Position numbers and translations under genes: made by a program
Virus record (IMG/VR): IMGVR_UViG_3300030109_000489
Coordinates: 1-26,133 of that record
Length of the DNA: 26,133 bases
Reading direction: 5' to 3' (one strand)
DNA from: a virus
In this document: positions 1 to 26,133 of the stretch, piece after piece
How positions within the stretch are numbered: the first letter of the stretch is position 1
Layout of the letters: every line of letters starts with the position of its first letter
Notes under the pieces: model-generated
What the model saw: only the letters and a program-made list of their open reading frames with translations
What the model was told of the DNA's origin: nothing
The model's database searches: none

Positions 1-3000
1 ACATCTTCAACAGCAAATGATTTATTTTTACCGCCTACTCTAATATTAACAATACCCGCACCTGAAGTGTTAGCCGGTACTTGTCTTGCAAATCCAGCAT
101 CTACCATATCTCTTACAACACGGTTAGCGGCAACATTCTTCATACCTAATGTTACGGCTGCTCTTAAATTTTCACCTATACCTGTAATTGGATCAACTAT
201 ATCTTTATCTTCACTACCTTTAGCTTTTACAAAAATATTTTTACTTAAACTAAGTCCTTTAAAAATTTTTGGTCCCTTTAAATACTGTGTTCCGTCTTCA
301 TCAACTCCTATCATTCTATAGAATGGAAAATAATCAGAATTAGCTGTCCATTGTTGAGCAGTATTTTCATCTAAAACACCTGTATCAACTAAAAACTTAA
401 CTACGTGTTGATCATACCTATCGTAAGCATCAGACATAGCTTGTAATTCAGGATAATCTTTTAAAGCTTGAGCGGCATCTTTTCTGTCTTGTGCTGTAGT
501 TTTTACCGGTTTTCCCTCTGCATTAAAACGTGTTTCACGTTTAGCTATACGCACAGCTTGAAAAGCCCACATTAATTGAGGATTTTCAAAAGCTGGTGCT
601 AAAAATTCCATAGGAGGTGCAACCGGTTTACCGTCTATAGGTGATATAGTTTCTACACGAATATAACCCTTTTCATCATATACAAATATGCCTTCCATAA
701 AACCAGCTCTGAAAACTTCTCCGGCTCTGTCTGACATCATAAGGGCACTTACAGCAGAAACATCCGCAGTAAGCATTTCTTCTTTTTCTCCTCTGGCTCT
801 AGCTGCCGACATTTCAACAGTTTTAAATCTTGCGTATCTATCTACAAGTTGTTCTCTGATAGAGTCTTCTGTCGCATAACCTTTTGCTGTTTGTAAAATT
901 ATGCTACCCATACTAGGTGCATCATCAAACGTGTCTCTTATGGTTACTTTTTGTACTAATTTTTCTGTTTTATCGTCTAATTTTTTACCGGAGTTTTTAA
1001 ACGAGTATTTAGGGTTTAATCTATCTCTTGGTATAAAGGCTAGGGGTTCTTTTAATTCTTGTATGTAAGCCGTTCTAATGGCTTCAGGAGAGGCATTTAA
1101 ATTGAATTTAGGAGTAAGGTTTGCTCTTACAAGTCTTTCGTTGATGCCTTTAGCACCTTCGATAGCTTCTTGTAGGTTTACTACTTCTGAGGAAACAGCT
1201 TCTGGTTCATTAATTTGGCTGCTTTCTCGGAGTATTCGTCTGACTTGAGATTCTCTTCCTCCGAAAAGAGAGGTAGGGAGAATCCCAGAGTCTTGTCTGA
1301 TGATTTGTTGATTTTTTCCGCCATTGTTATCTATCCATGCAAAACCGTCTGTTACATATTTTACCCTATGAAACGTATCAATAGGAGTGTTTTTTGTTTC
1401 TTCTAAATATATAGGAGGTACTAACCTTCCAGTCTTAGCAAAACGTTCATACATTCTGCCTAATGCCACTCTGTAATCAACATCTACTAAAACAGTTTTT
1501 ACGTTATATCCATTCTCCTGTAATTCTTGTATTGTATTTTGTATTTTTTTCCTTTTAGAAAATCCTCCTACTCTGGGTAAGAGTATGTTTTTACCTTCCT
1601 TTAAAAACTCTTGTATTACATTGTCTGTTAACATTGAAGCTTCAGTATGAGTAGCATTAGCACCTATTCCTCCGTCATACTCTGGAATTATTGCTTTTGC
1701 ATCATCACTATCAGCTATGGCTAAATCATAATTTTTTGCTATTTCTTCTGCAAAGAAAGATTTACCAGACGCAGGTGGTCCCAATATTATGTAAGCTTGT
1801 CGACCATTAGGTATTGGATTTCTACTGTAACTTTCAGCTTTTTCTTTTAATACTTGTGTAGCTTTACGTACTCCTCTTATTTTTTTGCCATTTACTATAA
1901 ACTCTCTTTTATTCAAATAGTTATTATTTAAATACCACCTTTCGCCATATTGAGTTAAATACTTGTCTACTGTTGTTTGTAACTCAGACATTCTATTCAT
2001 ACCCTCTAAAGATGCCGGATGCTCGGAGAGTTCTAATATGTTAGTTCCCGCATTTAAAAGTTCTAATAAATCTTTTTTAGCATTTGCAAACGCTATATTA
2101 TCTAAAGGTGCAGACAACTTGAGTTTTTTTCCTAATGTTCTTTGCTCTAAATCCGCTTGTCCTTCCATATAGATAGGCTCGTTGTATCTACGCAAGTTAT
2201 CTTTTATTTGTTTACCTCTGCTACCTTTAGGAGTTAAAAACTCCATAGCAGACATTTTGTATTTAGGCTTTAAGGGACCTAAATTAACTGTTCTTCTTTT
2301 TATAGGTTGAGGAGGTGTTTCGGCTTGATACGATATATCTTGTTTAGGTGCTACAGCTAAAGCGTTTGTTCCTACTAATAGATAATCAGTAGAGGTAAGA
2401 GAAGGCTGTGCAAAAACAGGCGGTTGAAATCCAAACATAACATCTTTATCTAACATTACCTTTTCTTTTTCTATGGTGTATTCTGTAATTTGTTTGTTGT
2501 CACCAAAAATTTCAAAAGGTGTATCTACAAATTCATTAGCTATTTTGACAGCTTCTTCTAAATTATTAGTAACTACTGTAGATGTCCCTTTCGCTCTATC
2601 TCCTACTACATACACCGGAAATGTATCAGGATAATTTTTTTTCTTTAATGTGTTTTGGGTCATTTGAAACAGTTGTGATTGTGTTTCACCTATTTCATAA
2701 TTATCGACTGACCTTCCTAATCTTCTAATAACGTTACTATTGTTTATTATTTCTCTTGCAAATATATTCTGACTTATTTGATTTATATCATTTCCGTATT
2801 CTTCATTTCTGGCACCTAATATAAACTCTTGAGTTAAAGTTGTAGGTCTTTGTTGTACATTTGCTATTTTGTATTTTAAATTAGGAGCGTCCTGAAGGGG
2901 TCTCTTGAAGTCGGGAGATGCTCTATCAGCAGCATCAGGAAAGTATTCATTACCTATACTTGTTTCAGTAATTCTTAGAAGATCAGCAAACTCACTAGCC

Positions 3001-6000
3001 AATATTCTATTTGTTCTTACAACAGGTGTTTGTACTTCGTAATTTCTAGTAGGTGTTCCAAATTCGTCTACACCAATTACCTCAACAGATTGTTTGGTAT
3101 CACCATACCTCTCTCTGATTCCTATCTCTCCACCTATAAGCTTATCAAAAACATCTTCGTAAGTACGATAGCCTAATTCGTTCAAACCATTATTTATACT
3201 GGTAAAAAACTTTTTAGTTCTTTCCATTAAACTTCGAGGGTTACCAGATATTTTTTTGTTTTCTATGTAATCTTCAAACAATAAAGCATTAGCCTCTTCT
3301 AATAAATCTACAGAATTTAAGTTTTGATTATCTAAAGTATTGTACCTATACTCTACAGCTTCAAGATATGTAGGCATTCTGCCTAACTCTTCTTTTAAAA
3401 TATTTAACTGTTCTTTACCTAATACTTCTGTTGCTGTTTTATTATTTAATTCATTATTCCTAACATAGTTATCTAAATTTGCTCTTTCTTGTGGAGAAAA
3501 TAAATCTAAAAATACAGCAGCATGAAACAACTCATGTCCCATAGTCTTAGAAAGATTATCTAAAACTTCTTGTTCTGTTGTAGTGCCTTCTTTTGCTTTA
3601 GCAACACTCAAAAATACTTCTGACCAAACAGGATCAAATTGCCCTTCTGCATCAGGATTAGCTTGTCCTACTCTAGTTTGTATAGCTTTATCTAATCTTA
3701 CAGATACTTCAGGTAAATTCATCTTTTCAAAAGATGCACCTAATAAGTTACGAAACTTTTGTATATCTTTAAGTTCTTGTTTAACTTCGGGGTCGTTCTG
3801 TATTTTAGATTGCTCTACACTATTAAGTGTCCACTCACCATTAGCATTAAATTTATATTTACTGCCTTTTTGATCAACTATACCAGCAGAAACAAGGTCT
3901 TGACGTAACCTAGTAGCTACACGTTTGTCTGCTAAGTTATTAGGATTTAATCCTAAAGCTGTGACTATATTAGGTATGGTGGGTGCAGAGCCTGTATTTA
4001 AAACTTCTACAACTTGATTGTATTCGTTTAATGTATAAGGACGGGGTGAAAAGTCAGGTAAAGTAATAGTATTACTTTCATGTGCGGGTAAGGTGCTTAA
4101 AAAAGAATAAACTAATCTTTTTTGTTGACCATTAAGTTTATTGAAATTTGGTTGACCTGTTAAACGTAATGACAAAGATTTAAATCCATTTGATTTAGTA
4201 TCTATGTTTACATTTAATTTTTTGCCAAGATTTTCTAACATCTTGACTGTTACGTTAGTAGGAAGGTTTTTAGTGAATCCGGCTTCTTCGTAAAGTCTTT
4301 TTGCTTTTACATCTAATAATCTATTAATATCAGCATCAGGCAATACACCTTGCAAAGATAATACATCTATTCCGGTAGTATCTCTGCCTACAGCATTAAT
4401 TAATCTTTCATAAGCAGCAGAATTTACATTAGGAGATGCTTCAACATCTCTTATATCAACTTGTCCAAAATAAGGATTTAATACAGCATTACCTAACTTG
4501 TTTACAAAAGGATTTGTTTCAGAGTCTGCATTAAGACCCTGCATGGTAGCAAAATTACTTTTTAGTTCATTTGAGTAATTAGCCCCACTTATTAAATTTA
4601 AAACTCCTGACACTCCTACAGCTTCTTCTTGTGTGTTAAAAGTGTTTCCTATTACTTCTTGATAAGTATCTGTAATTGCAAAGCTGCCTTGTCCGTCAGG
4701 TTGCACAAAAAACTGATTAGGTGCTACAACATCACTATCTGTATCAGCAAATGTATTTATTTTTCCTTGATTTTCTTGGTAGGTCTTAAAAGCTTCATTA
4801 AAGAAAGGTATACCTGTATCGTAAATTTTATTGCCGTCTGCAATTTGCACTTCACCTGCTAATTCTCCTAATCCTACTTGTTTCGCTTGTTCTTTAATAA
4901 CTTGTATTTCTTCGGTGGTGCGTTTAAAGTTTTCTTCTTTAGCAGCCGTCATACCTTTTACTTCTTGGTTAGCACTTATACCTCCTAAAATAGCATCAGC
5001 AGGAACAAACACAGCTTCACCTAATGTTTCTGCAAGAACCTCACCGTAAGATATTCTTTCACCGTCTTCTAAAGTAGCTAACTGTGCAAAATATTCAGCA
5101 CCACCCGGCAATCCCATCTGCAAAGGTGTTTGTGCTGCTATATTATAACTTTGCCTTACATAAGGATTTACGGCAGTACCAGTAGGACCCTTAACAAAAG
5201 GTAAAACTGAACGATTAGCACTTGTTATAACAGACGGTGCAATAATTCTAGTTGCTATACCACCAGTTATACCATCAATAGTACCAATTATTGCTCCTCT
5301 TTTAAGACCAAAATCATGTGCTTCTTCTATTAACTTGTCATTAGACATAATAGTTTTTATAGATTCAGGATTAGTCATATCTAATCCTTGTGAACGTAAG
5401 TATTCATGCACAGAATGACTGTATTCTATAGAACCTGACATACTACCGGTGCCTGTTACTTGTCCAGCAATTTGTGGTATTGCACCAAATGTTCTTAAAG
5501 CAGCACCTATACCTAAACTTGTTCCTGCAATTAACGCTGAAGCTGAACCAGAACGACCAACTACATCACCTAAAAAGTCTAATTTTTGACTTAAATCTAA
5601 ATCATTAAAAAATGCACCTAATGCTCTAGGATTTTCACCGTGACCCTCTTGCATAACCCACTTAAAAGCGTCACTAAGTTCTACTTCATTTATAGATTTT
5701 TGTAATGTATCAAAAGTATTTAAAGTATCTTTATTAAACTGTATAAGTCCTTTTTCTGCTTTTTCATCAGTTTCGTACATTTGTGCAGAAATAGGCTGCC
5801 CCGGAAACATCTCTTGAATCTGTCCGGATTTTCCCGTCCCATACAGCATAATATGCAAGTCTTGTTTTCTTTTTACTTCATCAGGACTAAGAGTTTGATT
5901 TTTTTCTTTGTCTAAAAGTGTGTTGTATTCATTATTAACTTGTTCTTCTTCTAATAAAGACTCATATACTTTCTGTTTATCTATATTAGTTAAAGCTTCT

Positions 6001-6278
6001 TGTTCAAAACCAGCTACAAATTGTTGACCTATTGAATCACCTTCGCTACGTGCTTCTTCAGGACGTAATTTAGGTGCAATAGATGCGTAAGGATTTTCTA
6101 TAGTAAGAGGGGGTTCTTCTGTGGTTTCTGTTACAACAGGTGTGGTCGCTACAGTTTCTTCTTCAACTGTAGGAGGTATGAATTTTGTTTCAAAACTTTG
6201 TATTCGTTCTTGTATTTCTTCTTCAGTTAAATCATCTGGCAAAGATAAAAACGATCCGTCAGACAGCAAATAGTCCAT
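1..6278 (-). CDS. giant phage polyvalent protein, 3' end outside window (zincin + zeta-like kinase)
   Basis: The minus-strand frame opened by the ATG at 6278-6276 stays open to the window edge, giving at least 2,092 residues. GTAGG about 8 nt upstream is a plausible RBS, and the start lies 1 nt after the previous stop. Visible parts: an acidic, Pro-rich N-terminus (1-100); Gly/Ala-rich hydrophobic stretches near 235-280 and 325-352; a zinc-protease motif HELFH at 915-919; and a Walker A loop GPPASGKS at 1500-1507. The latter is followed by ADSDDAKAIIPEYDGGIG, strongly like zeta-toxin/polynucleotide-kinase-type domains. The stretch from about 1840 to the edge resembles domains associated with large polyvalent phage proteins. 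Such proteins are thought to be packaged and injected with DNA to counter host functions. That role is inferred here from architecture and from its place beside virion genes. Confidence 0.85.
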   Translation of the reverse strand, partial: MDYLLSDGSFLSLPDDLTEEEIQERIQSFETKFIPPTVEEETVATTPVVTETTEEPPLTIENPYASIAPKLRPEEARSEGDSIGQQFVAGFEQEALTNIDKQKVYESLLEEEQVNNEYNTLLDKEKNQTLSPDEVKRKQDLHIMLYGTGKSGQIQEMFPGQPISAQMYETDEKAEKGLIQFNKDTLNTFDTLQKSINEVELSDAFKWVMQEGHGENPRALGAFFNDLDLSQKLDFLGDVVGRSGSASALIAGTSLGIGAALRTFGAIPQIAGQVTGTGSMSGSIEYSHSVHEYLRSQGLDMTNPESIKTIMSNDKLIEEAHDFGLKRGAIIGTIDGITGGIATRIIAPSVITSANRSVLPFVKGPTGTAVNPYVRQSYNIAAQTPLQMGLPGGAEYFAQLATLEDGERISYGEVLAETLGEAVFVPADAILGGISANQEVKGMTAAKEENFKRTTEEIQVIKEQAKQVGLGELAGEVQIADGNKIYDTGIPFFNEAFKTYQENQGKINTFADTDSDVVAPNQFFVQPDGQGSFAITDTYQEVIGNTFNTQEEAVGVSGVLNLISGANYSNELKSNFATMQGLNADSETNPFVNKLGNAVLNPYFGQVDIRDVEASPNVNSAAYERLINAVGRDTTGIDVLSLQGVLPDADINRLLDVKAKRLYEEAGFTKNLPTNVTVKMLENLGKKLNVNIDTKSNGFKSLSLRLTGQPNFNKLNGQQKRLVYSFLSTLPAHESNTITLPDFSPRPYTLNEYNQVVEVLNTGSAPTIPNIVTALGLNPNNLADKRVATRLRQDLVSAGIVDQKGSKYKFNANGEWTLNSVEQSKIQNDPEVKQELKDIQKFRNLLGASFEKMNLPEVSVRLDKAIQTRVGQANPDAEGQFDPVWSEVFLSVAKAKEGTTTEQEVLDNLSKTMGHELFHAAVFLDLFSPQERANLDNYVRNNELNNKTATEVLGKEQLNILKEELGRMPTYLEAVEYRYNTLDNQNLNSVDLLEEANALLFEDYIENKKISGNPRSLMERTKKFFTSINNGLNELGYRTYEDVFDKLIGGEIGIRERYGDTKQSVEVIGVDEFGTPTRNYEVQTPVVRTNRILASEFADLLRITETSIGNEYFPDAADRASPDFKRPLQDAPNLKYKIANVQQRPTTLTQEFILGARNEEYGNDINQISQNIFAREIINNSNVIRRLGRSVDNYEIGETQSQLFQMTQNTLKKKNYPDTFPVYVVGDRAKGTSTVVTNNLEEAVKIANEFVDTPFEIFGDNKQITEYTIEKEKVMLDKDVMFGFQPPVFAQPSLTSTDYLLVGTNALAVAPKQDISYQAETPPQPIKRRTVNLGPLKPKYKMSAMEFLTPKGSRGKQIKDNLRRYNEPIYMEGQADLEQRTLGKKLKLSAPLDNIAFANAKKDLLELLNAGTNILELSEHPASLEGMNRMSELQTTVDKYLTQYGERWYLNNNYLNKREFIVNGKKIRGVRKATQVLKEKAESYSRNPIPNGRQAYIILGPPASGKSFFAEEIAKNYDLAIADSDDAKAIIPEYDGGIGANATHTEASMLTDNVIQEFLKEGKNILLPRVGGFSKRKKIQNTIQELQENGYNVKTVLVDVDYRVALGRMYERFAKTGRLVPPIYLEETKNTPIDTFHRVKYVTDGFAWIDNNGGKNQQIIRQDSGILPTSLFGGRESQVRRILRESSQINEPEAVSSEVVNLQEAIEGAKGINERLVRANLTPKFNLNASPEAIRTAYIQELKEPLAFIPRDRLNPKYSFKNSGKKLDDKTEKLVQKVTIRDTFDDAPSMGSIILQTAKGYATEDSIREQLVDRYARFKTVEMSAARARGEKEEMLTADVSAVSALMMSDRAGEVFRAGFMEGIFVYDEKGYIRVETISPIDGKPVAPPMEFLAPAFENPQLMWAFQAVRIAKRETRFNAEGKPVKTTAQDRKDAAQALKDYPELQAMSDAYDRYDQHVVKFLVDTGVLDENTAQQWTANSDYFPFYRMIGVDEDGTQYLKGPKIFKGLSLSKNIFVKAKGSEDKDIVDPITGIGENLRAAVTLGMKNVAANRVVRDMVDAGFARQVPANTSGAGIVNIRVGGKNKSFAVED

Positions 6279-6279
6279 T

Positions 6280-7599
6280 TTAGAACCTACTGCTCATATC
6301 AATCATAGGTGGGTCTTCAGGTAATGCAGGTATTTGTCCTCCACTATATTGCATAGAAATACCTAATTTTTTAGCTTCTTCTGCTATATATTCTGCTCTT
6401 CTTTTCTCTCTTATTTGTGTTTCATTTAAACCTTCATATCCGGGCTCTAGTCCTTGCTTCGCCCTATCTACAAATCGTTCATGTTCAACAGTTTCTATTC
6501 GTCCTGTTACTGCTTCGTTTAACTCTTCTTTCAAGTCAACATCTGCTGCTTGTTCACCTCTAGTTATAGTGCCGTAGCCTATAAGTTCACCTGATTTGTT
6601 ATATGCTTGTTGATTAGGTTTATAGCCTGTTATAGTTCCCTTTTCATTTCTTATAGGTGTTCCGTACATATCAGGTATATCTCTAGCTAAAGCCTGTGCT
6701 AATGCTTCATTAGCTTGAGGTTTAGAACCCATTCTTTCGTAATAATCACCTAACTTTTTGGCTTGTTCTGATTTATATGCAAGTTCAGCTATTTTAGTTT
6801 CTCTTGCCCTGTCTGTTTTAGCTATATCTGCTTCCATTTTAGCTTGTGTTAAAGCATCTTTGTCAGCAGCAGCTAATGTTTTAGCAGCACCTTCGATTAC
6901 AGGATTTAAACTTTGTTGCAGTTGTTGTGGTGTAGCAGATGTTCCTACAGCTAATCCTGCTCTTACTAAATCAAGCCCTTGTCTTGAACGTCTTCTTTTT
7001 TCTTGTTCTTCAGGATCAAAATAACCTCTCATTAAACTTTGATAATCTAACTCAGCTTGTGTAGGTTGCATTCTTTCTGCATAGAAATCATAAAATTCAC
7101 CTACGCCGGTAGGATTATAAAAATTAAATGGTACTTGTTGTCCGGGTGCCATTTCTACAATTCCACCACCGCTATAACCCATGTTCTCTACTACTTCAGG
7201 TGCAACTTTAGCTAATGCTTCTAAACCTTTATTGGGTAGGTCTTTACCTTCTTTCATGCCTACCATGTTACTTGGCATCATTTGTCCTATACCCTGATCA
7301 CCTACAGGCATCATAGGTGTGTTTTGTGGCATACCTTGCATATTCATCATAGGAGCAGGTGTCATACCACCAAGACCTTGATTCATCATACCCATATTAG
7401 CTTCATTTACTATTCTGTCAGCTACAGTATTATCTTTGTTATAAGATGCCATACGTCCTGCGTGGTCTTCTCTCATGTCTTTACGGCGTTTTAACTCAGA
7501 TATAACTAAATATTGCGGATAAGCACCTGTTTGCATAGATTGCATAAGTGCTGAATCTGGTAATGATTTAATGTCGTCTTCTATTTGTAGTATGTTCAT
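6280..7599 (-). CDS. Met/Gly-rich phage virion-associated protein
   Basis: 439 residues with no enzymatic motif that I recognise. The N-terminus (MNILQIEDDIKSLPDSALMQ) resembles proteins found in the structural region of uncultured marine phages. Residues 68-118 are very rich in Met, Gly and Pro. YSGGG occurs at 142-146 and YSGGQIP at 418-424. The middle and C-terminal parts are charged and likely helical. The start has AAGG 6 nt upstream. The gene sits between another virion-type gene (after a 32-nt gap holding a palindrome) and the giant polyvalent gene, which starts 1 nt after its stop. A structural, internal-virion or assembly role is inferred from position and composition only. Confidence 0.7.
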   Translation of the reverse strand: MNILQIEDDIKSLPDSALMQSMQTGAYPQYLVISELKRRKDMREDHAGRMASYNKDNTVADRIVNEANMGMMNQGLGGMTPAPMMNMQGMPQNTPMMPVGDQGIGQMMPSNMVGMKEGKDLPNKGLEALAKVAPEVVENMGYSGGGIVEMAPGQQVPFNFYNPTGVGEFYDFYAERMQPTQAELDYQSLMRGYFDPEEQEKRRRSRQGLDLVRAGLAVGTSATPQQLQQSLNPVIEGAAKTLAAADKDALTQAKMEADIAKTDRARETKIAELAYKSEQAKKLGDYYERMGSKPQANEALAQALARDIPDMYGTPIRNEKGTITGYKPNQQAYNKSGELIGYGTITRGEQAADVDLKEELNEAVTGRIETVEHERFVDRAKQGLEPGYEGLNETQIREKRRAEYIAEEAKKLGISMQYSGGQIPALPEDPPMIDMSSRF

Positions 7600-7609
7600 T
7601 TGTTACCTT

Positions 7610-7635
7610 TTAAATATTGAACGTTCAATGTTTAA
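7610..7635. repeat. 26-nt near-perfect palindrome at a gene junction
   Basis: Centred on ACGT between 7622 and 7623. The perfect core is ATTGAACGTTCAAT (7616-7629); one mismatched pair (7615/7630) is followed by five more matching pairs, so 12 of 13 pairs match. It overlaps the stop codon of the 7632-8657 gene and lies just before the AAGG ribosome binding site of the 6280-7599 gene. It could be a protein-binding site or an mRNA hairpin (processing or attenuation). Function is unknown. Confidence 0.6.
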
Positions 7636-8657
7636 TTTCCCATTCCCCCTAAAGCTTGATATATACCTAAACCACCCAATCCTAATCCTAACATTGTTGA
7701 TGCAGCAGATGGAGTAGGTTGATAACTAGAAACCTGTTGTCCCGGAGTTATAGGCATACCTCGTAAAGCTTGTTGATAAAAAGAAATATTTTGTCTAGGA
7801 AATGCAAGTTGATCTTGAAACTCTTGATAACCCATGTCGTATATTTGTTGTTGCATAGCTTGTCTAGCCGTACCGGCTTGTCCTAACTGATCAAGTCTAG
7901 CTATTTCTGCTGCTTGTCTATTAAAACCTAAATCAGCTAGTGCACCGGCAGCACCTAATTGTTGTGCTCTAGTAGCTTGATCTGTTCCTATACCTGCAAA
8001 TCTCGCTGCTCTATCAGCTTCAAATGCACTTCGTCCTTGATCATAAGCCTCTAAAGAACCTACAGCTTGTATATCTGCTATCTGTTTGGTCAGTGCATTT
8101 TCTCTTTCAGATTGCATTATTGCTTCTCTATATCCACCTAATCCTCCTGAAGCTGCTGCATCTTGTGCTATTAAGTTCGACTGTCTTAACGATTGTTCTC
8201 TGGCTGCTTCTTTTGCCATATCTGTGACTGCTTGTTGATATGGATTCATATAAGCTTGCACATTGCCGTAAACAGGGTTACCTGCTGCATCTGTGCCGGT
8301 TACTTGATTATATGTACTTCGAGCAACTCCTTGTCCTGAACCTATAGCCGGAACCATAGTTCCTTCGGGAGTCATCATTTGATTCCTAGCTAAGTTAGTC
8401 ATAACGTCACTTGCAGGAGTTATTTGTGTAGGATCACCTGCTACAGCTAACCCTGCTTTTCCTGTCATAGCTAGTTCTTGCTCTGGACTAAATGTAGCAA
8501 GTCTTTGACCTTCATAAGTAGTATATGGAACAAGAGATTCTGTCTCTGCTCTTTGCATAAGCCTAGTTATATATGGCTCTGCATATTCAGGTAAATTAGT
8601 CTGTGTTACTGTTGATGTGGTCTCTTGAACACCACCTCCGCCTCCGCCTTTACTCAT
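7632..8657 (-). CDS. phage virion-associated protein, Gln/Ala-rich helical
   Basis: 341 residues from the ATG at 8657, which reads MSKGGGGGGVQETTSTVTQT. AGAGG lies 7 nt upstream. A longer TTG start at 8675 is possible but would place this RBS inside the coding region. The Gly-run N-terminus followed by LPEYAEPYITRLMQRAE, and a long Gln/Ala/Arg-rich helical middle, are typical of proteins encoded in the tail or internal-virion region of marine podovirus-like genomes. There is no catalytic motif. The start overlaps the stop of the upstream GNAT-like gene by 8 nt, so translation is probably coupled. Structural or ejection role inferred. Confidence 0.7.
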   Translation of the reverse strand: MSKGGGGGGVQETTSTVTQTNLPEYAEPYITRLMQRAETESLVPYTTYEGQRLATFSPEQELAMTGKAGLAVAGDPTQITPASDVMTNLARNQMMTPEGTMVPAIGSGQGVARSTYNQVTGTDAAGNPVYGNVQAYMNPYQQAVTDMAKEAAREQSLRQSNLIAQDAAASGGLGGYREAIMQSERENALTKQIADIQAVGSLEAYDQGRSAFEADRAARFAGIGTDQATRAQQLGAAGALADLGFNRQAAEIARLDQLGQAGTARQAMQQQIYDMGYQEFQDQLAFPRQNISFYQQALRGMPITPGQQVSSYQPTPSAASTMLGLGLGGLGIYQALGGMGN

Positions 8658-9147
8658 TGTCAAACCTCTTTTCAAATACCGTATAAGCCTTCTTCCAATT
8701 TGATCTGCTTAACCATTTCCAAAATCCGAACCTAGCTGTGCCTTCTATTCCATCGCAACCTGAGTCTTTTGCCCAAGCTTCGAGTTTCATACAAAGTAAC
8801 CAAGCCCACTCTTTAAACTCATCTCCACCTATATATTGTATCGCACACATTAAACTAGCAGGGTATCTAATAAATTGTGTAGTAGCCACACCTAATACTT
8901 TATTGTCTCTGTCTAATGTTACCCATAACTGCTGTTCATCATTCATTAAAGCTTCATAGACATAATCTATAGTCCACCTACCACCAGAACGACTAACTGC
9001 TTTTTCTAAATGAGGTTTTGCATCATCCCATACTGTATACAGTAAATTTATAGGTATTAGACTAATTATGTAGTCAGGATAGTCCTGTTTTATTTCTACG
9101 TAATTAGTATCAGATTCATCGTAATTATTTACATCAAACATATTCAT
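8650..9147 (-). CDS. GNAT-like acetyltransferase-fold phage protein
   Basis: 165 residues. The pattern AVSRSGGRWTIDYVYEALMN, then QQLWVTLDRDNKVLGVATTQ, a mid-protein Arg-Tyr-Pro segment, and a C-terminal LEAWAKDSGCDGIEGTAR followed by a Trp-rich helix matches phage proteins usually annotated as N-acetyltransferases. The canonical acetyl-CoA loop (Q/R-x-x-G-x-G/A) is not evident, so activity is uncertain. It is embedded among virion genes, as in many podovirus-like phages, and its 3' end overlaps the next gene. GTAGG lies about 6 nt before the ATG. Its substrate cannot be told from sequence. Confidence 0.7.
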   Translation of the reverse strand: MNMFDVNNYDESDTNYVEIKQDYPDYIISLIPINLLYTVWDDAKPHLEKAVSRSGGRWTIDYVYEALMNDEQQLWVTLDRDNKVLGVATTQFIRYPASLMCAIQYIGGDEFKEWAWLLCMKLEAWAKDSGCDGIEGTARFGFWKWLSRSNWKKAYTVFEKRFDNE

Positions 9148-9148
9148 A

Positions 9149-12049
9149 TTAACCTACCATAACCTTTTTATCGTTTAGTGGACTAGCTTGTTTTGTAGTT
9201 CCTGTTTTTTCTACTCTAACTTTATCAAGCATATTATCAAGCTTGTCGGAACCTTCATTAGAGTTACCATCTCCTAACATAGAAACAACATCTGCAGGGA
9301 TTATGTACTCACCGGGCGACACAGCAACACCTTGTTGATTACCAATCATGCCCATAATATTATCTTCCATACCTCCACCCATGCCTTGTATTAAGCCTTG
9401 TGTTTGTGCGTTAGGAACCTGCTCTCTTAAAATAGTATCTCTAGCTTGTAAAAAAGCATCTACACCAAACTGTTCTATATAAGCTTGTATTACTCTGTCT
9501 GGATTAGGATGATTACCTAAAACTGCTTCTCTTATTTCTTGTTGCAAAGATATTTCTCTGCTCATATCAGGTACGTTCATACCTGCTGCCATACCAGTGA
9601 CATTTCCAATATCAATATTACCTGTTACATAAAGAGGATCATCTTGTTTATCTTCTTCTTTTTTATCTTCTTCTTTATTTTCAGATTCAGCTTCTTTAGC
9701 TTCTTCAGCTTCTTTAGCTTCTAAATAAGCTAAATATTCTTCATAAGTTTGTTCTTTTAATCTTTGATAATCGGCAGAAGGTATATCGCCTCTAGCCAAA
9801 GCATCAGCTAATGCTTGTTGATAAGCAGTTCTTTTAGCTGCTTGTTCAGTTGGGTTTAATGTTTTGTAAATCGGTCCTGCATAAGCTACAGCAGGGTCTC
9901 TTTCATATTTACCACGATAAGATTCATCATCTGCATACATTCCTACTCCGGAATAACTTATATTGCCAATTTCAGGTATATTTAAAACTGAATAACCATT
10001 ATTTAATTCTATGACACTACCATCCATAGGATTTTTAAATGCACCTAAATCACTAATTTCTGTTCTTGATCCATCTACTCCTATTAATGTTCCTCTTGTA
10101 GCTATACGTCTTTCGCCGGGATATAAATTATCTCCATCTTCAACATAACCTAATAATGGGTCTGTATTAGTATAAGTATAAGTACCGTCTGTTAATGATC
10201 CTTTTTTGCCATAACCTGTTGTACCTACTATTACAGTATCATCATCAGAAGCAGCTAGTTCAGCAGCATTATTAGCAGTAGCAACCATAATATCTTCTTT
10301 AGGAACTCCTGATTCAACTGCTGCATCATAAGCTTCAAGTTGTGCTGCTTCTGCTGCTGCATTTAATAATGTTTCTCTATTAGCTTCTACCATAGACATA
10401 GCAGATGATGGATCACCTAGATAAGGATTTCTACCTCCTTTTCCTCCACCTGAACCAAATCCATATACAGATTCTGTATATTCATCACTACTAGGGTCTA
10501 CATATCCTTCGTCACCGGGTTGTTTTTCTTCACCTGTTATTGGATCAGTATTACTAGTTACAACTACATCTTTAGTATATGGTGCATTAGAAACAGTTGT
10601 TGTTGTACCATCTTCATAAATTACAGTAGATGTGCCATCATTATTATCAATAACTGTACTGCCGGGATTATTAGTTAGGTCACTATCTGTTCTATTAGTT
10701 TTACCTGCACCAGTATCGTACTCTGTGCCTGTATTTTTATAAGTATTAGCATCTGTTTGTACTTTATTAGGATTGTTTTGCGTTTGATCTTGAACAACGT
10801 CAGAACCATAAGCAACAAATTGACCACCTATACCCTGTGCTGTTTCTAAACCTACATTACGATAAGGACTTAATAATTGTGTTGTTGTTGGCAAACCAGC
10901 ATTATAAGCATCTTGCACTCTGCTAAGTACACTTCCAACAGGAACAGCATCATAATTGTAATCAGGTAATACCATAGGTTGATAAGTGCTAGGTATTAAA
11001 GGAGGAGGTGTAAATTCTTGTGTTTCTCCGGCTGCTGCTTGTGCTGCACTTATAGCAGATGCAGGTATTACTCTATCTGGAAAAAAATTAAATTCAGCAT
11101 CTATTCCCGGCATATAAGTGTTTGTAGGTCTAAATTGTCCTTCTGGACCTTTTATTCCTCCACCTTCTTGATAACTAGGAATTTGACCACCTTCAGCAGA
11201 AAAATATTGTGCATAAGGATTTCTTGAATGTATTACTTCAGGATATTTTGCAAACATCTCTTTCTTTTTCTTTTCTCTTTCTGCTCTCATCATGTCCATA
11301 TCTTGCAGGTATCTATCCTGTGCATTTTGTGCAGCTAAAGAACCACCACCTAAAGCTATGGGTAAATAGTTGTCAGCAACTGCTTGTACGGTATCGCCAG
11401 AAACAAAGTTAGATGCTAGGTTACCTAATCTTTCTGTCCCAGACATATTTTCGTATGCAAAATTTAAAGAATCTGCTGTTTTACCTGCTACATCTTTTAA
11501 TTGAACACCTGTTAGTCCTTTGTTTGCAGCTTGTTGTCTTGCTGTTTCAGCTATACGTTTAGATAGTTCTTGGTCCAATGTGCTACCTGCAACATTTGCT
11601 GCTACTTCTGCTTGCTGTACGGCTTGCTGTGCAGCTAAATCCATATTTTGATTTAAAGCTTGTTGTGTAAAGCCTTCTGAAATCATTTCTTCACCACTTC
11701 CTGTAGCGACATTACCCATAATTTCTCCTACTCCATATCCTAATACAGCAGATGCAATACCTTTTTCTAAATCACCTGTTTCTACATACGTGCCTAGTCC
11801 TGAACCTAAAGCTGCACCACCGGCTGCTCCTACAAGACCTTGACCTAATAAATTAGGAAAAAATGCTCCTCCTAATAAACTACCTAATATAGCCCCTACA
11901 AAGGCTTCAGGTTGTCCAGTTTCAGGATTTATAGTTATAGGCATAATAGAGGCTAATCCAGCTACTTCTTGTGGATTTACGTGCATAAGCATAGTGTCGC
12001 CATAACGACCCATTTTTGCTAATTCTGCTGCTTGTTTTCTAGCATCCAT
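9149..12049 (-). CDS. large virion/internal structural protein with Gly-rich hydrophobic N-terminus
   Basis: 966 residues from the ATG at 12049 (MDARKQAAELAKMGRYGDTM). AGAGG lies 9 nt upstream and the start follows the previous stop by 1 nt; a TTG at 12079 would extend it by 10 residues but is not favoured. Residues about 50-112 are Gly/Ala-rich and hydrophobic and could insert into membrane. A GGQIPSYQEGGG motif lies near 287. A long Thr/Asn/Gly-rich middle is followed by an extremely charged Glu/Lys segment. The C-terminus contains SPGEYIIPADVVSMLGDG and a basic helix, a signature I recognise from phage structural proteins. Likely a tail, internal or ejection protein; the precise role is unknown. 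Confidence 0.7.
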   Translation of the reverse strand: MDARKQAAELAKMGRYGDTMLMHVNPQEVAGLASIMPITINPETGQPEAFVGAILGSLLGGAFFPNLLGQGLVGAAGGAALGSGLGTYVETGDLEKGIASAVLGYGVGEIMGNVATGSGEEMISEGFTQQALNQNMDLAAQQAVQQAEVAANVAGSTLDQELSKRIAETARQQAANKGLTGVQLKDVAGKTADSLNFAYENMSGTERLGNLASNFVSGDTVQAVADNYLPIALGGGSLAAQNAQDRYLQDMDMMRAEREKKKKEMFAKYPEVIHSRNPYAQYFSAEGGQIPSYQEGGGIKGPEGQFRPTNTYMPGIDAEFNFFPDRVIPASAISAAQAAAGETQEFTPPPLIPSTYQPMVLPDYNYDAVPVGSVLSRVQDAYNAGLPTTTQLLSPYRNVGLETAQGIGGQFVAYGSDVVQDQTQNNPNKVQTDANTYKNTGTEYDTGAGKTNRTDSDLTNNPGSTVIDNNDGTSTVIYEDGTTTTVSNAPYTKDVVVTSNTDPITGEEKQPGDEGYVDPSSDEYTESVYGFGSGGGKGGRNPYLGDPSSAMSMVEANRETLLNAAAEAAQLEAYDAAVESGVPKEDIMVATANNAAELAASDDDTVIVGTTGYGKKGSLTDGTYTYTNTDPLLGYVEDGDNLYPGERRIATRGTLIGVDGSRTEISDLGAFKNPMDGSVIELNNGYSVLNIPEIGNISYSGVGMYADDESYRGKYERDPAVAYAGPIYKTLNPTEQAAKRTAYQQALADALARGDIPSADYQRLKEQTYEEYLAYLEAKEAEEAKEAESENKEEDKKEEDKQDDPLYVTGNIDIGNVTGMAAGMNVPDMSREISLQQEIREAVLGNHPNPDRVIQAYIEQFGVDAFLQARDTILREQVPNAQTQGLIQGMGGGMEDNIMGMIGNQQGVAVSPGEYIIPADVVSMLGDGNSNEGSDKLDNMLDKVRVEKTGTTKQASPLNDKKVMVG

Positions 12050-12050
12050 A

Positions 12051-12389
12051 TTATCTTTCCTCTTTTGTTTCACAGCCAAACATATTAAAACTCATATCTA
12101 CTGCACTCGTATATACTTTTACAACATCTGTTTGATTTAATGTTATACCTAAAACTATAGCTAATGAATCATTAGCTGATACAGATTTGTCGTAATATAA
12201 AAATTGTTTATCATCAGCCGTAGCACCGCCTACGTGTACGCTTAATCTAAATGTTATTGCTGATCCTGTTCTGTTAGCTGCTACTATTGAACTTACAGTA
12301 GTTTGTGTCATATCAGGCACAGTATATAAGGTTGTAATTGTAGTAGCTGCGGGATCAACTTGTCCTAAAACTTTTAGAGTATCAGCCAT
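12051..12389 (-). CDS. small beta-rich phage virion protein
   Basis: 112 residues. The pattern of TLYTVPDMTQTTVSSIVAAN, a mid KQFLYYDKSVSANDSLAI segment and DVVKVYTSAVDMSFNMFG is a compact beta-sandwich-like protein repeatedly seen beside tail genes in podovirus-like genomes. It has no catalytic residues and no signal peptide. The ATG lies inside the end of the upstream 67-residue gene (8-nt overlap) with GGGG nearby. Its stop is 1 nt before the next start, so it belongs to the virion operon. Tail accessory or decoration protein is an inference. Confidence 0.65.
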   Translation of the reverse strand: MADTLKVLGQVDPAATTITTLYTVPDMTQTTVSSIVAANRTGSAITFRLSVHVGGATADDKQFLYYDKSVSANDSLAIVLGITLNQTDVVKVYTSAVDMSFNMFGCETKEER

Positions 12390-12585
12390 GTTTCATCCCC
12401 ATAAGTAAAAATTGATGTCTTTTAATTGATTTACTAGGAATGCTTTCTTGCATTCTTTTTAATAAAAATACTTCTCTTTCTAAAAATTGTATAGATTTTA
12501 CTAACTGGTCTCTTGTTATTTCTTCGTTAACATAATCATAAACAGCAGGTGCTATAGGTAAAGTAGTAGGTGTTTTTTGACTCAT
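12382..12585 (-). CDS. small hypothetical phage protein (67 aa)
   Basis: 67 residues, N-terminus Pro-rich, then a helical heptad-like stretch (QLVKSIQFLEREVFLLKRMQ) suggesting a short coiled coil. Its ATG forms a TAATG junction with the stop of the upstream 620-residue tail protein, and its 3' end overlaps the next gene by 8 nt. Tight packing on both sides supports it being real. I do not recognise a family; a small tail-assembly or connector role would fit but is unsupported. Confidence 0.65.
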   Translation of the reverse strand: MSQKTPTTLPIAPAVYDYVNEEITRDQLVKSIQFLEREVFLLKRMQESIPSKSIKRHQFLLMGMKHG

Positions 12586-14447
12586 TATTTTTTACCGTCC
12601 TGTCTCATTTCTAATCTAAATGAACCTAATCTCCATCCATAACCTAAACCAGAACTTTGAAACCTTAATATTGCTTGTCTTGTTCTTGCTCTTATAAAAG
12701 CTTGTTGTGTTGTAGAATTTATAGAACTTGTAGATAAAGTTGTAGGGGTATCAAGCGGATAATCTACACCTTTTACTAAAACGTCTAATGTATCATCAGT
12801 TCCTGTTTGTCCTTTAAAAGTTAAATCCGGAATAATTTTAGAAACAAACATATAGTGTTCACCGTCTGGCTCTAAATCAAAATCAGAAGTTTCTACAAAA
12901 GCATTCATAATAGAACCATCAGCATCATTTCCTACCTCATGGTTATACAAATAATTATTATTAGTAGTGTCGTTTTTGCTTGCTGCAACTGGGAAATCTA
13001 AAGAATTTGCTTCTATCCAAGCTGTTCTAGTAAAACCATCATCGGTTGTGCCTATACTCCAAGTATTTTCTAAATAATTAAAAATTACATATCTGTTTAA
13101 TTCACTTGAATCCGCAGATGGGTAAAACCACATAATTTCATTTTGATCTACATTTGACGTACCAAAAATTTTAAAAGACTGACCTAAATTAATATCAGAA
13201 AATATATAGTCTCTTACTGCACACGGTAAAGTTTGAACACTACCTGCATAAATATAAAAACTTCCCCTATCCATAAAAAACACTTTGTTATCAGCATTTA
13301 TAGCTGCATTCGGTGAAATCATGGAGGGACCTTGCATAATTTCAGAAAATGTAAATATAAAAGGAGCACCACTATATTGCATAGAATGCAATCCATTGTC
13401 TGTCCAAATTAAAATTTCTTGTCTAGTTCTTAGGGCACCAATTATAGTTGATCCACTTGATAATCTAGTGCCTCCGGCTGTATTAGTAGAAGTTGGTGTC
13501 CAATCTATTGAACTTTCTTGATCAGACCATCTGACAAATAATGGATCAGAAGTTGTAGAACCTATTGGATTAGCACCAAAACAAATTATATGTCTATCAA
13601 TATCAGAAACCATTATTTGTAATACTGCTGTTGGTGGATTACTAGCTCCTGATAAATCAGAAAATGACACAGCACGAGTAGATGTGCCTCCACTTTCGTC
13701 CCATAAAAATATTCCGCCACCTCTTACACAAGTTATAAGATCATCACCAAAATTATCTTGCGACCATAATCTTAATTGATTGACTGAATCAATAGCACTT
13801 GTTGATCCCCAACCTCCTGCACCCCAAGTATCTATACCCCATCCTGTTCCTTTTACAAAAGTATCTAGTCCTACATTTATTTCATAAGAACCATCTACAC
13901 CAGAACCTCCATTACCTGTGTCGCTAGAGTTTGCAGTAACTGTAGTTCCTGAAGTATCTTTAGCAGTTATTTCATAAGTATTAGCAGTCAGAACTTTATC
14001 TATTATGTATTCTTGATTTAAAACAGCAGCAGTTACGTTACCACCTAAAGAAACAGCTTGGGCAAAAGTTACAGTATCTCCTGTTACTGCTCCATGTGAT
14101 GAATCTGTTACTACGACTGTTGATGAACCATCAGTTGCAGCAAAAGTTATAGAATTAGTTGATGTTTTTCTTATAGGTGTAATATTGTTAAAAGTAGTTC
14201 CTTCTTTAACATATAGTTTTGTATGCGTTCCTACACCTATGTAATCTGTTTGCCCTTGATCTCTATATGAATGCAAACTTCTACAAGTACCTAAAAAACT
14301 ACTACTTGATGTTTTTTCCCATCCACCTATTTTTTCAGGTCTACCGCTTCTAAATCTTACTTTATCAGCATTAAAATAGCCTCCTTCTTCAGAATAAGAA
14401 GTACCTTCTCTATTTATGCCGGGACGAAAAACATATTTTTTTAACAT
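12585..14447 (-). CDS. phage tail/stabilization-type protein (beta-rich, 620 aa)
   Basis: 620 residues, beta-rich throughout. The N-terminus carries RPGINREGTSYSEEGGYF followed by an Arg-rich KVRFRSGRPEKIGGWEK segment. I associate this signature with podovirus proteins annotated as packaged-DNA stabilization or tail-nozzle proteins. It is rich in Ser, Thr, Asn and Gly with aromatic-Gly turns, which suits a propeller-like fold. It forms a TAATG junction with the upstream lysozyme stop, coupling a virion gene directly to the lysis cassette. Identification is by N-terminal signature and context. The nozzle versus stabilization label should be regarded as provisional. Confidence 0.7.
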   Translation of the reverse strand: MLKKYVFRPGINREGTSYSEEGGYFNADKVRFRSGRPEKIGGWEKTSSSSFLGTCRSLHSYRDQGQTDYIGVGTHTKLYVKEGTTFNNITPIRKTSTNSITFAATDGSSTVVVTDSSHGAVTGDTVTFAQAVSLGGNVTAAVLNQEYIIDKVLTANTYEITAKDTSGTTVTANSSDTGNGGSGVDGSYEINVGLDTFVKGTGWGIDTWGAGGWGSTSAIDSVNQLRLWSQDNFGDDLITCVRGGGIFLWDESGGTSTRAVSFSDLSGASNPPTAVLQIMVSDIDRHIICFGANPIGSTTSDPLFVRWSDQESSIDWTPTSTNTAGGTRLSSGSTIIGALRTRQEILIWTDNGLHSMQYSGAPFIFTFSEIMQGPSMISPNAAINADNKVFFMDRGSFYIYAGSVQTLPCAVRDYIFSDINLGQSFKIFGTSNVDQNEIMWFYPSADSSELNRYVIFNYLENTWSIGTTDDGFTRTAWIEANSLDFPVAASKNDTTNNNYLYNHEVGNDADGSIMNAFVETSDFDLEPDGEHYMFVSKIIPDLTFKGQTGTDDTLDVLVKGVDYPLDTPTTLSTSSINSTTQQAFIRARTRQAILRFQSSGLGYGWRLGSFRLEMRQDGKK

Positions 14448-14887
14448 TATTCTTCTAAAACTCTATCTCTTAATCTTACTGCTCTAGCACCTACTTGATT
14501 AGCCCATTTACTATCCATCATTTCTTCTGATGCTGTTTCAAAGTCTCCTGCTTTCATAGCTGCTAAAAATTTTTTAAAGTTTTTTAATCTAGGTAATCCT
14601 AAATTAAATGCCATATTAGCCATAACTCTTTGCTTGTTATCATCTAAATCTTTCCACCAAGGCAAATTTTTATCTAATTCTTTACACACAATATCTATAT
14701 CAGCGTTCAAACATTCATATATTCTTTCTTCTGATATAGGAGTTCCCATAGGCAAACCCCACTCTTTATCTTTTTCTGTCAATAAATGTCCTACACCCAA
14801 AGTAGGATAACCTAAATGATCTCTATATATTTCATACATAAAGCCTTCATCCATTATTATTTCTTTTACTAATTTATCTCTATCCAT
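14447..14887 (-). CDS. endolysin, GH24 (T4-type) lysozyme
   Basis: 146 residues, a complete single-domain muramidase. The catalytic triad spacing of T4 lysozyme (Glu, +9 Asp, +6 Thr) is present as E14, D23 and T29, followed by LGVGHLL. It should cleave the MurNAc-GlcNAc bond of peptidoglycan. There is no signal peptide or transmembrane anchor, so export depends on a holin, which is encoded immediately upstream. The leader between holin and lysozyme (14888-14954) can fold so that a purine-rich stretch before the ATG is partly paired. AAGG, 11 nt from the ATG, is the likely, slightly distant RBS. Confidence 0.95.
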   Translation of the reverse strand: MDRDKLVKEIIMDEGFMYEIYRDHLGYPTLGVGHLLTEKDKEWGLPMGTPISEERIYECLNADIDIVCKELDKNLPWWKDLDDNKQRVMANMAFNLGLPRLKNFKKFLAAMKAGDFETASEEMMDSKWANQVGARAVRLRDRVLEE

Positions 14888-14902
14888 AATATATAAAACC
14901 TT

Positions 14903-14950
14903 CCCCTATCAAAACAGAACAGGAGCAGACTTGCTCTAAATTAATAGGGG
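14903..14950 (-). promoter_or_regulatory. two-tier RNA hairpin in the holin-lysozyme leader
   Basis: In the minus-strand RNA, CCCCUAUUAA (14950-14941) can pair with UUGAUAGGGG (14912-14903), 10 bp including one U-G wobble. Inside it a second perfect hairpin forms: GAGCA, loop AGUC, UGCUC (14936-14923). The outer stem holds the AGGGG immediately before the AAGG that precedes the lysozyme ATG at 14887. No U-run directly follows the stem, so it looks less like a terminator than a translational control element. Its existence is read from the sequence; its function is inference. Confidence 0.55.
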
Positions 14951-14954
14951 TCGG

Positions 14955-15425
14955 CTAATCTTGTTTCTGTGATGCACCGAAATAAAAACTTATAACAGCA
15001 CTAGCCAAACCACCTAAATAACCTAAAACTAAATTAATTAACGCTTCGCTATTTTGTTCTGGTGGTTGTAAGGTTACTAAAAATATATATGCTAAAAAAC
15101 CACCTACTGTAGCTATACCCATAATTCTAGCTGTCCAATCTTTACCAAATTTACCTCTAGCATCTTGTTTATCAGCAGTTTCTAGTTTAAATACATCTAC
15201 TTCTAATTCTTTCATCTGAACCTCAAAAGCTTGTTCTGCTTTTTTTAATTCTAACATTTGCTCCGGAGATGCCGACTCAATAGCTTTTTCTATAGACTTA
15301 GAATCATTTTTACATCCTAAAACTTCAGAAATCATATTGGCAGCCATACCGCCCATAGGTCCACCTAATGCAGTACCTAAAGTTGGTGCTACTGCACCTA
15401 CAACACTTTTTAACAAATCTTTCAT
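14955..15425 (-). CDS. holin, 3-TM gene-transfer-agent type
   Basis: 156 residues from the ATG at 15425, preceded by GGGAG at 5-nt spacing. An in-frame ATG at 15437 lacks a good RBS. An N-terminal Gly-rich APTLGTALGGPMGGMAANMI segment is followed by a charged helix (SPEQMLELKKAEQAFEVQ), then ...TARIMGIATVGGF... and a second hydrophobic segment at about 128-150. This arrangement matches the 3TM holin family described for gene-transfer-agent release. It lies directly upstream of the lysozyme and starts 3 nt after the cyclase stop, so lysis is translationally linked to the signalling module. The role in permeabilising the inner membrane is inferred from family and position. Confidence 0.75.
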   Translation of the reverse strand: MKDLLKSVVGAVAPTLGTALGGPMGGMAANMISEVLGCKNDSKSIEKAIESASPEQMLELKKAEQAFEVQMKELEVDVFKLETADKQDARGKFGKDWTARIMGIATVGGFLAYIFLVTLQPPEQNSEALINLVLGYLGGLASAVISFYFGASQKQD

Positions 15426-15427
15426 TT

Positions 15428-17197
15428 CTACTCCCATGTATAAACTTGTAAGGGTTTTGCTTTACCTTTAACCTCTATAGGGTCTAATAATTTCATAGCA
15501 AATTTACTATGTTTTGCAGTTTCCTCACCTATTAAAACACCAACACCCGCAACTTTTGTACTAGATTCTAATCTAGCAGCAACATTGCAAGGGTCACCAA
15601 TTAAACTAAATGCAAACCTGTCTGTAGCACCAAAATTTCCTGCTATACAAACTCCACTATTAACACCTATGCCTATAGCTACTTCAGGTATACCTTCTTC
15701 TTTAAACTTTAAGTTAAGCTTATCTATATTACTTTCTATTTCTTTAGCGGCTTGTAATGCTAAATTATGATGATCATCTTGTGGAATTATAGTATTCCAA
15801 TGAAACATACCTGCATCGCCTATAAATTTATCTGTGCATCCAAAATATTTATTAGCTGCTTCTACTTGTGCATCTAATACTGCATTCATAATATACGTAA
15901 CCATTTCTGGTTCTACTGACTCTGATAAGCTAGTAAATCCTCTAAGGTCTGTAAATATAATAGAACAATCTACTCTTTTACCATTTACCTGACAAAGTTC
16001 AGGATTATCTTGCAATTTTTTGACCATTCTTGGATCAAGATATTTACCAAACTGTCCTTTAATTTGTTGCCTTAATTTGTATTGTTCTCTAAATCTAAGA
16101 TAGAAAGCAGTTGAGGCACTTATAAACTGAGATAACAAAGACCAAGTAACATCTATTAATAAACCATTTTGTATTAAATAGTAACCACTTAAAGCAGTTC
16201 CCATTATTACTAAGCTAGAAGCAGATATTCCGAAAGTAATTCCTAGAACATTAATCAAACTTATAACTAAACAAAGTGATATAAATGTAAACAATAATTC
16301 TACTAACAAAGAATAATCAGGAATATAAGGACTATTTTCTATTAATATAGATTCTGCTAAAGCTGCTTGTATTTTATGAGGTTCTAAAAGTTTATTATTA
16401 GGAACTGCAATTTGTGGCATTATTCCTTTTGCTGTAAATCCTACAAAAACAAATTTATTTTCTACATCCATTTCAGCAAGATTGGTTTGTGGTGTATCAA
16501 CCCAACTTATCCATTTTCTACCAAGGCTATCTACCTTAACAGGAGGCAAGCCCCTAACTCTTATTTCTTCTATACCATTATCATTAGTTTTAATAACATA
16601 GGTATCTGCACCAGCTAATACCTTTAAAACTTCAGTTCCGTAAGATGCTACCCAACCGTCATTAGTTCTCATTAATAACGGCAGTCTTCTCACTAAATTA
16701 TCAACTTCTGTTCTTGCTACTGCTAAACCTTGACTTGAATTTTGTTTTAAAACTTTTATATTTTGTATAACGCCTTGAGCCTTAATACCACCTATATCAT
16801 TTCCTAATATGACTGTGCCTGTTGTAGGTGGATATTCTCCTTTTCCCTCAAACATTGCTAATACACTAGGAGAAAAAGACAACGCTTCTGAAAATTCAAA
16901 GTCACCTCCAAATCTATCAGGCTGTGGAAAAGCTATAACCCATCCAACTCCTATAGCACCTTTACGTAAAAGATTTATTTGTATTTGTGCTAGTGTTTGT
17001 CTTGATAAAGGATAACCTCCTTCTCTAGCTATATCTTCTTCTGTGATATTTAAAATCGTAAAATAATCTGAAGGTTCTTGTTGTGTAACAAAAGCATCAA
17101 AAGTTTTTAATTTTAATATTTGATAAGCTGAAGGTTGAAAAATATATACGCTACATAAAGCAAAAATTAATAATAAATAAATATTAAGATTTTTCAT
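15428..17197 (-). CDS. CHASE2-domain class III adenylate cyclase
   Basis: 589 residues with an N-terminal membrane segment (5-22). A periplasmic CHASE2 domain follows (about 30-285), including GYPLSRQTLAQIQINLLRKG and the FVGFTAKG motif. Three membrane segments (about 294-365) lead to a linker with FGKYLDPRMVKKL and a class III cyclase domain (about 405-589). Catalytic residues are intact: metal Asp D417 (FTDLRGF) and D461 (IGDA), adenine-specifying K457 and D535 (IGDPCN), and transition-state N538 and R542. This predicts ATP to cAMP rather than cGMP. The start overlaps the FecR gene stop (ATGA) with AGGG upstream, and the stop is followed at once by the holin. A sensor cyclase in a phage lysis region is very unusual. 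Confidence 0.97.
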   Translation of the reverse strand: MKNLNIYLLLIFALCSVYIFQPSAYQILKLKTFDAFVTQQEPSDYFTILNITEEDIAREGGYPLSRQTLAQIQINLLRKGAIGVGWVIAFPQPDRFGGDFEFSEALSFSPSVLAMFEGKGEYPPTTGTVILGNDIGGIKAQGVIQNIKVLKQNSSQGLAVARTEVDNLVRRLPLLMRTNDGWVASYGTEVLKVLAGADTYVIKTNDNGIEEIRVRGLPPVKVDSLGRKWISWVDTPQTNLAEMDVENKFVFVGFTAKGIMPQIAVPNNKLLEPHKIQAALAESILIENSPYIPDYSLLVELLFTFISLCLVISLINVLGITFGISASSLVIMGTALSGYYLIQNGLLIDVTWSLLSQFISASTAFYLRFREQYKLRQQIKGQFGKYLDPRMVKKLQDNPELCQVNGKRVDCSIIFTDLRGFTSLSESVEPEMVTYIMNAVLDAQVEAANKYFGCTDKFIGDAGMFHWNTIIPQDDHHNLALQAAKEIESNIDKLNLKFKEEGIPEVAIGIGVNSGVCIAGNFGATDRFAFSLIGDPCNVAARLESSTKVAGVGVLIGEETAKHSKFAMKLLDPIEVKGKAKPLQVYTWE

Positions 17198-18309
17198 CCT
17201 GAACCCTGTTTAACATTTATTGTTGTACTAGAGCCACCGTTAACTTTTATGGTATTAGCAACACCGTCTTGCATTAAGTAAATAGTATAGGCATCAGAAC
17301 CATCTACATTTAGCTTTACACTTTGACTTACAGATCGTGTGAAAGTTATATTTCTGCCAGAAACTATTGTTGTGATCTGTGTATCTTTATCCTGTCCTAT
17401 CTCTGTTCCAACTATACGAATACCTACACCACCTTGTTTTAGAGCATCTTCTTCTTTTGATATAGCTAGTGCGTCTATGACATTTAATAAGTCCTCTAAG
17501 AAATTAGTAGCCAACATATCTATGTCTAGTTCAGTAAATTCTAGTTCTTCTTCTGCATCTAAAAAATCTTCTGCTAGATAATCAATATCCAGATCATCAA
17601 ACTCTAAATAATCTGCTGTAGTTTGTGTTTGTGTTTCTTCTTGTTGTTCTTTTATTTCTTCTGGTGGATTTACGATAAGTAAATTATCTATAAATTCTAA
17701 AGATATATCTAAGGTTATAGGTTTAGTAGGATTACTTTCGTAAACAGATACAGTTGTAGCTTGATAAGGTTTATTTAAAGTTACACTACCTAAACCTGTT
17801 GATACTATTATTTCACCGCTAGATATACCGTTTTCATCTGGTAATAAAATTACAAGACTTCTACCTAACTCATCTACTGTACAGGTAAAATCCGTCCCAC
17901 GAATTGCAATTTGGGCTGTTGGTGTACGTATAGATATATTGCTCTTGTTGTTAAATTTACCTGTTATAAAACGTGCTGTACCACTAGCAAACTTTAATGC
18001 CATCTTTGATTTTGATGGATCAGGATCGTAAATGTACTCGTCTATAACAAGTTTAGAATGTTCTGTAAGTTTTACCGTAGAAGCATCTTCAAAAGTTATT
18101 GCCACTCTGCCCGTTTCTGTACGGACATCATCCATTTGTTGTATGTTGAACTCTAATTCAGCATCATACGGCACATCTCTGAGAACTTGTGCATTTCCTC
18201 TGAGTTCTGATACTAAACCTATGTTAGCAGACGAATGAAGTAGTTGCGTCTGACTGAGTAACACAGACAGTACCACTAGAGCCCGCAGATGTAATTTTAA
18301 GCCAGTCAT
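17194..18309 (-). CDS. FecR-domain periplasmic protein with curlin-like C-terminus
   Basis: 371 residues. A signal peptide covers about 1-28 (basic n-region, hydrophobic core, cleavage near HSSA/N). The FecR domain (about 30-190) shows GLVSELRGNAQVLRD, DDVRTETGRVAITFEDAST, and the hallmark ISIRTPTAQIAIRGTDF. A Gln/Glu-rich linker leads to an acidic tandem repeat: LEFDDLDIDYLAEDFLD (235-251) and LEFTELDIDMLATNFLE (256-272), period 21. The last part, IYLMQDGVANTIKVNGG then INVKQGSG, resembles curlin repeats. FecR-domain proteins are often encoded next to CHASE2 cyclases in bacteria, as here (4-nt overlap). Its first 28 codons overlap the upstream curlin-like gene. Likely a periplasmic partner or ligand-sensing protein for the cyclase. 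Confidence 0.88.
   Translation of the reverse strand: MTGLKLHLRALVVLSVLLSQTQLLHSSANIGLVSELRGNAQVLRDVPYDAELEFNIQQMDDVRTETGRVAITFEDASTVKLTEHSKLVIDEYIYDPDPSKSKMALKFASGTARFITGKFNNKSNISIRTPTAQIAIRGTDFTCTVDELGRSLVILLPDENGISSGEIIVSTGLGSVTLNKPYQATTVSVYESNPTKPITLDISLEFIDNLLIVNPPEEIKEQQEETQTQTTADYLEFDDLDIDYLAEDFLDAEEELEFTELDIDMLATNFLEDLLNVIDALAISKEEDALKQGGVGIRIVGTEIGQDKDTQITTIVSGRNITFTRSVSQSVKLNVDGSDAYTIYLMQDGVANTIKVNGGSSTTINVKQGSG
17494..17607 (-). repeat. acidic tandem repeat within FecR-like protein
   Basis: Two copies of a 17-residue acidic motif (L-E-F-x-x-L-D-I-D-x-L-A-x-x-F-L) at a 21-residue period, residues 235-272 of the FecR-domain protein. It reads as an internal duplication and may form amphipathic helices or bind cations. 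Role unknown. Confidence 0.7.
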
Positions 18310-18967
18310 TATCAGATGTTGACTCCTGATCTATATTAAAAGTCCTACTACCTCCGACATGAGTTAGATGAAAATATCCACCTGCATATCCATCACCATC
18401 ATAAGTTACCGTATTATCGTTACCGTCTATGTTCATATAATTAGTAGCACCATCTACATCTATAGATGCAGTTATACTGTTGCTACCACCTTGTATAGTC
18501 CAATCTAAGTCTAGGTTAGCTGCTAGTGCTGTCATAGCGTGATTGAGTGTCATTGTGTTCGTATTACCAGTGACTTGTACGTTTACGTTAGAACCATCGG
18601 CACCTGTAGCATTTGTTTCGTCTGTACTCATATTAAACGTATTTGTGTCGCCTATAAAAGAAAAGTAACCCGTATAGTTGTCTGCCCATATATCGCCTAA
18701 GAATTTATTCGTGTTACCTTTTTGTAAGACATCCAATGTCATAGTTCCGCCATCTAAATCTAAAGCGGTCATAGAACCTGCTGCTGCATCAGAACCACCA
18801 ATAATGTTACCACTACCGCCTACTTGTTCTATATCTAAATTAGACGTTGCTCCTGATTGATCTATAAATATTTCATTATCAGCCCCGTATAGTGTTGATA
18901 CACTCATCATCACAACTAGGTTCATTAATGTCAGTATTTTTATTTTGTTTCCAATAGCCTTTTTCAT
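18224..18967 (-). CDS. curlin-repeat (CsgA/B-like) secreted protein
   Basis: 247 residues. A signal peptide spans 1-29 (MKKAIGNKIKILTLMNLVVM..., cleavage likely YGA/DNE). The rest is a run of roughly eight degenerate repeats of the curlin type, I-x-Q-x-G-x-x-N-x-x-x-I, for example IFIDQSGATSNLDIEQVGG, VLQKGNTNKF, VTGNTNTMTL and IQGGSNSITASI. It is rich in Asn, Thr, Gly and Asp, as expected of an extracellular beta-solenoid amyloid. It ends with two Cys (C235, C247), unusual for curlins. A strong SD (AGAGGAGGG) precedes the start, the best in the module, suggesting high expression. csgG and csgF lie directly upstream, so CsgG is the probable export pore. CsgA-like versus CsgB-like cannot be decided. 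Confidence 0.75.
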   Translation of the reverse strand: MKKAIGNKIKILTLMNLVVMMSVSTLYGADNEIFIDQSGATSNLDIEQVGGSGNIIGGSDAAAGSMTALDLDGGTMTLDVLQKGNTNKFLGDIWADNYTGYFSFIGDTNTFNMSTDETNATGADGSNVNVQVTGNTNTMTLNHAMTALAANLDLDWTIQGGSNSITASIDVDGATNYMNIDGNDNTVTYDGDGYAGGYFHLTHVGGSRTFNIDQESTSDNDWLKITSAGSSGTVCVTQSDATTSFVC

Positions 18968-19736
18968 AGCCCTCCTCTATTGTTTGTAAAACTGCTTTCT
19001 CTACTGCCATTTGTAAAGCTATATTTATTGATTCATTTTCTACTATACCGCTTTCTATTTCAACTAACTCGGTATTATTTGCATAAAATCTAAACACATC
19101 TGAAGATACAGATGCACTTAATATTGTTTTAGTAACTAATACTTCTATTAATATTTTACCTGTTAAAACAGATACAGTTCGTAAAGATATAGTTACAGAA
19201 TCTTGTCTATATTCTTTAGAGCCACCTATACCTAAATATCTAGCACCAGCACCACCTGATTTAATATTTGTTTCGTAACCTACAACACCACCTTCCATTA
19301 ATAAACCAGCAAACATTAAAGGTTTTACCTTTTGTTTTTCTTCAAAGTTTTCTCTAGTTGTACGTATTATCTGACGTTCTTTTGTAAGATTATCTAAACC
19401 GGTGCGTTCTACAACATCAAAAACACCAGAATGTTGTAATGCTCTTATAAGATAAGCATCGGGTGCTTGAGTTATTGCGGTACTAAAACTAGCATATTGA
19501 CTATTACTTCTTCGCTGTCCGGTATCATCTTTAAAAGAACTTGGATATACAGCTACTACAGGTTTTCGTATAGGAAGAGGCACCTCTGCTAAATCAGTTA
19601 ATAAAGAACTAACTTCGGCTGATTCTATATGTCTTATAGGTGGTATTCCGTTATCTAATGGATCAACAATCAACGCACAACTAGAAAGTAAAAGAACCAA
19701 GAGGTACAGTAATTTCTGTTGTATTGCCTTCTTCAT
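18879..19736 (-). CDS. csgG: CsgG family outer-membrane curli secretion lipoprotein
   Basis: 285 residues (E. coli CsgG has 277). A lipoprotein signal peptide ends in the lipobox LSSC with acylated Cys C20. Family signatures run in order: KPVVAVYPSSFKDDTGQRRS (58-77), FSTAITQAPDAYLIRAL (84-100), ERTGLDNLTKERQIIR (110-125), GGAGARYLGIGGSKEYRQD (161-179), LTGKILIEVLVTKTILS (191-207), and the C-terminal NESINIALQMAVEKAV...GYW. It should form the nonameric outer-membrane channel that exports curlins. The start has no SD, and its first 19 codons overlap csgF, so translation is probably coupled. The residues matching the E. coli constriction differ (S79, S83, F84 opposite Y51, N55, F56, ungapped alignment). 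Confidence 0.97.
   Translation of the reverse strand: MKKAIQQKLLYLLVLLLSSCALIVDPLDNGIPPIRHIESAEVSSLLTDLAEVPLPIRKPVVAVYPSSFKDDTGQRRSNSQYASFSTAITQAPDAYLIRALQHSGVFDVVERTGLDNLTKERQIIRTTRENFEEKQKVKPLMFAGLLMEGGVVGYETNIKSGGAGARYLGIGGSKEYRQDSVTISLRTVSVLTGKILIEVLVTKTILSASVSSDVFRFYANNTELVEIESGIVENESINIALQMAVEKAVLQTIEEGYEKGYWKQNKNTDINEPSCDDECINTIRG
18970..18978 (-). promoter_or_regulatory. strong Shine-Dalgarno of the curlin-like gene
   Basis: AGAGGAGGG, 2 nt before the ATG at 18967, with the GAGG core about 6 nt away. It lies inside the 3' end of csgG, where coding constraints would otherwise act. The csgG, csgF and fecR-like starts lack a well-placed SD, so this gene is probably translated most. It also decides the start at 18967 over the internal Met codons. 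Confidence 0.7.
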
Positions 19737-20148
19737 CTGTAATTATTAATGTTACTTTATCGTCTTCTACTCTATATTCTATTGTATTGCCTTCTAATTC
19801 AAGAACACCAAAATCTGACGCAGTTTCTCCAAATAAACTATCTACCAACTGCCTTGATAACTGTGCATAAATACGACTTTCTAAATTACGAATAAATCTA
19901 GCTAAAGTTGTGTTGTCAGCCTCTCTTTCTAAATCTTCTACATAGGCTTTGATTTCTTCACGAATAGCTTCTTTTCTATTAAATTCTTGATTTTCTATAG
20001 TCAGGTAGTGACTAGATGTGCCAACACCAGAAAAACTTGGGTTTTTAAATTTATGGGTCATTTCATCTGCTTGCACAGATAAAACTACAAACATAAAAAT
20101 TATCATGGAAGCTATCAGCAACACTTCATCAGGACGTTTAGAAGGCAT
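19681..20148 (-). CDS. csgF: CsgF-like curli assembly protein
   Basis: 155 residues from the ATG at 20148. The signal peptide (about 1-27, ...VVLSVQA/DE) is followed by MTHKFKNPSFSGVGTSSHYL, matching the conserved mature CsgF start (F-x-N-P-x-F-x-G, then a Gln/Asn-containing segment) that inserts into the CsgG channel in E. coli. A charged helical middle follows, and the C-terminus (VTLIITDEEGNTTEITVPLG) matches the CsgF beta tail. Longer in-frame starts up to 20271 exist, but they would put the signal peptide deep inside and overlap the 65-residue upstream gene. The 20148 start follows that gene's stop by 5 nt. Expected to work with the adjacent CsgG in anchoring or nucleating exported curlin at the surface. 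Confidence 0.88.
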   Translation of the reverse strand: MPSKRPDEVLLIASMIIFMFVVLSVQADEMTHKFKNPSFSGVGTSSHYLTIENQEFNRKEAIREEIKAYVEDLEREADNTTLARFIRNLESRIYAQLSRQLVDSLFGETASDFGVLELEGNTIEYRVEDDKVTLIITDEEGNTTEITVPLGSFTF

Positions 20149-20153
20149 AATTT

Positions 20154-20351
20154 TTATAGATAAGTAATTACTAAATCTACACTTTTTACTGTATCTATCC
20201 AATAAAATGTTATATAGCCTAGCCAACTGAATGCAATTAAAAAGCAACATACTACTGTGTATCTTTTCCAATTTGCTAGTAATAAATCTATTGAGATATC
20301 AATAAAATTAAATACCTTTTGTCTTTTAGATAGTTTCTTTTTTCTTGGCAT
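20154..20351 (-). CDS. small single-span membrane protein (65 aa)
   Basis: 65 residues with a very basic N-terminus (MPRKKKLSKRQK) and a hydrophobic segment around 33-52 containing Trp, Cys and Tyr. A perfect AAGGAG lies about 5 nt upstream of the ATG, so it is well translated. It ends 5 nt before csgF. The topology is probably N-in by the positive-inside rule. It is not CsgE by length or sequence. It could be a small lysis, regulatory or export helper; I do not recognise a family. Confidence 0.65.
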   Translation of the reverse strand: MPRKKKLSKRQKVFNFIDISIDLLLANWKRYTVVCCFLIAFSWLGYITFYWIDTVKSVDLVITYL

Positions 20352-20360
20352 AGCTGCTCC

Positions 20361-20699
20361 TTAATTAAATGCCCAAACAAAAACTGCTAATAATCCAATC
20401 AAAGATAACAAAATAAATGCAATAGAAGTTATTTCTATAGTCTTACCTAATTTATTTAGATATATTGTATCTCGTTCAGGATTAAACCTTTCGTCCTCAT
20501 AAATATACTTATCACGCGGAAAAGGTCTTTTGGGTATAGGTTCAAATATTACGTTGTCTATTGAGACTAACTGTTCTTCTTCTATTCTTTTTACTTCTGC
20601 CTCTTGGTACTCCGTCCATTTTTTACCGTACTTTTCATACATAATATTATTAAAGTCAGCGTCTAAAAATGCTTGATCTTCAGTCTTTTCTTTGGTCAT
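20361..20699 (-). CDS. C-terminally anchored small membrane protein (112 aa)
   Basis: 112 residues: a long charged, Glu/Lys/Tyr-rich soluble part (1-88, with FEPIPKRPFPRDKYIYEDER in the middle) and a single C-terminal membrane segment (about 91-111, ending AVFVWAFN). The tail-anchor design puts the bulk of the protein in the cytoplasm. AAGG lies 9 nt before the start. It overlaps the 3' end of the upstream membrane gene by 20 nt and stops 9 nt before the next start. No family is recognised; the neighbourhood is a run of three small membrane proteins before the curli genes. Confidence 0.6.
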   Translation of the reverse strand: MTKEKTEDQAFLDADFNNIMYEKYGKKWTEYQEAEVKRIEEEQLVSIDNVIFEPIPKRPFPRDKYIYEDERFNPERDTIYLNKLGKTIEITSIAFILLSLIGLLAVFVWAFN

Positions 20700-21030
20700 C
20701 TCTATCTGCCTTTGCTATTTTATTACTGTCTATTAACTGTGGTACACCAAGTATTGTTTTTATAAGTGTGTCTTGTCTAATAATTTCATTGTCTAAACTT
20801 CTTATGCGATCTATAAGAGCTACTAAGATGCCGTGTTGTGAATCTAATTTAGTTCCAAGTCTATCTTCCATTTGAGATATTTGATCGGCTACTTTATCAT
20901 CTAGCACATCTAGTTTAGTTTCCATGCCGTCTATTATTCTATTTATAAGCTTCCAAATAAAAATACCTAGTCCTAGAGCAGCAGCTATTGGAAACCCAAC
21001 TTCTGCTATAAATAAAGTAATATCTTCCAT
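20680..21030 (-). CDS. small membrane protein with TM plus coiled coil (116 aa)
   Basis: 116 residues. One N-terminal membrane segment (about 5-33, ITLFIAEVGFPIAAALGLGI) is followed by an amphipathic coiled-coil region (about 36-90, heptad Leu/Ile with METKLDVLDDKVADQIS) and a charged tail. The layout resembles small phage holin-like or hemolysin-XhlA-like proteins, but no signature is decisive. Its start forms a TAATG junction with the SNase stop, so translation is coupled. A possible second holin or lysis regulator, at low certainty. Confidence 0.6.
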   Translation of the reverse strand: MEDITLFIAEVGFPIAAALGLGIFIWKLINRIIDGMETKLDVLDDKVADQISQMEDRLGTKLDSQHGILVALIDRIRSLDNEIIRQDTLIKTILGVPQLIDSNKIAKADRDDQRKD

Positions 21031-21452
21031 TATTTAACAGGCTCAAACAACCCTAGTTCAATTAATCTTGTTCTATTAGCAGAATGCACGGCTTCTATAG
21101 CTTCTTTACTTTGTCCAAAGTAAGCAGCAGCATGAAAGTTATCTATCATTAATTGATTAATATTTACTCCATCAACAACTACATCACCTAATACTCTACC
21201 AAATTTACCTTTAGAATCTTTTAATTTAGTTTGTATTACAACTTTAGTTCCATTTTCTATAGCCTCTTTTAAGAAAGCCGAAGCCATTTTTCCTCTAGCT
21301 TTTTCATCCAAGTTACGAGTACGTGACTCGGGAGTATCAATGCCATATAAACGAACACGACACTTATGAAAAATATCAAACCCAAGATCAAGAATAACGT
21401 CCACAGTGTCGCCATCGACCACTCTTTTAACTGTGCAACTATATTCATACAT
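21030..21452 (-). CDS. SNase-like (thermonuclease) nuclease
   Basis: 140 residues, a complete OB-fold staphylococcal-nuclease domain. VVDGDTVDV carries the Ca-binding Asp, RLYGIDTPESR carries R34, D39, T40 and E42, and KFGRVLGD carries R86. These correspond almost one to one with R35, D40, T41, E43 and R87 of S. aureus nuclease. There is no signal peptide, so it acts in the cytoplasm or after lysis. It would hydrolyse DNA or RNA; host DNA degradation is a possible role. It sits in a TAATG-linked chain between a Lys-rich micro-ORF and a membrane protein. Confidence 0.93.
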   Translation of the reverse strand: MYEYSCTVKRVVDGDTVDVILDLGFDIFHKCRVRLYGIDTPESRTRNLDEKARGKMASAFLKEAIENGTKVVIQTKLKDSKGKFGRVLGDVVVDGVNINQLMIDNFHAAAYFGQSKEAIEAVHSANRTRLIELGLFEPVK

Positions 21453-21541
21453 TATTTTGCCTTTTTCTTTTTAGATTTTTTACGTTTTTTTAAAGAACCT
21501 TTTGTTACTTGATTCTTCATATTAGCTCTACTAATTACCAT
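21452..21541 (-). CDS. 29-residue Lys-rich micro-ORF
   Basis: The sequence reads MVISRANMKNQVTKGSLKKR followed by KKSKKKKAK and TAA. Its ATG overlaps the preceding gene's stop by 7 nt, and its stop overlaps the SNase ATG as TAATG, the same junction type used along this operon. This packing, together with a composition matching its basic neighbours, suggests a real gene. An internal start at the second Met (residue 8) is possible. Possible roles are DNA or RNA condensation, or simply translational relay to the SNase. Confidence 0.5.
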   Translation of the reverse strand: MVISRANMKNQVTKGSLKKRKKSKKKKAK

Positions 21542-21825
21542 TTTACTTTATTAGCCCAATATGCTGCTGACATCTTTCCTTTTTTTATGTTTTTACCATG
21601 TCTTGCTTTAAAAGATTTACGTCTAGCTTTTTGTTTGGAAGATTCACCTGCTTTTGGTTTACCGGCTGTTTTAACACCTTGCTGTCCAAAACGTATAGTT
21701 TTTATTTTGTCGCCTTCTTTGGCTACAACAATATGTGATTTTTTAGGATGATTAGGAGTACGTTTAGGTTTGTTAAAACCAGATACACCTGCTCTTGCTA
21801 ATCTTGAGTCTTTCTTTTTAGCCAT
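21535..21825 (-). CDS. conserved small basic phage protein (96 aa)
   Basis: 96 residues, Lys/Arg-rich. KPKRTPNHPKKSHIVVAKEG and IRFGQQGVKTAGKPKAGES followed by RRKSFKARHGKNIKKGKMS are strongly patterned, and I recognise them from many marine phages and other viruses as a conserved domain of unknown function. There are no catalytic residues; the C-terminus has SAAYWANKVKW. It is TAATG-linked to the upstream 80-residue basic protein and overlaps the micro-ORF. A nucleic-acid-binding or packaged protein role fits the charge but is unproven. Confidence 0.8.
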   Translation of the reverse strand: MAKKKDSRLARAGVSGFNKPKRTPNHPKKSHIVVAKEGDKIKTIRFGQQGVKTAGKPKAGESSKQKARRKSFKARHGKNIKKGKMSAAYWANKVKW

Positions 21826-22067
21826 TATCTTTTTTTACCCTTATGTAATCCGTGTTTGGCGTGTTGTTTACCTTTTTTAGTAGCTGCTCTTTTTTTCTTA
21901 TTAGCTGCTGCTAGTTTTTTTCTACCTTTAGGAGTTGATTTAAGTTTTTTTATCGTTGAAGCTGGTGCATAAACTTCTCCTGTTTCAGAAGATTTTTTGC
22001 CACTTGGAGTTCTCCACTTTTGTTTAGACCACCGTTTAAGGCTTTTTTGTGTTTTTTTTAGTGCCAT
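21825..22067 (-). CDS. conserved small Lys-rich phage protein (80 aa)
   Basis: 80 residues, extremely basic. SLKRWSKQKWRTPSGKKSSE, then YAPASTIKKLKS and RKKLAAANKKKRAATKKG form a recognisable conserved viral domain of unknown function (I believe DUF5872, not verified). Histone-tail-like Lys/Ala repeats at the C-terminus suggest nucleic-acid binding. TAGGA lies about 9 nt before the ATG. It is coupled by TAATG to the next basic protein, so the two are probably made together. Confidence 0.8.
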   Translation of the reverse strand: MALKKTQKSLKRWSKQKWRTPSGKKSSETGEVYAPASTIKKLKSTPKGRKKLAAANKKKRAATKKGKQHAKHGLHKGKKR

Positions 22068-22075
22068 GTGTTTTC

Positions 22076-22762
22076 CTATTCTTCTTCTAATCCCTCACTA
22101 TATAAATTGTTAAAAGTAATAGATGGGTCTGTATAACTTTGATGTCCTTCTGCCGAATGTATGTATTGAGATGGTGCAAAATCAGGAGCACCTTCTCCTG
22201 TTCTCCATAAAGCAGGACTGGTTGCTCTGACTCTATTGTTAGGTAAAGCAACTATATTACCTTGCCATTCGCAATCTTCTGTTATGTATAAAACATGAGA
22301 TTGTTTATGTTGATCAGGGCTATCTGCTATTTGATTATTAGTATAATCAACTGTAAATAAATAACGACTTTGATAAAAGTCATTATTAATTTTACTTATC
22401 CAAGGACTAGAGCTCACTCTATCCATTACAATTACTGAATGGTCTCTTGATTCACAATCCCAAGGCTGTACTAAATGATCCTCCATACGCTCTGGAAACT
22501 GTTGCATAGCCATATCAAAAACTAATGCCTGTATAGGCATTCTTGCCCACATAGCACCACCATGAATATTTTTTAATTCATCATCATTATCTATTTCACA
22601 TCCCGTAAAAACTACTTGAAAACTCAAAGACCTATCAGGTATCGTATTAACAGCTATAGCTAATGCGTGTATATATTCATCGTGATAATCTTGATGATCA
22701 CAGGTAAATTCTTTTCTAACCCAACATTTAAAATAAGGTATGTTGCTTATTAAATGCGACAT
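22076..22762 (-). CDS. hypothetical phage protein (228 aa)
   Basis: 228 residues, non-basic, rich in Trp, Tyr, His and Asp. N-terminus MSHLISNIPYFKCWVRKEFT. Segments HDEYIHALAIAVNTIPDR and ITEDCEWQGNIVALPNNRVR can be seen, with many His and Asp but no metal motif that I can assign. There is no signal peptide or membrane span. A good RBS (AAAGGAG) precedes it. It lies in the middle of the cluster of Lys-rich proteins but is chemically unlike them. I do not recognise a functional family. Confidence 0.75.
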   Translation of the reverse strand: MSHLISNIPYFKCWVRKEFTCDHQDYHDEYIHALAIAVNTIPDRSLSFQVVFTGCEIDNDDELKNIHGGAMWARMPIQALVFDMAMQQFPERMEDHLVQPWDCESRDHSVIVMDRVSSSPWISKINNDFYQSRYLFTVDYTNNQIADSPDQHKQSHVLYITEDCEWQGNIVALPNNRVRATSPALWRTGEGAPDFAPSQYIHSAEGHQSYTDPSITFNNLYSEGLEEE

Positions 22763-22779
22763 ATTCTGCTCCTTTTGTA

Positions 22780-23100
22780 TTAGTTTTTGTAACCGCCCCC
22801 TTTGGCTTTATATTGTTTAGCTAACATTTGTGCTTTTCTAGCACTCCATTGTCCGGGTTTACCACCTTTAGAACCTGCTTTAATTCTGTTAAAAAGAGAT
22901 TTTCTCATACCGGGCTTTGTATAGTTTCCTGCTTCGTTAACTTTACTTTTACTTTTTTTCTTAGTTGAACCACCTTTTTTAAGTTTTAAACTTTGCAAAG
23001 TCTTAGCTTGCCTAGCGTGTGTCTTACTAGCTTTCTTTAAACCTTTTACAACTTTATTAACTTTTGCTTTAGTTTTATTTGCGGGTTTTTTTTGTGGCAT
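22780..23100 (-). CDS. conserved small Lys-rich phage protein (106 aa)
   Basis: 106 residues. The N-terminal half is a low-complexity Lys/Thr/Ala tail. The C-terminal half has a conserved domain: KVNEAGNYTKPGMRKSLFNR, then KAGSKGGKPGQWSARKAQML, then AKQYKAKGGGYK. I recognise this domain from phages and large DNA viruses, with function unknown. The high charge and the Gly-Lys loop suggest nucleic-acid binding or packaging. AAAGGA lies upstream of the ATG, and the start overlaps the HNH-like gene by 26 nt. Confidence 0.8.
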   Translation of the reverse strand: MPQKKPANKTKAKVNKVVKGLKKASKTHARQAKTLQSLKLKKGGSTKKKSKSKVNEAGNYTKPGMRKSLFNRIKAGSKGGKPGQWSARKAQMLAKQYKAKGGGYKN

Positions 23101-23326
23101 CTTTATTCCTTTTAAATGATCTATTTTTAGATTTAGTAGTAACTTTTAAATTACTTTTTTTACTATTTCTAGGATTACCGTCTTTGTGATGAACATCTTT
23201 GCCATCACCTTTTTTTACTTTTTTAGCCTTAATAAGCATTCGTCTAGCTTTATTTCTTCCTACACGATTCTTTTTTTGTTTAGGTTTTCCTTGATAATTA
23301 TCGTATTCTTTTCTGTAATTACGCAT
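23075..23326 (-). CDS. HNH-like basic protein (83 aa)
   Basis: 83 residues. The core DVHHKDGNPRNSKKSNLKV (residues 44-62) follows the HNH nuclease pattern: H46 and H47, the Asn-rich turn, then S-N-L. The flanks are very basic (RNKARRMLIKAKKVKKGDG and KNRSFKRNKDATKKTRK). It is shorter than a typical HNH nuclease with a DNA-recognition domain, so it could be a minimal nickase or a non-catalytic DNA-binding relic. It belongs to the Lys-rich cluster and overlaps genes on both sides, starting 8 nt inside the 2OG oxygenase gene. Confidence 0.75.
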   Translation of the reverse strand: MRNYRKEYDNYQGKPKQKKNRVGRNKARRMLIKAKKVKKGDGKDVHHKDGNPRNSKKSNLKVTTKSKNRSFKRNKDATKKTRK

Positions 23327-24014
23327 TTGATTCTTTTGGAACTTCCCAACAATTAAGGTTAGATGCTACTGTCCTTCTTTCACCCTCACCTTTGAAGGGA
23401 TAAACCATGTGTTGTAACCAAGAAGGAAATACTAATAGTTTTCCTACAGTTGGCTTTATTACAAAAGACTGAGGTGGTCTTAGTCTTTCTGTGTTCATTA
23501 ATTCGTTTCTCCCATATTGAAAAGCAATGTAGCCATCGCAATCGCCAGATGTATTATATAAAGAGTAGTTTGGCGACCCAGCAGTAGGTTGATCTAATAT
23601 TTGTTGGGGTACTTTTGTCCAACCAGTAGTAGATATTCCCATTATGGTTTTTGTGCCGTGATCGTGGATTGGATTATAGTCACCTTCATAACTATGTACC
23701 GACCATGTTTCATCGATGGCTACTGCCTTTGGAGAAGAAAGGCGAGAGCCTGTGTTATTGTTAAAAAAGTTTATGTAATCAGCACCAAGACTACAAATAA
23801 ACTCAGAATATTCTTTTACTCTAGAGTCGTCATTATCCATCAATAACTGTTCGCCTTGGGATATTTGTCCTACTAAAGTATCAGCTAATGATTTTTTATT
23901 TTGATCTTCTTTATATTCATCAAGGTAATCGTTTAAGTCATTCACCATACTTATAGGCATTTCTGTTTCCATAACGAAAACAGAGGGCATATTATGTACT
24001 GTGACTTCTGCCAT
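23319..24014 (-). CDS. 2OG-Fe(II) dioxygenase-like phage protein
   Basis: 231 residues. The pattern NPIHDHG (H117, D118, H119), TIMGIS, and later KLLVFPSWLQHMVYPFKGEG (H202) followed by RRTVASNL matches the phage and cyanophage 2-oxoglutarate/Fe(II) oxygenase family: H-x-D/H, distal H, and Arg for 2OG. The N-terminal about 70 residues carry an amphipathic helical region. The target is unknown; hydroxylation of a virion or host protein is possible. It is coupled by TAATG to the upstream fibre-adjacent gene and sits beside the basic protein cluster. Confidence 0.85.
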   Translation of the reverse strand: MAEVTVHNMPSVFVMETEMPISMVNDLNDYLDEYKEDQNKKSLADTLVGQISQGEQLLMDNDDSRVKEYSEFICSLGADYINFFNNNTGSRLSSPKAVAIDETWSVHSYEGDYNPIHDHGTKTIMGISTTGWTKVPQQILDQPTAGSPNYSLYNTSGDCDGYIAFQYGRNELMNTERLRPPQSFVIKPTVGKLLVFPSWLQHMVYPFKGEGERRTVASNLNCWEVPKESNA

Positions 24015-24358
24015 TAACTAGGTACGCTAAATGCTTGGTCTGGTGTACTTTCTACTGTTGGATTAGTAATAACGCTATCTACTTGACTAGCAAATATTAC
24101 ATCCCATTTCGATACAGGACAGATAGCTACTAAGTTAGCGTTTGTCCAACTGCCTTTAGCTTTTAGCGTAAAGTTAGTTGTAGTGCTGCCATCAGTATTA
24201 GTATCTGTTTGGTTTACTGTAGTAAAAAAAGTAGATGTGTAATAAGTAGAATCACCTTCACTTCCGTTTTCATATTTCATTGCTATATCCCATTTGTCAA
24301 CTTTGCTACTGCTATTAACGTATGGGGTACAACTTGTTATTGCTTTTGTTACTGCCAT
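24014..24358 (-). CDS. hypothetical phage protein downstream of tail fibre (114 aa)
   Basis: 114 residues, Ser/Thr/Asn-rich and probably beta, with MAVTKAITSCTPYVNSSSKV at the start and LVAICPVSKWDVIFASQVDS near the end. It has no signal peptide and no catalytic motif. A strong RBS (AAGGAG, 7 nt) lies in the 10-nt gap after the fibre gene, and the stop is shared with the next gene as TAATG. Its location suggests a fibre-associated or tail accessory protein. Family not recognised. Confidence 0.7.
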   Translation of the reverse strand: MAVTKAITSCTPYVNSSSKVDKWDIAMKYENGSEGDSTYYTSTFFTTVNQTDTNTDGSTTTNFTLKAKGSWTNANLVAICPVSKWDVIFASQVDSVITNPTVESTPDQAFSVPS

Positions 24359-24368
24359 TTTTTACTCC

Positions 24369-26133
24369 TTAATGTAGTTTCTTTTTAATTTCATCAATCT
24401 CTGTTGATAATTCTTGTATTGCTTTGACAAGTATAGTTTCTAAATTAGTTGCTCCTATACGTTGTCTGCCATCTACTTCATCTTCTTGCCAAAGATCAAA
24501 TCCATCTTTAATTTCATCGTGTGCATCTATAACAGCTTTTACTTCTTGTGCTATAAATCCATGATTAATTTTATCATTCATAGTTCTTGTTTCTGAATCT
24601 TCTCTATAAGCATTTAGTTCTGGAGATATATCTTTCTCTTTTTTCCATCTAAAAGTTACTGGTCTTAAATCGTTTATAAAAGACAAACCAGCCTCTTGGT
24701 CTTGTATATCTTCTTTTAATCTTATATCAGAAGGAGCGGTTATTGTAGTAGCACCAAAAGCTATATTAGAATCATTAGTTCCATCACCAAAAGTAAAGTT
24801 ACTGTTACCTACACAAGTTATACCTTGTCCCATAACAATTTGGTTATTGGCTCCAACTGCACTAAAAGCATGATTATTACCTACCGCAACATTTTGTGAA
24901 CCTGTGGTTAAGGCATCACCTGTTGCACGACCTATAAGTACATTATCATCACCTGTAGTTATTTGACTTCCAGCATTACCACCTACACAAACATTTCTGT
25001 CAGCAGAAGTTGCAACATTTAGTGCTATGTCGCCTATAGCTACGTTATCTGCTCCAGTTAATTGTGAACCAGCAGCAGCACCTATAGCCACGTTAGAGTT
25101 ACCACAAGCAGCACTTAAAGCGTTATAACCAATAGCTACATTTTGTACTGAACTTCCAATCGCATCACCAGCAAAACTACCCATTACAACATTTAATGTA
25201 CCAGTGCTTATGTTAGAACCAGCATCTTGTCCAATCGCTACATTGTTATTACCATTACAGTTTGTTCCAGCACTATCCCCTATAAACACGCATTGTGCTC
25301 CTGTTGTAGTGTTAGAACCAGCATAAGAACCTATAGCTACGTTAGTTGATGCTGTTGTGAGGTCCTCTAAGGCTTGAAGTCCTACTGCTGTACATCTTGT
25401 TCCAGTTGTAACACTTGCAAGAGCAGACTTTCCTACTGCTGTGTTTAAGCCTCCTGTTGTCATTGCTCCTAGTGCTGATCGACCTACTGCTGTGCTGCTA
25501 GATGCTGTTGTTGAGGCATCCATTGCTTGTGAACCGACAGCAGTGTTATCTGCTCCTGTGGTGTTTGAGAGTAAAGCATTTCTACCAACTCCAGTATTAT
25601 CAGATGCTGTTGTATTTGCCTGTAAAGCATTAACACCAACTCCTGTGTTGTTAGTGCCTGTGGTATTTACCAATAATACAGCATAACCAACTCCTGTGTT
25701 GTCACCTGCTCCTACATCTGCTGTTAGTGTGCTTTTACCAATAGCTACATTATTACTGCCCGTAGTGTTTTGGGCTAAAGCAAGTTCACCCAAAGCTGTG
25801 TTTGCTTGTCCTGTAGTGTTTGCTTTTAAAGCATCTTTACCAACTGCTACATTATTCGCTCCATTATTTTGTTCTAATGCTGCAACTCCTACAGCCGTGC
25901 TATTACTCCCAGTCGTATTTACTGTAAGTGCGTCTCTACCCACAGCAGTATTAGCCGACCCTGTGGTATTGGCATCTAAAGCATTATTGCCCACCGCAAC
26001 ATTATTGTCTCCTGTGGTGTTTGCTGTTAAGGCTTGATGCCCAAAAGCAGAATTGTTTGATGCTGTCGTATTAGCTAACAAAGCATTTTTACCAAAAGCA
26101 TTGTTAGATGCACCAGTTGTATTCGCTCCTAAT
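24369..26133 (-). CDS. tail fibre with S74 chaperone C-terminus, 5' end outside window
   Basis: At least 587 residues are visible; the frame is open through the right edge, so the true start lies outside. Most of the protein is a tandem 17-residue repeat of the type A-N-T-T-G-x-x-N-x-A-V-G-x-x-A-L-x, like left-handed beta-roll heads of trimeric adhesins. The last 120 residues form an intramolecular chaperone: SDIRLKEDIQDQEAGLSFIN with the conserved S-D-x-R-L-K, then HGFIAQEVK and a C-terminal coiled coil. Family knowledge predicts self-cleavage before that Ser (codon 24731-24729) after trimerisation. Likely a host-receptor-binding fibre. Confidence 0.93.
   Translation of the reverse strand, partial: LGANTTGASNNAFGKNALLANTTASNNSAFGHQALTANTTGDNNVAVGNNALDANTTGSANTAVGRDALTVNTTGSNSTAVGVAALEQNNGANNVAVGKDALKANTTGQANTALGELALAQNTTGSNNVAIGKSTLTADVGAGDNTGVGYAVLLVNTTGTNNTGVGVNALQANTTASDNTGVGRNALLSNTTGADNTAVGSQAMDASTTASSSTAVGRSALGAMTTGGLNTAVGKSALASVTTGTRCTAVGLQALEDLTTASTNVAIGSYAGSNTTTGAQCVFIGDSAGTNCNGNNNVAIGQDAGSNISTGTLNVVMGSFAGDAIGSSVQNVAIGYNALSAACGNSNVAIGAAAGSQLTGADNVAIGDIALNVATSADRNVCVGGNAGSQITTGDDNVLIGRATGDALTTGSQNVAVGNNHAFSAVGANNQIVMGQGITCVGNSNFTFGDGTNDSNIAFGATTITAPSDIRLKEDIQDQEAGLSFINDLRPVTFRWKKEKDISPELNAYREDSETRTMNDKINHGFIAQEVKAVIDAHDEIKDGFDLWQEDEVDGRQRIGATNLETILVKAIQELSTEIDEIKKKLH
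25320..26133 (-). repeat. tandem 51-nt (17-residue) fibre repeats
   Basis: Within the fibre gene, roughly sixteen imperfect 51-nt units encode N-T-T-G-x-x-N-x-A-V-G-x-x-A-L. Units beyond about 25320 toward the 3' end continue with more drift and Cys-containing variants. The array continues past the window edge. Such arrays can gain or lose units by recombination. Confidence 0.8.

Follow-up and report, generated by a model that had tools for sequence, protein, structure and literature searches.

Genes at the locus

The window, the whole 26,133-nucleotide stretch of marine phage DNA that was analysed, carries on its minus strand csgF, csgG, a curlin-like gene, fecR, a CHASE2 cyclase gene and a holin-like gene, in that order, and then a lysozyme gene. 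The features, including three small ORFs that lie before csgF, are as follows.

20680..21030, minus strand: small coiled-coil protein with one TM segment, 116 aa; weak holin-like PHROG matches; dN/dS 0.046
20361..20699, minus strand: small one-TM protein (TM scan), 112 aa; optional, upstream of csgF in some relatives
20154..20351, minus strand: small one-TM protein (TM scan), 65 aa; optional, upstream of csgF in some relatives
19681..20148, minus strand: csgF, 155 aa, ATG at 20148; Pfam CsgF E=1e-17; phrog_35372 E=2e-43; dN/dS 0.066
18879..19736, minus strand: csgG, outer-membrane lipoprotein pore, 285 aa, lipobox LSSC; Pfam CsgG E=6e-51; dN/dS 0.076
18224..18967, minus strand: curlin-like repeat protein, 247 aa, signal peptide; dN/dS 0.069
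17194..18309, minus strand: FecR-domain protein, 371 aa; Pfam FecR E=5e-13; dN/dS 0.063
15428..17197, minus strand: membrane CHASE2 receptor, class III adenylate cyclase output, 589 aa; dN/dS 0.091
14955..15437, minus strand: holin-like protein (tentative); phrog_1544 E=2e-26; two C-terminal hydrophobic segments (TM scan)
14903..14960, minus strand: RNA hairpin between the holin-like and lysozyme genes; -27.9 kcal/mol, z=-3.9; terminator-like match
14447..14887, minus strand: lysozyme/endolysin; Pfam Phage_lysozyme E=3e-13; phrog_7 endolysin

From csgF through the holin-like gene, each gene overlaps the next. The initial annotation had included the lysozyme gene in this overlapping run; all of the named genes do lie on the minus strand where it placed them, but the lysozyme gene falls outside the overlap, since 67 nt with the strong hairpin intervene. 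With a TTG start, the csgF ORF extends to 20271. Median dN/dS values of 0.06-0.09 across the five genes from csgF to the cyclase indicate strong purifying selection, so none of them is a chance ORF. The name holin is tentative because PHROG 1544 is annotated as "unknown function" and the protein offers only its two hydrophobic segments and a sub-threshold holin match (E=0.08).

The csgG product matches E. coli CsgG (3x2r, E=4e-46). The window's curlin-like protein by itself gave no Curlin_rpt match in a Pfam scan; 4/17 members of its family do match Curlin_rpt, and the family profile matches the curlin-repeat protein of PDB 8c50 (E=2e-6). Its AlphaFold2 model is all-beta (pLDDT 82), and a Foldseek search with that model gave no significant match. 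Besides a signal peptide and an acidic linker, the FecR protein has, as had been proposed from the first reading, a curlin-type repeat at its C-terminus; there is a single such repeat, QDGVANTIKVNGGSSTTINVKQ, and it is conserved across the family. The structure model of the FecR protein was too poor for use (pLDDT 47). The cyclase protein matches Pfam CHASE2 (E=1e-22) and Guanylate_cyc (E=4e-15), as well as CyaB (3r5g, E=1e-24). Its class III catalytic set is complete, comprising the two metal-binding Asp, the adenine-binding Lys and Asp, and the transition-state Asn and Arg; D417, K457, D461, D535, N538 and R542 are all present.

The module in related phages

Wittmers et al. 2022 (PMC9599517) described a CsgF-CsgG-CsgA/B-FecR-adenylate cyclase cluster in pelagiphages, and the cultured phages HTVC008M and Melnitz carry the module in the same gene order; the coupling of curli genes to a sensor cyclase is thus not new, as the initial annotation had supposed. 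The window shares the csgF-csgG-curlin-fecR-cyclase order with these phages, as well as the placing of one or two small ORFs ahead of it, but lacks the second curlin gene that they have between fecR and the cyclase gene. A virion protein of the window phage is 31-34% identical to its counterparts in HTVC023P-type phages and 39% identical to that of phage DSL-LC04. Clumping was not seen in Melnitz cultures (PMC9004378).

Linkage was counted at the 32 viral csgG loci that have 5 kb of sequence on their downstream side. Curlin and fecR genes were found at all of them (32/32 each) and the cyclase gene at 31/32; some relatives (L127, L151) keep FecR but lack the cyclase. Rather than occurring apart or at unlinked positions, the curli export genes and the FecR-CHASE2-cyclase pair travel together, and the survey supports their being one conserved module.

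The lysis genes are a different matter. The holin-like gene and the lysozyme gene are neighbours outside the conserved module, and their linkage to it varies: lysis genes lie within 3 kb downstream of the module in 26/39 close relatives, and none lie beside it in the cultured myophages HTVC008M and Melnitz. Fusion to a lysis cassette, which the first reading had put forward, therefore does not hold as a general rule and is set by the phage backbone. Lysis timing, suggested as a possible output, is likewise not supported.

Most relatives have a member of the family of the 116-aa coiled-coil protein (members 70-116 aa) upstream of csgF, and many of them have two. From its position and copy number, this gene is probably the one that Wittmers et al. 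called a histidine kinase. A kinase identity is unsupported in the window and in the family, where 0/20 members match a kinase Pfam.

FecR and CHASE2 in bacteria

In the window fecR adjoins the CHASE2-cyclase gene, and the same arrangement is common in cells. A FecR domain adjoins 28/58 alphaproteobacterial CHASE2-cyclase genes, against about 0.5 expected, and in a SAR11 family, that of the likely host, FecR lies beside 15/17 CHASE2 genes, the output there being a SpoIIE phosphatase. Since the adjacency holds throughout the Alphaproteobacteria whatever the output domain, the FecR-CHASE2 coupling proposed at the outset is well founded, and the pair is, on gene neighbourhood, an old bacterial receptor pair with interchangeable outputs. 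CHASE2 is a widespread sensory domain for which, to our knowledge, no general ligand has been described. Neighbours of the cellular FecR-CHASE2 loci include TolC/HlyD or TPR-barrel genes, and FecR domains also occur in cells on giant cadherin/RTX surface proteins.

Two studied systems resemble the phage pair. The Burkholderia BiofilmReg operon has a FecR-CHASE2 pair with a kinase output (PMC5192318), and in Sinorhizobium the gene for the FecR protein SMc02177 lies close to that for the CHASE2 protein CyaD1, whose signal needs the outer-membrane barrel NsrA (PMC5498481, PMC13001267). In both, the gene for an extracytoplasmic FecR lies beside or near a CHASE2 receptor, as in the phage, and both are tied to biofilm or surface behaviour. 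The phage pair differs in having a cyclase where Burkholderia has the kinase, in lacking LysM and in having curli as its partner export system. The Sinorhizobium FecR gene is a target of cAMP and is dispensable for signal perception (PMC5498481), so FecR could be an output rather than an input.

Alphaproteobacterial curli (type VIII secretion) operons, like the phage module, have CsgF, CsgG and curlin-repeat subunits together (L181, L183); the phage module adds FecR and CHASE2. No FecR or CHASE2 gene was found within about 10 kb of five alphaproteobacterial cellular csgF loci, and a cellular union of the pair with curli operons was accordingly rejected (0/5). A recent capture of CHASE2 from a SAR11 host is also unsupported, as the phage CHASE2 domains form a clade of their own. 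FecA-FecR-FecI iron-citrate signalling likewise places a periplasmic FecR domain between outer- and inner-membrane partners, but the phage module has neither sigma factor nor TonB receptor, with no FecI or FecA among the scanned window proteins, and its FecR is of the signal-peptide type and unanchored. A Pycsar defence system (PycC-type cyclase with effector) was considered and rejected, there being generic cyclase-domain matches only and no effector among the scanned proteins.

cAMP in the likely host

Among 148 genomes of the SAR11 family, no class I cyclase was found, and no class III cyclase except on two phage contigs; in 137/148 there was no cAMP-binding domain. The likely host lineage thus seems, from its gene content, unable to make cAMP or, in most genomes, to read it. 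None of the six phage records searched encodes a cNMP-binding protein either, which leaves the phage's cAMP without a known receiver. The usual explanation through CRP is therefore unlikely in this family, and an effect of cAMP on host metabolism, as suggested from the first reading, is speculative and hard to square with the scarcity of cNMP-binding proteins. Some of the SAR11 genomes have the FecR-CHASE2 receptor themselves, with a SpoIIE phosphatase as its output.

Interpretation

Our best reading is that a curli-like system remodels the cell surface and that its export is coupled to cAMP signalling. The locus would be a mobile curli module carried by phages, together with an envelope receptor of FecR and CHASE2 that has an adenylate cyclase as its output, a proposal that we think somewhat likelier to be right than wrong. 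CsgG and CsgF would place the curlin-like protein on the surface of the infected cell. FecR and CHASE2, taken from their linkage to form one trans-envelope unit as in cells, would act in sequence: the FecR protein, with its curlin repeat, would relay to CHASE2 how export or the assembly of fibres stands, and the cyclase would convert this into cAMP. The remodelled surface might benefit the phage by blocking superinfection or by holding sister cells nearby. In cells, the FecR-CHASE2 pair has other outer-membrane export or barrel proteins as neighbours, and its outputs vary.

FecR might instead belong to the fibre, as a minor subunit or as an anchor resembling CsgB, and be exported with curlin, while CHASE2 would sense something else and cAMP would control expression of the module. 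The signal peptide and terminal curlin repeat of the FecR protein fit this arrangement, as do its retention in relatives that lack the cyclase, the giant surface proteins that are often FecR partners in cells, and the Sinorhizobium precedent. The absence of a cNMP-binding regulator from the six phage records speaks against it, and the FecR-CHASE2 pairing outlasts swaps of the cytoplasmic output, which makes a shared receptor the better fit; we regard the subunit role as possible but doubtful.

Both remaining alternatives make CsgG chiefly a pore, and the curlin subunit present at 32/32 loci bears on each. It would be superfluous for a bare gated pore of CsgG and CsgF that aids lysis in a pinholin-like way with the cyclase as timer, as was proposed for Melnitz (PMC9004378). 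The nearby lysis genes of the 26 relatives favour such a pore; the module's position away from lysis genes in HTVC008M and Melnitz itself, and the hairpin that sets the window's lysozyme apart, make it improbable. Zaragoza-Solas 2020 and Wittmers 2022 (PMC9599517) suggested that the infected cell takes up nutrients or cofactors through CsgG, with FecR hinting at iron. We think this more improbable still: curlin is never missing from the module, adhesin-like proteins commonly bear FecR domains, and the phage FecR has neither a FecI/FecA setting nor the membrane anchor of iron regulators.

In sum, the puzzle of curli genes in ocean phages dates from a 2020 report and the module itself has been known since 2022; what is new here is the recognition of FecR-CHASE2 as a cellular receptor pair. 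The vague idea of FecR as an iron sensor, with the cyclase acting via CsgD/CRP, is replaced by testable statements. FecR-CHASE2 would be one receptor with swappable outputs, often near outer-membrane export genes, which suggests a partner for CHASE2. More speculatively, the phage may install a foreign second-messenger circuit in SAR11, in which FecR-CHASE2 reports curli export as cAMP. If so, the cAMP would act on a target of a new type, or the phage receptor would disturb the CHASE2 pathway native to the host.

Gene layout and assignments

The window, an IMG/VR virus record of 26,133 bases and 35% GC, encodes on its minus strand, in order of transcription, three small ORFs each with one transmembrane (TM) segment, csgF, csgG, a curlin-like protein, FecR, a CHASE2 cyclase, a holin-like protein and lysozyme. 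The csgF ATG is at 20148, the end coordinate in the initial annotation. The single overlapping run described there holds from csgF through the holin-like gene; lysozyme is set apart by 67 nt with a very stable hairpin (14903-14960, minus strand), at which the transcript could end or be processed.

CsgG, CsgF, FecR, CHASE2, cyclase and lysozyme scored above Pfam cut-offs, and the window's curlin-like protein, taken alone, scored below them. The curlin repeat was matched by 4 of 17 members of the curlin-like family, and the family matched 8c50, a solved curlin-repeat protein, at E=2e-6. The AlphaFold2 model was all beta (pLDDT 82), and a fold search with it gave no significant match. The cyclase keeps both Asp residues that bind metal, the Lys and Asp that bind adenine, and the catalytic residues Asn and Arg. 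Melnitz-type cyclases (L003, L154) may be impaired, because Ser replaces the catalytic Asn. The name "holin" is putative, reflecting topology and PHROG 1544 (function unknown). In FecR (17194-18309), an acidic motif at residues about 232-280 consists of two repeats, DDLDIDYLAEDFL / TELDIDMLATNFL, which are among the most conserved FecR parts in the phage copies. Elsewhere, residues 1494-1641 of a protein of at least 2092 aa (3-6278) form a zeta-toxin-like kinase domain.

The family upstream of csgF comprises proteins of 70-116 aa, frequently in two copies, with a single N-terminal TM segment and a coiled coil. None of 20 members matched a kinase domain; from position and copy number, this is probably the gene named HK by Wittmers et al. 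Weak holin-like PHROG similarity was seen in these small proteins (20680-21030 and other members of the family, A8).

Linkage, selection and earlier descriptions

Two IMG/VR scans yielded at least 560 and at least 573 confirmed relatives. In those sampled, which were the closest to the window and to which, not to phages at large, the linkage counts apply, csgG loci followed by 5 kb or more of sequence carried curlin in 32/32, fecR in 32/32 and cyclase in 31/32 cases. FecR was kept and cyclase absent at two loci, L127 and L151; both retain csgF-csgG-curlin-fecR, and in L151 the holin-like gene comes immediately after fecR. Median dN/dS values were 0.066 (csgF), 0.076 (csgG), 0.069 (curlin), 0.063 (fecR) and 0.091 (cyclase).

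The order csgF-csgG-curlin-fecR-[another gene]-cyclase was found in HTVC008M, which infects SAR11, and in four Melnitz phages, which infect OM43; the extra gene in Melnitz is a second curlin-repeat gene. Wittmers et al. 2022 (PMC9599517) reported the cluster from myophages and nine podophage genomes, presented FecR and adenylate cyclase as new components that may be regulatory, and detected cluster transcripts and global occurrence. Because these precede it, the claim that the sensor coupling is new fails. Sibling capture was proposed by Zaragoza-Solas 2020.

Module-bearing phage contigs were also found binned into bacterial MAGs (L151-L155, L157, L165, L270) of Maricaulis, Neomarinimicrobiota, Flavobacteriaceae, Rhodobacteraceae and Pelagibacter; such misbinned contigs give rise to false "bacterial" curli genes. 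The 1499-base phage record OR851715.1, a "Salmonella phage" entry with a CsgG gene, probably does not represent a phage genome.

FecR-CHASE2 in cells

Judged by gene neighbourhood, FecR-CHASE2 is a cellular pair. Among 58 alphaproteobacterial CHASE2 loci, each about 13 kb or less and picked from the best-scoring matches, 28 had a FecR-domain gene. Across about 72 Mb from 19 of these genomes Pfam detected 46 FecR domains, and the chance expectation is therefore about 0.5 of 58 loci. The FecR ORFs were 231-1724 aa long, some of them truncated at the edge of the stretch, and several were cadherin/Ig/RTX surface proteins. A TolC-like, HlyD-like or TPR-barrel gene (the last label denoting weak similarity) lay nearby in 17 of the 28, a raw count that includes any background.

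We also searched 148 genomes (at least 70% completeness requested) of the GTDB family holding a MAG named Candidatus Pelagibacter. CHASE2 occurred in 19, two of which were phage contigs with the curli module (L270, L271); in the other 17 it was always fused to a SpoIIE phosphatase. FecR lay within 4.5 kb in 15 of these 17, one of the two exceptions being at a contig edge; the pairing thus persists across a switch of output domain. In Burkholderia (PMC5192318) there is a third output, a kinase, and interrupting the operon's regulator gene abolished biofilm. At L234, L235 and L255-L269 a conserved FecR gene adjoins CHASE2-SpoIIE, usually with a TPR-barrel-like gene. The SAR11-family locus is apparently an undescribed host envelope-signalling locus, and no paper joining the alphaproteobacterial, SAR11-family and Burkholderia cases was found among the open-access papers searched.

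Class III cyclase exceeded the cut-off in 2/148 genomes, both phage contigs, and class I cyclase in none. A cNMP-binding domain occurred in 11/148, only a few of CRP size, and in none of six phage records, four of them possibly partial. Completeness of at least 70% allows some gaps, but hardly this many, and from gene content cAMP looks foreign to the family. A SAR11 host for the window is putative: the window's virion protein shares 31-34% identity with HTVC023P-type phages and 39% with a gammaproteobacterial phage.

Function and origin of the module

Sequence analysis established the parts, their order, selection and the FecR-CHASE2 pairing. We propose that the curlin-like protein would be exported via CsgG-CsgF, that FecR would link export or fibre state to CHASE2, that the output would be cAMP, and that the benefit would lie at the surface of the cell. 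The chief alternative, that FecR itself forms part of the fibre or is a product under cAMP control, would be allowed by Sinorhizobium data. It is less likely that the module serves nutrient uptake or sets lysis timing. A lysis role was proposed by Buchholz 2022 (PMC9004378), and a holin or lysozyme gene lay within 3 kb downstream in 26/39 unique close relatives (upstream in 2/21), but none is annotated beside the module in HTVC008M or Melnitz; fusion to the lysis cassette, as initially annotated, thus varies with the phage backbone.

In a quick tree the phage CHASE2 domains formed one supported clade (SH-aLRT 100), separate from the copies in SAR11 and in other Alphaproteobacteria, which speaks against recent capture from a SAR11 CHASE2-SpoIIE gene. 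The finding of FecR or CHASE2 at 0/5 cellular alphaproteobacterial csgF loci, a small sample, is in line with the phage module having joined two cellular units.

Follow-up and report, generated by a model that had tools for sequence, protein, structure and literature searches.

Gene clusters for curli-type (type VIII) secretion that also carry a FecR gene and an adenylate cyclase gene have been described in podophages, nine of which encode the secretion system, and in myophages (PMC9599517, 2022). Curli genes have likewise been reported in pelagimyophages (PMC7029224) and in phage Melnitz (PMC9004378). Aggregation, superinfection defence or uptake was proposed as the function of phage curli in PMC9599517, which also reports metatranscriptomic evidence that the viral curli proteins and FecR are expressed, and a lysis role was proposed for CsgGF of Melnitz (PMC9004378). 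The initial annotation of the locus studied here took a membrane sensor cyclase beside phage lysis genes to be something not described. Since the published pelagiphage module already includes FecR and an adenylate cyclase (PMC9599517), and the GenBank records of HTVC008M and Melnitz carry annotated cyclases, a phage cyclase as such is not new. The words CHASE2, lysozyme, endolysin, holin and spanin do not occur in the main text of PMC9599517, and in the open-licence literature we found no paper that names CHASE2 in these phage cyclases or FecR-CHASE2 pairing in phages. What is new here is the identity of the sensor half of the protein, its pairing with FecR in common with bacteria, a Ser-type active site, the abutment on lysis genes in podophages and, in the family to which the host probably belongs, the lack of a CRP-type receiver.

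In bacteria, FecR and CHASE2 genes have been reported together in several settings, i.e. a CHASE2-cyclase/FecR/phosphodiesterase/TPR cluster in Campylobacterota (PMC9239204), a biofilm operon with FecR and a CHASE2 kinase in Burkholderia (PMC5192318), and CyaD1 of S. meliloti, which is encoded near the FecR gene SMc02177 and yields constitutive cAMP when expressed as a construct lacking CHASE2 (PMC5498481). According to the main text of the latter paper, mutation of smc02177 had no significant effect on signal perception, which counts against FecR as an obligate sensor.

The curli, FecR and cyclase genes in the window and its relatives

The stretch analysed (the window) is a linear 26,133-base IMG/VR virus record, IMGVR_UViG_3300030109_000489, which is without a completeness figure. 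Its main genes are all on the minus strand, in the order Peptidase_S74 tail-spike-like gene, small genes, 2OG-Fe(II) oxygenase, nuclease, CsgF, CsgG, curlin-like gene, FecR, CHASE2-cyclase, holin-like gene, lysozyme and virion proteins; all coordinates given below refer to this strand. The phage origin assumed in the initial annotation is confirmed by the IMG/VR virus record and by the virion, tail, endolysin and DNA-ejection genes that flank the cyclase on the same strand, and with no bacterial housekeeping gene seen, a bacterial contig is ruled out. No near-identical GenBank phage was found by megablast with window bases 1-25000.

The cyclase gene (15428..17197; ATG start, 589 aa) is the last of a five-gene module encoded on one strand, which is the T8SS-FecR-adenylate cyclase order of the pelagiphages. 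The four upstream genes, with which the cyclase travels and which the initial annotation left out, encode CsgF (19681..20271; 196 aa from TTG; Pfam CsgF, 9.9e-18 at residues 54-190; hydrophobic segment at 50-68; the real start is probably further downstream than the listed TTG), the outer-membrane curli secretion pore CsgG (18879..19736; 285 aa; Pfam CsgG, 5.8e-51), a curlin-like repeat protein (18224..18967; 247 aa) and a FecR-domain protein (17194..18309; 371 aa; Pfam FecR, 5.3e-13 at residues 60-151) with a hydrophobic, signal-peptide-like N-terminus. The curlin-like protein has xGxxN repeats and is encoded where HTVC008M and Melnitz have genes annotated as curlin; its match to Pfam Curlin_rpt is weak (E 1.7), and the gene in the same place in the contig L187 matches at 1.1e-4. 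The FecR gene and the cyclase start overlap by 4 nt (ATGA). Upstream of CsgF, three small membrane proteins of 65, 112 and 116 aa (20154..21030), each with one hydrophobic segment or cluster, contain no HisKA or HATPase domain (Pfam, E<=1). By position, these are the proteins called 'histidine kinase' before CsgF in the cluster described in PMC9599517, a possible misannotation.

The HTVC023P-type pelagiphages share both the genes and their arrangement, CsgF-CsgG-curlin-FecR-(curlin)-cyclase (PMC9599517). The myophages HTVC008M (Pelagibacter) and Melnitz (OM43) encode full-length CHASE2-cyclases, sharing 31% identity over 93-96% with that of the window and falling into one clade with it, but their array (CsgF-CsgG-curlin-FecR-curlin-cyclase) differs from that of the window by an extra curlin-like gene between FecR and the cyclase. 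In a tree of 95 sequences constructed with a quick method (no bootstrap), the 16 chosen viral cyclases formed a single clade, on long branches, against the 79 bacterial cyclases (SH-aLRT 100). Matches to a cyclase recorded for 'Acinetobacter phage MD-2021a' were dropped as probable host DNA, its neighbours being isc genes, mfd and housekeeping genes.

A protein-based scan of IMG/VR returned 393 relatives of the window cyclase, of which the best 80 (72-89% identical) were used; these are close relatives of one another, and the counts drawn from them are not independent. Within this set, all 49 loci whose flank upstream of the cyclase measures 1.4 kb or more have FecR there, and all 33 with a flank of 3.3 kb or more have CsgG. 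An independent scan with CsgG as the query covered 80 of at least 595 loci; one, already present in the first set (L010), was left out. Among the 79 new loci, FecR follows CsgG in all 52 with enough sequence, whereas in the 29 with enough sequence to assess the cyclase, it is encoded on the same strand in 24, convergently in 2 and not at all in 3. The secretion genes are therefore constantly accompanied by FecR; the cyclase, missing from 3 of the 29 loci and encoded on the other strand in 2, is a usual but dispensable member of the module. The three loci without a cyclase (L204, L216 and L224), in which FecR abuts the lysis genes, are natural cyclase-less forms that are useful as a comparison. 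In L238 and L255, the cyclase is on the opposite strand and converges on FecR; it is thus probably its own transcription unit there. A further locus, L004, encodes a cyclase 86% identical to that of the window together with CsgG and FecR that are only 59% identical, so the cyclase seems to have been swapped separately from the rest of the module.

The C-terminal tail of the phage FecR resembles curlin repeats. The motif Q.G..N occurs in 52 of 68 phage FecR tails compared with 2 of 1148 other tails (the sequences are related and the counts not independent), and with a position matrix 64 of the 68 tails score above 95% of other tails and 32 above 95% of composition-matched shuffles. Pfam Curlin_rpt has no match on FecR, and the AlphaFold2 model of the protein (pLDDT 36.5) is unusable. 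The curlin-like character of the tail is therefore suggestive only.

Pairing of FecR with CHASE2-cyclases was also seen in bacteria. The bacterial set comprised the best 80 of at least 578 CHASE2-cyclase loci, many from Alphaproteobacteria. A FecR gene occurs in 21 of these 80; in 11 it immediately precedes the cyclase on the same strand, and in no case does it immediately follow the cyclase on that strand. FecR is common in alphaproteobacterial genomes (91 of 190) but has few copies per genome. The bacterial cyclases (Bradyrhizobium, Sulfurimonas and Thalassospira loci; S. meliloti CyaD1) have the same domain order as the window cyclase, with which they share 24-34% identity, but CsgG is found in 0 of these best 80 loci. 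The C-termini of their FecR partners are unlike those of the phage FecR, and the Q.G..N motif occurs in 0 of 21. Several of these partners (in L092, L093, L090, L087 and L095) are open frames of 1200-1800 aa, the C-termini of which look by eye like those of secreted adhesins, suggesting that FecR/CHASE2 pairs watch surface-polymer export. FecR and the CHASE2-cyclase constitute a sensor pair that is common to phages and bacteria, rather than a lone 'adenylate cyclase' auxiliary gene.

Architecture, active site and selection of the cyclase

The CHASE2 sensor domain and class III cyclase domain proposed in the initial annotation were borne out by a Pfam HMM search, with both domains far above their cut-offs: CHASE2 at residues 13-306 (E 9.5e-23; 81.5 bits, cut-off 26.3) and Guanylate_cyc at residues 410-582 (E 4.3e-15; 56.2 bits, cut-off 21.9) within a cyclase region spanning 407-589. 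The AlphaFold2 model (mean pLDDT 88.9, built from 32 aligned sequences) contains four long hydrophobic helices and not the three membrane spans previously counted, although three of the four pass a plain hydropathy scan. One (2-20) precedes and three (296-318, 320-343 and 351-383) follow CHASE2, which is thus bounded by membrane helices on both sides, as in a membrane sensor. The assignment to class III rests on two metal-binding Asp residues, the Lys/Asn/Arg catalytic set and the fold; in Foldseek comparisons, the cyclase domain superposes on CyaC of Spirulina (1wc0) and CyaB of P. aeruginosa (3r5g) with TMt values of 0.81-0.87. Like the window cyclase, these two enzymes have a Lys together with a hydroxyl-bearing residue at the second specificity position; their regulatory domains differ from its own. 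Over its full length, the model is best matched among predicted viral structures by an uncultured Caudovirales phage protein that bears the name 'COG4252 Predicted transmembrane sensor domain' (TMq 0.88, 31% identity), and phage database entries of this architecture therefore already exist. The architecture is that of a bacterial-type sensor cyclase, as had been supposed.

The window cyclase and 82 fetched relatives (76 judged full length, all used) gave an alignment of 83 viral sequences. All six residues listed in the initial annotation are present in the window cyclase, and D417, K457, D461, D535 and R542 show no variation among the 83 sequences, while N538 is replaced in just one of them. 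The accompanying statement that a K/D pair specifies ATP is wrong in its second member. In the cyclase Ma1120, the second substrate-specificity residue, D157, lies seven residues before the transition-state position 164 (PMC4215837), and this spacing places the second specificity position of the window cyclase at S531, not D535; the pair is K457/S531. The equivalent of S531 is Ser in 82 of the 83 viral sequences and Asp in Melnitz alone. In the alignment, CyaB and CyaC have Thr at this position and Arg or Pro at that of D535, and all 15 aligned bacterial CHASE2-cyclases have Ser (6) or Thr (9) at the S531 position. The enzyme therefore lacks the Asp seven residues before the catalytic Asn of canonical K/D, ATP-specific cyclases and belongs to the Ser/Thr type, in which Thr or Ser occupies the second position and Lys is kept, a type labelled 'class IIIb'. 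The D157T variant of Ma1120, a K/T combination, retained a strong preference for ATP (PMC4215837), so ATP is also the likely substrate of the window cyclase, as judged from its residues.

Median dN/dS values calculated for 75 sequences over 486 pairs (484 for the transmembrane region) were lowest in the cyclase domain, at 0.061, compared with 0.152 in CHASE2 and 0.219 in the transmembrane region. At the level of sequence comparison, these data demonstrate strong purifying selection on a cyclase whose predicted catalytic residues are intact. The Melnitz cyclase (7929-9980 in its record, L083) has Ser for the transition-state Asn together with Asp at the specificity position, and its activity may therefore be altered.

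Likely host and the receiver of cyclic nucleotide

Three longer relatives of the window (55.7, 57.7 and 52.5 kb) share about 60% identity in the capsid protein and 52-58% in the large terminase with HTVC023P and DSL-LC04 (about 60% and about 52-54%, respectively, for HTVC023P), which places them in an HTVC023P-like podophage lineage. HTVC023P infects Pelagibacter, and the closest virion protein is found in DSL-LC04, the host of which is listed as Gammaproteobacteria. As a clue to the host, phage tRNAs were sought in the three relatives, and none were found. Bacterial genomes were also searched for cyclases of the phage type, using as the SAR11-type family that of one of the two genomes, among 385 alphaproteobacterial ones, that match a SAR11 16S probe. 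Phage-type cyclases were found in 2 of 297 genomes of this family (limit 1e-40); the gammaproteobacterial control gave 0 of 274 at the stricter limit of 1e-60, a zero that shows nothing. One of the two cyclases (57% identical) shares its contig with genes resembling those for terminase and portal, and the other (32% identical) lies on a 14.6-kb contig with CsgG, curlin-like and FecR genes, the ORFs of which are phage-like by eye. Phage-like contigs with a curli-FecR-cyclase module thus occur in the genome assemblies of this family (L186, contig 1 of G408; L187, contig 11 of G444) and provide a possible host link. We infer that a member of the SAR11-type family is the likely host of the window phage.

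The cNMP-binding domain PF00027 is absent from 281 of the 297 SAR11-type genomes, and from 58 of 60 in a smaller set, in which class III cyclases occur in two genomes, both of the phage type. The 16 genomes with a match comprise three in which it lies in frames of 125-254 aa, the rest being weak matches in longer frames. As positive controls, the domain was detected in 10 of 14 named genomes and in 6 of 6 other genomes carrying a CHASE2-cyclase. A phage-encoded cAMP receptor was considered and rejected, PF00027 being found in 0 of 14 phage records; just two of these, HTVC008M and Melnitz-3, carry the label of a complete genome.

The scarcity of PF00027 in the SAR11-type family and in the phages makes a classical cAMP-CRP output unlikely there; if the host belongs to this family, cAMP made by the phage would usually be without a CRP-type receiver. 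The suggestion in the initial annotation that cAMP is produced during infection in response to a periplasmic cue is plausible, and this scarcity complicates it.

Placement beside lysis genes and proposed role

The end of the cyclase gene overlaps the start of a holin-like gene (14955..15437; 160 aa) by 10 nt, followed by a lysozyme-type endolysin (14447..14887; 146 aa; Pfam Phage_lysozyme, PF00959, 2.6e-13) and a virion structural/stabilization protein (12585..14447; phrog_3287, 3.6e-74), a conserved anchor downstream of the lysis cassette. With regard to the placement beside holin and lysozyme given in the initial annotation, the lysozyme and the position directly upstream of lysis genes are confirmed, whereas the holin identity is weakly supported: the protein belongs to a PHROG of unknown function (phrog_1544), has no Pfam match and shares 25% identity with 'Holin of 3TMs' of phage DSL-LC04 (E 3e-7 in a single comparison). 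The suggested search of phage collections for CHASE2-cyclases next to holins was carried out with the best 80 of 393 IMG/VR relatives; of the 68 loci with 1.6 kb or more of sequence beyond the cyclase, 64 have an endolysin within 1.7 kb downstream of it. The cassettes differ, with a holin-like gene in 19 loci, an overlapping i-/o-spanin-like pair in 46 and neither in 3, the spanin-like genes being recognized by shape alone (an N-terminal membrane segment plus coiled coil, and a lipoprotein-like partner). The adjacency of cyclase and lysis genes therefore survives exchange of the lysis genes.

On balance, we slightly favour the view that the cyclase is a late sensor of the state of FecR and curli secretion, making cAMP as the signalling end of the phage curli module; confidence in it is moderate because we infer everything about its function that goes further than the anatomy. 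Late in infection, the secretion genes would be expressed along with the sensor pair, and periplasmic FecR would report curlin or pore status to the CHASE2 domain. The signal would then cross the membrane helices to a dimeric cyclase converting ATP to cAMP, the substrate favoured by K457/S531, and the output may be used in the lysis phase, as the position of the cassette suggests.

A stricter timing role, in which the cyclase output, or loss of the periplasmic FecR/curlin signal, sets when holin or spanin and endolysin act, would account for the recurrent endolysin downstream of the cyclase in two types of cassette and would agree with the lysis role proposed for Melnitz CsgGF. We consider it unlikely, since the loci counted are close relatives, late genes may simply cluster, FecR abuts lysis genes without a cyclase in three loci, and the curli modules of HTVC008M and Melnitz have no adjacent genes annotated as lysis genes. 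It is quite improbable that, as a partner auxiliary gene along the lines proposed in PMC9599517, the cyclase supplies cAMP that helps to regulate curli, so that infected cells aggregate or related advantages arise ('sibling capture'); its place within the curli cluster and the metatranscriptomic expression of viral curli proteins and FecR fit this proposal, but most SAR11-type genomes offer no CRP route, and Melnitz cultures showed no clumping (PMC9004378). A private pelagiphage device, in which a curlin-tailed periplasmic FecR would read curlin export via CsgG and the CHASE2-cyclase signal would time lysis, seems similarly doubtful; with a host lacking a CRP-type receiver, its signal would have to be received by a phage or host protein that has yet to be described, or by a neighbouring cell.

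It is very unlikely that the product is instead cGMP, or cCMP or cUMP as in Pycsar-type systems, serving in conflict with host defence or other phages. Ser at the second specificity position is also found in guanylyl cyclases (PMC4215837), and the PADLOC PycC model matches the window cyclase at 5.3e-26, but this model scores six bacterial CHASE2-cyclases at 90.3-105.7 bits against 89.6 for the window cyclase, Lys rather than Glu occupies position 457 in all 83 viral cyclases, and PADLOC found nothing in the six neighbours scanned. A PycC identity was accordingly rejected, the match being unspecific and the neighbours being FecR, curli and lysis genes. That the gene is an inactive relic carried as a passenger is scarcely credible: the Ser of Melnitz and the loss from three CsgG loci would fit, but all catalytic residues are kept in the other 82 sequences and the cyclase domain has the lowest dN/dS of the three regions compared.

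Returning to the late sensor of curli secretion, an active enzyme would mean that phages infecting very abundant marine bacteria introduce the synthase of a second messenger into cells in which its usual receiver appears to be missing, and that they encode it next to the genes by which the infection is brought to its close. Two questions would then become testable, namely what purpose phage curli systems serve and what FecR/CHASE2 pairs sense.

Follow-up and report, generated by a model that had tools for sequence, protein, structure and literature searches.

A curlin-like C-terminal tail on the FecR-domain protein of phage curli cassettes, a candidate link between fibre export and a CHASE2 cyclase

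What do a FecR-domain protein and a nucleotide cyclase contribute to a phage gene cassette for curli-type fibres? The account of such cassettes cited below as PMC9599517 is that of Wittmers et al. 2022. According to its main text, a pelagiphage type VIII secretion system (T8SS) cassette of CsgF, CsgG, CsgA/B, FecR and adenylate cyclase occurs in podoviruses and myoviruses and is widespread in the ocean, with FecR, treated as of the iron type, proposed as a regulator (PMC9599517); CsgF and CsgG are described also in the accessible text of PMC7029224 and of the paper on phage Melnitz (PMC9004378). The role of FecR and the cyclase in these cassettes has so far been unexplained. As the cassette itself is already published, only the C-terminal tail of the FecR protein, which is the subject of this analysis, can be new. 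The main text of PMC9599517 makes no mention of the tail, and the terms "C-terminal", "fusion", "domain architecture", "curlin" and "CHASE2" are absent from it; likewise, the literature listings on FecR, CHASE2, curli and phage showed no report of a curlin-like FecR tail.

The cassette and its FecR-domain protein

The window, i.e. the whole stretch of DNA that was analysed, is a virus record of 26,133 bases with a curli-type cassette on the minus strand:

19681..20271, minus strand: CsgF (Pfam PF10614, E 9.9e-18, residues 54-190)
18879..19736, minus strand: CsgG outer-membrane export channel (Pfam PF03783, E 5.8e-51)
18224..18967, minus strand: curlin-like fibre subunit of 247 residues (position, invariant Q/G/N repeat residues, beta-strand model)
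17194..18309, minus strand: FecR-domain protein of 371 residues (phrog_37870, E 4e-69 over residues 16-368)
15428..17197, minus strand: CHASE2 - class III nucleotide cyclase (Pfam CHASE2, E 9.5e-23; Guanylate_cyc, E 4.3e-15)
14955..15437, minus strand: membrane (holin-like) protein, overlapping the cyclase gene (weak holin match, E 0.082)
14447-14887: lysozyme gene after the holin-like gene (Phage_lysozyme, E 2.6e-13)

CsgG, CsgF and a curlin stand together in the cassette, as in a type VIII secretion (curli) operon; the true start of CsgF lies probably inside the open reading frame given above. The gene order CsgF-CsgG-curlin-FecR-cyclase is the same as in the pelagiphage T8SS cassette as presented in the main text of PMC9599517, and the host, taken from the relatives of the phage, would be SAR11. 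The preliminary description had placed the gene for the fibre subunit directly upstream of the FecR gene, which is borne out (18224-18967); the two genes overlap by 86 bases, and the end of the FecR gene overlaps the cyclase gene by 4 bases.

This order is retained across relatives. Among 70 curlin loci, counted without 10 others and in many cases situated on the same contigs as the FecR loci described below, 60 have at least 600 bases downstream, and in all 60 FecR is the next gene after the curlin; the cyclase is present in 43 of the 46 loci with 2,500 bases downstream. Median overlaps amount to 56 bases for CsgF/CsgG, 28 for CsgG/curlin, 86 for curlin/FecR, 4 for FecR/cyclase and 4 for cyclase/holin-like gene (26 gene pairs for the latter).

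The repeat residues Q, G and N of the window's curlin are invariant in 49 aligned sequences, and its model is a series of beta-strands (pLDDT 78.8, pTM 0.76). In a Foldseek search with this model, nothing was matched at an E of 0.001 or below, so that a connection of the curlin with a solved structure of curli was not obtained.

Within the FecR-domain protein the following parts can be distinguished:

18226..18309, minus strand: N-terminal signal-peptide-like segment, residues 1-28 (sequence; predicted helix 2-24)
17665..18219, minus strand: FecR domain, residues 31-215, Pfam core 60-151 (Pfam PF04773, E 5.3e-13)
17467..17619, minus strand: acidic linker, residues 231-281, with two LDIDxLxxxFL-like copies (sequence)
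17197..17376, minus strand: C-terminal beta region, residues 312-371 (low-confidence model)
17197..17298, minus strand: curlin-like C-terminal tail, residues 338-371 (Gln347 at 17269-17271, Gln368 at 17206-17208)

The FecR domain scores 49.7 bits against PF04773 over residues 60-151 (curated cut-off 24) and is the sole Pfam match in the protein up to E 1; neither an anti-sigma domain nor an STN domain was matched, and nowhere in the protein does a hydrophobic span rise above the transmembrane threshold. AlphaFold2, run on 71 sequences, gave a model with a mean pLDDT of 53 and a pTM of 0.46, in which the FecR domain reaches a pLDDT of about 70-85, the acidic linker is largely disordered, and strands are predicted in the C-terminal region at residues 312-317, 320-325, 329-336, 340-347 and 350-356, with a pLDDT below 50 from residue 325 onwards. 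As modelled, the FecR domain is folded like the juxta-membrane (CJM) subdomain of PupR (Z 16.3, rmsd 2.6 and 139 aligned residues with the PupR CCSSD 6ovk_R; Z 15.2 with PupR 4m0h_B).

Conservation of the tail and its likeness to curlin

The preliminary description had read the end of the FecR protein as a curlin-like repeat, and residues 338-371 (SDAYTIYLMQDGVANTIKVNGGSSTTINVKQGSG) are located where it put them (17197-17298). Of the pattern that it gave, I-x-x-x-Q-x-G-x-x-N-x-I is literally present (IYLMQDGVANTI), whereas the second half is V-x-Q-x-x-G followed by the stop and not V-x-Q-x-G.

Relatives were gathered in three IMG/VR scans (80 kept of 592, 80 of 305 and 21 of 21) to which phages HTVC008M and Melnitz and the window were added, many of the sequences being closely related; among 184 FecR loci, all complete proteins of more than 300 residues, taken with no filter on the tail, number 173. 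The named relatives in the phage collection, Pelagibacter phage HTVC008M (2 records) and Methylophilales phage Melnitz (4 records), are 36-37% identical, and 37-38% in a second comparison of the named myovirus proteins. While the literal motif occurs in the window alone (1/173), a hydrophobic-x-hydrophobic-x-Q element occurring twice and ending no more than 4 residues from the stop is found in 172 of the 173 complete relatives, and a terminal pair of glutamines 20-23 residues apart stands at a fixed place in every one of them, down to an identity of 33-39%. The form hydrophobic-x-hydrophobic-x-QxGxxN is found in 80/173, the remaining tails being without the G and the N. By chance, a two-strand-Q end arises in 5.65e-4 of shuffled window tails; it is present in 9 of 3,021 background open reading frames, namely six curlins, two FecR relatives and one other.

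Residues R325, Y341, Q347 and Q368 are invariant in 71 aligned relatives, and Q347, D348, G349, V350, N352, K355, N357 and Q368 are unchanged in all 63 distinct podovirus-type tail DNAs, the codons of which vary synonymously. Judged from these alignments, the tail is under strong purifying selection, and the curlin-like FecR end is a family trait and not the quirk of a single sequence. A recent fusion confined to the window is ruled out by the tail in all 173 complete relatives. Outside these counts, one locus with ambiguous bases (L187) retains the first Q-x-G but lacks the second glutamine at its end, and another (L188) is truncated ahead of the tail.

Aligned by hhalign to curlin C-termini, the tail profile scores 14.4 with bacterial curlins, 13.4 with first curlins of myoviruses, 14.0 with first curlins of podoviruses and 23.6 with second curlins, in alignments that are short (10-32 columns) and have absolute probabilities of 1.2-47%; the curlin sets score 11.6-34.1 against each other. 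For the same four sets, column-shuffled tails reach these scores 0, 3, 0 and 0 times per 100, and 54 control blocks of the same size from CsgF, CsgG, the cyclase and the FecR domain reach them 0, 1, 0 and 0 times. These comparisons support a resemblance between the tail and a curlin unit that neither composition nor generic beta sequence accounts for. Several bacterial curlins have a C-terminal strand of the xVxITQ type; ends of bacterial curlins are for example VTVTQN and ITITQH, and the first curlins of myoviruses end in xIxIxQx(D), with the FecR tail ending alike. The strand-Q-xG-xx-N-strand pattern and the xIxIxQ-type end are common to CsgA/CsgB and the FecR tail; the latter differs in that a single unit, or about one and a half, is carried on a FecR domain, with strands spaced 8-11 residues apart in the model (pLDDT below 50), and stays below family cut-offs.

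On the tail alone, no curlin match over cut-off was obtained with Pfam, NCBIfam or PHROGs. Among 30 non-redundant tails (selected from 175, their last 70 residues being free of X and a Gln standing among the final 10), Pfam Curlin_rpt (PF07012) is matched in a single case with 13.1 bits against a cut-off of 20.7 (E 0.093), alongside nine further families that each appeared once, so that the repeat announced in the preliminary description has no significant curlin-repeat profile match. This test has little power, because Pfam gives no Curlin_rpt match even for the window's curlin; with the latter unmatched and the first curlin of HTVC008M weak (E 1.1, as compared with E 8.6e-6 for Melnitz), the family models are weak for phage curlins. 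In NCBIfam, the window's tail is matched by a single model, CsgA (E 0.017); across the 30 tails this model matches two (best E 0.017), and the unrelated VWA model matches six (best E 0.0022). A 24-residue HMM of the bacterial curlin unit, which has no power, matched 17 FecR open reading frames at E 17-50, all within the last 28 residues. Among PDB sequences, a curli chain was retrieved neither with the tail profile nor with the curlin profile, and AlphaFold2 provided no confident fold of the tail, related or unrelated to a beta-solenoid rung.

That neither a family match above cut-off nor a confident fold was obtained would be expected of a generic small beta domain, whose likeness to curlin would be convergent and unrelated to the fibre, and the modelled strands could equally form a meander (OspA, polo-box, Z 4-6). 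On the other hand, the control blocks score lower than the tail, both glutamines are invariant in the 71 aligned sequences, and, within the sets examined, no cassette other than the csg-bearing ones has the tail, as set out below. A generic beta domain is regarded as improbable.

Occurrence of the tail and of FecR-CHASE2 pairs

Clustering of FecR and CHASE2 genes has been described in Campylobacterota (PMC9239204, accessible text). In the present analysis, 80 loci from genome collections were considered, in which L185-L188 represent phage-like cassettes in MAG bins and the other 76 were taken as bacterial. A CHASE2 or cyclase-type neighbour of FecR, in the absence of csg genes, is found at 28 of the 76 bacterial loci, which rules out that the FecR-cyclase pairing is special to phages. 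None of the 76 loci contains csg genes, and none of 79 bacterial FecR open reading frames has a curlin-like end. A SAR11 single-cell genome encodes a CHASE2-SpoIIE protein and, one gene on, a FecR of 191 residues without the tail. As far as they are described, the bacterial pairs of Campylobacterota and SAR11 resemble the phage arrangement in that the FecR gene lies near that for a CHASE2 enzyme, but differ from it in the missing curlin-like end (79/79), the missing csg genes (76/76) and, in SAR11, the SpoIIE output.

Of 385 alphaproteobacterial genomes, 135 contain a FecR match, and none of the matches listed extends past profile position 238 of 371, all of them stopping short of the tail. 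CsgF is over the cut-off in five of the 385 genomes; at all five loci curlins are present, and neither FecR nor a cyclase was found within 17-18 kb, which rules out FecR as a regular part of bacterial curli operons. Among the sets examined, these sequence comparisons support the restriction of the tail to FecRs of csg-bearing phage cassettes. Intermediate tails occur on two phage-like contigs from host-family bins (L378 and L379).

Sensor, nucleator or gate

In PupR, according to the accessible text of PMC7186176, an STN subdomain follows the FecR-type domain and is structurally homologous to the signalling domain of the partner, both being needed for binding. The window's FecR would share with such PupR/FecR sigma regulators, as described there, the succession of a CJM-fold domain, a linker and a C-terminal module. 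While PupR has an anti-sigma domain and an STN, neither was matched in the window's FecR, which has a signal-peptide-like start and whose output would be the separate CHASE2 cyclase; and where the C-terminus of PupR is a partner-like STN, that of the window's FecR would be a curlin mimic.

With this precedent of a C-terminal subdomain that shares its fold with the signalling domain of the partner, our tentative reading, entertained at somewhat less than even confidence, is that the FecR protein is the periplasmic member of a FecR-CHASE2 sensor pair and has, in place of its C-terminal partner-binding module, a mimic of a single curlin unit. The protein would be exported to the periplasm, where its beta domain would, judging from the gene neighbourhood, contact the CHASE2 sensor, and its tail might pair with strands of curlin that has yet to enter the CsgG/CsgF channel or has become stuck in it. 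Binding of curlin could then change the output of the cyclase, such that the phage would read whether fibre subunits pile up or leave. FecR and CHASE2 would in this way form a modular periplasmic sensor with a direct link to curlin. The preliminary description had pointed in a similar direction, with a FecR protein that could be capped by, nucleate or compete with the curlin and a CHASE2 that would thereby sense export status. A form of this reading that we deem rather unlikely is an export sensor with imitation of the amyloid subunit as bait: the partner-mimicking subdomain of a FecR-type regulator would have turned into a curlin rung, which would connect the passage of fibre through CsgG with the CHASE2 cyclase and perhaps, via the overlapping holin-like gene, with lysis.

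The ending of the tail like that of true bacterial and myovirus curlins would equally suit a minor fibre subunit or nucleator comparable to CsgB, in which the curlin unit acts as template for the fibre, the FecR domain provides a periplasmic anchor or is borne on the fibre, and signalling by the cyclase is secondary. Gene content can be read in the same direction: FecRs with the canonical QDGxxN tail, from podovirus-type cassettes, abut the cyclase gene in 80 of 80 cases without a second curlin between, and the other FecRs have a gap before the cyclase in 59 of 59, mostly filled by a second curlin (L378 and L379 stand outside this count), but as the split follows two phage clades it amounts to one contrast and not to many. 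FecR has, moreover, one to one and a half units as against many in curlins, and a folded FecR beta domain is probably unable to pass CsgG. The nucleator is given a low probability.

CsgE is a small oligomeric adaptor. Its family (PF10627) was found in none of the six phage records searched, which include fragments such as the window, and FecR might replace it as a gate or plug of CsgG, the tail entering the channel from the periplasm and the FecR domain blocking it, with control over pore opening and perhaps the timing of lysis. The chain of genes continues by short overlaps into the holin-like gene (26 pairs, median -4) and the lysozyme gene, and a role of CsgGF in lysis has been proposed by the authors of the Melnitz paper (PMC9004378, accessible text). 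A FecR-CsgG contact would be putative, and the nature of CsgE as an adaptor speaks against the exchange; we hold a gate to be very improbable.

Under the favoured sensor reading, the tail represents a concrete and testable link between fibre and signal. Its conservation and its likeness to one unit of the fibre protein suggest that the phage may be able to sense the fibre, or make contact with it, during export, and the comparison with PupR suggests that FecR-type sensors may change their target by exchanging a partner-like C-terminal module. With respect to the read-out, it speaks against this reading that a cNMP-binding domain was found in no more than 3 of 60 genomes from the host family. 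The CHASE2 cyclase keeps its catalytic residues in an alignment of 119 sequences: both metal-binding Asp and the Lys are present in 116 (3 gaps), the specificity position is Asp in 87 and Ser in 29, the Asn is found in 109 with Ser in 7, and the Arg in 117 (2 gaps).

Cyclase output and a possible link of the cassette to lysis

The cyclase of the phage cassettes has kept its catalytic residues, whereas a search of 60 genomes of Pelagibacteraceae, the host family of one compared locus (L193), detected the cNMP-binding domain PF00027 in just 3. Downstream, the cassette continues by a short overlap into a holin-like gene followed by a lysozyme gene, and the distance from cyclase to holin-like gene has a median of -4 among 26 gene pairs. 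This overlap could link the cassette to lysis.

14447-15437, minus strand: holin-like gene, then lysozyme
17467-17619, minus strand: acidic linker of FecR, with two similar LDIDxLxxxFL stretches

The two stretches of the FecR linker are mostly conserved among relatives.

Genes preceding csgF

The published description of the pelagiphage cassette (PMC9599517) reports histidine kinases at the position preceding CsgF; in the window, the genes at this position (20361-21030) gave no histidine kinase Pfam match. The product of one of them resembles a small membrane and coiled-coil protein, and this gene is retained upstream of csgF in 169 gene pairs.

Related loci

In a Pelagibacteraceae single-cell genome (L195:2635-6567), a CHASE2-SpoIIE phosphatase is encoded on the host side, with a 191-residue FecR protein that lacks the curlin tail one gene beyond; here the output of the FecR-CHASE2 combination differs.

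Phage-type FecR-cyclase cassettes were also observed on three contigs from MAGs named Flavobacteriaceae or Pirellulales (L185, L186 and L187), two of the three with csg genes as well, a placement that probably reflects binning contamination.

In the second curlin of phage HTVC008M (L001:7022-8347), the curlin repeats are preceded by an N-terminal match to the PA14 domain (E = 2.7e-6).

Follow-up and report, generated by a model that had tools for sequence, protein, structure and literature searches.

The window, the whole stretch of marine phage DNA that was analysed (26,133 nucleotides), probably carries a curli-type (type VIII) phage export module whose curlin-like protein would be exported, with a FecR/CHASE2 pair sensing that export and setting a cyclic-nucleotide signal. 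The gene set itself is not new, since Wittmers et al. (PMC9599517) described the entire cluster in pelagiphages in 2022, as genes of type VIII secretion (curli). What is new here is that the allele of the FecR domain predicts the presence of the cyclase exactly, a gene linkage that shows the FecR/cyclase pairing to be functional, and this tight coupling of sensor and enzyme offers a new and testable idea of module function.

Gene content and published relatives

All features described below lie on the minus strand. The preliminary description had placed a curli pore, accessory protein and substrate together at 18224–20148, and the CsgF, CsgG and curlin-like genes of that span are real, but it omitted the genes for the FecR-domain protein and the CHASE2-cyclase, half of the module. 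Its recognition of CsgF from an N-terminal motif, and of CsgG from strong signatures and a lipobox, was confirmed by HMM searches, both proteins scoring above the Pfam cut-off. Specifically, the CsgF-like protein (19681..20148, 155 aa) matches PF10614 (E 4.8e-18, 66 bits versus a cut-off of 25.8) and PHROG (8.6e-44), and has an N-P-x-F motif after its signal peptide. Its gene overlaps by 56 nt that of the CsgG-like outer-membrane pore protein, a putative lipoprotein (18879..19736, 285 aa), which matches PF03783 (E 5.8e-51, 173 bits versus 20.8) and aligns over residues 7–267 with the solved E. coli-type CsgG (E 4e-46). Residues 17–20, LSSC, are lipobox-like, and their Cys occurs in every one of 19 diverse phage CsgG proteins. 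The earlier observation that csgE, csgC and csgD are missing was also borne out by a Pfam scan of the 27 ORFs of the window, the record being a 26 kb fragment.

Directly after the module lies a gene for a small membrane protein (14955..15437) with no Pfam match and a PHROG of unknown function, for which holin-like is our own reading; a protein of this type adjoins fecR in several cyclase-less relatives. It is followed by a phage lysozyme (endolysin; 14447..14887, PF00959 2.6e-13, PHROG endolysin 3e-21), while three small membrane or coiled-coil proteins with no histidine-kinase domain are encoded ahead of csgF (20154..21030).

The order csgF-csgG-csgA/B-FecR-adenylate cyclase without csgE or csgD is that described for marine podoviruses and myoviruses (PMC9599517). 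Two points differ from that account as published: FecR is read there as an iron-dependent regulator, whereas here it is a signal-peptide FecR-domain protein paired with CHASE2, and a histidine kinase is reported there ahead of csgF, which we reject, as none of 10 small proteins upstream of csgF in the window and its relatives has a kinase domain (HisKA/HATPase). The cultured Pelagibacter phage HTVC008M and Methylophilales phage Melnitz, whose curlins are already labelled in GenBank, share the gene order, but their clusters are longer, with a second curlin (bearing a PA14 domain in HTVC008M) between fecR and the cyclase; the window proteins are 29–46% identical to theirs. Like the E. coli curli system CsgA-G, the window encodes CsgG and CsgF together with a substrate rich in repeats, whose export is predicted here, but FecR and a cyclase stand in place of CsgE, CsgC, CsgD and a second minor subunit, none of which was found.

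We dropped the idea of a bacterial source of the cluster: a scan of genome contigs returned 11 loci, and most if not all of these look like phage contigs binned with mixed organisms; CsgF exceeded the cut-off in 6/385 Alphaproteobacteria. A neighbouring structural protein is 31–39% identical to those of phages of Roseobacter, Pelagibacter (HTVC023P, HTVC027P) and cyanobacteria, and of a record labelled Gammaproteobacteria. Since these matches spread over several host groups, a possible Pelagibacter host is taken from published relatives only.

The curlin-like protein and its conservation

The product of 18224..18967 (247 aa), the putative export substrate, is by sequence comparison a diverged curlin homologue. 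The preliminary description had called it a curlin-repeat protein, a call to be refuted by lack of a significant curlin-repeat score together with failure to form fibres, and the score part of this rule, read literally, would count against it: as a single sequence it scores 9.1 bits (E 1.7) with PF07012 (Curlin_rpt), versus a cut-off of 20.7, and among 33 close relatives only four match at E<=10, the best at 0.029. What stands is a Lys-rich hydrophobic leader at the N-terminus, a full-length alignment with the Melnitz protein at the same locus position (30% identity, E 9e-18 in a single comparison), which is itself above the Pfam curlin cut-off (26.0 bits), and the family profile, built from 39 relatives, which among PDB sequences matches only the solved CsgA 8c50 significantly (E 1.1e-4). 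Its predicted structure is all-beta, repetitive and solenoid-like (pLDDT 82). Foldseek returned nothing significant with this model (best E 0.66), and in a second-look fold comparison, where absence of a fold family was not taken as exclusion, the best match was CsgA 8c50 (Z 18.1, rmsd 8.6). Since the single-sequence score is below the Pfam cut-off, we label the protein curlin-like, a diverged homologue and not a Pfam member.

In E. coli, CsgA has an N-terminal segment that targets it to CsgG. No equivalent was found behind the leader of the curlin-like protein, and since CsgE is also missing, substrate recognition must differ from that of E. coli.

The preliminary description had also argued that carrying the substrate gene speaks against CsgG being only a lysis pore. 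Every locus found by CsgG alone, 47/47 in podophages and 45/45 in myophages, has the curlin-like gene after csgG, and this gene is under strong purifying selection, with a median dN/dS of 0.05, compared with 0.07 for csgG, 0.05 for csgF and 0.03 for the FecR domain. No other gene of the module comes near it in the strength of its ribosome-binding site, a perfect AGGAGG (18971..18976, 6/6) with the ATG 3 nt downstream; the other module genes match at 2–4 of 6 positions. Among distinct upstream regions, 5–6 of 6 matches occur at 30/43 curlin starts versus 2/68 for csgF, 0/34 for csgG, 0/24 for fecR and 1/52 for the cyclase.

Because of this universal co-carriage, the dN/dS near 0.05 and the strongest ribosome-binding site, an exported structural protein fits better than a bare lysis pore, and this part of the earlier argument is upheld. 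In the alternative account CsgG and CsgF would have been turned into a lysis-timing pore, pinholin-like or secretin-like, with the curlin-like protein as a plug or relic. CsgG is an outer-membrane protein, where depolarisation of the inner membrane is not expected, and the phage carries its own lysozyme. Such a role was suggested for Melnitz (PMC9004378); the lysozyme and small membrane protein adjoin the module in the window, and in L090 and L092 fecR is directly followed by genes that we read as spanin-like. With a substrate gene that is never lost, we regard a lysis-timing pore as unlikely. The substrate reading is therefore favoured over a pore acting on its own, with fibre formation as its prediction.

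The FecR-domain protein and its coupling to the CHASE2-cyclase

The fecR gene (17194..18309) encodes a predicted exported protein of 371 aa with a leader beginning near residue 1, then a FecR domain (~46–190), an acidic linker and a curlin-like C-terminus. The domain is well above the Pfam cut-off (PF04773, 5.3e-13, 49.7 bits versus 24), as it is in 34/34 relatives, and its model matches the folds of 4m0h and PupR 6ovk. Since confidence in the whole model is low, with residues 191–310 mostly below pLDDT 50, the model was used for the FecR domain only. There is no cytoplasmic anti-sigma part ahead of the leader, and no sigma factor was matched in Pfam scans of the window ORFs; we therefore reject an iron regulator or anti-sigma factor and propose a new reading, in which this is a signal-peptide FecR-domain protein. 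Its C-terminal stretch (17197..17316) tentatively resembles curlin, as it has two strand motifs of the curlin type at a spacing of 21 residues. Such a motif closes 37/38 FecRs, and the motif count is 80 versus 21.7 ± 4.1 in shuffles; against this, Pfam Curlin_rpt is found in the tail of only 1/34, profile comparison gives a probability of 2%, and model confidence in the tail is low.

The last gene of the module encodes a CHASE2 sensor joined to a class III nucleotide cyclase (15428..17197, 589 aa; PF05226 9.5e-23, PF00211 4.3e-15), which aligns with the solved cyclase CyaB (E 1e-24). D417, K457, D461 and R542 are kept in 97/97 sequences and N538 in 95/97, residues that we take to be those binding metal, recognising the base and stabilising the transition state. 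Two cyclase types are 80% identical in CHASE2 and 47% in the cyclase domain, so that the output domain has been swapped with its catalytic residues kept, which is also new here. Selection on the cyclase is the loosest in the module (dN/dS 0.13–0.20).

FecR-domain allele A is accompanied by the cyclase in 113/113 podophage loci and allele B in 0/26, counts that include near-copies and correspond to 81 distinct loci with the cyclase (Melnitz among them) and 21 without; the myophage loci L082 and L083, both with the cyclase and both distant, were set aside. The allele/cyclase label changes at least six times on the CsgG tree, and independent locus pairs are concordant for allele and cyclase in 6/6 cases (p 0.031). 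CHASE2 was found anywhere in the record in 4/4 allele-A records and 0/11 allele-B records, and no substitute sensor was seen in the cyclase-less loci.

Similar pairings occur in bacteria. Of 34 alphaproteobacterial CHASE2 neighbourhoods, hand-picked and not random, mostly from the stronger of the matches listed where the contig was long enough, 22 have a FecR-domain ORF at a distance of up to ~4 kb, versus 0/20 controls placed further away on the same contigs. The Burkholderia BiofilmReg operon (PMC5192318) and Campylobacterota, where CHASE2 cyclases cluster with FecR-domain proteins (PMC9239204), likewise encode a FecR-domain protein that is exported next to a kinase or cyclase with CHASE2, but the available text of these papers names no curli genes with the pairs. 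CyaD1 without CHASE2 is described as producing cAMP constitutively (PMC5498481).

Since bacterial pairs occur without curli, FecR and the cyclase could be passenger signalling genes unrelated to export that landed beside the curli genes by chance acquisition; a FecR ORF was found in 0/5 bacterial CsgF neighbourhoods (L338–L342), and the cyclase, absent from 21/102 distinct loci, is dispensable. We consider this improbable: FecR was never missing from the module (36/36 podophage and 36/36 myophage loci, counted solely on CsgG-found loci because L084–L202 were nearly all found by FecR, and after 20 and 17 duplicated loci, 12 and 18 short ones and one with a truncated CsgG had been dropped), cyclase-less loci included, fecR is embedded in that it overlaps the curlin-like gene, by 86 nt in 164/169 relatives, as in the window, and by 89 nt in the other five, and the FecR end resembles the curlin end. 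The curlin-like gene in turn overlaps csgG by 89 nt.

Finally, Zaragoza-Solas 2020 and Wittmers 2022 (PMC9599517) proposed a pore for uptake of large nutrients or cofactors during infection, which the curlin-like protein would only gate. This would suit the missing CsgE gate, but it is the least probable account, as it leaves CsgF and the strong curlin-like translation signal unexplained and FecR, with no anti-sigma part, is not a TonB-receptor regulator.

Proposed course of export and its meaning

In the export-and-sensing reading that we prefer, the infected cell would build CsgG:CsgF pores in its outer membrane, and the curlin-like beta-solenoid protein, made in large amount, would leave through them. 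FecR, the second exported protein, would remain periplasmic and sense the substrate or the state of the pore, either with the curlin-like tail or with the FecR domain. Since FecR would control the CHASE2 domain of the inner-membrane cyclase, in a direction and through a ligand that are likewise presumed, the cyclic-nucleotide level would be set by the state of export. The exported protein would most plausibly alter the cell surface, so that siblings aggregate or rival phages are kept out, an idea also put forward by published authors. The Melnitz authors report no clumping in culture (PMC9004378), which counts against the overall explanation, as do the Pfam curlin miss, the Foldseek null result, the lack of CsgE and of a CsgG-targeting segment, the weak FecR tail and the loosely selected, dispensable cyclase.

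A cyclic-nucleotide receptor is not evident, another point against this explanation: a cNMP-binding domain occurs in 0/11 phage records and in 11/147 Pelagibacterales genomes. A class III cyclase was found in 1/147 of these genomes, on a contig with a phage-type module. It is possible, if somewhat doubtful, that FecR monitors through its curlin-like end repeat the substrate reaching CsgG and signals via the CHASE2-cyclase, bringing class III signalling to hosts normally without it; if so, fibre export would be a sensed checkpoint of infection.

The FecR/CHASE2 coupling makes a published, unexplained gene cluster testable, as it indicates which components to combine. If the module works as proposed, abundant ocean phages would make free-living cells produce an exported amyloid-like protein and monitor its export, with consequences for superinfection, recombination and the aggregation of cells in the ocean.

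Gene order and extent of the module

The record is a linear virus DNA of 26,133 bases (GC 32-38%) in which five minus-strand genes, read downward from position 20148, form a single run: csgF (19681-20148), csgG (18879-19736), a curlin-like gene (18224-18967), fecR (17194-18309), which encodes a FecR-domain protein, and the gene for a CHASE2 cyclase (15428-17197); genes for a small membrane protein and then a lysozyme come after them. The preliminary description had placed csgF, csgG and a curlin-like substrate gene at 18224-20148, and the position and kind of all three were confirmed; its module was drawn too short, since the FecR and CHASE2-cyclase genes belong to the same run and lie outside that interval. 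The leader-encoding start of the curlin-like gene overlaps the end of csgG by 89 nt (18879-18967) and that of fecR overlaps the end of the curlin-like gene by 86 nt (18224-18309), a length kept in 164 of 169 relatives. In two related loci, L090 and L092, genes resembling inner and outer spanins lie directly 3' of fecR, which ties the module to the lysis region.

The passages available from earlier papers already describe the whole gene set (PMC9599517), csgF/csgG with 'sibling capture' (PMC7029224) and the lysis-pore idea (PMC9004378). The last of these presents Melnitz, a Methylophilales phage with a like gene order, as having neither csgA nor csgB, whereas two proteins of its GenBank record carry a curlin-repeat label.

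Elsewhere in the window, a 2092-aa protein (3-6278, minus strand, open at the window edge) contains a Zeta-toxin-like kinase domain (residues 1494-1641, 7.8e-15), an odd setting for such a domain, given the giant size of the protein and the structural genes nearby. The product of 24369-26132 (minus strand) carries many short Asn/Gly-rich repeats, ends in an endosialidase-type chaperone (Peptidase_S74) and looks like a self-cleaving tail fibre.

The curlin-like protein and the pore

Taken alone, the 18224-18967 product falls below the Pfam curlin cut-off (9.1 bits against 20.7), and matches to the Pfam curlin model at E ≤ 10 are confined to 4 of 33 near relatives. This failure is answered by four other results. 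From end to end, the protein aligns with the Melnitz protein at the same place beside csgG (30% identity, E 9e-18), which itself exceeds the cut-off (26.0 bits); a profile of 39 relatives, compared with all PDB sequences, finds the solved CsgA structure 8c50 as its sole significant sequence (E 1.1e-4); the protein is confidently modelled as an all-beta repeat fold (pLDDT 82, pTM 0.79), for which 8c50 ranks top in a second-look fold comparison (Z 18.1, 196 residues, rmsd 8.6), with none of the model's Foldseek E-values significant; and 42 relatives together contain 181 copies of the strand-end motif hydrophobic-x-hydrophobic-x-Gln, versus 40.8 ± 6.1 in shuffles. We therefore call the product a diverged, curlin-like protein. 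Near its C-terminus, Cys 235 and Cys 247 are invariant in 33/33 podophage relatives and absent from the myophage rows shown of the alignment; the pair is possibly a disulphide end cap.

Loci retrieved solely by their CsgG place the curlin-like gene after csgG in every case where 800 nt or more of downstream sequence is available (47/47 podophage, 45/45 myophage), and FecR is present in every one with 2000 nt or more (36/36 and 36/36). The curlin-like gene was also found in nine of ten MAG contigs with enough sequence, the exception, L293, having a partial CsgG. Median dN/dS of the curlin-like protein is about 0.05, in the same low range as CsgF and CsgG. In the window a perfect AGGAGG stands at its start codon; 30 of the gene's 43 distinct upstream regions match this sequence at five or six of the six positions, versus 2/68 for csgF, 0/34 for csgG, 0/24 for fecR and 1/52 for the cyclase. 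Judged by these signals, the curlin-like gene should be far more strongly translated than the pore, as expected of an exported subunit. Constant co-carriage, low dN/dS and the strong AGGAGG thus argue against CsgG serving only as a pore, with fibres still hypothetical; the preliminary description, which took a substrate beside the pore to speak against such a role, was right in direction, and the point is unproven.

A second curlin of the myophage HTVC008M (L082:8546-9868; L203) combines a PA14 domain, a domain that is often sugar-binding, with three curlin repeats, and would suit an adhesive fibre. A 1.5-kb record labelled Salmonella phage, OR851715.1 (H7), gave a CsgG match (41.5% identity, 77% of the query) and may simply be host DNA.

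The FecR-domain protein and the cyclase

The FecR protein comprises an N-terminal leader, a FecR domain (found in 34/34 relatives), a long acidic segment of low model confidence and a C-terminus ending in a strand motif like that of the curlin-like proteins. In its predicted fold the domain resembles 4m0h and the signalling domain of PupR, 6ovk (Foldseek probability 1.0). The name 'iron-dependent regulator', used in the passages available from PMC9599517, is unsupported for the window protein because it lacks the anti-sigma part that iron regulators have in the cytoplasm. The same strand motif ends 37 of 38 FecR relatives and 41 of 42 curlin-like proteins, and FecR relatives hold 80 such motifs versus 21.7 ± 4.1 in shuffles; since the Pfam curlin repeat is found in only 1 of 34 C-termini and profile comparison is weak, a curlin-like tail is a tentative assignment.

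Across 97 sequences the cyclase retains both metal Asp, the Lys and the Arg without exception, and the Asn in 95; the catalytic roles of these residues in class III cyclases are established, and the Lys presumably favours ATP as substrate. The enzyme is probably active. Its output domain has been replaced, since between two cyclase types CHASE2 is 80% identical and the cyclase domain only 47%; dN/dS (0.13-0.20) indicates looser selection than on the other module genes. If the host of the window record is one of the Pelagibacterales, as for published relatives, the cyclic-nucleotide signal would be foreign to it. A class III cyclase occurs in 1 of 147 Pelagibacterales genomes, on a contig that also carries the phage-type csgG of that genome, and a cNMP-binding domain in 11 of 147 and in 0 of 11 phage records.

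FecR-domain ORFs lie near CHASE2 in 22 of 34 hand-picked alphaproteobacterial windows versus 0 of 20 control windows, ten of the pairs being adjacent on the same strand. Together with the available passages on Burkholderia (PMC5192318) and Campylobacterota (PMC9239204), which agree on the pairing, and on a Sinorhizobium cyclase restrained by CHASE2 (PMC5498481), this identifies FecR/CHASE2 as an existing sensor pair, here joined to curli genes.

Podophages carry two FecR-domain alleles, about 62% identical, and with at least 1.5 kb of downstream sequence the cyclase is present in 113/113 allele-A versus 0/26 allele-B loci. The distant myophages L082 and L083, both with the cyclase, were set aside from this count; the L082 domain is about 46-47% from both alleles. 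Distinct loci number 81 with the cyclase (Melnitz included) and 21 without. On the CsgG tree the cyclase state switches at least six times on supported branches, eight in all, and allele and cyclase agree in 6/6 independent pairs (p 0.031). The link is hard to attribute to the exchange of a single stretch, because loci L140 and L087 share 61% identity in the FecR domain and 95-96% in the segment between it and the cyclase. CHASE2 was found elsewhere in 0/11 cyclase-less records versus 4/4 controls. By these sequence comparisons, FecR and the cyclase are coupled. No paper on this allele-level link in phages was found in the open-licence literature and, with the headline gene set already in print, the remaining interest lies in the sensing half of the module.
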